Positions 1 to 64,000 of a stretch of 64,000 nt of DNA are shown here, piece by piece. The translations under genes were made by a program, and so were the position numbers. The first letter of the stretch is position 1. Each line of letters opens with the position of its first letter. The stretch is taken from positions 56,039,926 through 56,103,925 of the forward strand of contig CM049309.1 of NCBI GenBank assembly GCA_026874595.1. The letters run 5' to 3'. The notes under the pieces are model-generated. The model was not told the origin of the DNA and did no database searches. It saw nothing but the letters and a program-made list of their open reading frames with translations. The DNA is from Sipunculus nudus (lineage: Eukaryota > Annelida > Sipuncula > Golfingiida > Sipunculidae).

Positions 1-512
1 TACAGAGATGTTGTAACCCCATCAGTCCCCCACCCCACCCCGCAACCACGAAGTCCTAACACCTGTGGACTGGGGTTAACAGTTATATTGCAACTATTAA
101 CATTTATAAAATAAAGTATATATATATATTTAATAATTTATTTCAAAAGAAATAGATCTTATTGAACAAATGAATAAACTGCTGAACTGTCAACAATTTA
201 TCAAAAAGCCAACCAATGATCATGGTAACAATATCTATCTCATATTCACCAACTGCTCACATTCTTCAGTTTCAACATTAGGAAACATGTGGTCAGGTCA
301 CCAAATATCATTTGCAACAATTTCTTACTCATCAATACAAACCAGTTATATCAACTAGCCATGGTCTATATTAAGTCTTCCTCTCAGACTCATCTTGATT
401 TCTCAGACCTTTTGATTTTATTTTAGATTAGTCCATAAATTTCCAATGTGTTCTCAAAAGGGCTGCACCGCAGCTCAATATAGCCAATGTCTAGGAAATA
501 TATACATGTAGT
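1..512. other. AT-rich intergenic DNA
   Basis: No gene seen. A TA microsatellite lies at 116-130. Confidence 0.6.
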
Positions 513-1683
513 TAAACAAGAGACCCAGGGGTCTTGTGTTCACTCTGTGAATTACTGTGCATAATGGCAGTTGATTAAAAAACGAAAAAAAGTGAATGGG
601 AAAATACCATTCATTCCTTTCCAAATGGACACTGTTCTATTGCACAAGGTATGTTGTGCCACCTGTCTGGTGTACAAGAAAACTTTTCAAGATGGATGGA
701 CATGCCAAATTTCCGATCAATTCCTTCAACCACTTCTGAGATATGAGCATACACCAATTGAAAAAGTATCGATGGCACCATGGAAAAACTATTGCAGATG
801 GCACCACCAGTCTTGAGTACAAAATGGAGGAGTCCAAGATCTATGGATATGCACAATTTCAGCTCAATACATTGAACCACTCCTGAGATAAGGGCTGTTA
901 TCTAAAAGACACCCAGATTTGTACTGCACAGAAAGGATTGCAGGTGGCCCCATCCGTCTTTGTTACGCACAGCTACATAGGTGAGGGAACAAGTATGCCA
1001 GGTTTCGGAAAGGATCAGTCCAAGGGTCTAACGGGAGACTCTGTTTTGCAGGATTATAATAAATAAATACTTAATGACATATTTTGGAAAAAGCAGAAAA
1101 GACCATTACAGCATGCTGAAAAGCTCAATACAGGTGGCGCCACCTGCAGGTCAAAATCATTTAGCAGTCACAAGATCAATATTCCTATGAAAGTTGATAC
1201 TGAAAGCTGCAGCAATATCAAAGATGTTTGTAACAGACAATACATGTACGTAAACACATCAAGTTCTGTAGAGACACCAACTGGAAAATAATTTGACTGA
1301 ATCTATACTCATTTAATTCCACTTTCTTTAAGCAAATATTTACTTTGATATGAAAACCAAAATATTAATACTATGACATAATGTTGGAAAAAACAGAAAA
1401 GACCATTAAAGCCTGCAGGTGGCGCCACCTGCAGGTCAAAATCATTTAGGGGTCTGATGAACAATATTCCAGTGTTATTTGAAACTGAAGGCTGCAACAA
1501 ATCCAAAGATATTTGGTAACAGACAATAAATACATCATGTATATCATCATTTTTGCATATTCATCCCATGATCAGTAATTCTGCAAGTTTCATGAAGGCA
1601 GCTGCAGTGGCTGTTGAGATATTTGGTAACAGACGCTGGACAGTGGACGCTGCACCCTGGCATTAGTTCACAGAGTGAACTAA
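513..1683. mobile_element. Older non-autonomous repeat with hairpin ends and GGTGGCGCCACC palindromes
   Basis: Opens with AACAAGAGACCCAGGGGTC and TTCACTCTGTGAATTA, and closes with AGTTCACAGAGTGAACT, the inverse of the latter motif. Internally there are two direct copies of a unit containing GAAAAGACCATTA and CAGGTGGCGCCACCTGCAGG (1,131 and 1,416), plus degenerate earlier units. A related start fragment (AGAGACCCATGGGTCATGAT) lies at about 39,698. Confidence 0.6.
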
Positions 1684-1776
1684 AAATGTGTGAAGTATAG
1701 GCTGATATTTGTTTTGATTTTAAAAGTTAGTTTTAAGTTATTAAGATACTCAATCTGGATAGATTGATCAAGGATT

Positions 1777-2036
1777 AGCTTGTTGCCTCCACCAGGAGGG
1801 CATGTGTTCATCCCAATGTGTGTGTGTGTTTGTTCACAACATGACTCACGCAATCATGAACATAATTTCATGGCATTTCAGTTAAAGGGCATACGATGAA
1901 TAAATTTTTGGTTTTGATCTGGATTGAGGAACATCATCAAGGAATATTCACAAATATTAAAGAATGAATAAGGCAATGCAAACATGGTTTTGGAGCATCC
2001 CACAAGTCAGATCCCCCACATGGTGGAGGCTTGCTT
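1777..2036. mobile_element. MITE-like element with CCTCCACCA inverted ends
   Basis: The left end GCTTGTTGCCTCCACCA and right end TGGTGGAGGCTTGC form imperfect inverted repeats around about 260 bp of non-coding sequence. No target-site duplication was established. Confidence 0.5.
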
Positions 2037-2560
2037 TCCTTAGAATGCAGATTTCTAGTTCCTGATAATGCTGGATTCAAAAATGATACACATGTACAAA
2101 CTTTATAATAAAATATTTAATAAAAATGATGTCTGACAGGTTCATCTGGTTGATAATAAAGTTAGAACAAGTAAACAAATGTAAACCAAACCATCATGTA
2201 GATGGTCTATTTAATGAACATGTCTTTGTTTAAAATATCTTACAAATTGATGGTCCAAAATAACACAAGCTTTTATATTGTAATTTGTATCTCCATGAAT
2301 GTGAATGAAAAAAAATTGTGATAAATATCAGAACATACCAGGCATGTGTTTTCTGCGTAAACGTGATAGATAGCAGCACCTACAGGTTACACTTCTGCAG
2401 TATATTTGACAGGGTGAATTGCATCCCAGTTCAAATAATGTCAGACTAAAATGACAGAAATAATTATATATTTCTTTCAGTATAGCTGGTGAAAAAAGTC
2501 TTGCTGTATCTACATTGTGAGAACCCAAGATATATTTTATATGAACACTGATTAGGGTTG
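2037..2560. other. DSCC1 3' flank / probable 3' UTR
   Basis: AT-rich sequence after the DSCC1 stop. Minus-strand ATTAAA variants occur near 2,208 and 2,115, but no convincing single polyadenylation site is visible. Confidence 0.4.
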
Positions 2561-2669
2561 TCATTTGAGGGGTTTCTTGCTGCTGTACATTTTGATTCCG
2601 TTCTGAGTTGACGACCGTGCGTACTTGGTCAGTAATACCGATACTGTCTGCTTCTCTGTGGTAAGGTCT
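2561..2669 (-). CDS. DSCC1: DSCC1 exon 11 (terminal, TGA stop)
   Basis: Acceptor TTACAG. Encodes DLTTEKQTVSVLLTKYARSS, then TQNGIKMYSSKKPLK and TGA. This aligns to the vertebrate C-terminus, so the gene is complete at its 3' end. Confidence 0.95.
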
Positions 2670-5600
2670 CTGTAATACAACAAAGATGGTCATGAAAGAT
2701 GGATTATTCAGACGATTGATCAGAAGTTAAGAAAGAACTGACACTGTAATCATTGTTTATGGAAAAGTGATTAATGAAACCAAGAAATCTTTACATTAAC
2801 TTCTGCCTTCTGTCATGCCACGCAAATTCAATATAAAATTAACTTAAGCATAAGGCATAAAACATAATAAATTGAAATTACAGTCTGGAGAAGAACTGGA
2901 GTAAATAGAGAAGCTAAATGCTGTGAAAAAGCAAGATGGGCGGGGAATATAAAATGCTCAAGTACAAAAATGTAACATAAATATGAGATTAACAGTTAAC
3001 TTACTTGATATAAGGAGTTATCTCTGCCAAAGGCCATTTCTCTTTAGTTTTGAAGAGGTAGTTAAACCTGTGAAAAAAAGATAAATATTAGCAAATTTTA
3101 ATTTTAAATGGAAACCAGAAAAAGTGAGTAAATTTTACATAAAACAAATATTTTATCAAATATTTAAACATTTCCCACTGGTGCAAATAAATATATGTAT
3201 ATAATTACTATATACACATTGTTTATACAACAAACTCAAAAAGTCCTGGTCAATTTTTATAACACTTATTCTTTACACATTAAAGTATGCCATTAACACT
3301 GTCTGTTGAATGATATTTTCCACATGCTGGGCTTCTATGAAGTTGAGGTGATAAAAATGTTAGGCCGAGTAACACTGATCATAAAAGGAATATGGGGATT
3401 TAAATCAGCAGGCTCAACCATATCCATCCAATGCTTGTTAACTGTTGGACTAAAGCCAATTCTTGAAGCAATTAGTTATTAACAGGCAGTTGCAACACCT
3501 CTGTTTAACAGGTGGTAAAACAGGATTAAATGTAAATCAGCAGACTAACTGACCACAGCTGTAGTCAGAAAAGTATTGGGAAATATTCCAGAAACATCAC
3601 TAAGTTAAGTAGACCTTATTTTATTTTATTACATGCAGAGAATAATCAGTAACACAGCAATGTCAATTAGGCAAAAGATGTGATAATAAGTAATCAGTAA
3701 TGATGTACCTGTCATTGACATCCTCTGGTAGGTTACTGAGAGGGAAGTACTCAATGACCTGAGGATGACTGTCTCTGTGGATTAAGGCCAAGCCCTGCAG
3801 GAAGAAAGTACTAATAAGTCAGGTGACAATGACAGACAAATCTACACCGTATTCACTACCCTGCATGCATGTATGTGAGTACAAAGTCTTGCTTGTATGT
3901 GTTCACCATGAGACATCTACTTAAAGCCATAAAGCATGCAATAATTTACAAAAGGTCACAGTCTCTTATGTAAAAGATGGAAATGTCCCATTAAATCATC
4001 CCTTCACTTCTTTTGGTTAGGCATTTGAACTCGAGTGGCTACTATTGTTCCATAAAGAAACAAGATTAAGTACATAATTTACAGTGGTACATAATTTATT
4101 TTTATGTGAAGTTTCATTAACTGCATATAACATCACAGGATATTATGTCTTTACAGTATTATCTCATGCTTACTTTATGTTAAATTCCAGTTTGTCTTCT
4201 ATGGGGGGAGGAATTTCCTCAGTTTCCTAACAGATAACCCTTATAAGACATGACAAACCAACTAAATATTGTATCAAGATTTATTATTTAACATTATAAG
4301 ATATGTCATTGTTTAGAGTGGACAGAATTTACCTCTAACTGGCAAAGATGCGTTTTCATTCCCTCTGGAACAGACAGCTGCCACACATTCTCAAAGGACT
4401 CCAGGTTAAACTGTAAACATCAACACAGAAGCACAACCTGTCAACGCTGGTTCACTTACCATAGATTCAGCTTTATTTATTTTACATGTTCCTAAGCTGG
4501 CCACATGTTTGTCTTTATTTGTCTCTTACAAGTTATCACATGACATATGTTTCTCATCCAATAAAAGCATTACTTTATTATTTTTTTTAATTTCCTCATG
4601 AAAATGCCCTTAAATATGAGCTCTCTGTTGTTCAAAATATGAACAGACCTCTTCTTATGAGAAAGAAAATATGTGTAAATTATATATCATGTTCACAATG
4701 AACAGACAAGATAAATAAAAAAAACATCTGGTAAAAGACAATACTGAAAATTGTAAATAACAGAGTGGCTTGTCAAACAACATGACCATGTACAGAACCT
4801 TATCCACCCTATAAATAAACAAAAATATAATTTATATAAATATGGCGATGTTCCAGCTGAACATGTGCTTTCAAACTGGATATATTTCATTAAGCAGACT
4901 CACTGTCACAGTGAAAAGAAACTGATTACCTTTTGGAATGGCCTGAGAACCATTTCAGCAAAAAATCTGCATATTTTATCTTCATTTAGCCTGCATGTGT
5001 CTTCTGCTGCCCCATCTGAAACCAAAAGTGTCTCTTCGAAGTTCTGTATTTTAGTGTGTTATCAATATACCATCAATCTTCAATCATACAAAGTGTCCCA
5101 AATGTTCATTTAAAAGTCATAAAATAACATCTGTTATCTACTGTGTTAATTGTGACAATGTCTTCAAAGTTTTACCATACAAAATTGCAAGAATGATAGA
5201 TTACATAATATGTCATCAATGTTCTTTAATTAAAATCTTAAGTAAAAAATATTCTTTTAATAAAAACGCACTGGTGTTCTGCAATATAATGTGCAATCAT
5301 GTGCTCTGTTAAATACTATGTTATTTTGATATATAATGTAATTTCCAAGTTTTCAAACAACTGAGTTGCACACATTTTTTGTGAAATAAATATATAAACA
5401 AACACATAAAAAAAGTCACCAAAATATGCATGGAACCATTATTTGTTTATGAAAAGAGCATTTTGAATATAGTAAAATCACTGTTTACAAGTTAAAAGAT
5501 CATTAAGAAGATGCCAATCCACACTCAACCCAAAATGTCCTATAATTACTAAAGCACATACATTCCGTCAGTAAATTGTTAATCATAGCCTACCTGTGTT

Positions 5601-8600
5601 TTGTTTAGAATCTGAGTAAGAATACAGGATGTGCTGTACAATTTCTCTGAAAGAGTCAGAAGTCAAAAGATAAATGGACATAAGCATTGTACAAGGACCA
5701 CAGGAACAACTAGAACAGTTCACATGCAGATGTCATGTGTGAAAATTAAAAGTAAAACTAACTAGAATACAGATAGTCGACAAGCAACTACGTGTATCCA
5801 CCAAAATCAGAGTAGAACAGGTGACTTGAGGCATTGATTGAGTGGCAAGGGGAAATAGAGTTACATGTGTTATATATAAGAATGGATTTCTGCCACCTAA
5901 ACATGATTGTAGGTGGTGCCACTTGTTATTTGAACGAGAAACTATCCAAGATGTTTGGAAAATTGCAAAATTTCAGGTGGAAAAGTCAAACCACTGCAGA
6001 GATATGAGTGATTTTATCCCACAGCAGACAAACAGATGGATGCTGTGCAAAATTGGCTGCAGGTAGCGCCACCATTTTTGTGTATGTTATAAAGCTATTC
6101 AAGGGCTACATTTGTGTAAAATTTTGTTCCTGATTGGTCGAACAGTTCCAGAGATATAAGCATTAATGTCTACAGCGTGAACGTGAATGTAGGTGGGGCC
6201 ACCTGTCATAAAATCAAGAAAGCTATGCGGGATGTATATGCATGCCGAATTTCAGGTAATTTGGTCAAACCACTGCAGAGATATGAGTGATTTTATCCCA
6301 CAGCAGACAAACAGATGGACGCTGTGCAAAAATGGCTGCAGGTGGCGCCACCATTTTTGTGAACGTTATAAAGCTATCCAAGGGCTACATTTGTGTAAAT
6401 TTTTTTCCTGATTGGTCAAATGGTTCTCGAGATATTAGCTTTGATGTCTGCAGGCTGAATGTGAATGTAGGTGGCGCCACCTGTCATAAAATCAAGAAAG
6501 CTATCTAGGATGTATATGCATGCAGAATTTCAGGTGAATTAGTCAAACCACTGCAGAGATATGAGTGATTTTAACCCAAGGCAGATGAACTGATGGACAC
6601 TGTGCAAACATGGTAATAGGTGGCGCCACCATTTTTTGTGTATGTTATTAAGCTATCCAATGGCTACATTTGTACAAAAATTTTTTCCTGATCGGTCAAA
6701 CGGTTCCTGAGATGTGGGTTTATGTGTGGAAACAGACGCACAAATGGACGCTGGGCAGAGAGGAAAGGTCAGAGGTCAGGCACCAATTCACATGTGACCC
6801 AATAATTGGTGTAAGTTTCGGAAAAATCCATCCAGTAGTCTCAGATGAGTTCTCCGGAAATGAGTGCGGGGGCAGCGGCGGAACCAGGTCAAAACATAGT
6901 ATCCGCAAAACTTCGTTTTGGCAGATACAATTACATAGTGTCAATGTTCAGTCTGTAAATGGGATCCTAAGTATATCTGAAATAAAATCGTAGATAATAG
7001 CAACACCAATTTGGACTTTACAAGAATACAGATCCTATCTGACTATTCAACTCTGCCCGCAATGGTACACAGGTCTCAGTGAGGTAGAGCACTTAATGTT
7101 ACTGACAATCCTGTAAAATTACATGATCAAATAGTCCTTCTAAATAATTCCTAGAGCTGTTAATGAAACATCTGAACAAATCCCAGTAAGATACAATGAT
7201 TTTCAAGGGTGGGATAAACATTTACTTCAATCTGAATTCATAAAACCTGTATGATCCTATAGGTGTTTTCATATTTATATTTTTTCATTATTAAGTTCAT
7301 TTGTATACTGGTACATAACTTTTATATTATGACATCCAAACTGATATCAAACACGGTCACTGAACTTAAATGTCACAGTTGCATAGTGCAATGCTGAAAA
7401 TGATAAGTAGATGAGAAGGACTGAAAGTTGCCCCTGTGGCTAATTTAATCAGTGCTGACCTTGGATATAAATCTTGTAATACTTCACAGCTTTCAGAGAC
7501 CGGTACACAGTCAAAGCTCCAGGACTGTTCATCAATCAGTGATAAAATCTGACTGATCACTTTACTGATGAAATCAAAGTCCAAAAGTCGTACAAAGCCT
7601 GGAATGAAATATAAAAAAAAAACAATAAATAGTAATAAATAAAAACTTATTCTATTTAAATTTATATAAAATTAAAGTTGCCTTTACCAGATTATTTTAA
7701 ACAGCCACAGTGAAACATATATTTCACTACTAATAATTCCATTCAACTCTACACACTTGCAGGATGTCCCTTTCTTATTTCTGAACCACTTCAACTTTCC
7801 TGCCAGGGCTATCTGTATATTATATATACTATATAGCATCTAGCGTTCATCTAGAACCTGTAATGATGATGCTCCCATCCTCTTTTATTAAACATTAGAA
7901 TTAAGTCAAATAATGTTTTTATGTAGGAATAATAAAATAAGAATTCTACTTGCTATCTTTCCTCTACATTTTTTAAGCGTAATGTATTTTATCACAAAAT
8001 TTAGGGAGCAAAATTAGAGAAGGGGAGAGGCAATAGATTTGTAAATAATTTATATTTTCCCAGTGAAAGACAAGAAGAGTTATAAATGTACAAATTCTTG
8101 CACCCCTTTAAGTTCAGCTATCGCTTGTTTTTTTCCTGCTATGAGTGATGGTGACTCACCCTGGAGATGTACTGCCTGTAGTGTTTGTATCCCCAGCTGT
8201 AGCTCGGCTTCACTAGCCTGAATGTGTTCCAGGAGTTCATTGAATGTATACTGTCAGAAAAAGTGTATCCCATCAGCTACATATTAAGTGCATCATGCAG
8301 TAACACAAATATTCATTTGGAAATAATAATTTGCTTTTTATAGGGGTAGACCATATATGTTTGCTGAACATCAACTTGCATTCTTCCAGGACAGGTAAAA
8401 TATAATTAAGTGAAATGAACTATAAAGTCTGTAAATTCATATCTTTACATGCACAACATTAAATATGAGTGCAAATGAAACTAGAATACAGGTAGTCGAC
8501 AAGCAACTACGTGTATCCGCCAAAATCAGAGAAGGACGGGTGAAGTGAGGCATGGATTGAGTGGCAGGGGGTTATAGAGTTTCATGTGTTACATATTAGA

Positions 8601-11362
8601 ATGGATCTCTGCCACAACAGATGACTGTAGGTGGCGCCACCTGTTATTTGAACAAGAAACTATCCAAGTTGTATACACATGCAAAATTTCATGTGGAAAA
8701 GTCAAACCACTGCAGAGATATGAGTGATTTTATCCCACATCAGACAAACAGATGGACGTTGTGCAAAAAGGGCTGCAGGTGGCGCCACCATTTTTGTGTA
8801 TGTTATCCAAGGGCTACATTTGTGTAAAATTTTTTTCCTGATTGGTCAAACAGTTCCAGAGATATAAGCATTAATGTCTACAGCGTGAACGTGAATGTAG
8901 GTGGCGCCACCTGTCATAGAATCGAGAAAGCTATTTAGGATGTATATGCATGCCAAATTACAGGTAATTTGGTCAAACCACTGCAGAGATATGTGTGATT
9001 TTAACCTAAGGCAGACTAACAGATGGACACCGTGCAAAAATGGCTGCAGGTGGCGCCACCATTTTTGTGTATGATATAAAGCTATCCAAGGGCTACATTT
9101 GTGTAAAATTTTTTTCCTGATTGGTCAAACGGTTCCTGAGATATGAGCTTGGATGTTTGCAGCGTTAACATGAATGTAGGTGGCGCCACCTGTCATAAAA
9201 TCAAGAAAGCTATCTAGGATGTATACGCATGCCAAATTTTAGGTGAATTAGTCAAACCACTGCAGAGATATGAGTGATTTTAACCCAAGGCAGATGAACA
9301 GATGGACACTGTGCAAACATGGTTGCAGGTGGCACCACCTTTTTTTGTGTATGTTATAAAGCTATCCCAGGGCTACATTTGTGTAAAAAAATTTTTCCTG
9401 ATCGGTCAAACGGTTCCTGAGATATGTGGGTTTATGTGTGGAAACAGACGCACAAACGGACGCTGGGCAGAGGGAAAGGTCAGAGGTCAAGGTCACTTGG
9501 TTAGGCACCAGTTCACATGTGACCCGATAATTTGTGTAAGTTTCGAAAAATCTGTCCAGTAGTCTCAGAGGAGTTCGGCAGTGGCGGAACCCGGTCAAAA
9601 ACATAGTATCCGCCAATGATATAAATATTATAATAATGAAATGTAATGAGCATGTATCTGAAGTAAATGCATTTGTGATTAAATTGTTGTAAAGTGCAAA
9701 TGAAATATGAAATCATGAAATGTTTACAGCAGTTATCCAATTTGTGCTTCAATTGTTTTAAAGATAATAATATTACCTCATAAAATTTTACATCTACTCA
9801 ATACCATGCATCTACTTATAATAGTGACTAATCCAGAATATATTGTTGCCACTACCATTGTCTACCACATCAGTGTACGATTGAACCCTGTACCTTTTTA
9901 CCCTGGTGGTTTTCATCCTGCTCACACTCTGGTCCACTGTACACATTTTCTTCCAGTAGTTCTTTGAGACGTTTTAATCGTGGTCTGACTGATCTCAGTT
10001 CATAGTACTCATACTTTACACCACAGACCTGAAAATAATGAAACCCCAACTTAAAATCAAGAATTGTGTTCATTGTGTTCATAATTACATGTGCCTAGAC
10101 AAAAAATAGATCAAATACAGGTATCATGAATCATAAATATTATGAATTCCATCAATTCATACCCTACCCTACAAAAATGACACCTGTTGATCTGACCATT
10201 CCTGGGTTTTGTCTATAATAATAAACACTGAATTTCTTTTCACCAGCTTTTTTAACAAATGGCTTGTTTTTATTGTCAGTAATTTACCTGCTGTTCCTTT
10301 AGAGTGAGCTCCTCCTCCTTGACTTCATCAGGCATCTGTAGACCTGGCAGGACAAGCATGGAGTTAGACGTCTCAGCAGCACGCAGTTCAAATGTTCGTC
10401 CCTTAGTACACAACACAGCACTGTCAGCCTTGTCTCCTCGAATCACCAGTCTTAAAGTGAAACAATATAAGCAGGAACTCAAAAAGCTGTCACTATTTAC
10501 ACATAATGGTTTATTAGATATGTAACTGCTGCCGATAGAGAATGTAGGCTGTATATCTTTTACAGCAAAGTCTACTGCATTCTGTTCAATATTTTGTCCA
10601 TTTTCATCAAACAATGTAACCTGTATGACTCTATAATCATGCATGATAAGCTAACCTGGCCTTCATTCTATGTAATGGGGATGGTTAAAAGTCTATATTT
10701 ATGTAATGGGGAGTTAGGACTTGTTGACACAGTGCCACCAGCAACAGTAGCAGACTGTGAACCATAATGGCCTCAAACAGACAATGACAATTACAAAAGA
10801 GTTCACAAATGGGGACAGGTTGAAATGACAGAAAAACAAGTATGTATGTTAAGGATTTGTGAAAGGACAATAATGATCACCATCTTAGAAGAGAATTTTT
10901 AATGACATATGATTTTATATCTGGTTGGATAATCTTCAAATTGATATCTCATTTCCTATTTTACATATTCTTCTTTGAGCTAGATGTCAATTAAATATTC
11001 ACTATGGGGACAGGACAGGCAACTCAAAAGTAAATAAAACTGCAGAAGGAAACAAATCATCTTAACAATTATTGTAACAAAAAATTAATATAGGTTCAGT
11101 TAATAAATAACATTCAATTACAAATAAACGTTTCTATTACATTACCCCTGATTACATTAAACCTAAGACCTGCTGAGTGGGCGTACCTGTCTCCCTTCTG
11201 AAGCAGACCCAGTGTATCTCTATCAAGCTCGAGCAGACTGAAGGCATGGTTGTCCAGCACACTGGAGAAGCTGAGACACTGGACCACTGGACGTAGTTCC
11301 TTCTGGTCAAGTTTGGCATACTCTCTGATAGTCTCAACCTCCTGAAGGGTCCTGCTCATCAT
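2561..11362 (-). CDS. DSCC1: DSCC1: sister chromatid cohesion protein DCC1 (complete, 11 exons)
   Basis: Joining 11 exons with GT-AG introns and compatible phases gives 1,179 coding bases, or 392 residues; vertebrate DCC1 is about the same length. Recognisable blocks in order are VVQCLSF near residue 26, LVIRGDKADSAVLC near 60, YYELRSVRPRLKRLKELLEE, ELLEHIQASEAEL, NEDKICRFFAEMVL, VWQLSVPEGM, GLALIHRDSHP, NLPEDVNDRF, KEKWPLAEITPYIK and, at the C-terminus, KQTVSVLLTKYARSS. DCC1 joins CTF8 and CTF18 in an alternative RFC clamp loader that acts on PCNA at replication forks and supports sister-chromatid cohesion; this role is family knowledge. The start is the first of two adjacent ATGs, with an in-frame TAA six codons upstream. 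No lesion was seen. Introns carry two Helentron-like insertions (5,761-6,934 and 8,481-9,616). Confidence 0.95.
3005..3067 (-). CDS. DSCC1: DSCC1 exon 10
   Basis: Acceptor CACAG, donor GTAAGT. Encodes RFNYLFKTKEKWPLAEITPY, matching RFNSLFSLREKWTEEDIAPY. Confidence 0.94.
3709..3794 (-). CDS. DSCC1: DSCC1 exon 9
   Basis: Acceptor CCTGCAG, donor GTACAT. Encodes GLALIHRDSHPQVIEYFPLS and NLPEDVND, part of the C-terminal winged-helix region that is known in the family to contact CTF18 and DNA. Confidence 0.94.
4333..4410 (-). CDS. DSCC1: DSCC1 exon 8
   Basis: Acceptor TTTACAG, donor GTAAAT; 26 codons in phase 0. Encodes FNLESFENVWQLSVPEGMK, matching FNLAEFQEVWQQSVPEGM. Confidence 0.95.
4930..5015 (-). 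CDS. DSCC1: DSCC1 exon 7
   Basis: Acceptor GTTTCAG, donor GTAATC. Encodes DGAAEDTCRLNEDKICRFFA and ends RPFQK. The block DKICR is conserved across the family. Confidence 0.93.
5594..5646 (-). CDS. DSCC1: DSCC1 exon 6 (53 bp)
   Basis: A short exon with acceptor TTTCAG and donor GTAGGC, encoding EIVQHILYSYSDSKQNT. It is supported by phase on both sides and by the family segment EEMIEHCLKCYGK. Confidence 0.88.
5761..6934 (+). mobile_element. Helentron/pearl-like element, copy 1 (DSCC1 intron 5)
   Basis: Starts ACTAGAATACAGATAGTCGA and ends at the hairpin CCGCAAAACTTCGTTTTGGC plus AGATACAATTAC. Its core modules contain palindromes at 6,341, 6,470 and 6,619. It is inserted between DSCC1 exons 5 and 6 without affecting splice sites. 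Confidence 0.8.
7460..7598 (-). CDS. DSCC1: DSCC1 exon 5
   Basis: Acceptor ATTCCAG, donor GTCAGC. Encodes GFVRLLDFDFISKVISQILS and SWSFDCVPVSESCEVLQDLY, matching the ILEFDYEM...SWSFGKVPL region of vertebrate DCC1. Confidence 0.92.
8160..8250 (-). CDS. DSCC1: DSCC1 exon 4
   Basis: Acceptor CTGACAG, donor GTGAGT. Encodes YTFNELLEHIQASEAELQLG and following; it matches the family block DLLDQIQASEEE. The last base joins GC of exon 5 to form Gly. Confidence 0.92.
8481..9616 (+). mobile_element. Helentron/pearl-like element, copy 2 (DSCC1 intron 3), 3' hairpin lost
   Basis: Same start (CTAGAATACAGGTAGTCGAC) and core modules as copies 1, 3 and 4. It ends at CATAGTATCCGCC followed by unrelated AT-rich DNA, so the second arm of the 3' hairpin is missing. 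Confidence 0.8.
9894..10028 (-). CDS. DSCC1: DSCC1 exon 3
   Basis: Acceptor TTTTCAG, donor GTACAG, phase 0 at both ends. Encodes VCGVKYEYYELRSVRPRLK and ends ENHQGKK. Confidence 0.92.
10288..10450 (-). CDS. DSCC1: DSCC1 exon 2
   Basis: Acceptor TTTAAG, donor GTAAAT. Encodes LVIRGDKADSAVLCTKGRTF onward to LTLKEQQ, the best-conserved N-terminal block of DCC1. Confidence 0.95.
11187..11362 (-). CDS. DSCC1: DSCC1 exon 1 (coding)
   Basis: Begins MMSRTLQEVETI, ends LGLLQKGD plus two bases, then the donor GTACGC. ATG at 11,362 or 11,359 are both possible; the second aligns best with the vertebrate MKRTRDEV start. An in-frame TAA lies just upstream. Confidence 0.92.
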
Positions 11363-11534
11363 CACAATAACGCCTGATTATATACTTATCTTTAACAGCC
11401 ATATATTACAGTAAGCTGTAAATTTGACTTCACACTTGTAACACTGTATTTTTATCCACAAACTTTCGAGGTTTTTCATTTTGTGTTGGAAAAGCCTTTT
11501 GTTTTCAAGGATTAGTGGCAGGGTTGAGGCCAGG

Positions 11535-11660
11535 TACATGCAACAGTACCTAGGTACAGGTACTTGCGAAATGGTCAGGTACAGGTCAAGCTACAACATT
11601 TTTGTAGAGTACCGAGGTACAGGTACTTTAGAAAGTACCTAGGTATAGGTACATTTTAAA
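11535..11660. repeat. GGTAC-rich short repeat tract
   Basis: AGGTACAGGTAC, ACCTAGGTACAGGTAC and AAGTACCTAGGTATAGGTAC recur with partial palindromy. Non-coding. Confidence 0.6.
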
Positions 11661-12104
11661 GACAACTGAACTAATGATAATTGCATAAATTTCTTCTAGA
11701 TACAGGTATTTCTACAAAAAATGTCGCATTTCATGTCCCAAAACTTTATTTGTTACTAAGAAATTAGTAAATGCTAAAAATAACAGGAATAACCATTCAA
11801 ATTGTTGCTAAAGATATAACCATTATTATGAGATAAAAATAATTTAAATTGGGGCAGAAATACATACAGAAAAAAAGCTACAAATGTTACAATACCCTTA
11901 AATTTCCGTTGTCCCTTTCTCTCGGATCTTAAATTCAAAACAGCATTTTTCTGTAACCATTGTTCAATTTAAATATAGATTTTGTTTTCCACGTTGTCAC
12001 AGCGGTGAATGTTTATTAAGATATTTTTGCTTGATTTTCCTGACCGTTTTGTTTTTAATACCAAAATTTGGATATAAAAAGTATGTTCCCCAAAATATAC
12101 TCAG

Positions 12105-12735
12105 CACCGTTAGCTGACCTTTTGACCTTGCAGCACGTGAACAGAAACCACCTTGCTGATGCAAGGAGCAGCGTTTATTAGAGTTCAGGAAATTTTGTAC
12201 ACATAAACCACAATTAAATTTAGTAACTGTCATATCAGTGTTCTCTAATAATCATTAAAGGGTTAAAAAAATCACTTTATGTTTATTTGGACTCAACACC
12301 GTTACACCTGCGAAAAATTAACCGTCACATATAACACCTCGAAAATGGCTTCCTCTTGTTGTTCATGTAGTGATAACACGTGCTGCCCTCTTAGGGACGG
12401 TATGGAAGTAATTTTTTGTCCTGCATCTGACGTATAGATGAAAAAAATCTCAGCACTGTTACCACTCGAAACCGTTACCTGCATGAAAAATAATGGTGTA
12501 GAGAGCAAGGTAACGGTGTCGAGAACTTGGTATTAAATTGGAATTATTGAAATAGAATTTGAAACATATTTTGGGCTAAATATTTTAAACTTTTGCGTTT
12601 CTTCTATTCAAACAGGCATTTGCTTGTTTTAATACATAATACTGGTATTCAAGTAGTCACTACGGTTATTTTTAATTCAGAAGCTCGACTCTGTTACCTA
12701 TGCTCAACACTGTTATCTATGCTCAACACCGTAAC
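12105..12735. repeat. Cluster of ACCGTTA-like motifs
   Basis: CACCGTTA or close variants in either orientation occur near 12,105, 12,296, 12,461, 12,473, 12,511, 12,690, 12,706 and 12,726, usually within CTCAACACCGTTAC-like contexts. The region is otherwise AT-rich and non-coding. Confidence 0.5.
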
Positions 12736-13905
12736 TTAGAGGATTTAAAACCATGTTCAAATTTTATTTTCTTTGCATTCAAAAAAATTAACAAGGTATT
12801 TCGACTCAAATTCTGAAGGCAGATGTACCAAAGTACTTTGTCCGGTTAATCCCTGCAAATGCACCCCCCTGGAAGCAAAAATAGGAATAGAGACAATTTT
12901 TGTTTTCAAAAGTTAAATTAAAAAGAAGAAATATGTTCTTTTTTACAAACTTTTTTAGTTAAAATTCATAACTGTAACTTATGTTTTGATTTTATCAAAG
13001 GCTATTAATTTTAATTTAATTGAAAATCACAAAAAATCTAGTGAAAACAATTTCTGAAATGTGCAAGTTAGATTTTACTGCGTGTCATCGTGTCGAAAAA
13101 AAGGTTCAAATTTTCCCCCTACCTGGACTATTTTTAAAAAAAAGGAAACTGAAAAGTGCACTACTTGCATTATTTCACAATTCTAATGATAGTTTTCTAC
13201 AAATTAAGTTTTATTATATCAAAATCAAGATTAAAAAAAATCACCAAGAAAACCCTTGAAATGCGATGTTTTCTGTAGAAATACCCATATACAAAAGTAA
13301 GTTGTAATATAATGGCTGAATATATCATTAAAAAGCTTTAAATGATTACTTTCCATGTCATTAGGAAAAATACAGGCCTGGCAAATGTAAAGGATTGCCT
13401 TTAGTAAAAGTGATAAATGAATGAAGCTGCTAAAGTTTACGAAGTTTTAATACAGAAATATAAACCTTTCATTTATATACTAAAATATGATGTTTATATT
13501 TCCAATCAAGTTTTGCATTTCAGTCTTATGTTTTAAAGTCAAAATATCTTGAAGCACAACACACTCTTTAATACAAAGAGGCTTGATAACTTCACCAAAT
13601 GGGAAAATCGATTACGGTTGTAATGAGCGCGGTCAATATGGGTGTGGGGTTCATGGGAGTGGTCAGGATTGGCCTGTTAGGGTTTGGCGTGCCGGTTTAT
13701 ACAAAGCGCGGGAGATTGGTTCTTTTCAGCATGGACGCGACGGCTCTTATGAAACTTGAATATTACTTATTCGCTCAATTTTGTTACATTTTAACAGTTG
13801 GTTGAGGATGAGGGTTTTCTTCATGAGCCACACGTGAATGCATTTCAATGTACCATATATATACAAATTAACAACATAAAAAAATTCACCCTAAACCCCC
13901 CCATT

Positions 13906-14097
13906 CCCTCCCTGTGAATGGTGGTTTTGTTAGTAAACTGTTGTGAGCTTTTCTGTATTAATGAGAATTTTCTCTGTTAAAGTTTATACGCCAGAGTAAG
14001 CCAACCAAAAATTTTCCCTTATTGGGCCTATTATCGCCCATCCCGCCTCGTTCCCGTGTATCTAGGTCACACTTCCGTTACCCATAACCACATTTTC
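13906..14097. repeat. DIRS left (3') inverted terminal repeat
   Basis: From about 13,951 to 14,097 it is an almost perfect inverse of 19,264-19,412 (GTTACCCATAACCACATTTTC and GAAAATGTGGTTATGGGTAAC). The outer 45 bp (CCCTCCCTGTGAATGGTGG...) are unique to this end and recur inverted in the internal complementary region. Confidence 0.9.
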
Positions 14098-14137
14098 GAA
14101 GGCGGAAGGAAGAGGATTGGGAGGGAGCGATGTTTGT

Positions 14138-14240
14138 AATACAGAAAAGCTCACAACAGTTTACTAACAAAACCACCATTCACAGGGAGGGGTTTTATTA
14201 TGTAAACATAATTGTGAGCTGTTTCTGTATTAATGAGAAA
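14138..14240. repeat. DIRS internal complementary region
   Basis: Its first half is the reverse complement of the left extremity (13,906-13,958); its second half is the reverse complement of the right extremity (19,394-19,443). The two meet at a shared GGG. This is the layout expected if the region templates the joining of both ends in a circle. Confidence 0.88.
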
Positions 14241-14296
14241 AAAACAGACATGCCTTGGGGAGGGAGCACCTACCTGGAACGCTGGAACGAGGAATC

Positions 14297-15262
14297 TCAG
14301 TGCTGGGATGGAGCAGCAGTCGACGGCGGTGGCGGAACCGACGGAGAGGAAGAAGATGGCTGGGAAAATTGGAGTACCTCACCAGACGCTATCACAGGGC
14401 CCATGGAGTAGAGGCCCGAAGCCTGGAGCTGAACATCTATCAGATAGAAGCGTGTGAATGTAGAGGGAGATTTCCAGTATCCCTTCTTGACCAACTGATT
14501 GGGGGAAATCCCGGAGAAATGGGCCAAGGAAGTCGAAATTGCCCAAATGTCATGGGCCTTGATGTGAAATTGGTCCAACGTGGATTGAGAAGCAGAGTCA
14601 TATGCGGCGACGATAGTAGCTTTGAGCCACGAACTAATTGTGATAGGGCTAATCTCCTTATTGGAAGATGTGACTTTTGTAGAAATAAACAATTTCTTGC
14701 GCCCCCCCCGTAAAGGATGAGTAGCCTTTAGATAATAACGCAACGCACAACCCGGGCAATTGGTAGCCCCATAACGGTACTGACCGTTAGGGAGGGCCGG
14801 AACGTGCCAAGCAGACGGAGGGTCATCGAAATTTTGATTTTTCCTATAAAAATCTGGTGGAAAATGGAGGGTGGCCAACGAACCGTCGGCCGCAATTTGC
14901 GTGAATTTCGAATCAGCCACGAGGGCATGAAGCTCAGAACGGCAAGAAGCCGAGGCAAGAGCAAGGAGGAAAACCGTTTTCCGAGACAAATGGAGAAGAT
15001 GGGCCGAACGCAACGGCTTATAAGGGGGTTCCCGGAGGTGACTTAAGACGACGTCCAGGCGCCAGGAAGGCGCAACATACCGGGGACGAGACGCATGGGC
15101 ATGAACCCCCTTGAGAAAGTCCGACACCAACGGGTGATGAAGGACACGATCGTGACCCAGCGGACGGAGCACCAACAGCAGGGCGGCGCGATAGCCACGC
15201 AGAGGGATAGGATAAATGTTTATCCTGGAGTAAGAACACGAAAAAATCCAACACAGCCGCAA
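14297..15262 (-). pseudogene. DIRS tyrosine recombinase (open, catalytic HxxR altered)
   Basis: The ORF encodes PLRGYRAALLLVLRPL, FLLALASASCRSELHAL (first catalytic Arg), FHIKAHDIWAISTSLAHFSG and KSPSTFTRFYL (catalytic Tyr). This replaces a DDE integrase and would join a circular DNA to its target. The HxxR box reads HDIW, so the second arginine is lost (TGG codon at 14,545-14,543). The internal complementary region lies just beyond its end. Confidence 0.85.
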
Positions 15263-15669
15263 GCGACAGATCTAAAGGGGAGATTCCGCGGGAAGCTCAC
15301 TCCGTGAAAAGACGCCACCAGGAGTCGTAGATGCGGTCCGAAGAACGGCGACGGGGAGCCGAGGCAAGGAGAGCAGCCGGACTTGAAATGCCCTGATCCT
15401 TGAGGTGTCCGATGAGAGCACGCATGCGCATAGAGGGCACGACCGAAACGGGCGACGCGCTCGAGGGAACGACGGGAGCGCGAAGCGGAGCGGTAGTATA
15501 AGCGGGGGGCGAGAGAGAAGCGAGCGCCACAGAGGAAACCAGGGAGCCGCAGGATGAAACGGAAGGATGAGAAGCAGGGTAGTCTGGTCCGCGCGGGACA
15601 AGCGGAGAAGGACACGGCGGATGAGCGGAGGCGCCGGAAACGCAAAGAGAAACCGGTGAGACCACCCGG

Positions 15670-16268
15670 ACGGCGGCGTGTCAGGGAGACGGTCGCGAGG
15701 GTGACGTAGACGCGTCACGGAAGGCACGAGAACCGGGGGGGGGACGGAAAATCGAACAGATCGAATTCCGCCCGCCCCAGGCGAGCGAAAACACTCCGAA
15801 TAACCGGGAGCGGAAGGAGCGGTGGGGAACACGCCCGGAAGATGGGATGCACGAACGGATGCCCGGAGATAAAGGCATAGATCGAACAAAAGGTAAGTCT
15901 CCTGCATGAGCGAGGGAGACCGGGTACCGCCCTGCTTGTTGATATAGGCCACCACCGTGGTATTGTCGGTCCGGATGAGAATGTGACGTCCGAACAAGCG
16001 GGGAGACCAGTGGGAGATCTAGCGACGGACAACACGCAGTTCGAGGATATTGATATGGAGCAGACGTTCCGACGGGGAGAGACGCATCGGTATAGATGGT
16101 GCAATCGACATCCCTGGAAAAAGGAACGCCGCGCAGGAGAAAGGAAAGGTCCAACCAGGGACGAAGGGACCGCCAGGTGTTCCGAAACGGGAGGACTGTA
16201 GGACGAACCGAGGTGAACCGGAGAAGGCCGTGACGGCGCAATATAGACTGAATCGGACGGAGGTACAG
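15670..16268 (-). pseudogene. DIRS RNase H region, multiple frameshifts
   Basis: Fragments in three frames line up as one RNase H: VPFSRDVDCTIYTDAS (frame of 16,241), SPSERLLHINILELRVVRR (frame of 16,342) and GRHILIRTDNTTVVAYINKQ (frame of 15,997). The shifts between fragments show that the domain has been disabled. Confidence 0.8.
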
Positions 16269-17357
16269 TCAGCCGAACGGGATGAAGGACGCGGCCCAGT
16301 TGAGAGCACCGTGGAGAGATGCCGCTGTGCGCGAGTCGACACGGCGCTGCGTGAGAAATGAACGAATCAGGCGGCGGAGTTTGAGAGCAAAATCGCGCGG
16401 GAGCGACGCTGTGCTGGACGCAAAATCGAGCGTGACACCCAGAAATTGGAGGGACTGGGTGGGAGTGAGAAGAGACTTCTCCGCATTGACCAGGAAGCCG
16501 AGGTTCCGGAGTAAGACGAGAACCCGGGAGCGATGCGACAGTAGGAGGGAGCGATCGGCCGCATGGACCAGCCAATCGTCCAGATAAGGGAGCACAGAAA
16601 TGCCCTGGGAACAAAGATAACTCGTGACCATGTGAACCAACATGGTAAAAATCCAGGGGGCCACGTTGATCCCGAACGGAAGGGCCCGGAATTGATAAAC
16701 GCGGTTCTGGTACGCGAAGCGAAGAAACGGTTGCGACGAGGGATGGATGGGAACGTGAAAATAGGCATCCGTAAGGTCTATCTTGAACGCCCAATCCATC
16801 CGCCGAACAATGCGGAGCACAGCATGGATATTGAACATCCGAAACGGGGGCGGACGGATGAACGAATTGAGGCGCTTCAGGTCTATGATCGGGCGCCAAC
16901 GGCCGTGCGGTTTGGGAACGAGAAAAAGGCGAGAGTAAAACCCCACGGTGGAAGGGGGAACCTCGAAAATGGCCCGTTTGTCTAACATCGATTGAATGGC
17001 CTCCTCCAAAGCGAGGCGTTTTGCCGGATCGGGCGGAGGTGGAGTGAAGAACGGGTGCAATGTGACGGGAGGTGCGTGCAAAAACGTAAGACGGAACCCG
17101 AACTTGACGGTGCTGAGAATTAAACGCTGTGAGGTGATACCCGCCCACGCGGGAAAATGGGCGCTGAGACGAGCGCCGACCGGAGCGAGAGAGTCATTTC
17201 TTGGTCGAACCTTGTTTAGAGGAGCGACCACAAAAGGGCTGAGAACGGCCGGAACGGCCTGAAGGACGAGAAGACGTAGCAGGCGTGTGCCGAGGCGGAG
17301 CGGAAGCAGTAACCGGAGGCCGAGGGCGGGGAACGCGGAAGGAGGGCCGAGGCGCAA
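16269..17357 (-). pseudogene. DIRS reverse transcriptase (open over the RT domain)
   Basis: Contains the RT motifs in order: SRLFLVPKPHGRWRPIIDLK, FKIDLTDAYFHVPIH, FRALPFGINVAPWIF and the catalytic YLDDW, then LGVTLDF. These are characteristic of DIRS/Ngaro polymerases. The ORF begins in the end of gag coding, so the true start is unclear. Downstream RNase H coding is in different frames, so pol is broken here. Confidence 0.88.
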
Positions 17358-17579
17358 GAGAGGCCGAGCGGAGGCGGGCCTGACGATCAGAGCGTTCTAA
17401 GGCGCGGTCAAAGAGATGACGTAAGTGGCCGCCAAACAGCAGGGAACCGGTAAAAGGTTGACTATAAAGTTCGGTTAACTCCGCTTGAGTAAGCTCCGGC
17501 TTGAAGTGTTTCAACAACTGAAGGCAAGCCGTGCGGCGTAATAAGATGCAATTTTCCACCAGGCGCCAAACGACCTGAT

Positions 17580-19154
17580 TTAACTCAGCGCATGTATGTG
17601 CAGAAGCCTGTCGTTGAGAGTGAGCGAGTCCGGAGAAACGGCGAGCAAGCTAGTGACAGCCTGTAAGTCGTTAACCATGCCGGCCGCTTGCCGGCCGAGC
17701 CCCTCCAGATCCGACAAGTGACGATCCGAAAGGTGGACAGAGGACGGAAATAAAGTCTTTCCGTCCGCAAACGGCTGTTCCAGGCCGGACTCGAGGCGCA
17801 TGGGAGCTGACGGAATATCCAGGTTATCCGGAAAAGGGAGCAAGCGATCGAAACAGGTAGCCCGGTACCCAAGTGAATTCCAGAGGGTACCGGGGGACCA
17901 AGGTTTCTCCGAACCCGGCGGAAGCGGGGCCCCAGTAGCAGTGGAGCGAGACCCCGAGACCACCGCGTGGTGCTCACATAAGAGAGCCCCCGTGTGTTCA
18001 GTAAACTCCATACACACGGCGGGCGCGGCCGAGGGCGACTGCAGGGCGGCAGGATTCAAAAATGAACCGGCCGCCGACGCCGAGGAAGTCCGAGGTTGCA
18101 ACCTACGGAACTTTGGACCAGAAGGGTTAGCCTCCTGGGTGGAGGTAGCCACAAGGTCCAGAAGCGCAGATTTGCGCGTACGCCAAGCCTGGCGTTGCAG
18201 CGCGATCTCCGACCACCGGTCAGGTGCCAGGGTGGGATCGGCTGACTGAGAAGATGGGGACCCTGGAGAACCCCGGGAAGGGGGAGCCAGAGAGACCCGC
18301 TGAGCCGGAACAACCGGAGGCTGGAAACAGGAAGCCGGAGAACGAGCAGCAGCAGGACCCATCCTGGAAGGAGCCGGAACCGGATCCATCGGCCGCACAG
18401 CAGACGGCATCTGAAATAAAGAGCCGGCCGGCCGGGCAGTAACGGCGGGAGACGGAGGAACCGGCCGCCCGGAAACGGAGGCAGGAGGGATCGACGCACT
18501 TACCTGCACCCCAGGAAGGGCCAGGCGATCCAGCGGGACGGCTCCAGCCGGCCCCGGCGACAAAGATGGAACACGGCGAGGAGCCGGGGGCGACGAGAAC
18601 AGCCGGGGAGAAAGGACCGGGGGTGCCGGGGAGGGCGCCGGACGGACAGCTGCGGGTCTAGATGAATCGTCTAGATCCCACATCAAGGATGAACAAAACT
18701 GGGACAAATTATGTAATATGGAATATGCAGATGAGCTGTCAGAACGGGATGCCGTGTGAACAAGGGAAGATTTCCGTTTCCGGGAATGAGACAGCAACGA
18801 TTTTACAGTCGAAACCACAGGAGAGGTGACAGGACCGGCGGGAACGGACGGTGAACGCAACACGGCCGTGGTGCGGTCAACCAGGGTAGGCTCCCCCCCC
18901 TCCCCCCCGGAGACAACCACGGGGCCAGACAAGGGAAGAACGGAGGGGGAATCCCCAATAACCGGGGAATGAACCCAATCCTGGAATAAGGCCCACTTGT
19001 CAGTGGACCACGTCTGGCAATGGAAACAAGGATCAGCCGGACCGCGGCAGGAGTCATTGTTGGTGCGGCAACTATAACAAGTGGGGTGGGAGTCCCAAAC
19101 CGGGATTATAGTGCCACAAGAGACACAATAGGAGGGGCTCTCCATGGCGGGCAA
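17580..19154 (-). CDS. DIRS gag-like ORF (524 aa, likely frameshifted at its end)
   Basis: Begins MPAMESPSYCVSCGTIIP. Cysteine pairs CVSC, CYSC and CFHC in the first 50 residues suggest a zinc-binding head, followed by a long Pro/Ser-rich segment. It stops at HIHALS, while similar downstream coding (AELNQVVWRLVENCILLRRT, 17,585 to about 17,194) continues in another frame. This is either a lesion or a programmed shift. A role as structural capsid/nucleic-acid-binding protein is inferred from position. Confidence 0.7.
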   Translation of the reverse strand: MPAMESPSYCVSCGTIIPVWDSHPTCYSCRTNNDSCRGPADPCFHCQTWSTDKWALFQDWVHSPVIGDSPSVLPLSGPVVVSGGEGGEPTLVDRTTAVLRSPSVPAGPVTSPVVSTVKSLLSHSRKRKSSLVHTASRSDSSSAYSILHNLSQFCSSLMWDLDDSSRPAAVRPAPSPAPPVLSPRLFSSPPAPRRVPSLSPGPAGAVPLDRLALPGVQVSASIPPASVSGRPVPPSPAVTARPAGSLFQMPSAVRPMDPVPAPSRMGPAAARSPASCFQPPVVPAQRVSLAPPSRGSPGSPSSQSADPTLAPDRWSEIALQRQAWRTRKSALLDLVATSTQEANPSGPKFRRLQPRTSSASAAGSFLNPAALQSPSAAPAVCMEFTEHTGALLCEHHAVVSGSRSTATGAPLPPGSEKPWSPGTLWNSLGYRATCFDRLLPFPDNLDIPSAPMRLESGLEQPFADGKTLFPSSVHLSDRHLSDLEGLGRQAAGMVNDLQAVTSLLAVSPDSLTLNDRLLHIHALS

Positions 19155-19263
19155 GGGAAAATAAGAATAACTTACAATCAGTTGGCAAACTCAAAACGAC
19201 AAACCCAACAGTGGACGAATCTCGCAGCGCGGGATCAAACGTCCATCATGGCGTACGCCAGAA

Positions 19264-19443
19264 GAAAATGTGGTTATGGGTAACGGAAGTGTGACCTAGA
19301 TACACGGGAACGAGGCGGGATGGGTGATAATAGGCCCAATAAGGGAAAATTTTCGGTTGGCTTACTCTGGCGTATAAACTTTAACAGAGAAAATTCTCAT
19401 TAATACAGAAACAGCTCACAATTATGTTTACGTAATAAAACCC
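19264..19443. repeat. DIRS right (5') inverted terminal repeat
   Basis: Inverse of the left repeat. The outermost bases TTATGTTTACGTAATAAAA then CCC differ from the left end and recur inverted in the internal complementary region. Confidence 0.9.
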
Positions 19444-19935
19444 TATTTTTACACATCTTATTTTTTTCGTCCTGGACATTCATCATAGAAAATAATATAT
19501 TTGTACCATAATAAACTATATCAATGCCAAACAACATTTGTTGATGTAAGCAACCCAGTTACCTGTAGAAGGAAACCTGCTCACTTGGAAACCAACACCG
19601 ATTAATTAGTTAATTAGCGGCACAGAGGTTTCCTACAACGCTGCTTAAACAGCTGCAAAAACTCGTCTCCCCAAACAATCGCAATATTATACATAAATAA
19701 TGCACCTCCCCAGCAAAATATATAATATTTATCATAAGACACACTCATGATTGCATTGACAACGGTCAGCATTGTGACGGGCTAAAATACCAGAAATTCT
19801 TTTTTTTTATTCAGAAGTACTCAATATGAAATATTTATATCTCTCTCACTCTCTCTCTCAATCAGATATTTATTTAAATTGTAATGATAAAATGATAATT
19901 TTAAATTTTCCTCTCAATTCTCATTTTATATAACG

Positions 19936-20330
19936 GCGTGCTTTGTGCGACCCCCCCATAACATCCGGTGTAACATATGCGATTTTCCCGGAATTTTCCT
20001 GCGTGGATTATTCGTGCGGTCCCGGACGGAGCCTACGGTGTCACGTGACTGCCCGATACTAAGGTGACATCAGCACACAACTTGACGCAAGTCCACAGTT
20101 ATAAAACCTTTGACTTTGTTTGCTCTTACGGCTTCGTGCGACCCCCCCCCATAACATCCGGTGTAACATATGCGATTTTCCCGGAATTTTCCTGCGTGGA
20201 TTATTTGTGAGGTCCCGGACGGAGCCTACGGTGTCACGTGACTACCCGGTACTAAGGTGACATCAGCACACAACCTGACACAAGTCCACAGTAATAACAC
20301 CTTTGACTTTGTTTGCTCTTACGGTTTTGT
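19936..20330. repeat. Tandem duplication, two copies of about 193 bp
   Basis: Both copies carry CCCATAACATCCGGTGTAAC, CCGGAATTTTCCTGCGTGGA and CGGTGTCACGTGACT and are about 95% alike. They are separated by ATAAAACCTTTGACTTTGTT. Locally GC-rich, with CACGTG E-boxes. Confidence 0.85.
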
Positions 20331-22130
20331 TTAGCGTGTGTTTTTGTTTTTGCAATCAATCAGTCATGTCAATCAACATCAGAGGTTTATGGCGTCTTTG
20401 ATGACAACTGTGACCTAACTAAAGCTAATTAGCGTCACCTTTGAACTGGTGAGTAGTGTCAAACAGCCTGACACTCTCAGGGCTACAGGGCCTTTGATGA
20501 TTTCTGTGATCACAACTGTGACCAAATTAAAGGTATCAAGGGTGCCATATATATCAAGTGTCAACATATTGACTTGAAATATTTTGAAAATCCAGATTTA
20601 TCTTATTTCTGCAGTTACAAATATAAAATTCCTCCAATTTAATAAGTTTGTAGTAGTACCTCAGTGTCTTATGCATGCGTGTGCCATCTCATTTTCAATA
20701 AAGTTTATGTGTATACTATTTTAGTACTCTGTGTTTTAAAACTTTTTTATGTTTTAGTCTGTATGTATGCTTAATGTGTATAATTCATGGCCAACATTGT
20801 TACTGTTTCCACTCACTGTTAAAATGATATTTGTGCATTTGGTTACAAGTTCTGTTTCATGGACAGTTTCTGTTGTATGTATATATATTGTGAAAGTAGA
20901 ATTAGAATACTATTGTATATACTTAGGCCCTATTGTGTATATATTATGAATTTCAATTTTACAAATAAAATCTTTTCAGTTGTCAATGATGCCTTTATGT
21001 TGCGTTGCAATGAAAGAATGTGTGCGAGTGCTGTAATGAAAAAATAATTATCACAAATAGATGCATGTTTGTTATTAATTTGGAATGAAATGCACAATGT
21101 ATACCACTCACGAGTCCAATTTTGTTAACATTTTCTTTCCATCTATCACAAATTACATTAGTAGGTGAGTTCCCCGCCCGCCTGTAAGGCCCCGGCTTCG
21201 TGCGACCGTGTGCGACTACGCTTGGCCAACACAGGTCGCACGAAGCCACCTGGAATTCCTGCGACCCGGTACATGTGCACTCAAGCATAACAGGTCACGT
21301 GAGGGGGGTCGCAGGAAGGTCTGCCTTTATATAATTACTCACTTTCCCTCATTTAAATGATCAATCAATCTGTCCCTCTTTTTTTCTCTCTCTCTCTCTC
21401 AGAAATACTATGAATAATATAAATTTTTGCATGTTGATGGAATTATCAAGTAAGCTCCATGCGGAGGTAAGAAAAATAAGGACAGACCATCAGTAAAGAA
21501 GCCAGTTTTGGGCAGGTCACCTGTACTGCACTTTTAAGTAGTTTTACCAAAACAACAACTGAACCCACATTTTCATGAAATAGAGAGAGGCTTACAAGCA
21601 CACGTAAAAAAGTTTGATGTACCTGGTTTGACCGTTAACTCTTTCTTCACAGATGTCTACTTCCATTTAGGATGTGCAGAGTAAATCTATTCTTCGTGAA
21701 TACTTTGACTGCCCTGAGACAGTCACTAAGTTTGTTGACAGACAGTCACGACAAATTTGTGTTTACCGCGTCGAGAAGGTTTCCTGTGTCGCGGAATTTA
21801 TGGTCCTTAAATTTTCAGGTGTCTATTCTCTCAAACAGACGCCAGGTGTCGCTACCGCTGTCAACCAATGCTTATTGCCAGTGAGCCTGTGGAAAGGTTT
21901 TAGGTGTCACCTCTTGATCACCACAAGGCATTTGATAAGAATAGTTCGTTTGGTGAGGTAAATAGATGATTAAAGTGAGTTTATCGCCAGTTAAACAATT
22001 CTTTTCACTGTAATTTTTCATTGTTTTACTACTGAATTTATCACATAGGCAATTAATTAAAAAAAAAAGAGAGATAAATATGCATGAAATTGAAACTAGG
22101 CGGATAAAATTTCAGTAGTCACAATCAGTT
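20331..22130. other. Intergenic DNA, mostly unassigned
   Basis: Apart from the hairpin at 21,194 and CT microsatellites near 21,385, only short unsupported ORFs are seen. Confidence 0.4.
21194..21247. repeat. Perfect 14-bp inverted repeat (hairpin)
   Basis: GGCTTCGTGCGACC at 21,194-21,207 and its exact complement GGTCGCACGAAGCC at 21,234-21,247, with a 26-base loop. The same GGCTTCGTGCGACC occurs in the duplicated block at 20,130. Confidence 0.85.
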
Positions 22131-22316
22131 GCGGATCCATGATTTACGAAAAAGGGAGGTCCAACCCTTAAAAAAAAGGTTCCAAGGTCCGAAAGGGGGG
22201 AGGGGAGTCCAGGCCGCAATTTTTTCTGAAACTTTAAAAAAAGGTTGCTTCGGATGAAATGAAAAAGAGGGGGGGGGGGGGGGTTCGGACCCCCTGGACC
22301 CCTCCCCTGGATCCGC
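22131..22316. mobile_element. MITE-like element with GCGGATCCA inverted ends and poly-G tract
   Basis: Bounded by GCGGATCCA and TGGATCCGC, with a G homopolymer of about 18 at 22,267-22,283 and C/G-rich arms. About 185 bp, non-coding. Confidence 0.5.
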
Positions 22317-23603
22317 CTCTGTCATGCATGGAATCGATAATTATGCATTGCATGATAAGCAAAGAAAATGCAAAGGCAAGAAGACAAAAGAAAGCAAAAT
22401 CCGAACTTTTATTTTATATAAATAATATTTAATTGTAAATTATCAAAGAGTATAAGAATAAAAAATAGGGCATGCATGTCCAGATAAAAATTGTTCTCCT
22501 CTTGGCATGTTTCAGTGTTAGAAAACGCGGGATGCCTACTTGTATAAAGGCCTACAGGTAGAAAAAAATGTAGGATGAGTAAAACATTTTTGTATGTATA
22601 AACAAGTAATTTCAGTCCCAAAGCATGTTGAATATGAATATATTTTCTGGTCTGAGTAATGTTCTGTTCTGTTCTGAGTAATATTTATTTAACACAAATG
22701 AACTGAAGAGATTAAGATATACCGGTGATAACATGGTATGGGATGGGACGTCCAGGCCTAGTCGCACCTTTTAGTTCTGCATCAATTGATTTTGTCATGT
22801 TCCGGAATGCTCATATCCAAACATTAATTTTTAGTTTTCCTTTTTACTTATATCATGTTCCTGATTACATTGGCCCAGTCATTTTCATCCGGATATCCTT
22901 CCGTTGACCTTGACCCAATCATTCTCTTTTAAATCTCTTTCTACCTGTCAAGGAGAATGTGCTGGGGAGTCCAGGCCTGGTCACTTTCTTTCAGCCCTCC
23001 TTTCATTGAACTAGATGAAGCTCCCAGTAGTCAAGACTAAAAGGAATTGTCATTTGTGTTCTCTTTCCATTGCTCTAAACTATTTTCCACGAGCTTCGAA
23101 GGACAGTCCCTATTCTTGGAGTTCCTAGTATATTTGCCTTAATAAGAATATCGTCTGTTCAGACTGCTAAGTGCCCCGCCAAAAAAATTTACCCAATAAA
23201 GAGCCAGTCTGATGATTCGATGGCGACATTCATTTTATTTCAATTTGTAACTTTCATCATCTTAGTGACATTACCGCCGAAATCTTGTATCTTGTGAAGG
23301 ATAGCGTATCACTCTAAACTGGACCTGTTCTAGTGTCACAATGTCTTGTGTCGGTAACGTCCCCAAAAAGCTCATGAATACTCAGGCACGGGACAAATTA
23401 AGGTAATGTATGCCTGTTTCCATAGTTTCATGGGTCTGTACCTTAGAATGCTTAAAAGGAACCATGTCCTTGCTTTCGCCTAAGTCGTGATGAGCGATGT
23501 ATCAGGGGACCATGACAAGTCCCTGAAGATGTTGACCCAGTTGTACTTAGCTTTGTCCACGATGAGAATTTTGACTTCTCAAAGTTGGTACATACAGATG
23601 CTT

Positions 23604-24535
23604 TCAATGGGATAAGAACATTGTCCTCATTATTTCTAATTTACTAGGGTTAAATAACATGTCCCATCTGAGGACCCACTTGCAAAAATTGGTTTCAGCC
23701 ATTGAGTCGAAATCTCGACAGAGAACATGGTCATCCGCGAGTAGGTACAAACCTTGGACTGCACGTTGAAAGGTCAGTAATGTATATGAATCAAACACGG
23801 TGCCCTTGTGTACTCCGAATGTAACTAGAGCTGCAGCAGACCTGTCGTTCTCCATGACAGCACTCTGAAATAATTCCTTAAGGAATGATTTATTCTAAGA
23901 GTGTTCATGTTAATCCATTCCATGATGTTTTAATTTATGTTACAGCTTTATCAAGTGGGAAAGTTATAAACGCCTTTGCAAAGTCTAACCTCGCGCTTAG
24001 TTTGGTGTTTCCTATCATAATTACTCACAAGGTCTTGTGCTGACAGTCAGGAGTTGCATCTCACAATACTACAAAGCCCGAAAAAGCTAATAGTATCCTA
24101 CACAATGAGTTCCAATATGTTATGCTACAGATTACAGCTGATAGACATGAGGGACACGGGTCTATGTTTTTGGCATTTTTTTTATATCGATGATATGAAT
24201 GAAGTTTTTCAAACTGGTGCATGATCACATGCATGTATTGACCTGTTGGACACTGCAGTGAGACAGTTCTTTCGCAAGTTCTTTCAAAACGGATGAGGAC
24301 TATGCTTTCCTGATTCGGTAGAAGCTTTGTGACTCTGTTCTCAGCGATAATTAATTTATGGATGAAAGGATAAAGTGTGCATGTCTTCAGCCCTTCAAGA
24401 TGCCGACAGAAAATACGAATTGGATTTTTTTCGGTAGCATGATTTGCCTTTATGATGCTATCACGGTGGAGGACTCTCCCTTTCTTGAGAGAGGAAACAC
24501 CCTTTATTTTCATGTCTCTACGACGTGACATACCT
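23604..24535 (-). pseudogene. Relic of a non-LTR retrotransposon reverse transcriptase
   Basis: Minus-strand fragments resemble CR1/Jockey-type RT: VSSLKKGRVLHRDSIIKAN near 24,490, then after stops and shifts NSLRNYF-like sequence, GVHKGTVFDS, LADDHVLC (the ADD catalytic motif) and WDMLFNPSK near 23,660. Many stops mark it as dead. Neighbouring DNA to about 26,100 may belong to the same relic but could not be verified. Confidence 0.6.
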
Positions 24536-27000
24536 CAAGAAGGCTTTGGAGTCATACTTTTCAGAATCTCTTTGAAGAAATTATTTATATAATCATACCT
24601 TCATGTCATCCTTTGCATGGCACTATTTTACCGCGGCAGTGGTGTCTTCTACTTGTGGTGCGAAAGAGGATGTTTTACGACTGATTTCTTTTGATTTTCT
24701 TAAAGCTGGTCCAATCGTCATCTACAGGTCTGCCTGCGTTCCAAAGAAGGTACTGGTAAGTGATGACAGTTATGCCATGTTCGATGGATTTTTAGTAAGC
24801 TTTTTGAATAGATATAGATTTAAGTGTTCTATTCGGGGGAGATACTGAGGCCTGCGGTCCATATGTTTGCAGTTATAATTTCATGATCCGATCTCCCATG
24901 TATGGAGGTGGAGAAACGTAAAAGACCTCTCTAATTTACACAAAAATCCTGTTAGTGGCGCATGGGAAGGCGCTTTTCGTGGACTGTATTGCCCTGGCAG
25001 CCAGGTAAAATGCCTCAGTATCCCAGTTCATGTATCCCGCACGGAATACTCCTACTATCACCAAGAATTTGTTTTGGTAGATTTCTTGCTCTGGTCTGTC
25101 AGTGTTATGGCAAATTCATTAAATGGCTCAGGTCCCAGTTCTGGTGGACTGTGGGAGGTCCGATGATAAGTTTTCTTTCTCCCCTCGTGGACACCCCCCT
25201 AAAACTCATGGTCTGATTTGTTTAACCACAACTGCGTTAGGATTAATCGCTATCATAACTCGCCTCTGTGTTTCTCTGCTTTCAGGTATACTGCTGAGGT
25301 AAGAATTCAGAACAAGCAGCATCACTATGTTGCTTGGTCTTAGTAGATACTGCAGCATCTAGAGCATTACGAATCAATATATATTTCATCTGTAGCTCTT
25401 CCTGGCTGAAAACTTAAAGGCCTCTTTGAATGATGTATGTAATGAACACAGATGTATGCCAAGGACAAGGTCTATCCTAGTTATATACATGCCTGACATC
25501 CTTTAGATGTTGATATCCGAATAGCCATCTAAATGTTTTAGAGTCAAAAAGGCTGATTTCATCATTGTACTTTCTTATTCCTTCAGGGTATTTGGAATAA
25601 ATACTACCGAGGTCATGGAATAGCACGTTGGGAGTGACACTTATCATGTTTCATGTCTGGAACCTTTTAATTCTGCATTTTAGAAACTTTAATCTATATA
25701 CTTCTTTTTTCTTTAGCTTAACACACGAGTTAAACATTCTGTCCCACACATGTAGTAGGTAGAATAACAATATTAATTGTTGGTACTAAATTTTGCGGTG
25801 TTGTCTTATATCATAAAGGTCAATGGACTCTAATAGAAAACCGTGGATATCCTGTTAGCTGAGGGCCTTTTCCCATGGGACAAGGTCAATCCATATTTAA
25901 CAGAGAAGAGGTTTTTTTAAACATCATCTCCAAGCATGATGGAATCTTACAGTGAAAACGGTTTTCACCGTGCCCTCTCCAAATTGGTTGATACGAACTG
26001 AGGATCACAGCTTGATGGGATGACGTTTTAGTATAGGTTGAGTTTTTCTTAAAGTGTGGACCATCTTTCATATGAAATTTTGTGTAAATGGTATGTACCT
26101 ATTTCTGGTAATTATGGAGGATATGGTCATGATCCGACAGGCCAGGTCCACTCATGAGAATTTCGGAACATGCAACTCATTCATAATTTAACGCCCACTT
26201 TTCAGTTTTGTGTTTCGTAGAAGTAGCCATGGCACTCTTATTATACATGCATATTAAAGGTATGGTAGAATACAAAGTATTAGGCATAATATTACTAATT
26301 ATTCTTTTGGATTACACGATCTATCAGCAAAGCTTGGATTTCAGTCAGTGGTGCAATATTTGTTGCACAGTTTACCTACAACCACTACACACAAAAGTCA
26401 TATTATAATATAGGTGCTATCCGAAAGCACACTTTAAGACTCAACACGAGGTTATAGTAGGGTTCTCTTGCTGTATACATCAGTCTTATTGCTACAGTTT
26501 TATAATTACCACTGGTTATTAAGAAATCGCAGTACTCAAGTTATAGCTGGTGTACAGATCGACCTACAGGTCCGAATACTCTTCTTCTGTTATGACATAT
26601 ATAGTTCAAATCAGCGAATGTCCAGGTGATGCAGAGGCTGGATAACTGTGTTCCACTTTTGTTATTAATGTATTACTGCCCGTTAGGATGGCCATGGGTG
26701 TGATGAAAGTTTCATCTTATGTCGGTGGAGTTTTTTCGTGCATTACTTTGCCGGAATCAGGATGAAAATGGAATCGTTCCTACTGGGGCCTTAGTGGAAC
26801 CATATGGCCAGCCCCATAGCCGCAGCGGGCACCTGGTCCGCCTTGCACGAGACGGAATCCTTTGAAAAAAAAAAAAAACTAGACGACCATAGGTCGAACG
26901 CTTGCCGGAAATCGGAAGTGAAACACAGACGGACAGACAGAACATATTGTCGGTTTTCTATTAATGGAATGACTCTCAGGGATATTGCTGAGAATATGTG
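24536..27000. other. Intergenic DNA, probable decayed transposon sequence
   Basis: No intact ORF. Codon-like stretches on the minus strand may extend the non-LTR relic. A degenerate partial unit resembling the 330-bp array may lie at 26,880-27,000. A poly-A run is at 26,866. Confidence 0.35.
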
Positions 27001-28980
27001 GCCTGTAGAATGACATATGAGACAAAAGAACAGGCAAGCAGACAAAGCTGACAACAAAAGACGAACAGACAGACATGCTGACTTTGTGAGACAAGATTGA
27101 CACCAGATGACTTAACCTAGTTATGGAGAAGATTGAAAGGAAGAAAATGAGTTATAATTTATGTAATTTAGATTTTTAGTTTTAGAGGTATGGCGAATTA
27201 ATGATATACTTGGGAGGCTCGACTGTAGCGCCCTCTGGCGGACATATTCCGAAGACGACAAATGCGTTTCGTATTATTAGTGTATGACATGAGATGTCCC
27301 AGTTTCAAAAGGATTCCGTCAAAGCTGTGGCCTGTAGAATGCTATATGTAAGGCGTAAGAACCAGCAAGCAGGCGACTTTGAGGATAACGGACAAACAGA
27401 TGGACACACTGACAAAGTGACAGAAGATTGAAACCAGATGCCTTAATCAGGTTATGGAAAAGACTCAAAGGAAGAAAATAAGCTATAGTTTATGTAACTG
27501 AGGCTTTGGGTGTAGAGATATGGCCAATACAATGGTATGTGTGTGAGCGTCGTGTGCAGCGCCCACTAGTGGCCATATCCCGATAATGAAAAATTTATTT
27601 CTAGATATTAGTGTAAGACATAAGATGTAATAGTTTCAAAAGGATTCCGTCAAAACTGTGGCCTAAAGAATGCTATATGTGAGACGCAAGAACCAGCAAG
27701 CAGGCGAACTTAAGCACAACTGACAAACAGACGGACACACTGACAAAGTGACTCAAGATTGAGTCCAGATGACTACTCCAGGTTATGGAGAAGACTCAAA
27801 GGAAGAAAAAAAGCTACAGTTTATGTAACTGAGGTTTAAAGTTTTGGAGATATTGCCAAAGCATGATATGTTGGGAGAGGTTCGAGTTCAGCGCCCCCTA
27901 GCGGCCATATCCGGAAAATGAAAAATTGGTTTCGAGATATTAGTGTAAGACTTAAGATGTAATAATTTCAAAAGGATTCTTTCAAAACTGCGGCCTGTAG
28001 AATGCTATATGAGAGACGCAAGAGCAAGCAGGCGAATTTGAGGACAACTGACAAACAGACGGACACACTGACAAAGTGACACAAGATTGAGACCAGATGA
28101 CATTACTAGATCATGGAGAAGACTCAGGGAAAGAAAAAAAGCCATAGTTTCTGTAATTAAGGCTTTGGGTTTTAGAGATATGGTCAATATAATGATATGT
28201 GTGTGAGGGTCATGTGCAGCGGCACCTAGCGGCCATATCCGGAAAATGAAAAATATGTTTTGAGATATTTCTGTAAAACATAATATGCATCAGTTTTCAA
28301 ATGCTTCTTTAAAAACTGTGGCCTGTAGAATGCTATTGTGAGACGCAAGAACCAGCAAGCAGGCGAATTTGAGGACAACTGAGAAACAGACAGACACACT
28401 GACAAAGTGACACAAGATTGAGACCAGATGACATTACTAGATTATGGAGAAGACTCAGGGAAAGAAAATAAGCCATAGTTTCTGTAATTGAGGCTTTGGG
28501 TTTTAGAGATATGGTCAATATAATGATATGTGTGCGAGGGTCATGTGCAGCGCCACCTTGCGGCCATATCCGGAAAATGAAAAATATGTTTTGAGATATT
28601 TCTGTAAAACATAATATGCATCGGTTTTCAAATGCTTCTTTAAAAACTGTGGCCTGTAGAATGCTATTGTGAGACGCAAGAACCAGCAAGCAGGCGAATT
28701 TCAGGACAACTGACAAACAGATGGACACACTGACAAAGTGACACAAGATTGAGACCAGATGACATTATCAGTTTATGGAGAAGACTCAGAGGGAAAATTA
28801 AGCTATAGTTTATGTAATTGAGGCTTATAATTTTTTAGATATGGCCTAAATATGATATGTTCGGGAGGTTCGCATCCAGCGCCCCCTAGTGGCCCTATTC
28901 AAAAATTGAATAAACAATTTCGAGATACTCGTGTAGGACTTATAATATGTCAGTTTCAAAAAGATTCCTGCAATAATGTG
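27001..28980. repeat. Six tandem units of about 330 bp, each with a CTCF-like motif
   Basis: Units start at GCCTGTAGAATG or a variant at 27,001, 27,330, 27,661, 27,993, 28,321 and 28,652, with a seventh partial start at 28,981 (spacing 328-332 bp). Landmarks are GACAAACAGACGGACACACT, GACAAAGTGACACAAGATTG, TTATGGAGAAGACTCA and CAGCGCCCCCTAGCGGCC. Divergence between units is moderate. No coding capacity. Confidence 0.9.
27227..28892 (-). promoter_or_regulatory. Six evenly spaced CTCF-like motifs, all on the minus strand
   Basis: Sites are at 27,227-27,241 (CCGCCAGAGGGCGCT), 27,557-27,574 (GGCCACTAGTGGGCGCTG), 27,889-27,904 (CCGCTAGGGGGCGCTG), 28,217-28,232 (CCGCTAGGTGCCGCTG, one core mismatch), 28,548-28,563 (CCGCAAGGTGGCGCTG) and 28,877-28,892 (CCACTAGGGGGCGCTG). 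The CTCF consensus is CCASYAGRKGGCR, from knowledge of the factor. Binding is not shown. Confidence 0.5.
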
Positions 28981-29579
28981 GCCTTTGGCGCAAGATGAAT
29001 TAAATCTCGAAATATCTCTATTCACGAGATATTTTACGAGATACTGCAAGACTTGTAATAACATCTTGTAGTACTAGTTGAATGCTTCCTGATGCAAAAA
29101 ACTAGATCACTCTCAGCTTTAAAACTGACAAAGTTACAAAAATAAGACCCCTTATTTTCGAATATCATGACTTTTCCCCCAAAATTTAAGACCAACTGAA
29201 AATTCCAAATGACGCACTTGAAGTTCTCGCGTCTTGTTCTGGTCTTATAAAACAGCTCCATAATTGCAATAGCATGTTTAAAGTTTTAAGTAACTGACTG
29301 ATTTTTTTTTAATGGTACAAGTTAATTCCAACTGCTTGTAAACGCCTGATTTAGTCAGAATGTCGACATGTCAGATATCAATCAGATATTTCTAATCCTG
29401 CCAGACAACCGCCTTCCCAGTATAATGCGAGGTTCAACTTCATTTCTAATATGAAGAAGGTTGGTTAGCTTTTTGCAACCTCATCACATTCAATTGTAGC
29501 ATTCTTTCCCTTTGACTGACTTCAGTTGGCCAGGGGTGGGGCATCAACACTGATTGCATTGACAGTCAATATAGAGATG

Positions 29580-29825
29580 CCCCATAACCAATCACAATGC
29601 AGGGTTTCTACCCTAACTTCTGTAGCCTGTATAAAAGGGAGAAAAACATAGCAACTCGCTCTCCTTCGGACCAGATAAGAGGACCCGTATGCCTGCCCTC
29701 TGTGGCAGGCAAAGGGTATGGCTTCTTTTTCAACTTGGGGTTGGTTTAACGACACTGTCGGCTACCCAGGTTAAGAGCCACCCACTTCAAAGAGCAGTCT
29801 TTTTGTCTAGCCTGGTAAGTATCTT
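29580..29825 (+). promoter_or_regulatory. Promoter-like block with CCAAT, TATA and a downstream donor
   Basis: AACCAATCACAATG at about 29,587, then TGTATAAAAGGGAG at about 29,629, then a CT-rich putative start region near 29,660, and CCTGGTAAGTATC (strong donor) at about 29,813. No coding exon follows that I can recognise. It may be a non-coding first exon or the LTR/promoter of a transposon. Confidence 0.4.
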
Positions 29826-30772
29826 TCTGTTTCATTTATAAGTTTAAAAATAATATGCAGTACTGATAATTTGAAGGTTTAGGCTCTAAATTTTATTCCT
29901 GTAAAACAGTGTTGTTTTATCTCTTTGAAACTGTGCGAGTGCATGTTGCCCAAGCCCAATTTCCTCCCAGAATAAATATGTAGCTTCACAATTTTGCCGT
30001 ACGTCGGAAGACTATTCTTTAGGGGAGCATATTTTGCTAGAAAGGCTCTAATCTGAAATCTGAAGCCTGTATGGTCTTCATCACCAATCACTAAATAAGG
30101 GACAATAGACGTTTTACACTTTTGCATATTTTCAATTTTATTGCGTTTTGTGTTCTATAGGAGTTGCGTCAAATGTCCACAGAGGAGGGTATGCAGGAAT
30201 TTTAGCAGCCTGTCAGATGCACCTTTTTTCCCTGCGTTACCTTCAGTATGTTAGATAACATTGGTGCCAGTTTGATGTACAAATGTTTGCACAAAAACAA
30301 GATGTAGACCATGTAAAACATTGTTTTAAGTTCATCAAAAGCATAATGATCTTCAACATTTTTATTTGTAAAAAGCAAATTATACTTATATACAAAGTAA
30401 GAGAACTTGTGCGGGATATTGTGCATAAATTTTTCAAATAATCTGAAAAACAGGCTCAAAAAACCAATCCCTCATTTGTGATACATGTTTAATCAAAGAA
30501 CATGGCGTTTGCAGAACACAGGTGAACGGTTCAGTTCGATTATTTATGAAAAAAAAAGATTTAATACCAAGGAAGCTGAACTGTGACGATCCAATTTAAA
30601 TGATATTTATATCTGTTTAATGGTATATTTGTTCATGGAAGCAAAATCATCCTGATGAAATACGTACACTGTACAAATATTGTGGCACTGCTAACATATT
30701 TCATACACAAAAAATATGGAAGGACAGACATTAAGATGCATACATTTAAAAACATATGCATAAATGTATGTA

Positions 30773-32246
30773 ACTAGAATATGGGTAGTCGACAAGCGAC
30801 TACGTGTATCCGCCAAAATCAGAGAAGGACGGGTGAAGTGAGGCATGGATTGAGTGGCAAGGGGATATAGAGTTACATGTGTTAAATATTAGAATAGATC
30901 TCTACCACATAAACATGATTGTAGGTGGCACCACCTGTTATTTGAACGAGAAACGATCCAAGATTTATACACATGCAAAATTTCATGTGGAAAAAACAAA
31001 CCACTGCAGAGATATGAGTGATTTTATCCCACAGCAGACAAACAGATGGACGCTGTGCAAAAATGGCTGCAGGTGGCCCCATCATTTTTGTTCATGTTAT
31101 AAAGCTATCCAAGGGCTACATTTGTGTAAAAAAATTTTCCTGATTGGTTGAATGAGTCTGGAGATATAAGCATGGATGTCTACAGCGTGAACGTGAATGT
31201 AGGTGGCGCCACCTGTCATAAAATCAAGAAAGCTATGCAGGATGTATAAGCATGCTGAATTTCAGGTAATTTGGTCAAACCACTGCAGAGATATGAGTGA
31301 TTTTAACCAAAGGCAGACAAACAGATGGATGCTGTGCAAAAATGGCTGCAGGTGGTGCCACCATTTTTGTGGATGTTATAAAGCTATCCAAGGGCTACAT
31401 TTGTGTAAATTTTTTTTCCTGATTGGTCAAACGGTTCCCGAGATATGAGCTTAGATGTCTGCAGTGTTAACGTGAATGTAGGTGGCGCCACCTGTCAGAA
31501 AATCAAGAAAGCTATCTAGGATGTATACGCATGCCGAATTTTAGGTGAATTAGTCAAACCACTGCAGAGATATGAGTGATTTTAACCCCAGGAAGATGAA
31601 CAAATGGACACTGTGCAAACATGGTTGCAGGTGGCGCCACCTTTTGTTGTGTATGTTATAAAGCTATCCCAGGGCTACATTTGTGTAAAAATTTTTTCCA
31701 GATCGGTCAAACGGTTCCCGAGATATATGGGTTTATGTGTGGAGCGTTAAGGTGAATGTAGGTGGCGCCACCTGTCATAAAATCAAGAAAGCTATCTAGG
31801 ATGTATACGCATGCCGATTTTTAGGTGAATTAGTCAAACCACTGCAGAGATATGAGTGATTTTAACCCCAGGCAGATGAACAAATGGACACTGTGCAAAC
31901 ATGGTTGCAGGTGGCGCCACCTTATGTTGTGTATGTTATAAAGCTATCCAAGGGCTACATTTGTGTAAAAACATTTTCCGGATCGGTCAAACGGTTCCCG
32001 AGATATATGGGTTTATGTGTGGAAACAGACGCACAAACGGACGCTGGGCAGAGACGAAAGGTCAGAGGTCAAGGTCACTTGGTTAGGCACCAGTTCACAT
32101 GTGACCCGATAATTTGTGTAAGTTTCAGAAAAATCTGTCCAGTAGTCTCAGAGGAGTCCTCCGGAAACGAACGCGGCGGCGGCGGCGGCGGAACCCGGTC
32201 AAAAACATAGTATCCGCAAAAATTCGTTTTGGCGGATACAATTACA
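30773..32246 (+). mobile_element. Helentron/pearl-like non-autonomous element, copy 3 (intergenic)
   Basis: The longest and best-preserved copy. Its 5' end has GTAGTCGACAAGCGACTAC and the subterminal TGTATCCGCCAAAA; its 3' end is the hairpin with TTTTGGCGGATACA, the inverse of that motif. The core has about four modules with GGTGGCGCCACC palindromes (31,201; 31,480; 31,630; 31,760; 31,911), the last two modules being a recent duplication of about 280 bp. A CGG run lies at 32,173-32,190. Subterminal inverted repeats, a 3' hairpin and central tandem repeats are hallmarks of non-autonomous Helentrons and of bivalve pearl elements; the class assignment is inferred. Confidence 0.8.
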
Positions 32247-35091
32247 CACATTAAAAATAACACCCTTTCTGAAGGAAGTTCAGAACCCCAGGAAAACATG
32301 CAGATAATATCACTTTGTACATAATACACACAAATTCTATTAAGATAATCCTGGTATAAAGCAATCACTGATAAAAATTTAACTGAAATATTGTGCAGTT
32401 CTAGGGAGTTCACAGGGCAAGATGTATATAAGAACAGTCTTTTTCAAACGACCTTAGATGTAACCCTCTAATGGTCAGGCGACTAATAAACTATTGAATA
32501 ATTTCTCAGGTGTAAAGTTGAGGAATCTGTGCATATGGGTATGTAAATCATATCAACATCGGCAGTGCATGAATACCATATTTAAGCAATAAAATGCTAT
32601 AGAGAAATGATATTAATGTATCCACATAACATCTTTAAATTCCCCCCCCCCCCCAAGGAATTTCAGAACTAAGCATATAATCACCCAAAACCAAGCATGT
32701 GCAGCAATATTTGTAAGTTATAATAACTGGCTTAATACACAGGGGTCTATTACACCTAAATATGCCTTTCTGACAGAGGAGCATAAAATTCTTTTAAAAA
32801 AATATGACTTTACAGGTTTTGAAGACATTTTTGTTTTTTTATCACATTTCATAACTTTTATACAGCATATGTCTTCATATATACCTTTTAAAATAAAATA
32901 TAACATATGCTGTTATATTAAAATAAACAATTTAAAGTACTTACCCAGCTGATACTTTGACCAAAAAAAATCATCCACAATACAATCTGACACCAGTACT
33001 AGATTCAAAAAGCTTAGTGAGCTCAGCATTTGAATAGTGTCAAACCTCATACAAATTATGGTCTAGCAAAAACAATTCAAATATGCACACAGTTATCTTA
33101 TTTCCAATTAGTTTTTTTCCTATATAAAATAAATCTCCTGAATATTCCATTTCACCATGCTCATTGCAAATGAGAAAATCTGTAGTACCAAAATAGTGAA
33201 TATTTTGGTTTGGGTTCAACGTTCACTTTGAGTCCATCATTTGTGATATCTGAATAAACCTGACCATCCTTCTGTACCAAATTCTCTTAACGTCATGTAT
33301 TTGACATTCATTCCTAAATAAATATCTACAATTGGTAGTGATTACACACTGTTTATGTGCAAAAAATCAATATATAAATGTTGTTATAATACTATCACAA
33401 AAGAGCTTCAACTGCAAACATTAATGAAACATTCATATGTCACAATACTTTCAATGCATTAGAAAAAACAGGAGATCCAGCTAGCTCCTTAATAATAATT
33501 TCAGTTCTGTATAAAGTCTGAAAAATGTTGTTTTATGTAGTAAAGACATGCATGTTAGTGATTACAACAGACTCGTTATAAAAGTTGTTATTCAGTATAA
33601 ATATTCATTAATCTGCTATCATGGAACTATTAAATGAGGTTTTATCTTGGATTACCTACCAATTAAAATGTAACACCGATTTGGCAAAATATCACAGTCT
33701 CATGAGTCATGATATGAAATCTCATATATATACCAGTATTCTTTCTCTAATAAGCTAGCACCAGACTTCAAAAAAATTAAATTGTTATTATTGGTTATTA
33801 TACAATTACCATTCAGTCAGTTCTTGAATGCCTGCTGTTTAAACTTAATAATAAAATAGACTCTTAATGTAATGGTGATGTCAGTCAGTTCAAGCATAAC
33901 AACCAACTCAACTATGCACTTACCAGTCGGTTATAATCAGCTCCAGTATGAAAATGTATACTATTCACTTTATCAATAGAATCTTCTTTTAATTGCCAAT
34001 GAGACCAGCTCATTCCCTTCTCAGTAATCATCTTGTTTATAACTATTGATCAAATGTAGTTTTATCACTCAAACAGGTTTAACTGAACAGGTGACATCTG
34101 AGGGACCACCGAGATATTATTTAAGACAACATATATCATAGACACCCTTTGACCCCTTATATACACATAAGCTATCTGATAAACAATCTCAGGCTTTAAT
34201 AAAGAGGCCACAAATGGCCAAAGCATACAAGATAAATGCTGGGCTATATTTTATAAGCATGGTATTATATCATTTTCCTCCACCTAGCAGAAGTTATAAT
34301 TAGCGCTTTAGTAATTGATAATAAAACATCAGAGGGATGAACGATAGAAAACTTTAGTTGTAAGTAGTGTAAAACAGCCAAAAGTAAATCTATTATAAAC
34401 TTGAATATTACAGGTATCATGTTGGCTTAAATGCATAAACTAATATACAAGCTGCCAAGTAAACGTCAAACAATAATTCTTACTCTGGGTTAATAAAATA
34501 AAAAAAAATTTCTGCTATAAAGAAAATAAACTTTGTTGGAATATAATTTGATGCAAAATACTGTGGTTGGCTTCATATTCACAAGTAGAAATTCAGCCAT
34601 ATTCACCTCTCTAGAGTTTCATAATGATTCCATTTTCACAATCCTACAATAGACTTCACAGTGTATATATCCCTAATACTTTGAATTATTTATATACGCA
34701 TAAAATCCTACCAGTGGATATTCTTGTTCATCATTGCCCAATAATTTAAAGGTCTGATAAATCACAAATCTTTCAATCTTTGATTGATGGATGTCATGAA
34801 GGCACCTGTTATTATTCCATAATCAATCTTTTGCTCCATGACTTTCGATGCTATATTCTATGACATTGTACATGAACTACATAAAGGGCTACAGTATAAA
34901 TGACTGTTCACCTGTTAAGATGTGTCATATTATTATTGAATGTTTTGTTTTTGTGATTATTTCCCTTTTGCTAAAATAGAAATTTGAAACCCCCACAAAC
35001 ATTAAGTTGACAACTGCAAGTGGATTCCTTTTCTACTTATGAAAATGTAAACATATTTGGCACTCATTCTTAATGATAGTTCTCACAGAGA
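32247..35091. other. AT-rich intergenic DNA downstream of the RPTP gene
   Basis: No coding or RNA gene recognised. A C homopolymer of 14 lies at 32,642. Part of this stretch may be 3' UTR if the RPTP transcript extends past 35,092. Confidence 0.4.
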
Positions 35092-35097
35092 TTTATT
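35092..35097 (-). terminator. Candidate polyadenylation signal of the RPTP gene
   Basis: Minus-strand AATAAA lies 63 bases after the RPTP stop codon. The region is AT-rich, so chance occurrence is possible and a longer 3' UTR cannot be excluded. Confidence 0.35.
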
Positions 35098-35159
35098 AAA
35101 ATATAAAATGTTTGTTAAAAAAATAAGTTTAAAATAAATCATTCTTCTTGTACTGCAAC

Positions 35160-35237
35160 TCATCTTGCAAAGTTTGCATATGTCTCAAACTGGTTCAGGA
35201 AGTGCTGGACTGCTTCGTAACAAAACTTGTACTGGTC
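35160..35237 (-). CDS. RPTP exon L (terminal, TGA stop)
   Basis: Acceptor GTTTTAG. Encodes [20 protein letters not shown] and ANFAR, then [11 protein letters not shown] is the usual final helix of D2 in this family, so the C-terminus is complete. Confidence 0.93.
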   Translation of the reverse strand, partial: DQYKFCYEAVQHFLNQFETYANFAR

Positions 35238-38200
35238 CTAAAACAAAGAAGTAAGAATGAACAAGGCATAATACAAGCACTTGTAGGTATCATATAAAGG
35301 TAAAGGTTAAAGTTTTTTTTTTTACTCTGATATCACTCTGTGAAAGTCTCAATGGACTTTAAACTTTGCCTTCATGGTCTGGGGCCTGTTCACTATTGTA
35401 GCTCTTCTCAGCTCCCTTGGCAGCATACACCCTCACATACGTCTTTTGAGACGCAACTTGGTTATCCATTCTACATTTTGCCAGCCGCCACCCATTTATC
35501 ACCAGTACCCATTCACTCCTGGGTAGAGAGAGCACACCCTTGTTGTAAAGACTTTGGCCTGGAGTCCTAGCCAGGATTGTAGTCTGAACGAGATTTGAAC
35601 CCACAGTATGCCACATAAGCACCCTTACAATTATGCCACAAAGCTCCACAAAATTCCATGTAATTTCAATGGGTAATATAATACCATTGTAACCTATCTC
35701 TATGCATCACCAAGCAAATCCAGGCTATGAGGGAGTACAGAATTTTGTTCCCGTATGATACATTAAAGCCAGCTATTCACCAACTTTTTTTGTAGAATTT
35801 ATGTAATTCCAGCTTACTCTGACGACATTTTAACCAACTGCAGATAATTGCTGTTAAGAATATTTCTTTTATTATTTCTGTGACAGATCTATGAGCTTGT
35901 TAATCAGCTGTTAACAAACATGGTACACTGGTGATGGTGAACCGAGGTGGACTGATTGCATATGTCTGTGTGAAGGTCACTAGTTGCTAGTGCCCTTTGC
36001 AAAACTCTGGTTCATCTGGCTTGATGCCAGATTTCCTTGCTGATTGTGTTTGGATTATTTTGGCAGCACCCCCTCCCCCCACTATTATAAACATGTGGTT
36101 GTAAACAAAATGAATAGCCAGCTTTGAGTAGGGATGGGATAAGCATTTCTTGCTTATTTTTTGTAAAAGGTTCAAGGGATGTCAGATATAAGAATACCAT
36201 AGGCTCCTTTCAATTTTCCATATCAAAGTGTATTACTTCACTCCGGGAAAAAAGGCAATATTTTGTTCACTTAAAAAAACAGTTGTTGAGGAGGGGCTGA
36301 AATGGAGTACACAGATTTTCTTGAGTTGATCTCTATCCCCTAAGATGGCATTCAAAATGCAATCCTGTTCAGCATATCAATAACTGGACTTGAAAGGGAG
36401 GGGTCTTTAAGTCAGAATAATCATTAGATACCCCTTGGAGACCAACAAAAGACAATATAAGTATTTCTATAATTAGCTACATGTACAGTGGTCCAAGGGT
36501 TGCCCATTATCAAACAAGAATGAGGTTGATTTTGCAGTGCAAAAACAGATGTATGTCTCATTCTCAATGGGCCTCCCATCCCCAAATAATATGGACTACA
36601 GTATTCACAAATAATTTCTATTCCAGCTGATTTGACATTGAATATGAAGGTCAAGGTCACCATTTTTTAACACTTCCAGGATTTTGGTAGAAACATTTCC
36701 TGAGTCCAATTTAAAGAAAATATACTGAGTGGTTCATAAGTTATGGAGTTCACAAATAATTTTACTCCTGGCTGATTTGACTTAAAAGATCCAGGTCAAG
36801 GTTACCAGTTCTCAAAAATCTTCAAAGAACTTGGTTGAAACAATTAATGTTTCAAATTCGAGGAAAAAATCTGCAATACTTCTGAAGTTATGGGAGACAT
36901 AACAAATTCCTATTTTGGTCTATATGACCTTAAAGATGATGGACAAGGTCACCAGTGTTCAACCTCTTCAGATATATTGGTAGAAACAATTTCAAATTCA
37001 AATTTCATGAAAAAATGTTGATCCATTAAAAAATTATTGCATTCACAAGAAATGACAATGACGCCACAGCTGACAGACCAAACCCTATGACAGGGGAGAC
37101 AATGATGACCTATAGCATAAAAGAAATATAATGAAATTATATACACAATAATTTTTTTAATACTCCAATTATTGCTAAAGCACTGTCTGTCATCTGGAAC
37201 ATATTTCTGACTCGCTGAACTCTAACAAGATGTAAACAATACAAAATTCGTCCCTTGATCAAACATCAAGTTTTAATAACCAACTATATTTCTATGGCAG
37301 ATAGGGTGGTCTCTTAAGCAGGAACCACTGTAAAAGATACTGGACATTAGAAGTGGATAAAAAGAGGTATATTTAAGGAAAGCCTCACAACTCGCTCCAC
37401 AAGGGTATTTTCAGGAAACAGTTTACATAAACATTCCCTGATAAAAGACAATACTATCATCCATTCTCTACAAGCTTGGATTAAGCATGTTGTCTTATCT
37501 GAGTATCTATAAATATCTTTTTGAGTTCAGAGTGAAACACTGGTATGCTAATCTATTAAACTCCAAAGCTGGTGTATGCTCATTAAAGTAGTAACATTTT
37601 AGACTGGTGAATTCTGCTCAATAAAACAGTAAAATCTTAGACTGGTGGATCTCCCTGGATAGAAATAAGGTTAATATACTCACAACACTGGTGATGAACT
37701 GGTAGCGATTCATACGAGCCAGCCGGACAGCCTGGAATATGTTGACATCCTGGTTGACCCGGATCTGATCCAGAATACTGAACACCACGCAGAATAAACC
37801 ACTCTTACTGTTACCGTCCCTGTAAAGTAACATCCAACAAATCACTTTTATTGTTACTATCTCAGTGAAAATACACTTGCAGTCCCTGTATATTCATACA
37901 CTGGCAGTTTGAGAGTTAAAACTTGGGGATTTAGACTTGCACATCATGTACTAACCTGGCAGAGACATATCACTTAATTAATTTTAACCAGAGACTCACA
38001 ATATGCTTCAATTTACTTGATCACATCTGAATTAATCTCAGCTCAGTTAAGCAAGCATATTACCTGGAAGGCAATGGCATACACAGTGAATAGTAAGATA
38101 CTGACGGATCTAACTGAAGCATAAATCATAAGATTCTCAGTACATGGACCAAACGGTTTTGGCAGACTCTTATTACAACAGTCAAAATCACAATTTTTTT

Positions 38201-41200
38201 GGAACTGTATGACCCAATGCAATCACTAACCTGTGCTGTATATCTGAAACACTTGATTGAGCACCCCTGAAATCAGTTTTATTTTTACCCTGCACCTTCG
38301 ACGCAGAATTCTAATGTTCCAAAAGCAAATGTATGTCCTGACTATAAACATAAGGTGTTTCAGACTTACAGGCAGTGGACCACCATTTGTTTCCTTCCAG
38401 CCGTAGCTTCCTCCTGTGTTTCCTTGTACCAGCTGCTGACAGCCTCCATCAGACTGATGAAGTCAGTGATGGACAGCGGTAACTCATCCTTGTTACTCCA
38501 GCCATGGAAGTGAAAATGCCGTAGTTTTTGTGATTTTCCCTGAATAAAGATAACTTATGCTATCACATGGAGGCAGTAGTTTTAACTTTGATATTTAACA
38601 GTTTAAAAGGGCACAAATATTTGCAAATATGATTTAATCTTGAGTCTTTTAACCATTTAAATATGTCTATAAACTCTCCTGATGAAGTGAGTGTAACATC
38701 ATGTCTGGTAAAGTAACACCATGTCTGGTAAGGTAACACCATGTCTGGTACTGTAACACCATTTCTGTGAGTGCAACACTTGGTCTGTCTGTCAGTGTAA
38801 GACTTAATGTCTGTGGGTGTAACACCATGTCTGTGGGTGTAAGAATTGGTCTGTCTGTGAGTCTAACACTTAATCATTTCCCTGTTTCTGAGGGTAACGT
38901 CCTGTCTGTGAATGTAACATTTACCTTGTCTGTAATTAGAACACTTACACTGCCTAGGAGTGAAACATTTACCACTTTGTGTGTGTAACACTTACCATGT
39001 CTATGAGCATAACACTTATCATGTCTGTTGGTGTAACCCTAGCCTGCCCCTGAGTGTAACAATAGCCTGTCTGTGATTGTAACGTTACCCCGTCTGTGAG
39101 GGTAACACTACCATGTCTGTGAGTGTAACACTAGCCTGTCTATAAGTGTAACACAAGCCTTTCTAGGAGTTTAACACTAACCTGTCTATGAGTGTAACAC
39201 TAGCTGTCTGTGAGTGTAACACTACCATGTCTGTGACTGTAACACTAGCCTGTCTATAAGGGTAACACTAGACTGTCTGTGAGTGTAACAGTAATCTGCC
39301 TGTAAGTGTAATATTAACAGTCTGTGAGTGTAACACTATCCTGTCTGTAAGTAGCCATGACAACATGACATTCAGGCCTTCGGAAATAAACTGATAGGCC
39401 CATCGTCTTCCGTATATCTAAAATCGACGTTTGGGGTGACAGGCTGTCGCTAGTCTGTAAGTGCAACACTTTCCTGTCTGCAAAAGTAACACAAGCCTGT
39501 CTGTATTTCATAACACTTACCCTCCCTGTATGTGTAAGCTCCATTGTCCTGATGGTAAATGCATGGTTTTTGTTGTCTACCTTTTCCACCTCTATTTTGA
39601 ATGGCTCCACTGTAATCTCAGTGTCATCCCCAGAGGGCCAATAGGGCACATCCTGCATGACCAAGGTACATCACATATTAACATTTAATTACAAACAAGA
39701 GACCCATGGGTCATGATGCTCAGCAGGTAATCCTTGGGAAAGATAAATTCATGCCTCTGGTGAATTAAGTTTTTGTATTTTTCAGGAATAAGAACCAGTT
39801 AATCAGCTTAATATTATCTGAGCCAGGTAAGAGCTGTATTTATTACTGATTCAACCAATCAAAACTGAAGTACCAAACAAAACTGAATAATTTCTTCAAA
39901 GAGGTCCATTTGACCTAAGACTTTGAAATATTTTATGAAAAACATGGAAATAAAAAATCTTTGGAATTTTAGTACAGTACTCAATCTGATAAATTACTAG
40001 GTCTGAACTCCTAAGACTATTATAACATAATGCAAAGTAATCATGAATACAATGTTCACTTTAGACCATTTTAGTTAGCTTTCTGCTTACTGCATAACCA
40101 GTTTAATGCTGGTTAACAAGCTATAAAAGTAAAATAAAAAAAATAAACATATATATAAACCCAAAAATTTGAGACATCATTTATCATATTAATAAAAAAT
40201 TAATTATGCAAAGTTAAGACAAATTGAAAAGATATAAAAACAAAGCTGATGTGAGAGCCTTTGAGCTTACAATAGGGTTCTACTAACTTTATTATGAAGA
40301 AAAATACATTTCTGTTCTATTTAATGGTGCAACCTGTTACAGTTCTTTTAAAGGCAGACTGAGGAAGAAGTACTGCAGTTAAATTTTTCACAATGATTAA
40401 AATGATAATCATGATACTACATGGATCATCCTACCTTCTCATCTGTCTGGTTCAGCATCACCACTGTCTGACACTTGTAGTCGTAAATCATTCTCCACAG
40501 GTCAACCACTGTGTCTGCTAGGGGATGCTGGGTAACCAGGAATGAGTCCTTTGCCATATGACCCTGTGACACACAGATATAACTTGATGGATAAAGCCAA
40601 ATGTATGGTTAACCAGGAAAAAGTGATCTGATTGATAAAAGCCATAACAGGCTGTAGTAGAATTGATTGGATGGATAAAAGCCATATGGCCCCTTAGGAA
40701 AAAGTGATCCAATGGATGCAAGCCATATTACTTGCTCCGGATATAAGATTTGATGGATAAAGACAATGTGATCCTCTAGGATCAAGAATATGAATGGATG
40801 GATAAAAACCATATGACACTGTATGAGAATATGAATGGATTGATAAAATCCATATAAACATTATGAATATATGAATGGATGGATAAAAACCCATATGACA
40901 CTGTATGAGAATATGAACGGATTTATAAAATCCATATAAACATTATGAATATATGAATGGATGGATAAAAACCATATGACACTGTATGAGAATATGAATG
41001 GATTGATAAAATCCATATAAACATTATGAATATATGAATGGATGGATAAAAACCATGCGACACTGTATGAGAATATGAATGGATTGATAAAATCCATATA
41101 AACATGAATATATGAATGGATGGATAAAAACCATACGACACTGTATGAGAATATGAATGGATTGATAAAATCCATATAAACATTATGAATATATGAATGG

Positions 41201-44200
41201 ATGGATAAAAACCATATGACACTGACGGCTGGGTTGCTGGGGTGGGGGAAGGGAGTGTGACCCTCCAGGATATTTTACCTGGACAACCATTGATAAAAGC
41301 CATATCTAAATTATAGGTAACATTACAAAACTTACTGATATTATATATTTAGATAACATTAAAATCAGTGTCAAAATTCTTAATTTAAGTGATGGATTTG
41401 ATAAACCAATCATACCATGGACAGCATCACTGATGACAAAAGCGATGATGTTAGAGATAACTCAATGATTTTTACATTTTAGTTCATATTATGTATTACC
41501 CATGATCCATATGAAGACCTGGTGTCTGAAATATGATGTTGTAATGTTGATAATTCAGAACAAAAGGAAGGGTGAGTCATGCAAAATATTTTTAAACTTA
41601 TTAACATAGGACTTCATGAGTCTGGATTACCAAATCACCTGTTTCACACAGAATCATCAGTGGATGGTTAGAGGATGGTAGGGGGAGAGGGTTGGGTATC
41701 AGGAGGTAAATGTTACCTGTGAGGGTTCCAAATCCTGTTCAAAGCAATGATGCACTTTATACACCCTGATATTGAGGAATGTACGTGACTATGTATGGGA
41801 ATTCTTCATCAACATATCATTTATTAACCACTTTTTTTAACCACCTGTTAATTTTTTATATCCCATGTTAATCTTTAATCACTGCGATGATTACATTTGC
41901 AATGAATCCTTGATTTCTTGTATCATCATGCTTTAGGTCACTGGATGAACAAATCAATATATCAATCAACCTTGAAAATAACAGGGTCATGCACAGTATA
42001 ACTGATCTCATGACCACCAAATGATACATAAAAATATAAGATAGAACATGGGCCTAGCTTGACTTTTTTTCTGGATATATTCCAAATTTCTCAGCTAACA
42101 TATTAACACTGTTACAAATTTGGCATTTTAAATAATTATAGTGTTTTTGGAATTAACTAGTTTTAAAAATGCAGCATGATTCTTATGATAAGATGCATGT
42201 TTAATAAAAGAGATGACTGGTAAGTAACTTACATCTACAAACACTGCATTGATGTAATTGTTGTGTTCCTCTACTGGGGTCATCAAAAATGCTCTTGCAC
42301 TGTTAGCTGTAATCAAATAATAATTGAATAATGAAATTTTATACTTTAGACTAGAATATGGGTAGTCTACAAGCGAATACGTGTATTCGTCAAAATCAGA
42401 GTGGAACGGGTGAAGTGAGGCATGGATTGAGTGGCAAGGGGAAATAGAGTGAGGTGTGTTGCATATTAGCATGGATGTCTGCAGCCTAAATGTGCATGTA
42501 GGTTGTGTCACCTACCACTATTCCAGAAAGTTGTCCAAGTTGTATATATATGCAAAATTTTAGGGAGAAAAGTCAAACCACTACAGAGATATGAGTGATT
42601 TTAGCCCATGGCAGACAAACAGACAGACGCTGTGCCAAAATGGTTGCAGGTTGCCCCTCCAATCTTGTGTATGATAAAGAGCTATGTGAGATCTTAATAC
42701 ACATGCAAAATTTTGGCCCAATCAGTCAAACGGTTCCCGAGATATGAGCTTTGATGTCTGCAGTGTAAACTAGAATGTAGGTGGCACCACCTGTCATAAA
42801 ATCAACAAAGCTGTCCAGGATGTATAAACCTGCAAAATTTTAAGCAGTTATGTCGAACCACTACAGAGATATGAGTGATTTTAGCCCATGGCAGACAAAC
42901 AGACAGACACTGTTCAAATATGGTTGCAGGGGGCCTCCCTTGTTTTGTGTATGATGAAGAGCTATGTGAGATCTATACACATGCAAACTTTTGGCCCAAT
43001 CGGTCAAACAGTTCCTGAGATATGAGCTTGGATGTCTGCAGCATTAACGTGAATGTAGGTGGCGCCACCTGTCATAAAATCAAGAAAGCTATCCAGGATA
43101 TATACACATGCCGAATTTCAGGTGAATCAGTCAAACCACTGCAGAGATATGAGTGATTTTAACCCAAGGCAGATGAACAGATGGACACTGTGCAAACATG
43201 GTTGCAGGTTGGGCCACCATATTTTGTGAATGTTATAAAGCTATCCAAGGGCTACATTTGTACACAATTTTTTTCCTGGTCGGTCAAATGGTTCCTGAGA
43301 TATGTGGGTTTATGTATGGAAACAGACGCACAAATGGATGCTGGGCAGAGAGGAAAAGTCAGAGGCCAAAGCCAATTGGTTAGGCACAAGTTCCCATGTG
43401 ACCTAGTAGTCTCAGAGGAGATCTCCGGAAATGAACGCAGCGGCAGCGGTGGCTGAACCCGGTCAAAAACATTGTATCCGCAAAACTTCGTTTTGGCGGA
43501 TACAATTCAACATTTTGATACTTATGTAGTGATAAATTGTCACAACAACATGGCAAGAGAAAAATATGATAAACATCATCCAGGATATCCATCTTAATTC
43601 TGATATGAATCTAAGTGTAAAATTTGACATAAATTACTTTTTAAGTACAGGAGGACTCAAATAATAAAATAATTATTTAACAAATTTTACATAACTTAAT
43701 TTTAAAATTAATGGAGTTTTGTTTTTCTTATTCAAAGCCTTTTTAAATTTGTTTATTGTATAAAATCTTGATTAGACCATACTTAAACATGTATATGTGA
43801 GTTTCCTCAGACATTTAAAACTATGCATATATAATATGTATCTGACTACATGTCATATACTTCATTAAGAAAAATTAATCTTTCCAATATAAAGGACACC
43901 TTACATCCTTATCAAAGAAGATAAAACAAAAAATTCTGATGTTAAAGATAAGGCAACACTTTGACATACGTGGTACAATAAACTTGTCTCTGTTTTTGTG
44001 CTTGTTGACTGGCAGCAATCCTTCACATTTTTCCTGTGCTGGTGGCACTCTCAGCTTAGCTAATCTCTACAAATAAAAAAAATCTAATTTTAAATCATGG
44101 TGCAAATCTGTCAATTCATTAAAAGTAACAAAAAATTTTTTGTACGGAACCAGATACTTTTCATCAAATTTTATTCTTTGTCATCCCTTTGAAGTCTTCA

Positions 44201-47200
44201 ATTTATTAACTCCTGTAACCTTCTGTAATTTTATTAGGACAACAAATGTTTGTTTATTGTTGTTTAAATCATGAGTGAGGGCTCCCCTGAACAGTTGTCT
44301 CCGCTCCATAACACTTTAGCGCCTATGTTACATAATCACTTGCAGGTCTCTGAAGTTTCCACTCACGTCAAGTCAGTTGGTATTTTGCATGTGCCTGGTG
44401 CAGAACTCACAAATCTTGCTTAAGTTTATTATCATTTCTTATGATGGGTTAATTCATGGGTAATAAAAACCAGGGTATCTCCAAGCTTGAGTTCTGTCAT
44501 TTATGTATTTAAATTTCTCCACAATCCCCATCCAGACATTACAAGATGTCAAAAATTAACAATTTACTAGTGGATATTCTCTACACAACAGCTTCAAGAG
44601 GCAATGCATCCACAAGGTCTGTGGAGCATACAACCACCTGGAAATTATTGCCAGGATTTCCTGGTCAAGCTTTCATGTGTTATGTCATTCTACAGCATCA
44701 ACAGGTTCACCTGGCCAGTTGCTGAACACATACTGCCCATAATGAATGATCCAGGCCCTATCCAAGGACAATGGAATTGCTGTCTGTAACAATGGTTTAT
44801 ATAATCCTTTGAATTAAAAATATATTATGGTGATCCAGATTTCTAAATAAAATTGATGGACATTTCTTTAGGTGTTACACTTACCCTACATAATATTTCA
44901 TTAATAACCATTAATAACATTTAGCATGAAGTTGCTTATAGTCACACCATCCAACAAACCAATTAACAAAAGGTAAAACATAATAACTTCCTGGCTGAGG
45001 TAAACACATGAATTTAAATGAGCTAATATCAATTTAGGGTGACCAGTCTGCCAATGTTGTATTAGATCACCTATTAATCAGCATTATGGGTTGTCAATCA
45101 GCACTGTGGTATCAATAATCTGGGGGTTTCTGTCATACATACCTCAAACTCCTCCTGCAGCTCATATTTTCCAGTTTCCGGGTTGACTTTGAGCCGAGCA
45201 TTGAACTGCTCCCTGAACAAGGGGGTGGGTATGGGAGTGTCCTTGGAGTACAACTGTTCAATCAGAGCATCGTGTAGGAACACATACTGCTCCTGAAAAT
45301 GGAATTTTTTTAAGTCAGCCCAGTGTTCAAAGAGAGATTTTCTTATGTGGATATAGTTCCTGAGATGTGTCCAAATAATTCTATTGAGATTTTATCATGA
45401 CTGCTGAGAGAATAAGGCTAATTTGCAGAAATATTTTGTAACTGAGGATGCCAGATATAGAAAGAATTTGTTGTGTTGAAGTTGAAAAGACTAACATAAA
45501 AGCTAACAAGAGAAAAGTTGATCTGTTGAACAGTTCTAGTATTTCCCCCGCCTTTTGTTGGGATACCTCAAAAAAAATTGTGAATAAATGCCGTAGTATG
45601 TAATTTCAGATGGGTCAATGTCACCCAGCAAGATTATCTCTGTGACCATGAAACCTGCATCAAGATCAACCATGTGTGAACTGGACCTAGCCCTAAATAA
45701 GGGCCCTAGCCCTAAAAATCATGCTGCAAGTTTGGTGACTGTACCACAAATTCATTAAGAGTTATTGCATTAATATCATTTTTAGCATTATCGCTGCTGT
45801 GACCTTGAAAAAATATGGCAAGGTCATCCATGTTGTGTCTTGACCTAGCCATCGATAAGGTGCATCAATATGCTGCAAGCTTGATGACTGTACCTTAAAT
45901 TCTTTTTTAGTTATTGCATTGACATCATTTTAGCATTATCACCCCTGTGACCTTGAAAAATGCCTCAAAGTCATCCATGTTCAAATTGACCTAGCCCTTG
46001 ATAAGTGCATCAATGCTTCAATTATGGTGACTGTACCTCAAATTCTTTTTGAGTAAATCGTTTACAAAGAGACAGAGAGACAGATAGATGGAAAGACAGA
46101 CAGATGCTCACAATTTCCGTGTCCCCCACTGACAGCACCTTCAGCCATGGCAGGGTACAAAAAGATCTGATGCTGGACACAAGTGGATTTCCTTTGTAAT
46201 CATAAACCTTAGATTTTACAAGAAATCAGAGCTGATGATTTCAGCAAAAGTGTATTCTTTAATTTGAGCTAGTTTTCAGGAAGCAAGATTTCTATAATAC
46301 ATACACACGCACATTTTACTTGAGTCTGGACCATCATCATTGCACAGATCGACACACACATTACCTGATTCTGGACCATCATCATCAAACAGACACACAC
46401 ATTATACCTGAATCTGGACCATCATCATTACACAAACACACACATTACCTGAGTCTTGAACATCATCATCATCACACACATTACCTGAGTCTTATACATC
46501 GTCATTATATAGGCACACACACATTACCTGAGTCTTGAACATCATTATTATATAGGCACACATACATTACCTGAGTCTGGACCATCATCATTACACAGAC
46601 ACACACATTACCTGAGTCTTGAACATCATCATCATCACACACATTACCCGAGTCTTGAACATCATCATCATCACACACATTACCTGAGTCTTGAACATCA
46701 TCACATACACACACACATATTACCTGAGTCCTGAACATCATCATTACATAGGCACACATACATTACCTGAGTCTTGAACATCATCATCATCACACACATT
46801 ACCTGAGTCTTGAACATCATCATTATATAGGCACACACACATTACCTGAGTCTTGAACATCATCATTATATAGGCACACATACATTACCTGAGTCTGGAC
46901 CATCATCATTACACAGACACACACATAACCTGAGTCTTGAACATCATCATCATCACACACATTACCCGAGTCTTGAACATCATCATCATCACACACATTA
47001 CCTGAGTCTTGAACATCATCACATACACACACACACATTACCTGAGTCCTGAACATCATCATTACATAGGCACACATACATTACCTGAGTCTGGACCATC
47101 ATCATTACACAGACACACATTACCTGAGTCTTGAACATCATCATCACATACACATTACCTGAGTCTTGAACATCATCACATACACACACCCACATTACCT

Positions 47201-50200
47201 GAGTCCTGAACATCATCATTATATAGGCACACACACATTACCTGAGTCTGGACCATCATCATCCTCTGCTCTCTCAGCTGCAGTACCAGAGAAAAGATGT
47301 CTATTTCATCCTGGTCCTTCACCTGCTCCAACAATATGTCCAGGGCAATATACGTGCCCGTCCTGCCCACTCCAGCACTGAAAACACAAGATTAGTTTCA
47401 ATCAATACAATATAGTTACTTATTATTAGTAGCAGTATTTAATGTTAATCATTACCATTCAATTTTGTCCTAGGTAATCTTTCAGATGTTTGTGCAGTAT
47501 ATAAACTTGTTTTGTAATTGTGCATTCATTTAGCAACCTCTTCAATACAGTGCTGATTATTTCATATTTATTGCAAAAATAAGGGAAAAGTTGATCTGTG
47601 GAACAGATCTAGTGTGTCCCTGCCTGTAGTGGAAACGGCTGGAAAAATTGTTAATATCACCAACCATGATAACCTCTGTGACCTTGAAATCTGCATCAAG
47701 GTCATCCATACTAGACCTTGACCTAGCTCTTAATGAGGCACATCAAGACTGCAAGTTTGACGACTGTGCCTCAAATTCATGTTGAGTTATTGCGTAAAAT
47801 TCATTTCAGCATTATTGCCTCTGTGACCTTGAAAAATGTGTCAAGGTCATCCATATTCGAACTTAACCTAGCCATTCCTAGGGATTATCAATGCTGCAAG
47901 ACATGCCTCCAATTTTTTTTCAATTGTTGCATTAACATCATTTTAGCATTATCGCCACAGTGACCTTGAAAAATGTGTCAAGGTCGTCAATAGTTAAACT
48001 TGAGCTAGCACTTCATTAGGTGCATCATTGCTTCAAGTAAGGTGATTGTGCCTCTAATTCTTTTTGAGTTTTTTGGTTAAGATATTTTAGCATCATCCCT
48101 GCTGTGACCTTGAAAAATGCATCAAGTTCATCCATGTTGGAACTTGACCTAGCCCTTGGTCAATGTTGCAAGTTTGGTGACTTTACCTAAAATGCCTTCA
48201 AGTTATTGCGTTAAAATATCTTTAATGGATGGATGGACAGAAATATGGACAGACATCATTTCTTAATTTGTCCCCAACTGATGGCGCCTGTTCATAGTTC
48301 CCAACAGCGCCCTAGGCAACGGCGGTGGACAAAAATACCACACTATAGCAAATGTGTTAACCTCAAGGAAACTTCAGTGATTACTGTCCCTGTTTTACAC
48401 TGAGATAGTTTTCTATTGGTGTTTCATGCAACAAATTCATCCTCATTGACAATTCACTAGTAACAGGTAGATGTTTGGTTTGTGTTTTTGTTAGACAGAC
48501 ATCACACACCTGCAGTGAACAACCAGTGGGCCAGTGCCCTTCTCATCATAGCTGTGCACTCTGCTCCTGAAGTTAAGGAGAGCTGCTGCTTGTCTAGGGA
48601 TGCCCTTGTCAGGCCAGGAAGTGAAGTGAAGCTGCCAGATCTTCCTGGTCTCCTCCTGCACCTAGAGAAGGTTATAATAATGGCTCTAAATATAATTATA
48701 ATGGTTCATAATGATTTCTAAAGAAGATCTTTATTATTGTCCATAATGCTTACCAAGGCTAGAGAAGATCATATTAATTGCAAATAATGCTCACCTTTCC
48801 AAGATTATTATAATGGTTCATAATGCTCACCTCTATATGACCCCCCTCTTACAAGTCAACTTTTCTTCTCAGTTATCACTGATATTCATGGCGAATATCT
48901 AAAGTTTTTTAACACACAGATCACAAATGTATGCATGCCATTTCTAAGGGACTGAATGGCCAGGTTTTTCTTCCAGCTTAAGGAAAGATAATTTACAAAA
49001 CTGGTCAAATTTGTCTTTTTCCAAAGATAAAATTTAGATCTGTCATTCCCGTTAAATAAAGCACAGAAGCTGCATAAAAGAGTAGGTGGGGCCATTAATC
49101 AAGTGTATCTGGATTTTAACGGCAATCACACAGGAATCCTTACCTTGGTTGTGACATTGAGTATGTGGATGACAGTGTTTTCTGCCAGGCCAAGCACCTC
49201 ATCCAAAGCCACCTCCACATCACATACTGACCAGCCACACAGGAATCCTTACCTTGGTTGTGACATTGAGTATGTGGATGACAGTGTTTTCTGCCAGGCC
49301 AAGCACCTCATCCAAAGCCACCTCCACATCACATACTGACCAGCCACACAGGAATCCTTACCTTGGTTGTGACATTGAGTATGTGGATGACAGTGTTTTC
49401 TGCCAGGCCAAGCACCTCATCCAAAGCCACCTCCACATCACATACTGACCAGCCACACAGGATTCCTTACATTGTGTGTGAAACTGAGTGTGTGGATGAC
49501 AGTGTTTTCTGCCAGGCCAAGCACCTCATCCAAAGTCACCTCCACATCGCATACTGACCAACCACAGGAATCCTTACATTGTGTGTGAAACTGAGTGTGT
49601 GGAAGACAGTATTTTCTGCCAGGCCAAGCACCTCATCCAAAGTCACCTCCACATCACATACTGACCAACCACAGGAATCCTTACATTGTGTGTGAAACTG
49701 AGTGTGGGGATGACAGTGTTTTCTGCCAGGCCAAGCACCTCATCCAAAGTCACCTCCACATCGCATACTGACCAACCACAGGAATCCTTACATTGTGTGT
49801 GAAACTGAGTGTGTGGATGACAGTGTTTTCTGCCAGGCCAAGCACCTCATCCAAAGTCACCTCCACATCACATACTGACCAACCACAGGAATCCTTACAT
49901 TGTGTGTGAAACTGAGTGTGTGGATGACAGTGTTTTCTGCCAGGCCAAGCACCTCATCCAAAGTCACCTCCACATCGCATACTGACCAACCACAGGAATC
50001 CTTACATTGTGTGTGAAACTGAGTGTGTGGATGACAGTGTTTTCTGCCAGGCCAAGCACCTCATCCAAAGCCACCTCCACATCACATACTGACCAGCCAC
50101 ACAGGAATCCTTACCTTGGTTGTGACATTGAGTACGTGGATGACAGTGTTTTCTGCCAGGCCAAGCACCTCATCCAAAGCCACCTCCACATCACATACTG

Positions 50201-53200
50201 ACCAGCCACACAGGATTCCTTACATTGTGTGTGAAACTGAGTGTGTGGATGACAGTGTTTTCTGCCAGGCCAAGCACCTCATCCAAAGTCACCTCCACAT
50301 CGCATACTGACCAACCACAGGAATCCTTACATTGTGTGTGAAACTGAGTGTGTGGAAGACAGTATTTTCTGCCAGGCCAAGCACCTCATCCAAAGTCACC
50401 TCCACATCACATACTGACCAACCACAGGAATCCTTACATTGTGTGTGAAACTGAGTGTGTGGATGACAGTGTTTTCTGCCAGGCCAAGCACCTCATCCAA
50501 AGTCACCTCCACATCGCATACTGACCAACCACAGGAATCCTTACATTGTGTGTGAAACTGAGTGTGTGGATGACAGTGTTTTCTGCCAGGCCAAGCACCT
50601 CATCCAAAGTCACCTCCACATCGCATACTGACCAACCACAGGAATCCTTACATTGTGTGTGAAACTGAGTGTGTGGATGACAGTGTTTTCTGCCAGGCCA
50701 AGCACCTCATCCAAAGCCACCTCCACATCACATACTGACCAGCCACACAGGAATCCTTACCTTGGTTGTGACATTGAGTATGTGGATGACAGTGTTTTCT
50801 GCCAGGCCAAGCACCTCATCCAAAGCCACCTCCACATCACATACTGACCAGCCACACAGGATTCCTTACATTGTGTTTGACACTGAGGATGTGGGTGACA
50901 GTGTTTTCTGCCAGGCCAAGCACCTCATCCAAAGTCACCTCCACATCATATACTGACCAACCACAGGAATCCTTACATTGTGTGTGAAACTGAGTGTGTG
51001 GATGACAGTGTTTTCTGCCAGGCCAAGCACCTCATCCAAAGTCACCTCCACATCACATACTGACCAGCCACACAGGATTCCTTACATTGTGTTTGACACT
51101 GAGGATGTGGGTGACAGTGTTTTCTGCCAGGCCAAGCACCTCATCCAAAGTCACCTCCACATCATATACTGACCAACCACAGGAATCCTTACATTGCGTG
51201 TGAAACTGAGTGTGTGGATGACAGTGTTTTCTGCCAGGCCAAGCACTCATCCAAAGCAACCTCCACATCACATACTGACCAGCCACACAGGAATCCTTAC
51301 ATTGTGTGTGAAACTGAGTGTGTGGATGACAGTGTTTTCTGCCAGGCCAAGCACCTCATCCAAAGCCACCTCCACATCACATACTGACCAGCCACACAGG
51401 AATCCTTACCTTGGTTGTGACATTGAGTATGTGGATGACAGTGTTTTCTGCCAGGCCAAGCACCTCATCCAAAGCCACCTCCACATCACATACTGACCAG
51501 CCACACAGGATTCCTTACATTGTGTTTGACACTGAGGATGTGGGTGACAGTGTTTTCTGCCAGGCCAAGCACCTCATCCAAAGTCACCTCCACATCATAT
51601 ACTGACCAACCACAGGAATCCTTACATTGCGTGTGAAACTGAGTGTGTGGATGACAGTGTTTTCTGCCAGGCCAAGCACTCATCCAAAGCAACCTCCACA
51701 TCACATACTGACCAGCCACACAGGAATCCTTACATTGTGTGTGAAACTGAGTGTGTGGATGACAGTGTTTTCTGCCAGGCCAAGCACCTCATCCAAAGCC
51801 AACTCAACATCACATACTGACCAGCCACACAGGAATCCTTACATTGTGTGTGAAACTGAGTGTGTGGATGACAGTGTTTTCTGCCAGGCCCAGCACCTCA
51901 TCCAAAGTCACCTCCACATCACATACTGACCAACCACAGGAATCCTTACATTGTGTGTGAAACTGAGTGTGTGGATGACAGTGTTTTCTGCCAGGCCAAG
52001 CACCTCATCCAAAGTCACCTCCACATCACATACTGACCAGCCACACAGGAAACCTTACATTGTGTGTGAAACTGAGTATGTGGGTGACAGTGTTTTCTGC
52101 CAGGCCAAGCACCTCATCCAAAGTCACCTCCACATCACATACTGACCAGCCACACAGGAATCCTTACATTGTGTGTGAAACTGAGTGTGTGGATGACAGT
52201 GTTTTCTGCCAGGCCAAGCACCTCATCCAAAGCCACCTCCACATCACATACTGACCAGCCACACAGGAATCCTTACATTGTGTGTGAAACTGAGTGTGTG
52301 GATGACAGTGTTTTCTGCCAGGCCAAGCACCTCATCCAAAGTCACCTCCACATCACATACTGACCAACCACAGGAATCCTTACATTGTGTGTGAAACTGA
52401 GTGTGTGGATGACAGTGTTTTTCTGCCAGGCCAAGCACCTCATCCAAAGTCACCTCCACATCACATACTGACCAGCCGCACAGGAATCCTTACATTGTGT
52501 GTGAAACTGAGTGTGTGGATGACAGTGTTTTCTGCCAGGCCAAGCACCTCGTCCAAAGCCACCTCCACATCACATACTTACCAGCCACACAGGATTCCTT
52601 ACATTGTGTTTGACACTGAGTTTTCTGCCAGGCCAAGCACCTCATCCAAAGCCACCTCCACATCACATATTGACCAGCAACACAGGATTCCTTACATTGT
52701 ATTTGACACTGAGTATGTGGGTGACAATGTTTTCTGCCAGGCCAAGCACCTCATCCAAAGTCACCTCCACATCATATACTGACCAACCACAGGAATCCTT
52801 ACATTGTGTGTGAAACTGAGTGTGTGGATGACAGTGTTTTCTGCCAGGCCAAGCACCTCATCCAAAGCCACCTCCACATCACATACTGACCAGCCACACA
52901 GGATTCCTTACATTGTGTTTGACACTGAGTATGTGGGTGACAGTGTTTTCTGCCAGGCCAAGCACCTCATCCAAAGTCACCTCCACATCATATACTGACC
53001 AACCACAGGAATCCTTACATTGTGTGTGAAACTGAGTGTGTGGATGACAGTGTTTTCTGCCAGGCCAAGCACCTCATCCAAAGTCACCTCCACATCACAT
53101 ACTGACCAACCACAGGAATCCTTACATTGTGTGTGAAACTGAGTGTGTGGATGACAGTGTTTTCTGCCAGGCCAAGCACCTCATCCAAAGTCACCTCCAC

Positions 53201-56200
53201 ATCACATACTGACCAACCACAGGAATCCTTACATTGTGTGTGAAACTGAGTGTGTGGATGACAGTGTTTTCTGCCAGGCCAAGCACCTCATCCAAAGTCA
53301 CCTCCACATCACATAATGACCAGCCACACAGGAATCCTTACATTGTGTGTGAAACTGAGTGTGTGGATGACAGTGTTTTCTGCCAGGCCAAGCACCTCAT
53401 CCAAAGTCACCTCCACATCACATACTGACCAACCACAGGAATCCTTACATTGTGTGTGAAACTGAGTGTGTGGATGACAGTGTTTTCTGCCAGGCCAAGC
53501 ACCTCATCCAAAGTCACCTCCACATCACATACTGACCAGCCACACAGGAATCCTTACATTGTGTGTGAAACTGAGTATGTGGGTGACAGTGTTTTCTGCC
53601 AGGCCAAGCACCTCATCCAAAGTCACCTCCACATCACATACTGACCAGCCACACAGGAATCCTTACATTGTGTGTGAAACTGAGTGTGTGGATGACAGTG
53701 TTTTCTGCCAGGCCAAGCACCTCATCCAAAGCCACCTCCACATCACATACTGACCAGCCACACAGGAATCCTTACATTGTGTGTGAAACTGAGTGTGTGG
53801 ATGACAGTGTTTTCTGCCAGGCCAAGCACCTCATCCAAAGTCACCTCCACATCACATACTGACCAACCACAGGAATCCTTACATTGTGTGTGAAACTGAG
53901 TGTGTGGATGACAGTATTTTCTGCCAGGCCAAGCACCTCATCCAAAGTCTCCTCCACATCACATACTGACCAACCCTAGGAATCCTTACATTGTGTGTGA
54001 AACTGAGTGTGTGGATGACAGTGTTTTCTGCCAGGCCAAGCACCTCATCCAAAGTCACCTCCACATCACATACTGACCAGCCACACAGGAATCCTTACAT
54101 TGTGTGTAAAACTGAGTGTGTGGATGACAGTGTTTTCTGCCAGGCCAAGCACCTCATCCAAAGCCACCTCCACATCACATACTGACCAACCACAGGAATC
54201 CTTACATTGTGTGTGAAACTGAGTGTGTGGATGACAGTGTTTTCTGCCAGGCCAAGCACCTCATCCAAAGTCACCTCCACATCACATACTGACCAACCAC
54301 AGGAATCCTTACTTTGAGTGTGAAACTGAGTGTGTGGATGACAGTGTTTTCTGCCAGGCCAAGCACCTCATCCAAAGTCACCTCCACATCACATACTGAC
54401 CAACCACAGGAATCCTTACATTGTGTGTGAAACTGAGTGTGTGGATGACAGTGTTTTCTGCCAGGCCAAGCACCTCATCCAAAGCCACCTCCACATCACA
54501 TACTGACCAGCCACACAGATTCCTTACATTGTGTGTGAAACTGAGTGTGTGGATGACAGTGTTTTCTGCCAGGCCAAGCATCTCATCCAAAGTCACCTCC
54601 ACATCACATACTGACCAACCACAGGAATCCTTACATTGTGTGTGAAACTGAGTGTGTGGATGACAGTATTTTCTGCCAGGCCAAGCACCTCATCCAAAGT
54701 CACCTCCACATCACATACTGACCAACCACAGGAATCCTTACATTGTGTGTGAAACTGAGTGTGTGGATGACAGTGTTTTCTGCCAGGCCAAGCACCTCAT
54801 CCAAAGTCACCTCCACATCACATACTGACCAACCACAGGAATCCTTACTTTGAGTGTGAAACTGAGTGTGTGGATGACAGTGTTTTCTGCCAGGCCAAGC
54901 ACCTCATCCAAAGTCACCTCCACATCACATACTGACCAACCACAGGAATCCTTACATTGTGTGTGAAACTGAGTGTGTGGATGACAGTGTTTTCTGCCAG
55001 GCCAAGCACCTCATCCAAAGTCACCTCCACATCGCATACTGACCAACCACAGGAATCCTTACATTGTGTGTGAAACTGAGTGTGTGGATGACAGTATTTT
55101 CTGCCAGGCCAAGCACCTCATCCAAAGTCACCTCCACATCACATACTGACCAGCCACACAGGAATCCTTACATTGTGTGTGAAACTGAGTGTGTGGATGA
55201 CAGTGTTTTCTGCCAGGCCAAGCACCTCATCCAAAGTCACCTCCACATCGCATACTGACCAACCACAGGAATCCTTACATTGTGTGTGAAACTGAGTGTG
55301 TGGATGACAGTGTTTTCTGCCAGGCCAAGCACCTCATCCAAAGTCACCTCCACATCACATACTGACCAACCACAGGAATCCTTACATTGTGTGTGAAACT
55401 GAGTGTGTGGATGACAGTGTTTTCTGCCAGGCCAAGCACCTCATCCAAAGTCACCTCCACATCGCATACTGACCAACCACAGGAATCCTTACATTGTGTG
55501 TGAAACTGAGTGTGTGGATGACAGTGTTTTCTGCCAGGCCAAGCACCTCATCCAAAGTCACCTCCACATCGCATACTGACCAACCACAGGAATCCTTACA
55601 TTGTGTGTGAAACTGAGTGTGTGGATGACAGTGTTTTCTGCCAGGCCAAGCACCTCATCCAAAGTCACCTCCACATCGCATACTGACCAACCACAGGAAT
55701 CCTTACATTGTGTGTGAAACTGAGTGTGTGGATGACAGTGTTTTCTGCCAGGCCAAGCACCTCATCCAAAGTCACCTCCACATCACATACTGACCAACCA
55801 CAGGAATCCTTACATTGTGTGTGAAACTGAGTGTGTGGATGACAGTGTTTTCTGCCAGGCCAAGCACCTCATCCAAAGCCACCTCCACATCACATACTGA
55901 CCAAACACACAGGAATCCTTGCATTGTGTGTGAAACTGAGTGTGTGGATGACAGTGTTTTCTGCCAGGCCAAGCACCTCATCCAAAGTCACCTCCACATC
56001 ACATACTGACCAGCCACACAGGAATCCTTACATTGTGTGTGAAACTGAGTGTGTGGATGACAGTGTTTTCTGCCAGGCCAAGCACCTCATCCAAAGCCAC
56101 CTCCACATCACATACTGACCAGCCACACAGGAATCCTTACATTGTGTGTGAAACTGAGTGTGTGGATGACAGTGTTTTCTGCCAGGCCAAGCACCTCATC

Positions 56201-59200
56201 CAAAGTCACCTCCACATCGCATACTGACCAACCACAGGAATCCTTACATTGTGTGTGAAACTGAGTGTGTGGAAGACAGTATTTTCTGCCAGGCCAAGCA
56301 CCTTATCCAAAGTCACCTCCACATCACATACTGACCAACCACAGGAATCCTTACATTGTGTGTGAAACTGAGTGTGTGGATGACAGTGTTTTCTGCCAGG
56401 CCAAGCACCTCATCCAAAGTCACCTCCACATCGCATACTGACCAACCACAGGAATCCTTACATTGTGTGTGAAACTGAGTGTGTGGATGACAGTGTTTTC
56501 TGCCAGGCCAAGCACCTCATCCAAAGTCACCTCCACATCGCATACTGACCAACCACAGGAATCCTTACATTGTGTGTGAAACTGAGTGTGTGGATGACAG
56601 TGTTTTCTGCCAGGCCAAGCACCTCATCCAAAGTCACCTCCACATCGCATACTGACCAACCACAGGAATCCTTACATTGTGTGTGAAACTGAGTGTGTGG
56701 ATGACAGTGTTTTCTGCCAGGCCAAGCACCTCATCCAAAGTCACCTCCACATCACATACTGACCAACCACAGGAATCCTTACATTGTGTGTGAAACTGAG
56801 TGTGTGGATGACAGTGTTTTCTGCCAGGCCAAGCACCTCATCCAAAGCCACCTCCACATCACATACTGACCAAACACACAGGAATCCTTGCATTGTGTGT
56901 GAAACTGAGTGTGTGGATGACAGTGTTTTCTGCCAGGCCAAGCACCTCATCCAAAGTCACCTCCACATCACATACTGACCAGCCACACAGGAATCCTTAC
57001 ATTGTGTGTGAAACTGAGTGTGTGGATGACAGTGTTTTCTGCCAGGCCAAGCACCTCATCCAAAGCCACCTCCACATCACATACTGACCAGCCACACAGG
57101 AATCCTTACATTGTGTGTGAAACTGAGTGTGTGGATGACAGTGTTTTCTGCCAGGCCAAGCACCTCATCCAAAGCCACCTCCACATCACATACTGACCAA
57201 CCACAGGAATCCTTACATTGTGTGTGAAACTGAGTGTGTGGATGACAGTGTTTTCTGCCAGGCCAAGCACCTCATCCAAAGTCACCTCCACATCGCATAC
57301 TGACCAACCACAGGAATCCTTACATTGTGTGTGAAACTGAGTGTGTGGATGACAGTGTTTTCTGCCAGGCCAAGCACCTCATCCAAAGTCACCTCCACAT
57401 CGCATACTGACCAACCACAGGAATCCTTACATTGTGTGTGAAACTGAGTGTGTGGATGACAGTGTTTTCTGCCAGGCCAAGCACCTCATCCAAAGTCACC
57501 TCCACATCACATACTGACCAACCACAGGAATCCTTACATTGTGTGTGAAACTGAGTGTGTGGATGACAGTGTTTTCTGCCAGGCCAAGCACCTCATCCAA
57601 AGTCACCTCCACATCGCATACTGACCAACCACAGGAATCCTTACATTGTGTGTGAAACTGAGTGTGTGGATGACAGTGTTTTCTGCCAGGCCAAGCACCT
57701 CATCCAAAGTCACCTCCACATCACATACAGACCAGCCACACAGGAATCCTTACATTGTGTGTGAAACTGAGTGTGTGGATGACAGTGTTTTCTGCCAGGC
57801 CAAGCACCTCATCCAAAGCCACCTCCACATCACATACTGACCAGCCACACAGGAATCCTTACATTGTGTGTGAAACTGAGTTTGTGGATGACAGTGTTTT
57901 CTGCCAGGCCAAGCACCTCATCCAAAGTCACCTCCACATCACATACTGACCAACCACAGGAATCCTTACATTGTGTGTGAAACTGAGTGTGTAGATGACA
58001 GTGTTTTCTTCCAGGCCAAGCACCTCATCCAAAGCCACCTCCACATCACATACTGACCAGCCACACAGGAGTCCTTACATTGTGTGTGAAACTGAGTGTG
58101 TGGATGACAGTGTTTTCTGCCAGGCCAAGCATCTCATCCAAAGTCACCTCCACATCACATACTGACCAGCCACACAGGAATCCTTACATTGTGTGAAACT
58201 GAGTGTGTGGATGACAGTGTTTTCTGCCAGGCCAAGCACCTCATCCAAAGTCACCTCCACATCGCATACTGACCAACCACAGGAATCCTTACATTGTGTG
58301 TGAAACTGAGTGTGTGGATGACAGTATTTTCTGCCAGGCCAAGCACCTCATCCAAAGTCACCTCCACATCACATACTGACCAGCCACACAGGAATCCTTA
58401 CATTGTGTGTGAAACTGAGTGTGTGGATGACAGTGTTTTCTGCCAGGCCAAGCACCTCATCCAAAGTCACCTCCACATCACATACTGACCAACCACAGGA
58501 ATCCTTACATTGTGTGTGAAACTGAGTATGTGAATGACAGTGCGGTCTGCCAGGCCCAGCAACTCATCCAGACTCACCTCTGTACCACATACTGACCAGC
58601 CACACAGGAATCCTTACCTTATGCCTGACACTGAGTGTGTGGATGGTGTAGTCTGCCAGGCCAAGTACCTCATTCAAAGTCACCTCTATGTCTCCATATG
58701 TTTTAGAAGTCCCCTTCTTGCTGGGCCAGTATTGCTCCACTTTACTCTGAAAGACACAAAAATTGTAATACATGGTACATCAATTATTGCAAATATTTTT
58801 TTTACTTGCAGTGCAAATAATTTTTAGCTCTTATTTTTTATGCCACTTCTGGCATCATCAGTACCTGGTATGTGTCACAGATGTATGATATTAATCATTA
58901 AAGAAGGCCTACAGGCCTAATGTGAACCTGTGCATTGAGAAATACACCAGGTTTAATGCTTCAATGCTTGACCATTACTTTTCATGTATATGAACAATGC
59001 AAGTACTAAGCATTTTGAATAAGAAACAATTACACAAACATCACTGCTGAATTTCTGGCATGGGTGCACACAACACAAAAATGATTGGTGCTGGCAACAC
59101 CAGTCTTGTATACAACAAAGCTATCAGAGATATATACATATGCTAAATTTCAGACTGATATATCAAACCCCTCCTGAGAAATACACAGTGACACACACTG

Positions 59201-62200
59201 TGCAAAATTATTGTAGGTGGCACCACCAGTCTTGTATACGACAAAGCTATTTGATATGTATAAATATGCCTAATTTCAGGCTGATATAACAAATTCCTCT
59301 GTAGAAAAAAAGCAGGCACATACACTGTGCAAAAGTCATTGTTGGTGGTGACACCTATCTTGTGAGTGAGAAAGCCATGCATCAAAGACACATAGACAGG
59401 TCAAAATATCAAGCCAATACATCAAACTTACCTGGAGTCTGATCCATGGGGCTGACCAGGCTTAGGTGACATAGGCAGTTGCCCCGAGTGGACTATGACA
59501 AATGCTGGCTCAGGCTACTGTACTGAGTGAACTCATGACCTGCACCTGGCTAGACTGAGTGAACTTTTGACCTGTACCTGGCTGCACAGAGTGAACTCTT
59601 GACCTGTTGCATAATCTGACACAGTTGGCAGTCTGCCAAAGCTATAAATAGATGCAGGCTGCACTTTAGTGCCAAATCCGATGCAGTGGGCATTCTGCCA
59701 ACCCTATAAATAGAATGCAGCTACTGTACTGAGAGAACTCCTGACCTTTACCTGGCTGCACTGAGTGAAATCTTGACCTGTTGCCTAATCTGATACAGTT
59801 GGCAGTCTGCCAAAGCTATAAATAGATCAAGACTGACCTTTGGCCTGTTGCCAAATCTGAAATAGTAGCCACACCATTGCATAAGCTCACAGATTGGCTC
59901 CACATGCAGCCCGAGGGGCATGGCACACATGAGGTGATCACATGATACTCTGAGGTGATCACATGCTACCTATGAGGTGACCACATGTCACCCATGAGGT
60001 GATCACATACTTTGTGCTTGGCAGCACTGATTGAACTCTTGACTTATATCTGGCTGCACTGAATGAACTCTTGATCTGTTGCCATATCTGAAACAGTTTG
60101 CAGTTTCCCAACCTATTTAAAGATACAGATTCAATCTTGGCCTGTTGGTTTTCTGTTGACACATACTGAAAGACTTTGGCATAATGCTTTTTTTTCAAGC
60201 TGACATATTCATAAACTTTTTATCAAAATATCTAGAATAATAAAAGATGCAGTCCTTTCATTGTTGAAGGTCCAATAATTCTGCCAAAGAACATTCAAGT
60301 AAACTTGAACAAAGGCTACCTAAGAATAATTTTGGTGCAATGTTACAGAAGTTATAATTGAAACAATAATTTTGTAGATGAACACTATTGCAGTACTCAG
60401 TTTGAAATAGACATAATAATGGCCATAAGACCAACTTAAGCTTTTCACAACTCAACCAAAAATCAACAAACTCATTCTATTCTGATATGATTGAAAAAAC
60501 CATGTCCTAGGATAATTCAATTTGAAAAATTGAATGATTTAACTTGACAGTTTCATCATAAACATTTTAAGCTGAAAGAGGCTAAAATTATGAGGTTTAT
60601 GCCCATAAAAAACAGGTAAATGTAGGTGGCACCACGAAATCTGCAACTTCAAATATGAGTCATGTGACTAACATTTGCACAATACTTGGTATTGTCATTT
60701 TTGAGATTACTATGTCAGTATGCTTACTTGGCCAAATGACTAAGTTCAAATTCGTTTAACTCATAAAAAATTCATCCAATGCAAACCATTTGATCTGACT
60801 TGAGAGGGCTTGCCAACTGGGATCATTTCTGTAAAATATTGAACAATTTGGCTGGACCATTTACAAGAAGAATACTTTTAAAGGTTTTTCAGCTTTTTCC
60901 ATATAAAATATAAGTAAATGCTGATAGCAAAAAAATAAGCTGAATCCCACAACATTTGATATGTGACAGATTATTGCATCTGGGGATGGTAGCTCCTTTT
61001 ATTCCTAAGAAATCATGGGTTAATGTACAGATGACCAATGACCCCCATACAAAAAAAGATCAATGCAGGTGGCACCGATACCTGAATTTCATATATGACT
61101 CATGTGACCAACACTGGCATAAAATTTGGTGATGATAGCCGTTTCTGAGACTGTCATTTAAGAACGCTTTTTTGGACAGATGACTAAGTTCAACTTCCTG
61201 TAACTCGGCCAAAAATACATGGAAATTAAACCATTCGAACAAACTTGAGAGAGATGATATGAAAGATTATTTATTGGAAATATTGAACAATTTGGCTAGA
61301 CTGTTTTGGCGGAGAAGATTTTAAAATGTTTTTTAGCTTTTCCTCTATAAAATCTAAAAAAATGCATTTTTTTTCAGATGGCTAATTTTTTGCATTAAAT
61401 TTCATGATGCTAGCTCCAGTTGTTTTCGAGATAGTATGGGTAAACCATAGATAACATGAAATCTTAATGTCTAGAGGCATGATGTAATGGATGCTGATAA
61501 ACTGGTGCCAGGCTAGATGAATCTGCTTTACACAGCTAACATATATGGTAAATGACTCAATTCAATCTTTAAAATTCAGCCAAAATTGGTTCTTTGGAAC
61601 CATAAAAGACAATAATTATAAGAAATATTCAGGGGATTATTCTTGTAAAATATTAAACAAATTGGCCTCAGTGGCTTCAGTCAAAAAACGTTTTGCAGGT
61701 ATTTAACTAATTTGGGAAAATACAGCGAAATGTCTAAGTTCAGCTTCCCAAAACTCAGCCAAAAATCACTCAACCAAAACCATTTGAACAAACTTGAATT
61801 ATCGACATCTAAGGATAATCAATAGGCATTCAATTATTTTTTCATTCTGAGTTACAAGCATGCAGACATTCCTTTATTCCAAGTGACAGGCCTTTAGACA
61901 TTTTCTCTTTCTGAGTTACAGGCATGTTGACATTTTCACTTTTTAGGTTACCGGCATGTTGACATTTTCTTCTTCAGAGTTACAAGGATTTAGAATTTGT
62001 TTTCCTCCTGAGTTACAAGCATGTAGACATTTTTTTCCTCCTGAGTTACAGGCATGTTGACATTTTCACTTTTTAGGTTACCGGCATGTTGACATTTTCT
62101 TCTTCAGAGTTACAAGGATTTAGAATTTGTTTTCCTCCTGATTTACAAGCATGTACACATTTTCTCCTCCTGAGTTACAAGCATGTGGACATTTTCCCTT

Positions 62201-63066
62201 TCTGAGATATAATCATGTAGACATTTTCTCTTTCTGAGTTACAAGCATGTAGCAATTTTCTCTTCCTGAGTTACAAGCATGTAGACATTTTCTCTTTCTG
62301 AGTAACAAGCATGTATACATTTTCTCTTTCTGAGTTACAAGCATGTTTACATTTTCTCTTTCTCAATTACATTCATGTAGCCATTTTTTCTTCATCAGTT
62401 ACAAGCATGTACACATTTTATCTTCCTGAGTTACAAGCATGTGGACATTTTCTCTTATTGAGTCAAAGCATGTAGACATTTTTTTCTTTCTGAGTTACAA
62501 TCATGAAGACATTTTTTTCTTTCTGAGTTACAATCATGAAGACATTTTCTCTTTCTGAGTTACAAGCACGTAGACATTTTCTCTTTCTGGGGTTACATGC
62601 ATGTAGATATTTTCTCTTTCTGAGTTCTAAGCATGTAGACATTTACTCTTTCCAAGTGACAAGCTTTTAGACATTTACTCTTCTTGACTTACAATCATGT
62701 AGACATTTTCCCTTCCTGAGTTACAATCATGTAGTCATTTTCCCTTTCTAAGTTACAATTATGTAGACATTTTCTCTTTCTGAGTTACAAGTGTGTAGAC
62801 ATATTTTCTTCCTGAGTTACAAGCATGTAGACATTTTCTCTCCTGAGTTACATGCATTTTGAAATTTTCTCTTTTTGAGTTACAAGCATGTAGAGTTGTG
62901 GACATTTCATCTTTCTGAGTTAAATGTATTTAGACATCTTCAAGTGTATGATTATTCATGCCACTCACCTTTCCCATTTCAAACAGATTGGTCACCATGA
63001 CAATCCGGTTAGCATTTATTTCCCAAATCATCCTCCAGAAGTCTACCATGGTATCATTATTGGGAC
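35160..63066 (-). CDS. Receptor-type protein tyrosine phosphatase, 3' twelve exons (partial, 5' end outside window)
   Basis: Twelve exons join in phase to encode the last 492 residues of a tandem-domain receptor PTP. D1 retains DFWRMIW, the WPD loop in [11 protein letters not shown] and the signature [16 protein letters not shown], with nucleophile Cys and binding Arg present, so it should be catalytically competent towards phosphotyrosine. D2 follows, with [22 protein letters not shown] and the loop HCLDGNSKSG. The domain order and the D2 HCL-x-G signature resemble the R2B (kappa/mu/T-like) group, which is expanded in molluscs; the exact subtype is uncertain because the ectodomain and membrane span lie off the right edge. 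Introns are full of tandem arrays, several derived from this gene's own splice junctions (see findings). Confidence 0.92.
35317..35652 (-). mobile_element. tRNA-derived SINE
   Basis: The minus strand has an A-box-like TGGCATAATTGTAAGG (35,638-35,623) and a B box GGTTCAAATCTCG (35,601-35,589), then a body with CCCAGGAGTGAATGGGTAC and an A-rich tail near 35,320. The 96-codon ORF across it is incidental. It sits about 80 bp beyond the 5' edge of RPTP exon L, within an intron. Confidence 0.75.
36240..37000. repeat. Diverged repeats in the RPTP K-L intron
   Basis: Roughly 120-bp units with TGATTTGACATTGAA/TGATTTGACTTAAAA and GGTCAAGGTCACC/GGTCAAGGTTACC at about 36,640-36,960. They are similar in style to the TGACCTTGA family. 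Confidence 0.45.
37684..37819 (-). CDS. RPTP exon K (D2: C-terminal half of pseudo-active site)
   Basis: Acceptor TTTACAG, donor GTGAGT. Completes [20 protein letters not shown] and ends YQFITSV. Lys replaces the signature Arg of C-x5-R. Confidence 0.93.
38370..38539 (-). CDS. RPTP exon J (D2: degenerate WPD and Cys loop)
   Basis: Acceptor TTATTCAG, donor GTAAGT. Encodes [20 protein letters not shown] and, at its end, GRKQMVVHC. The WPD aspartate position reads WSN, so the general acid is missing. Confidence 0.93.
38690..39520 (-). repeat. Degenerate 19-24-bp minisatellite ending at the RPTP exon I donor
   Basis: The repeats read CTGTCTGTGAGTGTAACACT on the plus strand and run up to exon I. 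Several units contain TAACACTTACC, i.e. GGTAAGTGTTA on the minus strand, identical to the true exon I donor. The last coding bases of exon I (plus strand CCTGTATGTGTAAGC) also look like a unit. Confidence 0.75.
39521..39652 (-). CDS. RPTP exon I (D2: PYWP segment)
   Basis: Acceptor CATGCAG, donor GTAAGT; 44 codons. Encodes [20 protein letters not shown] and ends TMELTHTGR. It is the D2 counterpart of exon B. Confidence 0.92.
39695..39760 (+). mobile_element. Fragment of the AAGAGACCC repeat family
   Basis: ACAAGAGACCCATGGGTCAT resembles the opening of the element at 513. Only the terminal part is recognisable. Confidence 0.4.
40435..40563 (-). CDS. RPTP exon H (D2: VTQHPL / LWRMIYDY)
   Basis: Acceptor GTCACAG, donor GTAGGA; 43 codons. 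Encodes [35 protein letters not shown] and MLNQTDEK. The 5' end appears to have seeded the adjacent 41-kb array. Confidence 0.93.
40564..41225 (-). repeat. Tandem array beside the RPTP exon H acceptor; about 82-bp units in its distal part
   Basis: From 40,795 to 41,220 the unit is about 82 bp, with GGATGGATAAAAACC and CCATATGACACTGTATGAG as landmarks. Nearer exon H (40,590-40,790) the units are shorter and diverged, and contain GGTTAACCAGGAAAAAGTGA and AAAGCCATATGG. These resemble the exon start and acceptor on the plus strand (GGTAACCAGGAATGAGT, GCCATATGACCCTGTGACAC). Derivation from the boundary is likely but the similarity is imperfect. Confidence 0.75.
42233..42306 (-). CDS. RPTP exon G (D2: NYINAVFVD)
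   Basis: Acceptor TTACAG, donor GTAAGT. Encodes [20 protein letters not shown] and VFVD. The block NNYINA is conserved in PTP domains. The 5' neighbouring intron carries a Helentron-like copy. Confidence 0.88.
42349..43508 (+). mobile_element. Helentron/pearl-like non-autonomous element, copy 4 (RPTP intron F-G)
   Basis: Starts ACTAGAATATGGGTAGTC and ends with the hairpin GTATCCGC-AAAAC-TTC-GTTTTG-GCGGATAC. The core comprises tandem modules of about 280 bp with GAGATATGAGTGATTTTA and GTAGGTGGCGCCACC (one perfect palindrome at about 43,058). This copy is more diverged than copy 3. Confidence 0.75.
43970..44066 (-). CDS. RPTP exon F (start of D2)
   Basis: Acceptor TTTGTAG, donor GTATGT. Encodes [20 protein letters not shown] and [12 protein letters not shown], the entry to D2, where NK-x-KNR is the usual motif. 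Confidence 0.88.
45143..45292 (-). CDS. RPTP exon E (D1 end and inter-domain linker)
   Basis: Acceptor TTTTCAG, donor GTATGT; 50 codons, phase 0. Begins [20 protein letters not shown], the usual last helix of D1, and runs into the linker ending ELQEEFE. Confidence 0.93.
45505..46155. mobile_element. Dispersed repeat with TGACCTTGA/TCAAGGTCA units, copy 1
   Basis: Starts AAAAGTTGATCTGTTGAAC and ends near GCCATGGCAGGGTAC. Internal units of about 145 bp contain GTGACCTTGAAAAA followed by AAGGTCATCCAT. A second copy (47,575-48,337) has the same start and internal structure, so this is a family and not intron sequence specific to the gene. No coding capacity was seen. Confidence 0.65.
46317..47241 (-). 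repeat. Minisatellite derived from the RPTP exon D 3' end and donor (about 23 units)
   Basis: On the minus strand the units read GATGATGTTCAAGACTCAG followed by GTAATGTGTGTG, matching the last bases of exon D (ATGGTCCAGACTCAG) and its donor GTAATGTGTG. The units are 35-43 bp with variable CA/GAT tracts. The array ends directly at the true donor. A larger block repeats at an offset of about 318 bp. Confidence 0.9.
47242..47377 (-). CDS. RPTP exon D (D1: AGVGRTG loop)
   Basis: Acceptor TTTTCAG, donor GTAATG. With the two bases of exon C it completes [16 protein letters not shown], then [20 protein letters not shown] and ends [11 protein letters not shown]. The C-terminal MMVQTQ coding bases plus donor seed the array at 46,317-47,241. 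Confidence 0.95.
47575..48337. mobile_element. Dispersed repeat with TGACCTTGA/TCAAGGTCA units, copy 2
   Basis: Begins AAAAGTTGATCTGTGGAAC. Four internal units near 47,680, 47,823, 47,958 and 48,103 carry TGACCTTGA followed by an inverted TCAAGGTCA or a variant of it. The end is GC-rich, with GGCGCCTG and AACGGCGGTGGAC. Confidence 0.65.
48510..48661 (-). CDS. RPTP exon C (D1: WPD loop and catalytic cysteine)
   Basis: Acceptor TCTCTAG, donor GTGTGT. Encodes [20 protein letters not shown], then [15 protein letters not shown] and ends GPLVVHC plus two bases. It holds the general-acid Asp of the WPD loop and the nucleophilic Cys. The intron separating it from exon B is 9.96 kb, nearly all satellite. 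Confidence 0.95.
49128..58611 (-). repeat. Exon-derived satellite: about 87 tandem units of 107/109 bp in the RPTP intron
   Basis: The intron between exons B and C is a nearly uninterrupted head-to-tail array. Read on the minus strand, each unit contains about 84 bases homologous to the 3' part of exon B ([20 protein letters not shown] compared with [19 protein letters not shown]), then GTAAGGATTCC and about 15 more intron-like bases. The two lengths reflect CCAGCCACACAGG versus CCAACCACAGG at the unit junction. The unit next to exon B (58,502-58,590) is the most diverged; central units are nearly identical. Long blocks recur at offsets of 433, 969 and 1,499 bp, indicating higher-order duplication. 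It is not CRISPR: there are no unique spacers. Confidence 0.95.
58618..58746 (-). CDS. RPTP exon B (D1: QYWP segment; parent of the satellite)
   Basis: Acceptor TTTCAG, donor GTAAGG; 43 codons in phase 0. Encodes [16 protein letters not shown] followed by [20 protein letters not shown] and TLSVRHK. The last 84 bases and the donor are the template of the array beginning just downstream. The exon is intact and in frame with exons A and C, so it is the functional copy. Confidence 0.93.
59060..59400. repeat. Degenerate repeat of about 115-bp units
   Basis: Three units with ACCAGTCTTGTATAC, AAAGCTAT and AATTTCAG(A/G)CTGATAT, related to the core of the Helentron-like family. Confidence 0.55.
59430..60180. 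repeat. Diverged tandem repeats in the RPTP A-B intron
   Basis: Several copies of CTGAGTGAACTCTTGACCTG and of CAGTCTGCCAAAGCTATAAA at roughly 170-bp spacing. Between 59,931 and 60,006 there are four close copies of GAGGTGATCACATG-like sequence. Confidence 0.6.
60600..61440. repeat. Two diverged copies of an approximately 440-bp repeat
   Basis: Starting near 60,620 and 61,060, the two copies share GTAGGTGGCACC/GCAGGTGGCACC, TATGAGTCATGTGAC/TATGACTCATGTGAC and GACTAAGTTCAA in the same order. They are distant relatives of the GGTGGCGCC-bearing repeats elsewhere in the window. Confidence 0.55.
61846..62945. repeat. 31-33-bp minisatellite in the RPTP intron between exons A and B
   Basis: About 33 imperfect copies of a unit containing GAGTTACAAGCATGTAGACA followed by TTTTCTCTTTCT. 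It stops about 24 bp from the exon A donor but shows no convincing similarity to that exon. Confidence 0.85.
62969..63066 (-). CDS. RPTP exon A (D1: DFWRMIW segment)
   Basis: Acceptor CCCTAG, donor GTGAGT. After two bases of a split codon it reads [20 protein letters not shown], then [12 protein letters not shown], phase 0 at its end. This is the conserved PTP core segment before the YWP block. The rest of D1 is further right, outside the window. Confidence 0.93.
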
Positions 63067-64000
63067 CTAGGGTAAAACATGACAGTGAGGCCCAATTTTT
63101 TTTTCAATATCAATCGGCAATGTGAGGATAATCGCCAAAAATCCACAATATATATGTGCATTACATAATCTGAATACTAAATTCTTCTTCAAATATTACT
63201 TATTATATTACAATTACTACTTGCTAGGTATTTTTCTTATTTGAAATATTTAAATAAATACATAGAGATTACTGTTGTTACACCCTCTTAGTTGTGCCTG
63301 ACAGGTCAACCAGCTGTTATATGTCATAAAATCACATAAAAACAAGTAAAATATAAGGTTTCAATATGCAGGATTCCTTTTTGTCCATTCAATATATTTT
63401 AAAGATGATTTGAGATCCATTCACTCCTGACAGGTAGCTAAGGCAGACCAGTTAAATCACTCTACTTAATGACCAAGTCACCATGTATACAGCTCAGGCA
63501 GTCTCTAAACTGTGATATTTAAACAGAGAAGTTGCATTTACATGGAAAGCAAATCTACCCTTTTAGCATCTTTATGTAACTACCACCACCATAAGCAAAG
63601 GTGTACCAGCTCTACATGTGATAAGGAAATGTGGAGAAGAAGCAATGCTCAAGTATTTGAAATACAATAAGTTAGGTAGTCTGATTCCAATATTGTACTA
63701 AATCCTAATGTTCAGTGTTATTTCAGATCCTACCTGTCAAGCAAATTAATGTAATGTAATTAAATCCACTGCTATATATGTTAATGTCAGCCTGCTGTTC
63801 ACATAACGTTTATTGTAATATTGTCTCTATAATAAATAATAGGGATGTGACATGTCTGTGAAATATAATGAATTAAATATTTTTATAGCCACAAGTCTAG
63901 TCTTAACAAAATGACACAGAGCTTACATTTCAGTTAGCTTCATATATTCACAGGGTTAAAACTTTGTAATTTTCACTTTTTCATGGTGTTTGCATTGGTT

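Follow-up and report, generated by a model that had tools for sequence, protein, structure and literature searches.

Minisatellites that span exon-intron boundaries, termed 'mirages', have been described in the Adh3, globin, TnC and PGBD5 genes of amphioxus, and many, though not all, of their repeat units carry AG/GT splice signals (PMC3087553, PMC3902484; statements on published systems refer throughout to excerpts of the reports cited). On its acceptor side BflGb6 has 6 and 3 units, each 150-160 bp long, and in BflGb9 the 3' boundary of exon 2 is duplicated over 157 bp (PMC3087553). Unit lengths are 10-72 bp in Adh3 (Canestro et al. 2002 NAR, as cited in PMC3087553) and 60 and 108 bp in the PGBD5 repeats (PMC3902484). 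Adh3 data and RT-PCR of the globins suggested regular splicing despite the mirages (PMC3087553), which are reported from amphioxus and have been suggested as a source of new introns. In human IFI6 (6-16), a minisatellite supplies several splice donors (Turri 1995, cited in PMC4526556), and two downstream repeat units serve as donors, giving further mRNAs (PMC4526556). The models of intron creation by Zhuo 2007 and by Gao and Lynch 2009 (as cited in PMC3087553) start from tandem arrays or AG/GT duplications.

Here we analysed a 64,000-nucleotide stretch of Sipunculus nudus DNA (the window), in which one intron carries a large donor-bearing tandem array, array B. As in the amphioxus mirages, a tandem duplication spans the boundary, splice signals lie in the units and the array sits within an intron; as in BflGb6, evolution was concerted and the cluster edges were left un-homogenised. 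The mirages in these excerpts, however, have few copies and range within cephalochordates, whereas here 88 units extend over 9.5 kb, one gene holds two clear arrays and a weak one, several genes are concerned, and the phosphagen kinase speaks against an amphioxus host (see below). Relative to the mirages of these excerpts, the size, the recurrence in other introns and genes, and the host are new. IFI6 resembles array B in having a donor-carrying tandem repeat at an exon end, but its repeat donors yield mRNAs, whereas use of an array B donor would lead to a stop. The intron-creation models likewise involve tandem duplication over splice signals, yet they concern new introns, whereas the intron enlarged in this gene already existed, and the paralogues share its position. 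A boundary-spanning array of such size, or any such array in molluscs, was not found in the listed abstracts and excerpts surveyed (including PMC3087553, PMC3902484, PMC2812944, PMC4526556 and PMC3618361), which is no proof of absence. The initial annotation knew of no described case; as regards the kind this is not supported, since it is known from amphioxus mirages and human IFI6.

The host gene and its exons

The exons, arrays B and D and intron F described here lie on the minus strand. Judged from its phosphatase domain, the host gene would be a LAR/PTPRS-like receptor phosphatase. Exons A2 (62969-63066, ending in FEMGK), B (58618-58746, 129 bp), C (48510-48661, ending in VVHC), D (47242-47377, SAGVGRTG...MMMVQTQ) and E (45143-45292, ending in EEFE) join in one open frame, which would be compatible with regular splicing of the host gene. 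The joined exons matched Pfam Y_phosphatase (5.3e-64), contained the HCxxGxGRxG signature of a receptor tyrosine phosphatase, and had PTPRS and LAR chains as their best PDB matches. Exon B (SKVEQYWP...SVRHK), the source of the array unit, is intact, with the acceptor tttcag/AGTAAAG and the donor AAG/GTAAGG (the slash marks the boundary). Exon C, the first exon past array B, starts after ctctag, and exon D has the donor CAG/GTAATG. The initial annotation had correctly given 10 kb to the intron between the YWP exon and the catalytic-cysteine exon, but the catalytic signature is split: exon C holds HC alone, and the remainder is in exon D. Exon F (39521-39652; 5' end read by eye), with the donor AGG/GTAAGTGTTA, belongs to a second phosphatase domain. 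The phosphagen kinase of this genome reads CPSNLGTTCRASVHIKIP, which we take to be of the arginine-kinase type and which speaks against an amphioxus.

Array B copies the 3' end and donor of exon B

Array B extends over 49128-58617 (9.49 kb) and occupies 95% of the intron after exon B; TRF reported a single array at 49127-58686, with a period of 107 (88.8 copies) or 214 (44.4 copies). Each unit comprises the last ~84 bases of exon B, the donor and ~23 intron bases. Exact GTAAGG was found at 87 sites between 49143 and 58617 on the strand of the gene, the first being exon B's own donor, and two further sites read GCAAGG; the 89 sites are thus the exon's own and 88 in the array, 86 with GTAAGG and 2 with GCAAGG. 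Unit cutting kept 88 of the 89 sites after filters and gave 87 units, of which 48 were 107 bp, 32 were 109 bp and one was double-length (218 bp). Mean pairwise identity was 93.4%, with 39 distinct sequences among the 87. Position -1 is T at most array donors (AAT/GTAAGG), versus G at the exon B donor (AAG/GTAAGG).

The array of about 87 copies initially placed at 49128-58611 was confirmed, with 88 donor-bearing units and with 58617 as its end. The description of its unit as exon 3' end, donor and intron start, beside an intact functional exon, was borne out. The supposed uniformity held only in part: most units are 107 or 109 bp, others include 218 and 93 bp, and an identical donor in every unit is contradicted by the two GCAAGG sites and the prevailing T at -1. 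Like mirages, arrays B and D have units made of exon sequence, boundary and intron sequence, and in array B the repeat units carry splice signals at all 88 sites. Tandem exon duplication also leaves exon-derived copies in the adjoining intron, but it copies the whole exon with both splice sites, whereas the units here hold only the 3' part and donor, and no intact extra exon was seen; the earlier view that this is not simple exon duplication stands.

The unit appears confined to this locus. Exon B plus flank and the 154-base unit consensus, each searched against the 1.43-Gb genome, gave 88 matches apiece, all within the array B locus; because the search skips very common words and some stretches read N, this locus specificity is strong, not absolute. 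Copies at many unrelated loci, which would mark a dispersed satellite family and had been named beforehand as a possible refutation, were thus not found in either search.

Origin, divergence and turnover of the units

The unit consensus was 78% identical to the host's exon-B junction over 104 positions and 57-59% identical to the corresponding exons of four C6 paralogues. Like those paralogues, the unit has ACACAC near the exon end and an Asn codon, where present exon B has other residues, indicating that its source was an earlier version of exon B. The exon-adjacent unit had the lowest mean identity (84%, against ~93% overall) save for one 218-bp and one 93-bp unit, as is usual at the edges of homogenised arrays. 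The donor hexamer was kept slightly above average (0.992 vs 0.974 for exon-like columns) and ranked 21st of 102 in conservation within the unit; of 11 codons differing from exon B, 7 were changed non-synonymously and 4 silently. Judged by the hexamer rank and the non-synonymous share, neither the copies nor the donors of array B gave clear evidence of selection. Six C15 paralogues have one array in common by TRF, with 3.9, 3.9, 6.7, 7.7 and 7.7 copies of 35 bp in five and 2.0 copies of a 105-bp period in the sixth, indicating that copy number turns over.

Other arrays in the host gene and the window

A second donor-spanning array, array D (46351-47263, TRF extent), overlaps exon D by 22 bases at the exon's end. 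It has 22 junctions, exon D's own included, spaced 35-43 bp apart with one gap of 84; 18 read CAG/GTAATG as in exon D itself, two CGG/GTAATG, one CAG/GTTATG and one CAG/GTAATA. Degenerate 20-23 bp repeats in intron F (38540-39520), with four donor-junction-like sites at 38995, 38972, 38948 and 38924 and a junction score of 17 that exceeded 200 of 200 shuffles, are possibly a third, weak donor-spanning array. Exon E has no donor-spanning copies. Array D, the intron F repeats and the similar arrays in other genes were absent from the initial annotation.

The 32-bp array in the intron of exon A2 (61836-62894) was rejected as donor-seeded, as it begins 74 bp past the donor and has no junction copy, and an 81-bp array at 40788-41224 was set aside as a candidate acceptor-including array. 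Tandem units of 278-280 bp occur at four places in the window and look dispersed.

Proposed growth and splicing of the array

We consider it very probable that array B is a mirage-type satellite that arose by a silent tandem duplication across the donor followed by repeat turnover, with splicing at the proximal donor. A short duplication covering the 3' end of exon B, the adjoining donor and the start of the intron would have begun the array. The protein would stay unchanged as long as splicing took place at the exon-proximal donor, since all downstream sequence leaves as intron. Slippage or unequal exchange would then have grown and homogenised the array, presumably neutrally, to ~88 units, bringing the intron to 10 kb, and the same process would have acted at exon D and in several other genes.

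Exon B's own donor, the first in line, is probably the one used. Reading through exon B into the array meets a stop within the first unit, and splicing at any array B donor would give an in-frame stop before the catalytic cysteine. Because most array B donors lack G at -1, lie beyond the exon-proximal donor and would produce this stop, they are, judged from the DNA, most likely inert. In array D, however, most copies equal the exon's donor, so that weaker copies are not a general reason for correct splicing; the first extra donor there, if used, would add 43 bases and shift the frame without a stop of its own. Such arrays offer a natural experiment in how the spliceosome chooses one donor among dozens of near-copies, and a plain route for intron growth without protein change.

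Recurrence in other genes and a possible bias toward donors

For phosphatases, 150 of 496 candidates were scored in one search, which listed part of its 153 matches; large copies in a single frame (L001-L008, L010) were left out, as were many of the matches listed, so that percentages describe the sample, not the genome. The 103 exon matches taken were reduced to 101. Dropping 7 of these that lacked a believable donor and adding 4 exons of the window by hand gave 98 exons, and for 96 of them, 8 inside the window and 88 outside it, the intron was long enough for testing. From 40 kinase and 40 kinesin regions, a confident donor was obtained in 38 each. The choice of donors relied on a simple consensus score together with the position known for the family, and the donor of window match 56080282 is doubtful. 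PF00005 was tried as a further family and discarded, all of its 19 scored matches (of 819 candidates) lying on small bacterial-looking contigs.

Outside the window, 10 of 164 donors had junction-spanning copies (phosphatases 9/88, kinases 1/38, kinesins 0/38), corresponding to about five independent events. The absence of donor-spanning copies from the 38 kinesin introns means either that the rate differs among families or that the sample is uneven. These 10 donors and the 88-unit array make it possible to count how such arrays are born, how they grow and what they cost in splicing.

It is possible, though we lean against it, that donor junctions are preferred birthplaces of arrays, through mutational or repair bias at donors or through positive selection for extra donors. 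Among TRF arrays scoring at least 100 at 166 donors outside the window, 10 rows were donor-spanning (5 groups after merging paralogues) and 16 rows (13 groups) formed a comparison set starting at +0 to +640. The 5 donor-spanning groups exceeded the 1.42 expected in the 70-bp zone (Poisson P=0.015), but this only suggests a birth bias, as the grouping was fixed after the rows were known and one kinase repeat family was counted twice among the 13. Two of the 13 comparison groups begin just behind the donor (L071 at +8, L116 at +6). Acceptors were less often positive: of 86 with a believable site, 3 exceeded the same score limit, all in C6 paralogues, and a fourth (L054, score 12) fell under the limit yet beat its own shuffles. 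This asymmetry is explicable by selection against acceptor-side duplications, with no birth bias at all. Moreover, internal pseudo-junctions used as a control were positive in 36 of 287 cases, the same rate as donors (12/96); 17 of the 287 lay inside donor-spanning arrays, 15 of them positive (read by hand), which leaves 21/270. A broader version appears unlikely to us: donor junctions would be recurrent minisatellite birthplaces, with arrays at about one-tenth of the sampled phosphatase donors and one of satellite size, and the dense U1 sites of the arrays might persist as a protection of long introns against premature polyadenylation. On this version, array birth would be tied to donor transcription or splicing and would not be random.

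Other readings of array B

The mirage-type origin must also be weighed against a functional reading, in which the ~88 donors, spread over 9.5 kb, attract U1 snRNP and either protect the long intron from premature polyadenylation or tune exon B splicing. GTAAG is indeed dense in array B (9.27 per kb vs 0.64 per kb elsewhere on the same strand), and AATAAA/ATTAAA is absent from its 9490 bp, against 89 occurrences in 54510 bp elsewhere; but both figures reflect the 88-fold copying of a single unit and do not count as separate observations. Given also that the donor hexamer ranks only 21st of 102 and that the four closest paralogues (C6) lack such copies at exon B, this reading is improbable. An assembly artefact with inflated or misassembled copy number is very improbable, as 49001-58800 contains no N, the 87 units include 39 distinct sequences, the flanking exons are normal and other loci show this pattern too. 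Still less credence is due to a bank of mutually exclusive or cassette exons: each unit has an AG (GGTCAG/TATG) and a donor, so an exon is possible in principle, but the units lack the exon's 5' part, their lengths, mostly 107 and 109 bp, change the frame, and 7 of 11 changed codons are non-synonymous. A chance likeness of exon B to a dispersed satellite or transposon-borne repeat is the least credible reading and found no support, for even though other tandem families of the window (278-280 bp) look dispersed, each genome search placed 88 of 88 matches at this locus and the unit agrees with exon B in sequence, reading direction and donor.

A donor-spanning satellite in a receptor phosphatase intron

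The genome searched (1.43 Gb, 153 contigs) contains the window, whose minus strand carries a receptor-type tyrosine phosphatase gene. When five of its exons within the window were spliced together, they kept a single frame, and the joined product matched Pfam Y_phosphatase (5.3e-64), with PTPRS and LAR chains as its best PDB matches. Exon B occupies 58618-58746 on the minus strand, and by the exon ends the intron behind it runs from 58617 down to 48662. The initial annotation had described an approximately 87-copy exon/donor satellite at 49128-58611 that expands this intron to 10 kb. Both points were borne out: from TRF and the exon ends, the satellite (array B; 49128-58617, minus strand) adjoins exon B and fills 9490 of the 9956 intron bases, and TRF resolved it as 88.8 copies of period 107 or 44.4 copies of period 214. 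On the coding strand, 87 GTAAGG (exon B's own included) and 2 GCAAGG were counted, leaving 88 donors in array B; hence, the proposal that all units end in the same GTAAGG donor held for 86 of the 88 and failed for the two GCAAGG.

Among the 87 units cut, 48 were 107 bp and 32 were 109 bp long. The units comprised 39 distinct sequences with a mean pairwise identity of 93.4%, and identity was nearly flat with distance (0.933-0.941 over lags 1-12), despite which the 214-bp period outscored 107 in TRF. The exon-adjoining unit had a mean identity of 84%, the lowest save for one 218-bp and one 93-bp unit. The donor hexamer ranked 21 among 102 hexamers in conservation, slightly above average.

The unit aligned with the last ~84 bases of exon B, and the alignment extended past the donor over the adjoining intron bases, at 78% identity over 104 positions versus 57-59% for four paralogues on contig C6. 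It carries one additional codon (GTC) that is absent from exon B and the paralogues, and it shares ACACAC and Asn with the paralogues at places where exon B has changed. Of 25 comparable codons, 11 differ from exon B, 7 of them non-synonymously. Because of the paralogue-like ACACAC/Asn and the codon differences, the copies are read as descendants of an older form of exon B that probably drifted as non-coding DNA. The initial annotation had asked whether the unit is confined to this locus; when exon B and the unit were each used as a query against the genome, both gave 88 matches, all of them here.

Further arrays in the same gene and relation to known cases

A second array (array D; 46351-47263, minus strand, by TRF) follows exon D, which ends in GTCCAGACTCAG and continues across the junction into GTAATGTGTGTG. 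This junction is present 22 times, exon D's own included, spaced 35-43 bp apart with one gap of 84, and 18 of the 22 read CAG/GTAATG. Behind exon F, which encodes the second phosphatase domain, four sites resembling the junction lie in a degenerate array of 20-23 bp units; the strongest (score 17) exceeded 200 of 200 shuffles, weakly suggesting a third donor-spanning array.

The statement that no such case had been described does not hold for the kind, as minisatellites spanning an exon-intron boundary ("mirages") have been reported in the Adh3 and globin genes of amphioxus (PMC3087553), PGBD5 and TnC being further mirage genes in PMC3902484. A boundary-spanning array is thus of a known kind, and all its testable anatomical features were found here. 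Array B is a real, unusually large case of that kind: the first-of-kind claim falls, whereas its size and its recurrence are upheld. No array this large was found in the literature searched, nor any in molluscs, key older papers lying outside its scope. New evidence comes from the recurrence, both inside a single gene and among several genes of the same genome. The mirages in that literature are reported from amphioxus, from which the host of array B seems to differ, its phosphagen kinase reading CPSNLGTTCRASVHIKIP, which we take to be of arginine-kinase type and hence probably protostome; the size of the phosphatase family and the number of chromosomes would perhaps fit a mollusc.

Predicted consequences for splicing

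Tandem duplication across a donor would be silent while the exon-proximal donor serves. Reading exon B through into array B met a stop within the first unit, so that use of any array B donor would truncate the receptor ahead of the catalytic cysteine; use of the first extra donor at exon D would insert 43 bases into the message, causing a frameshift. Exon B's own donor has G at position -1, whereas over all 89 sites, exon B included, this position is T in 80, G in 7 (one being exon B's own), and A in 2; the true donor is thereby more complementary to U1 than most array B copies. In array D, most copies match exon D's donor, and choice there would be made by position, not strength. Given the homogenised units, the diverged edge unit, and copy numbers that differ among the paralogues on contig C15, the arrays most likely grew via slippage or unequal exchange. 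Array B could possibly also serve as a U1 decoy. It holds no polyadenylation signal in 9490 bases, against 89 in the 54510 bases elsewhere, but this absence follows from one unit having been copied and lends the decoy no independent support.

Recurrence in other genes

Other phosphatase exons were found with the PF00102 profile and fetched from the genome, and junction-spanning copies within the next 700 bases of each donor were compared with 200 dinucleotide shuffles. Positive donors numbered 12 of 96, namely 3 of 8 in the window and 9 of 88 outside. The latter comprised L009, L044 and L066 together with a set of six related genes on C15 (L038-L043), the six being counted as one event. In the same test, kinases gave 1 of 38 (L075; 65-bp unit, 12.8 copies) and kinesins 0 of 38, and no donor copies were found at exon B of the four C6 paralogues. 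Three of 86 acceptors were positive (L031, L033, and L034, all C6 paralogues); their copies span the exon C acceptor, a mirror case of the donor arrays. The L054 acceptor beat its shuffles, but its score of 12 was below the limit of 14.

Pseudo-junctions inside introns were positive at a rate equal to that of donors (36/287). Of these 287, 17 lie within donor-spanning arrays, 15 of them positive by the analyst's reading, and without them the count was 21/270. Array starts formed 5 donor-spanning groups (10 rows) versus 13 groups (16 rows) in the next 640 bases. The 5 groups compare with 1.42 expected (P=0.015), an excess at donors that is suggestive only, because the analyst made the grouping after the rows were visible.

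Tandem arrays without exon sequence lie directly behind the donor in L071 (+8) and L116 (+6), and the kinase introns L078 and L090 carry arrays of 180-bp units at a similar distance behind the donor.

Other observations

Of 496 PF00102 candidates, 150 were scored and gave at least 153 matches, which marks a large expansion of the family, with phosphatase exon clusters at C2:51.5-52.3 Mb, C13:29.9-32.3 Mb, C15:58.4-59.4 Mb, and C6:22.4-23.2 Mb. Phosphagen kinases form a tandem cluster at C16:44157300-44529650, in two blocks with ~6.35 kb spacing and nearly equal scores. For ABC_tran, the 19 matches scored of 819 candidates all lie on the small contigs C61-C138 (e.g., C89:3004226 and C66:1268466); this confinement, and the near-equal score and length of several matches, suggests that these contigs come from bacteria that live with the host or contaminate the assembly.

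Within the window, an 81/159-bp array at 40788-41224, a few hundred bases upstream of a second-domain exon match, has units that include the acceptor-like TTCTCATACAG. A 278-280 bp unit recurs with similar consensus text in four short arrays (5964-6713, 8621-9426, 30912-32018, and 42463-43208), which probably make up a single dispersed family of tandem repeats. At 14000-19200, the minus strand has long open frames that resemble a DIRS-type retroelement.
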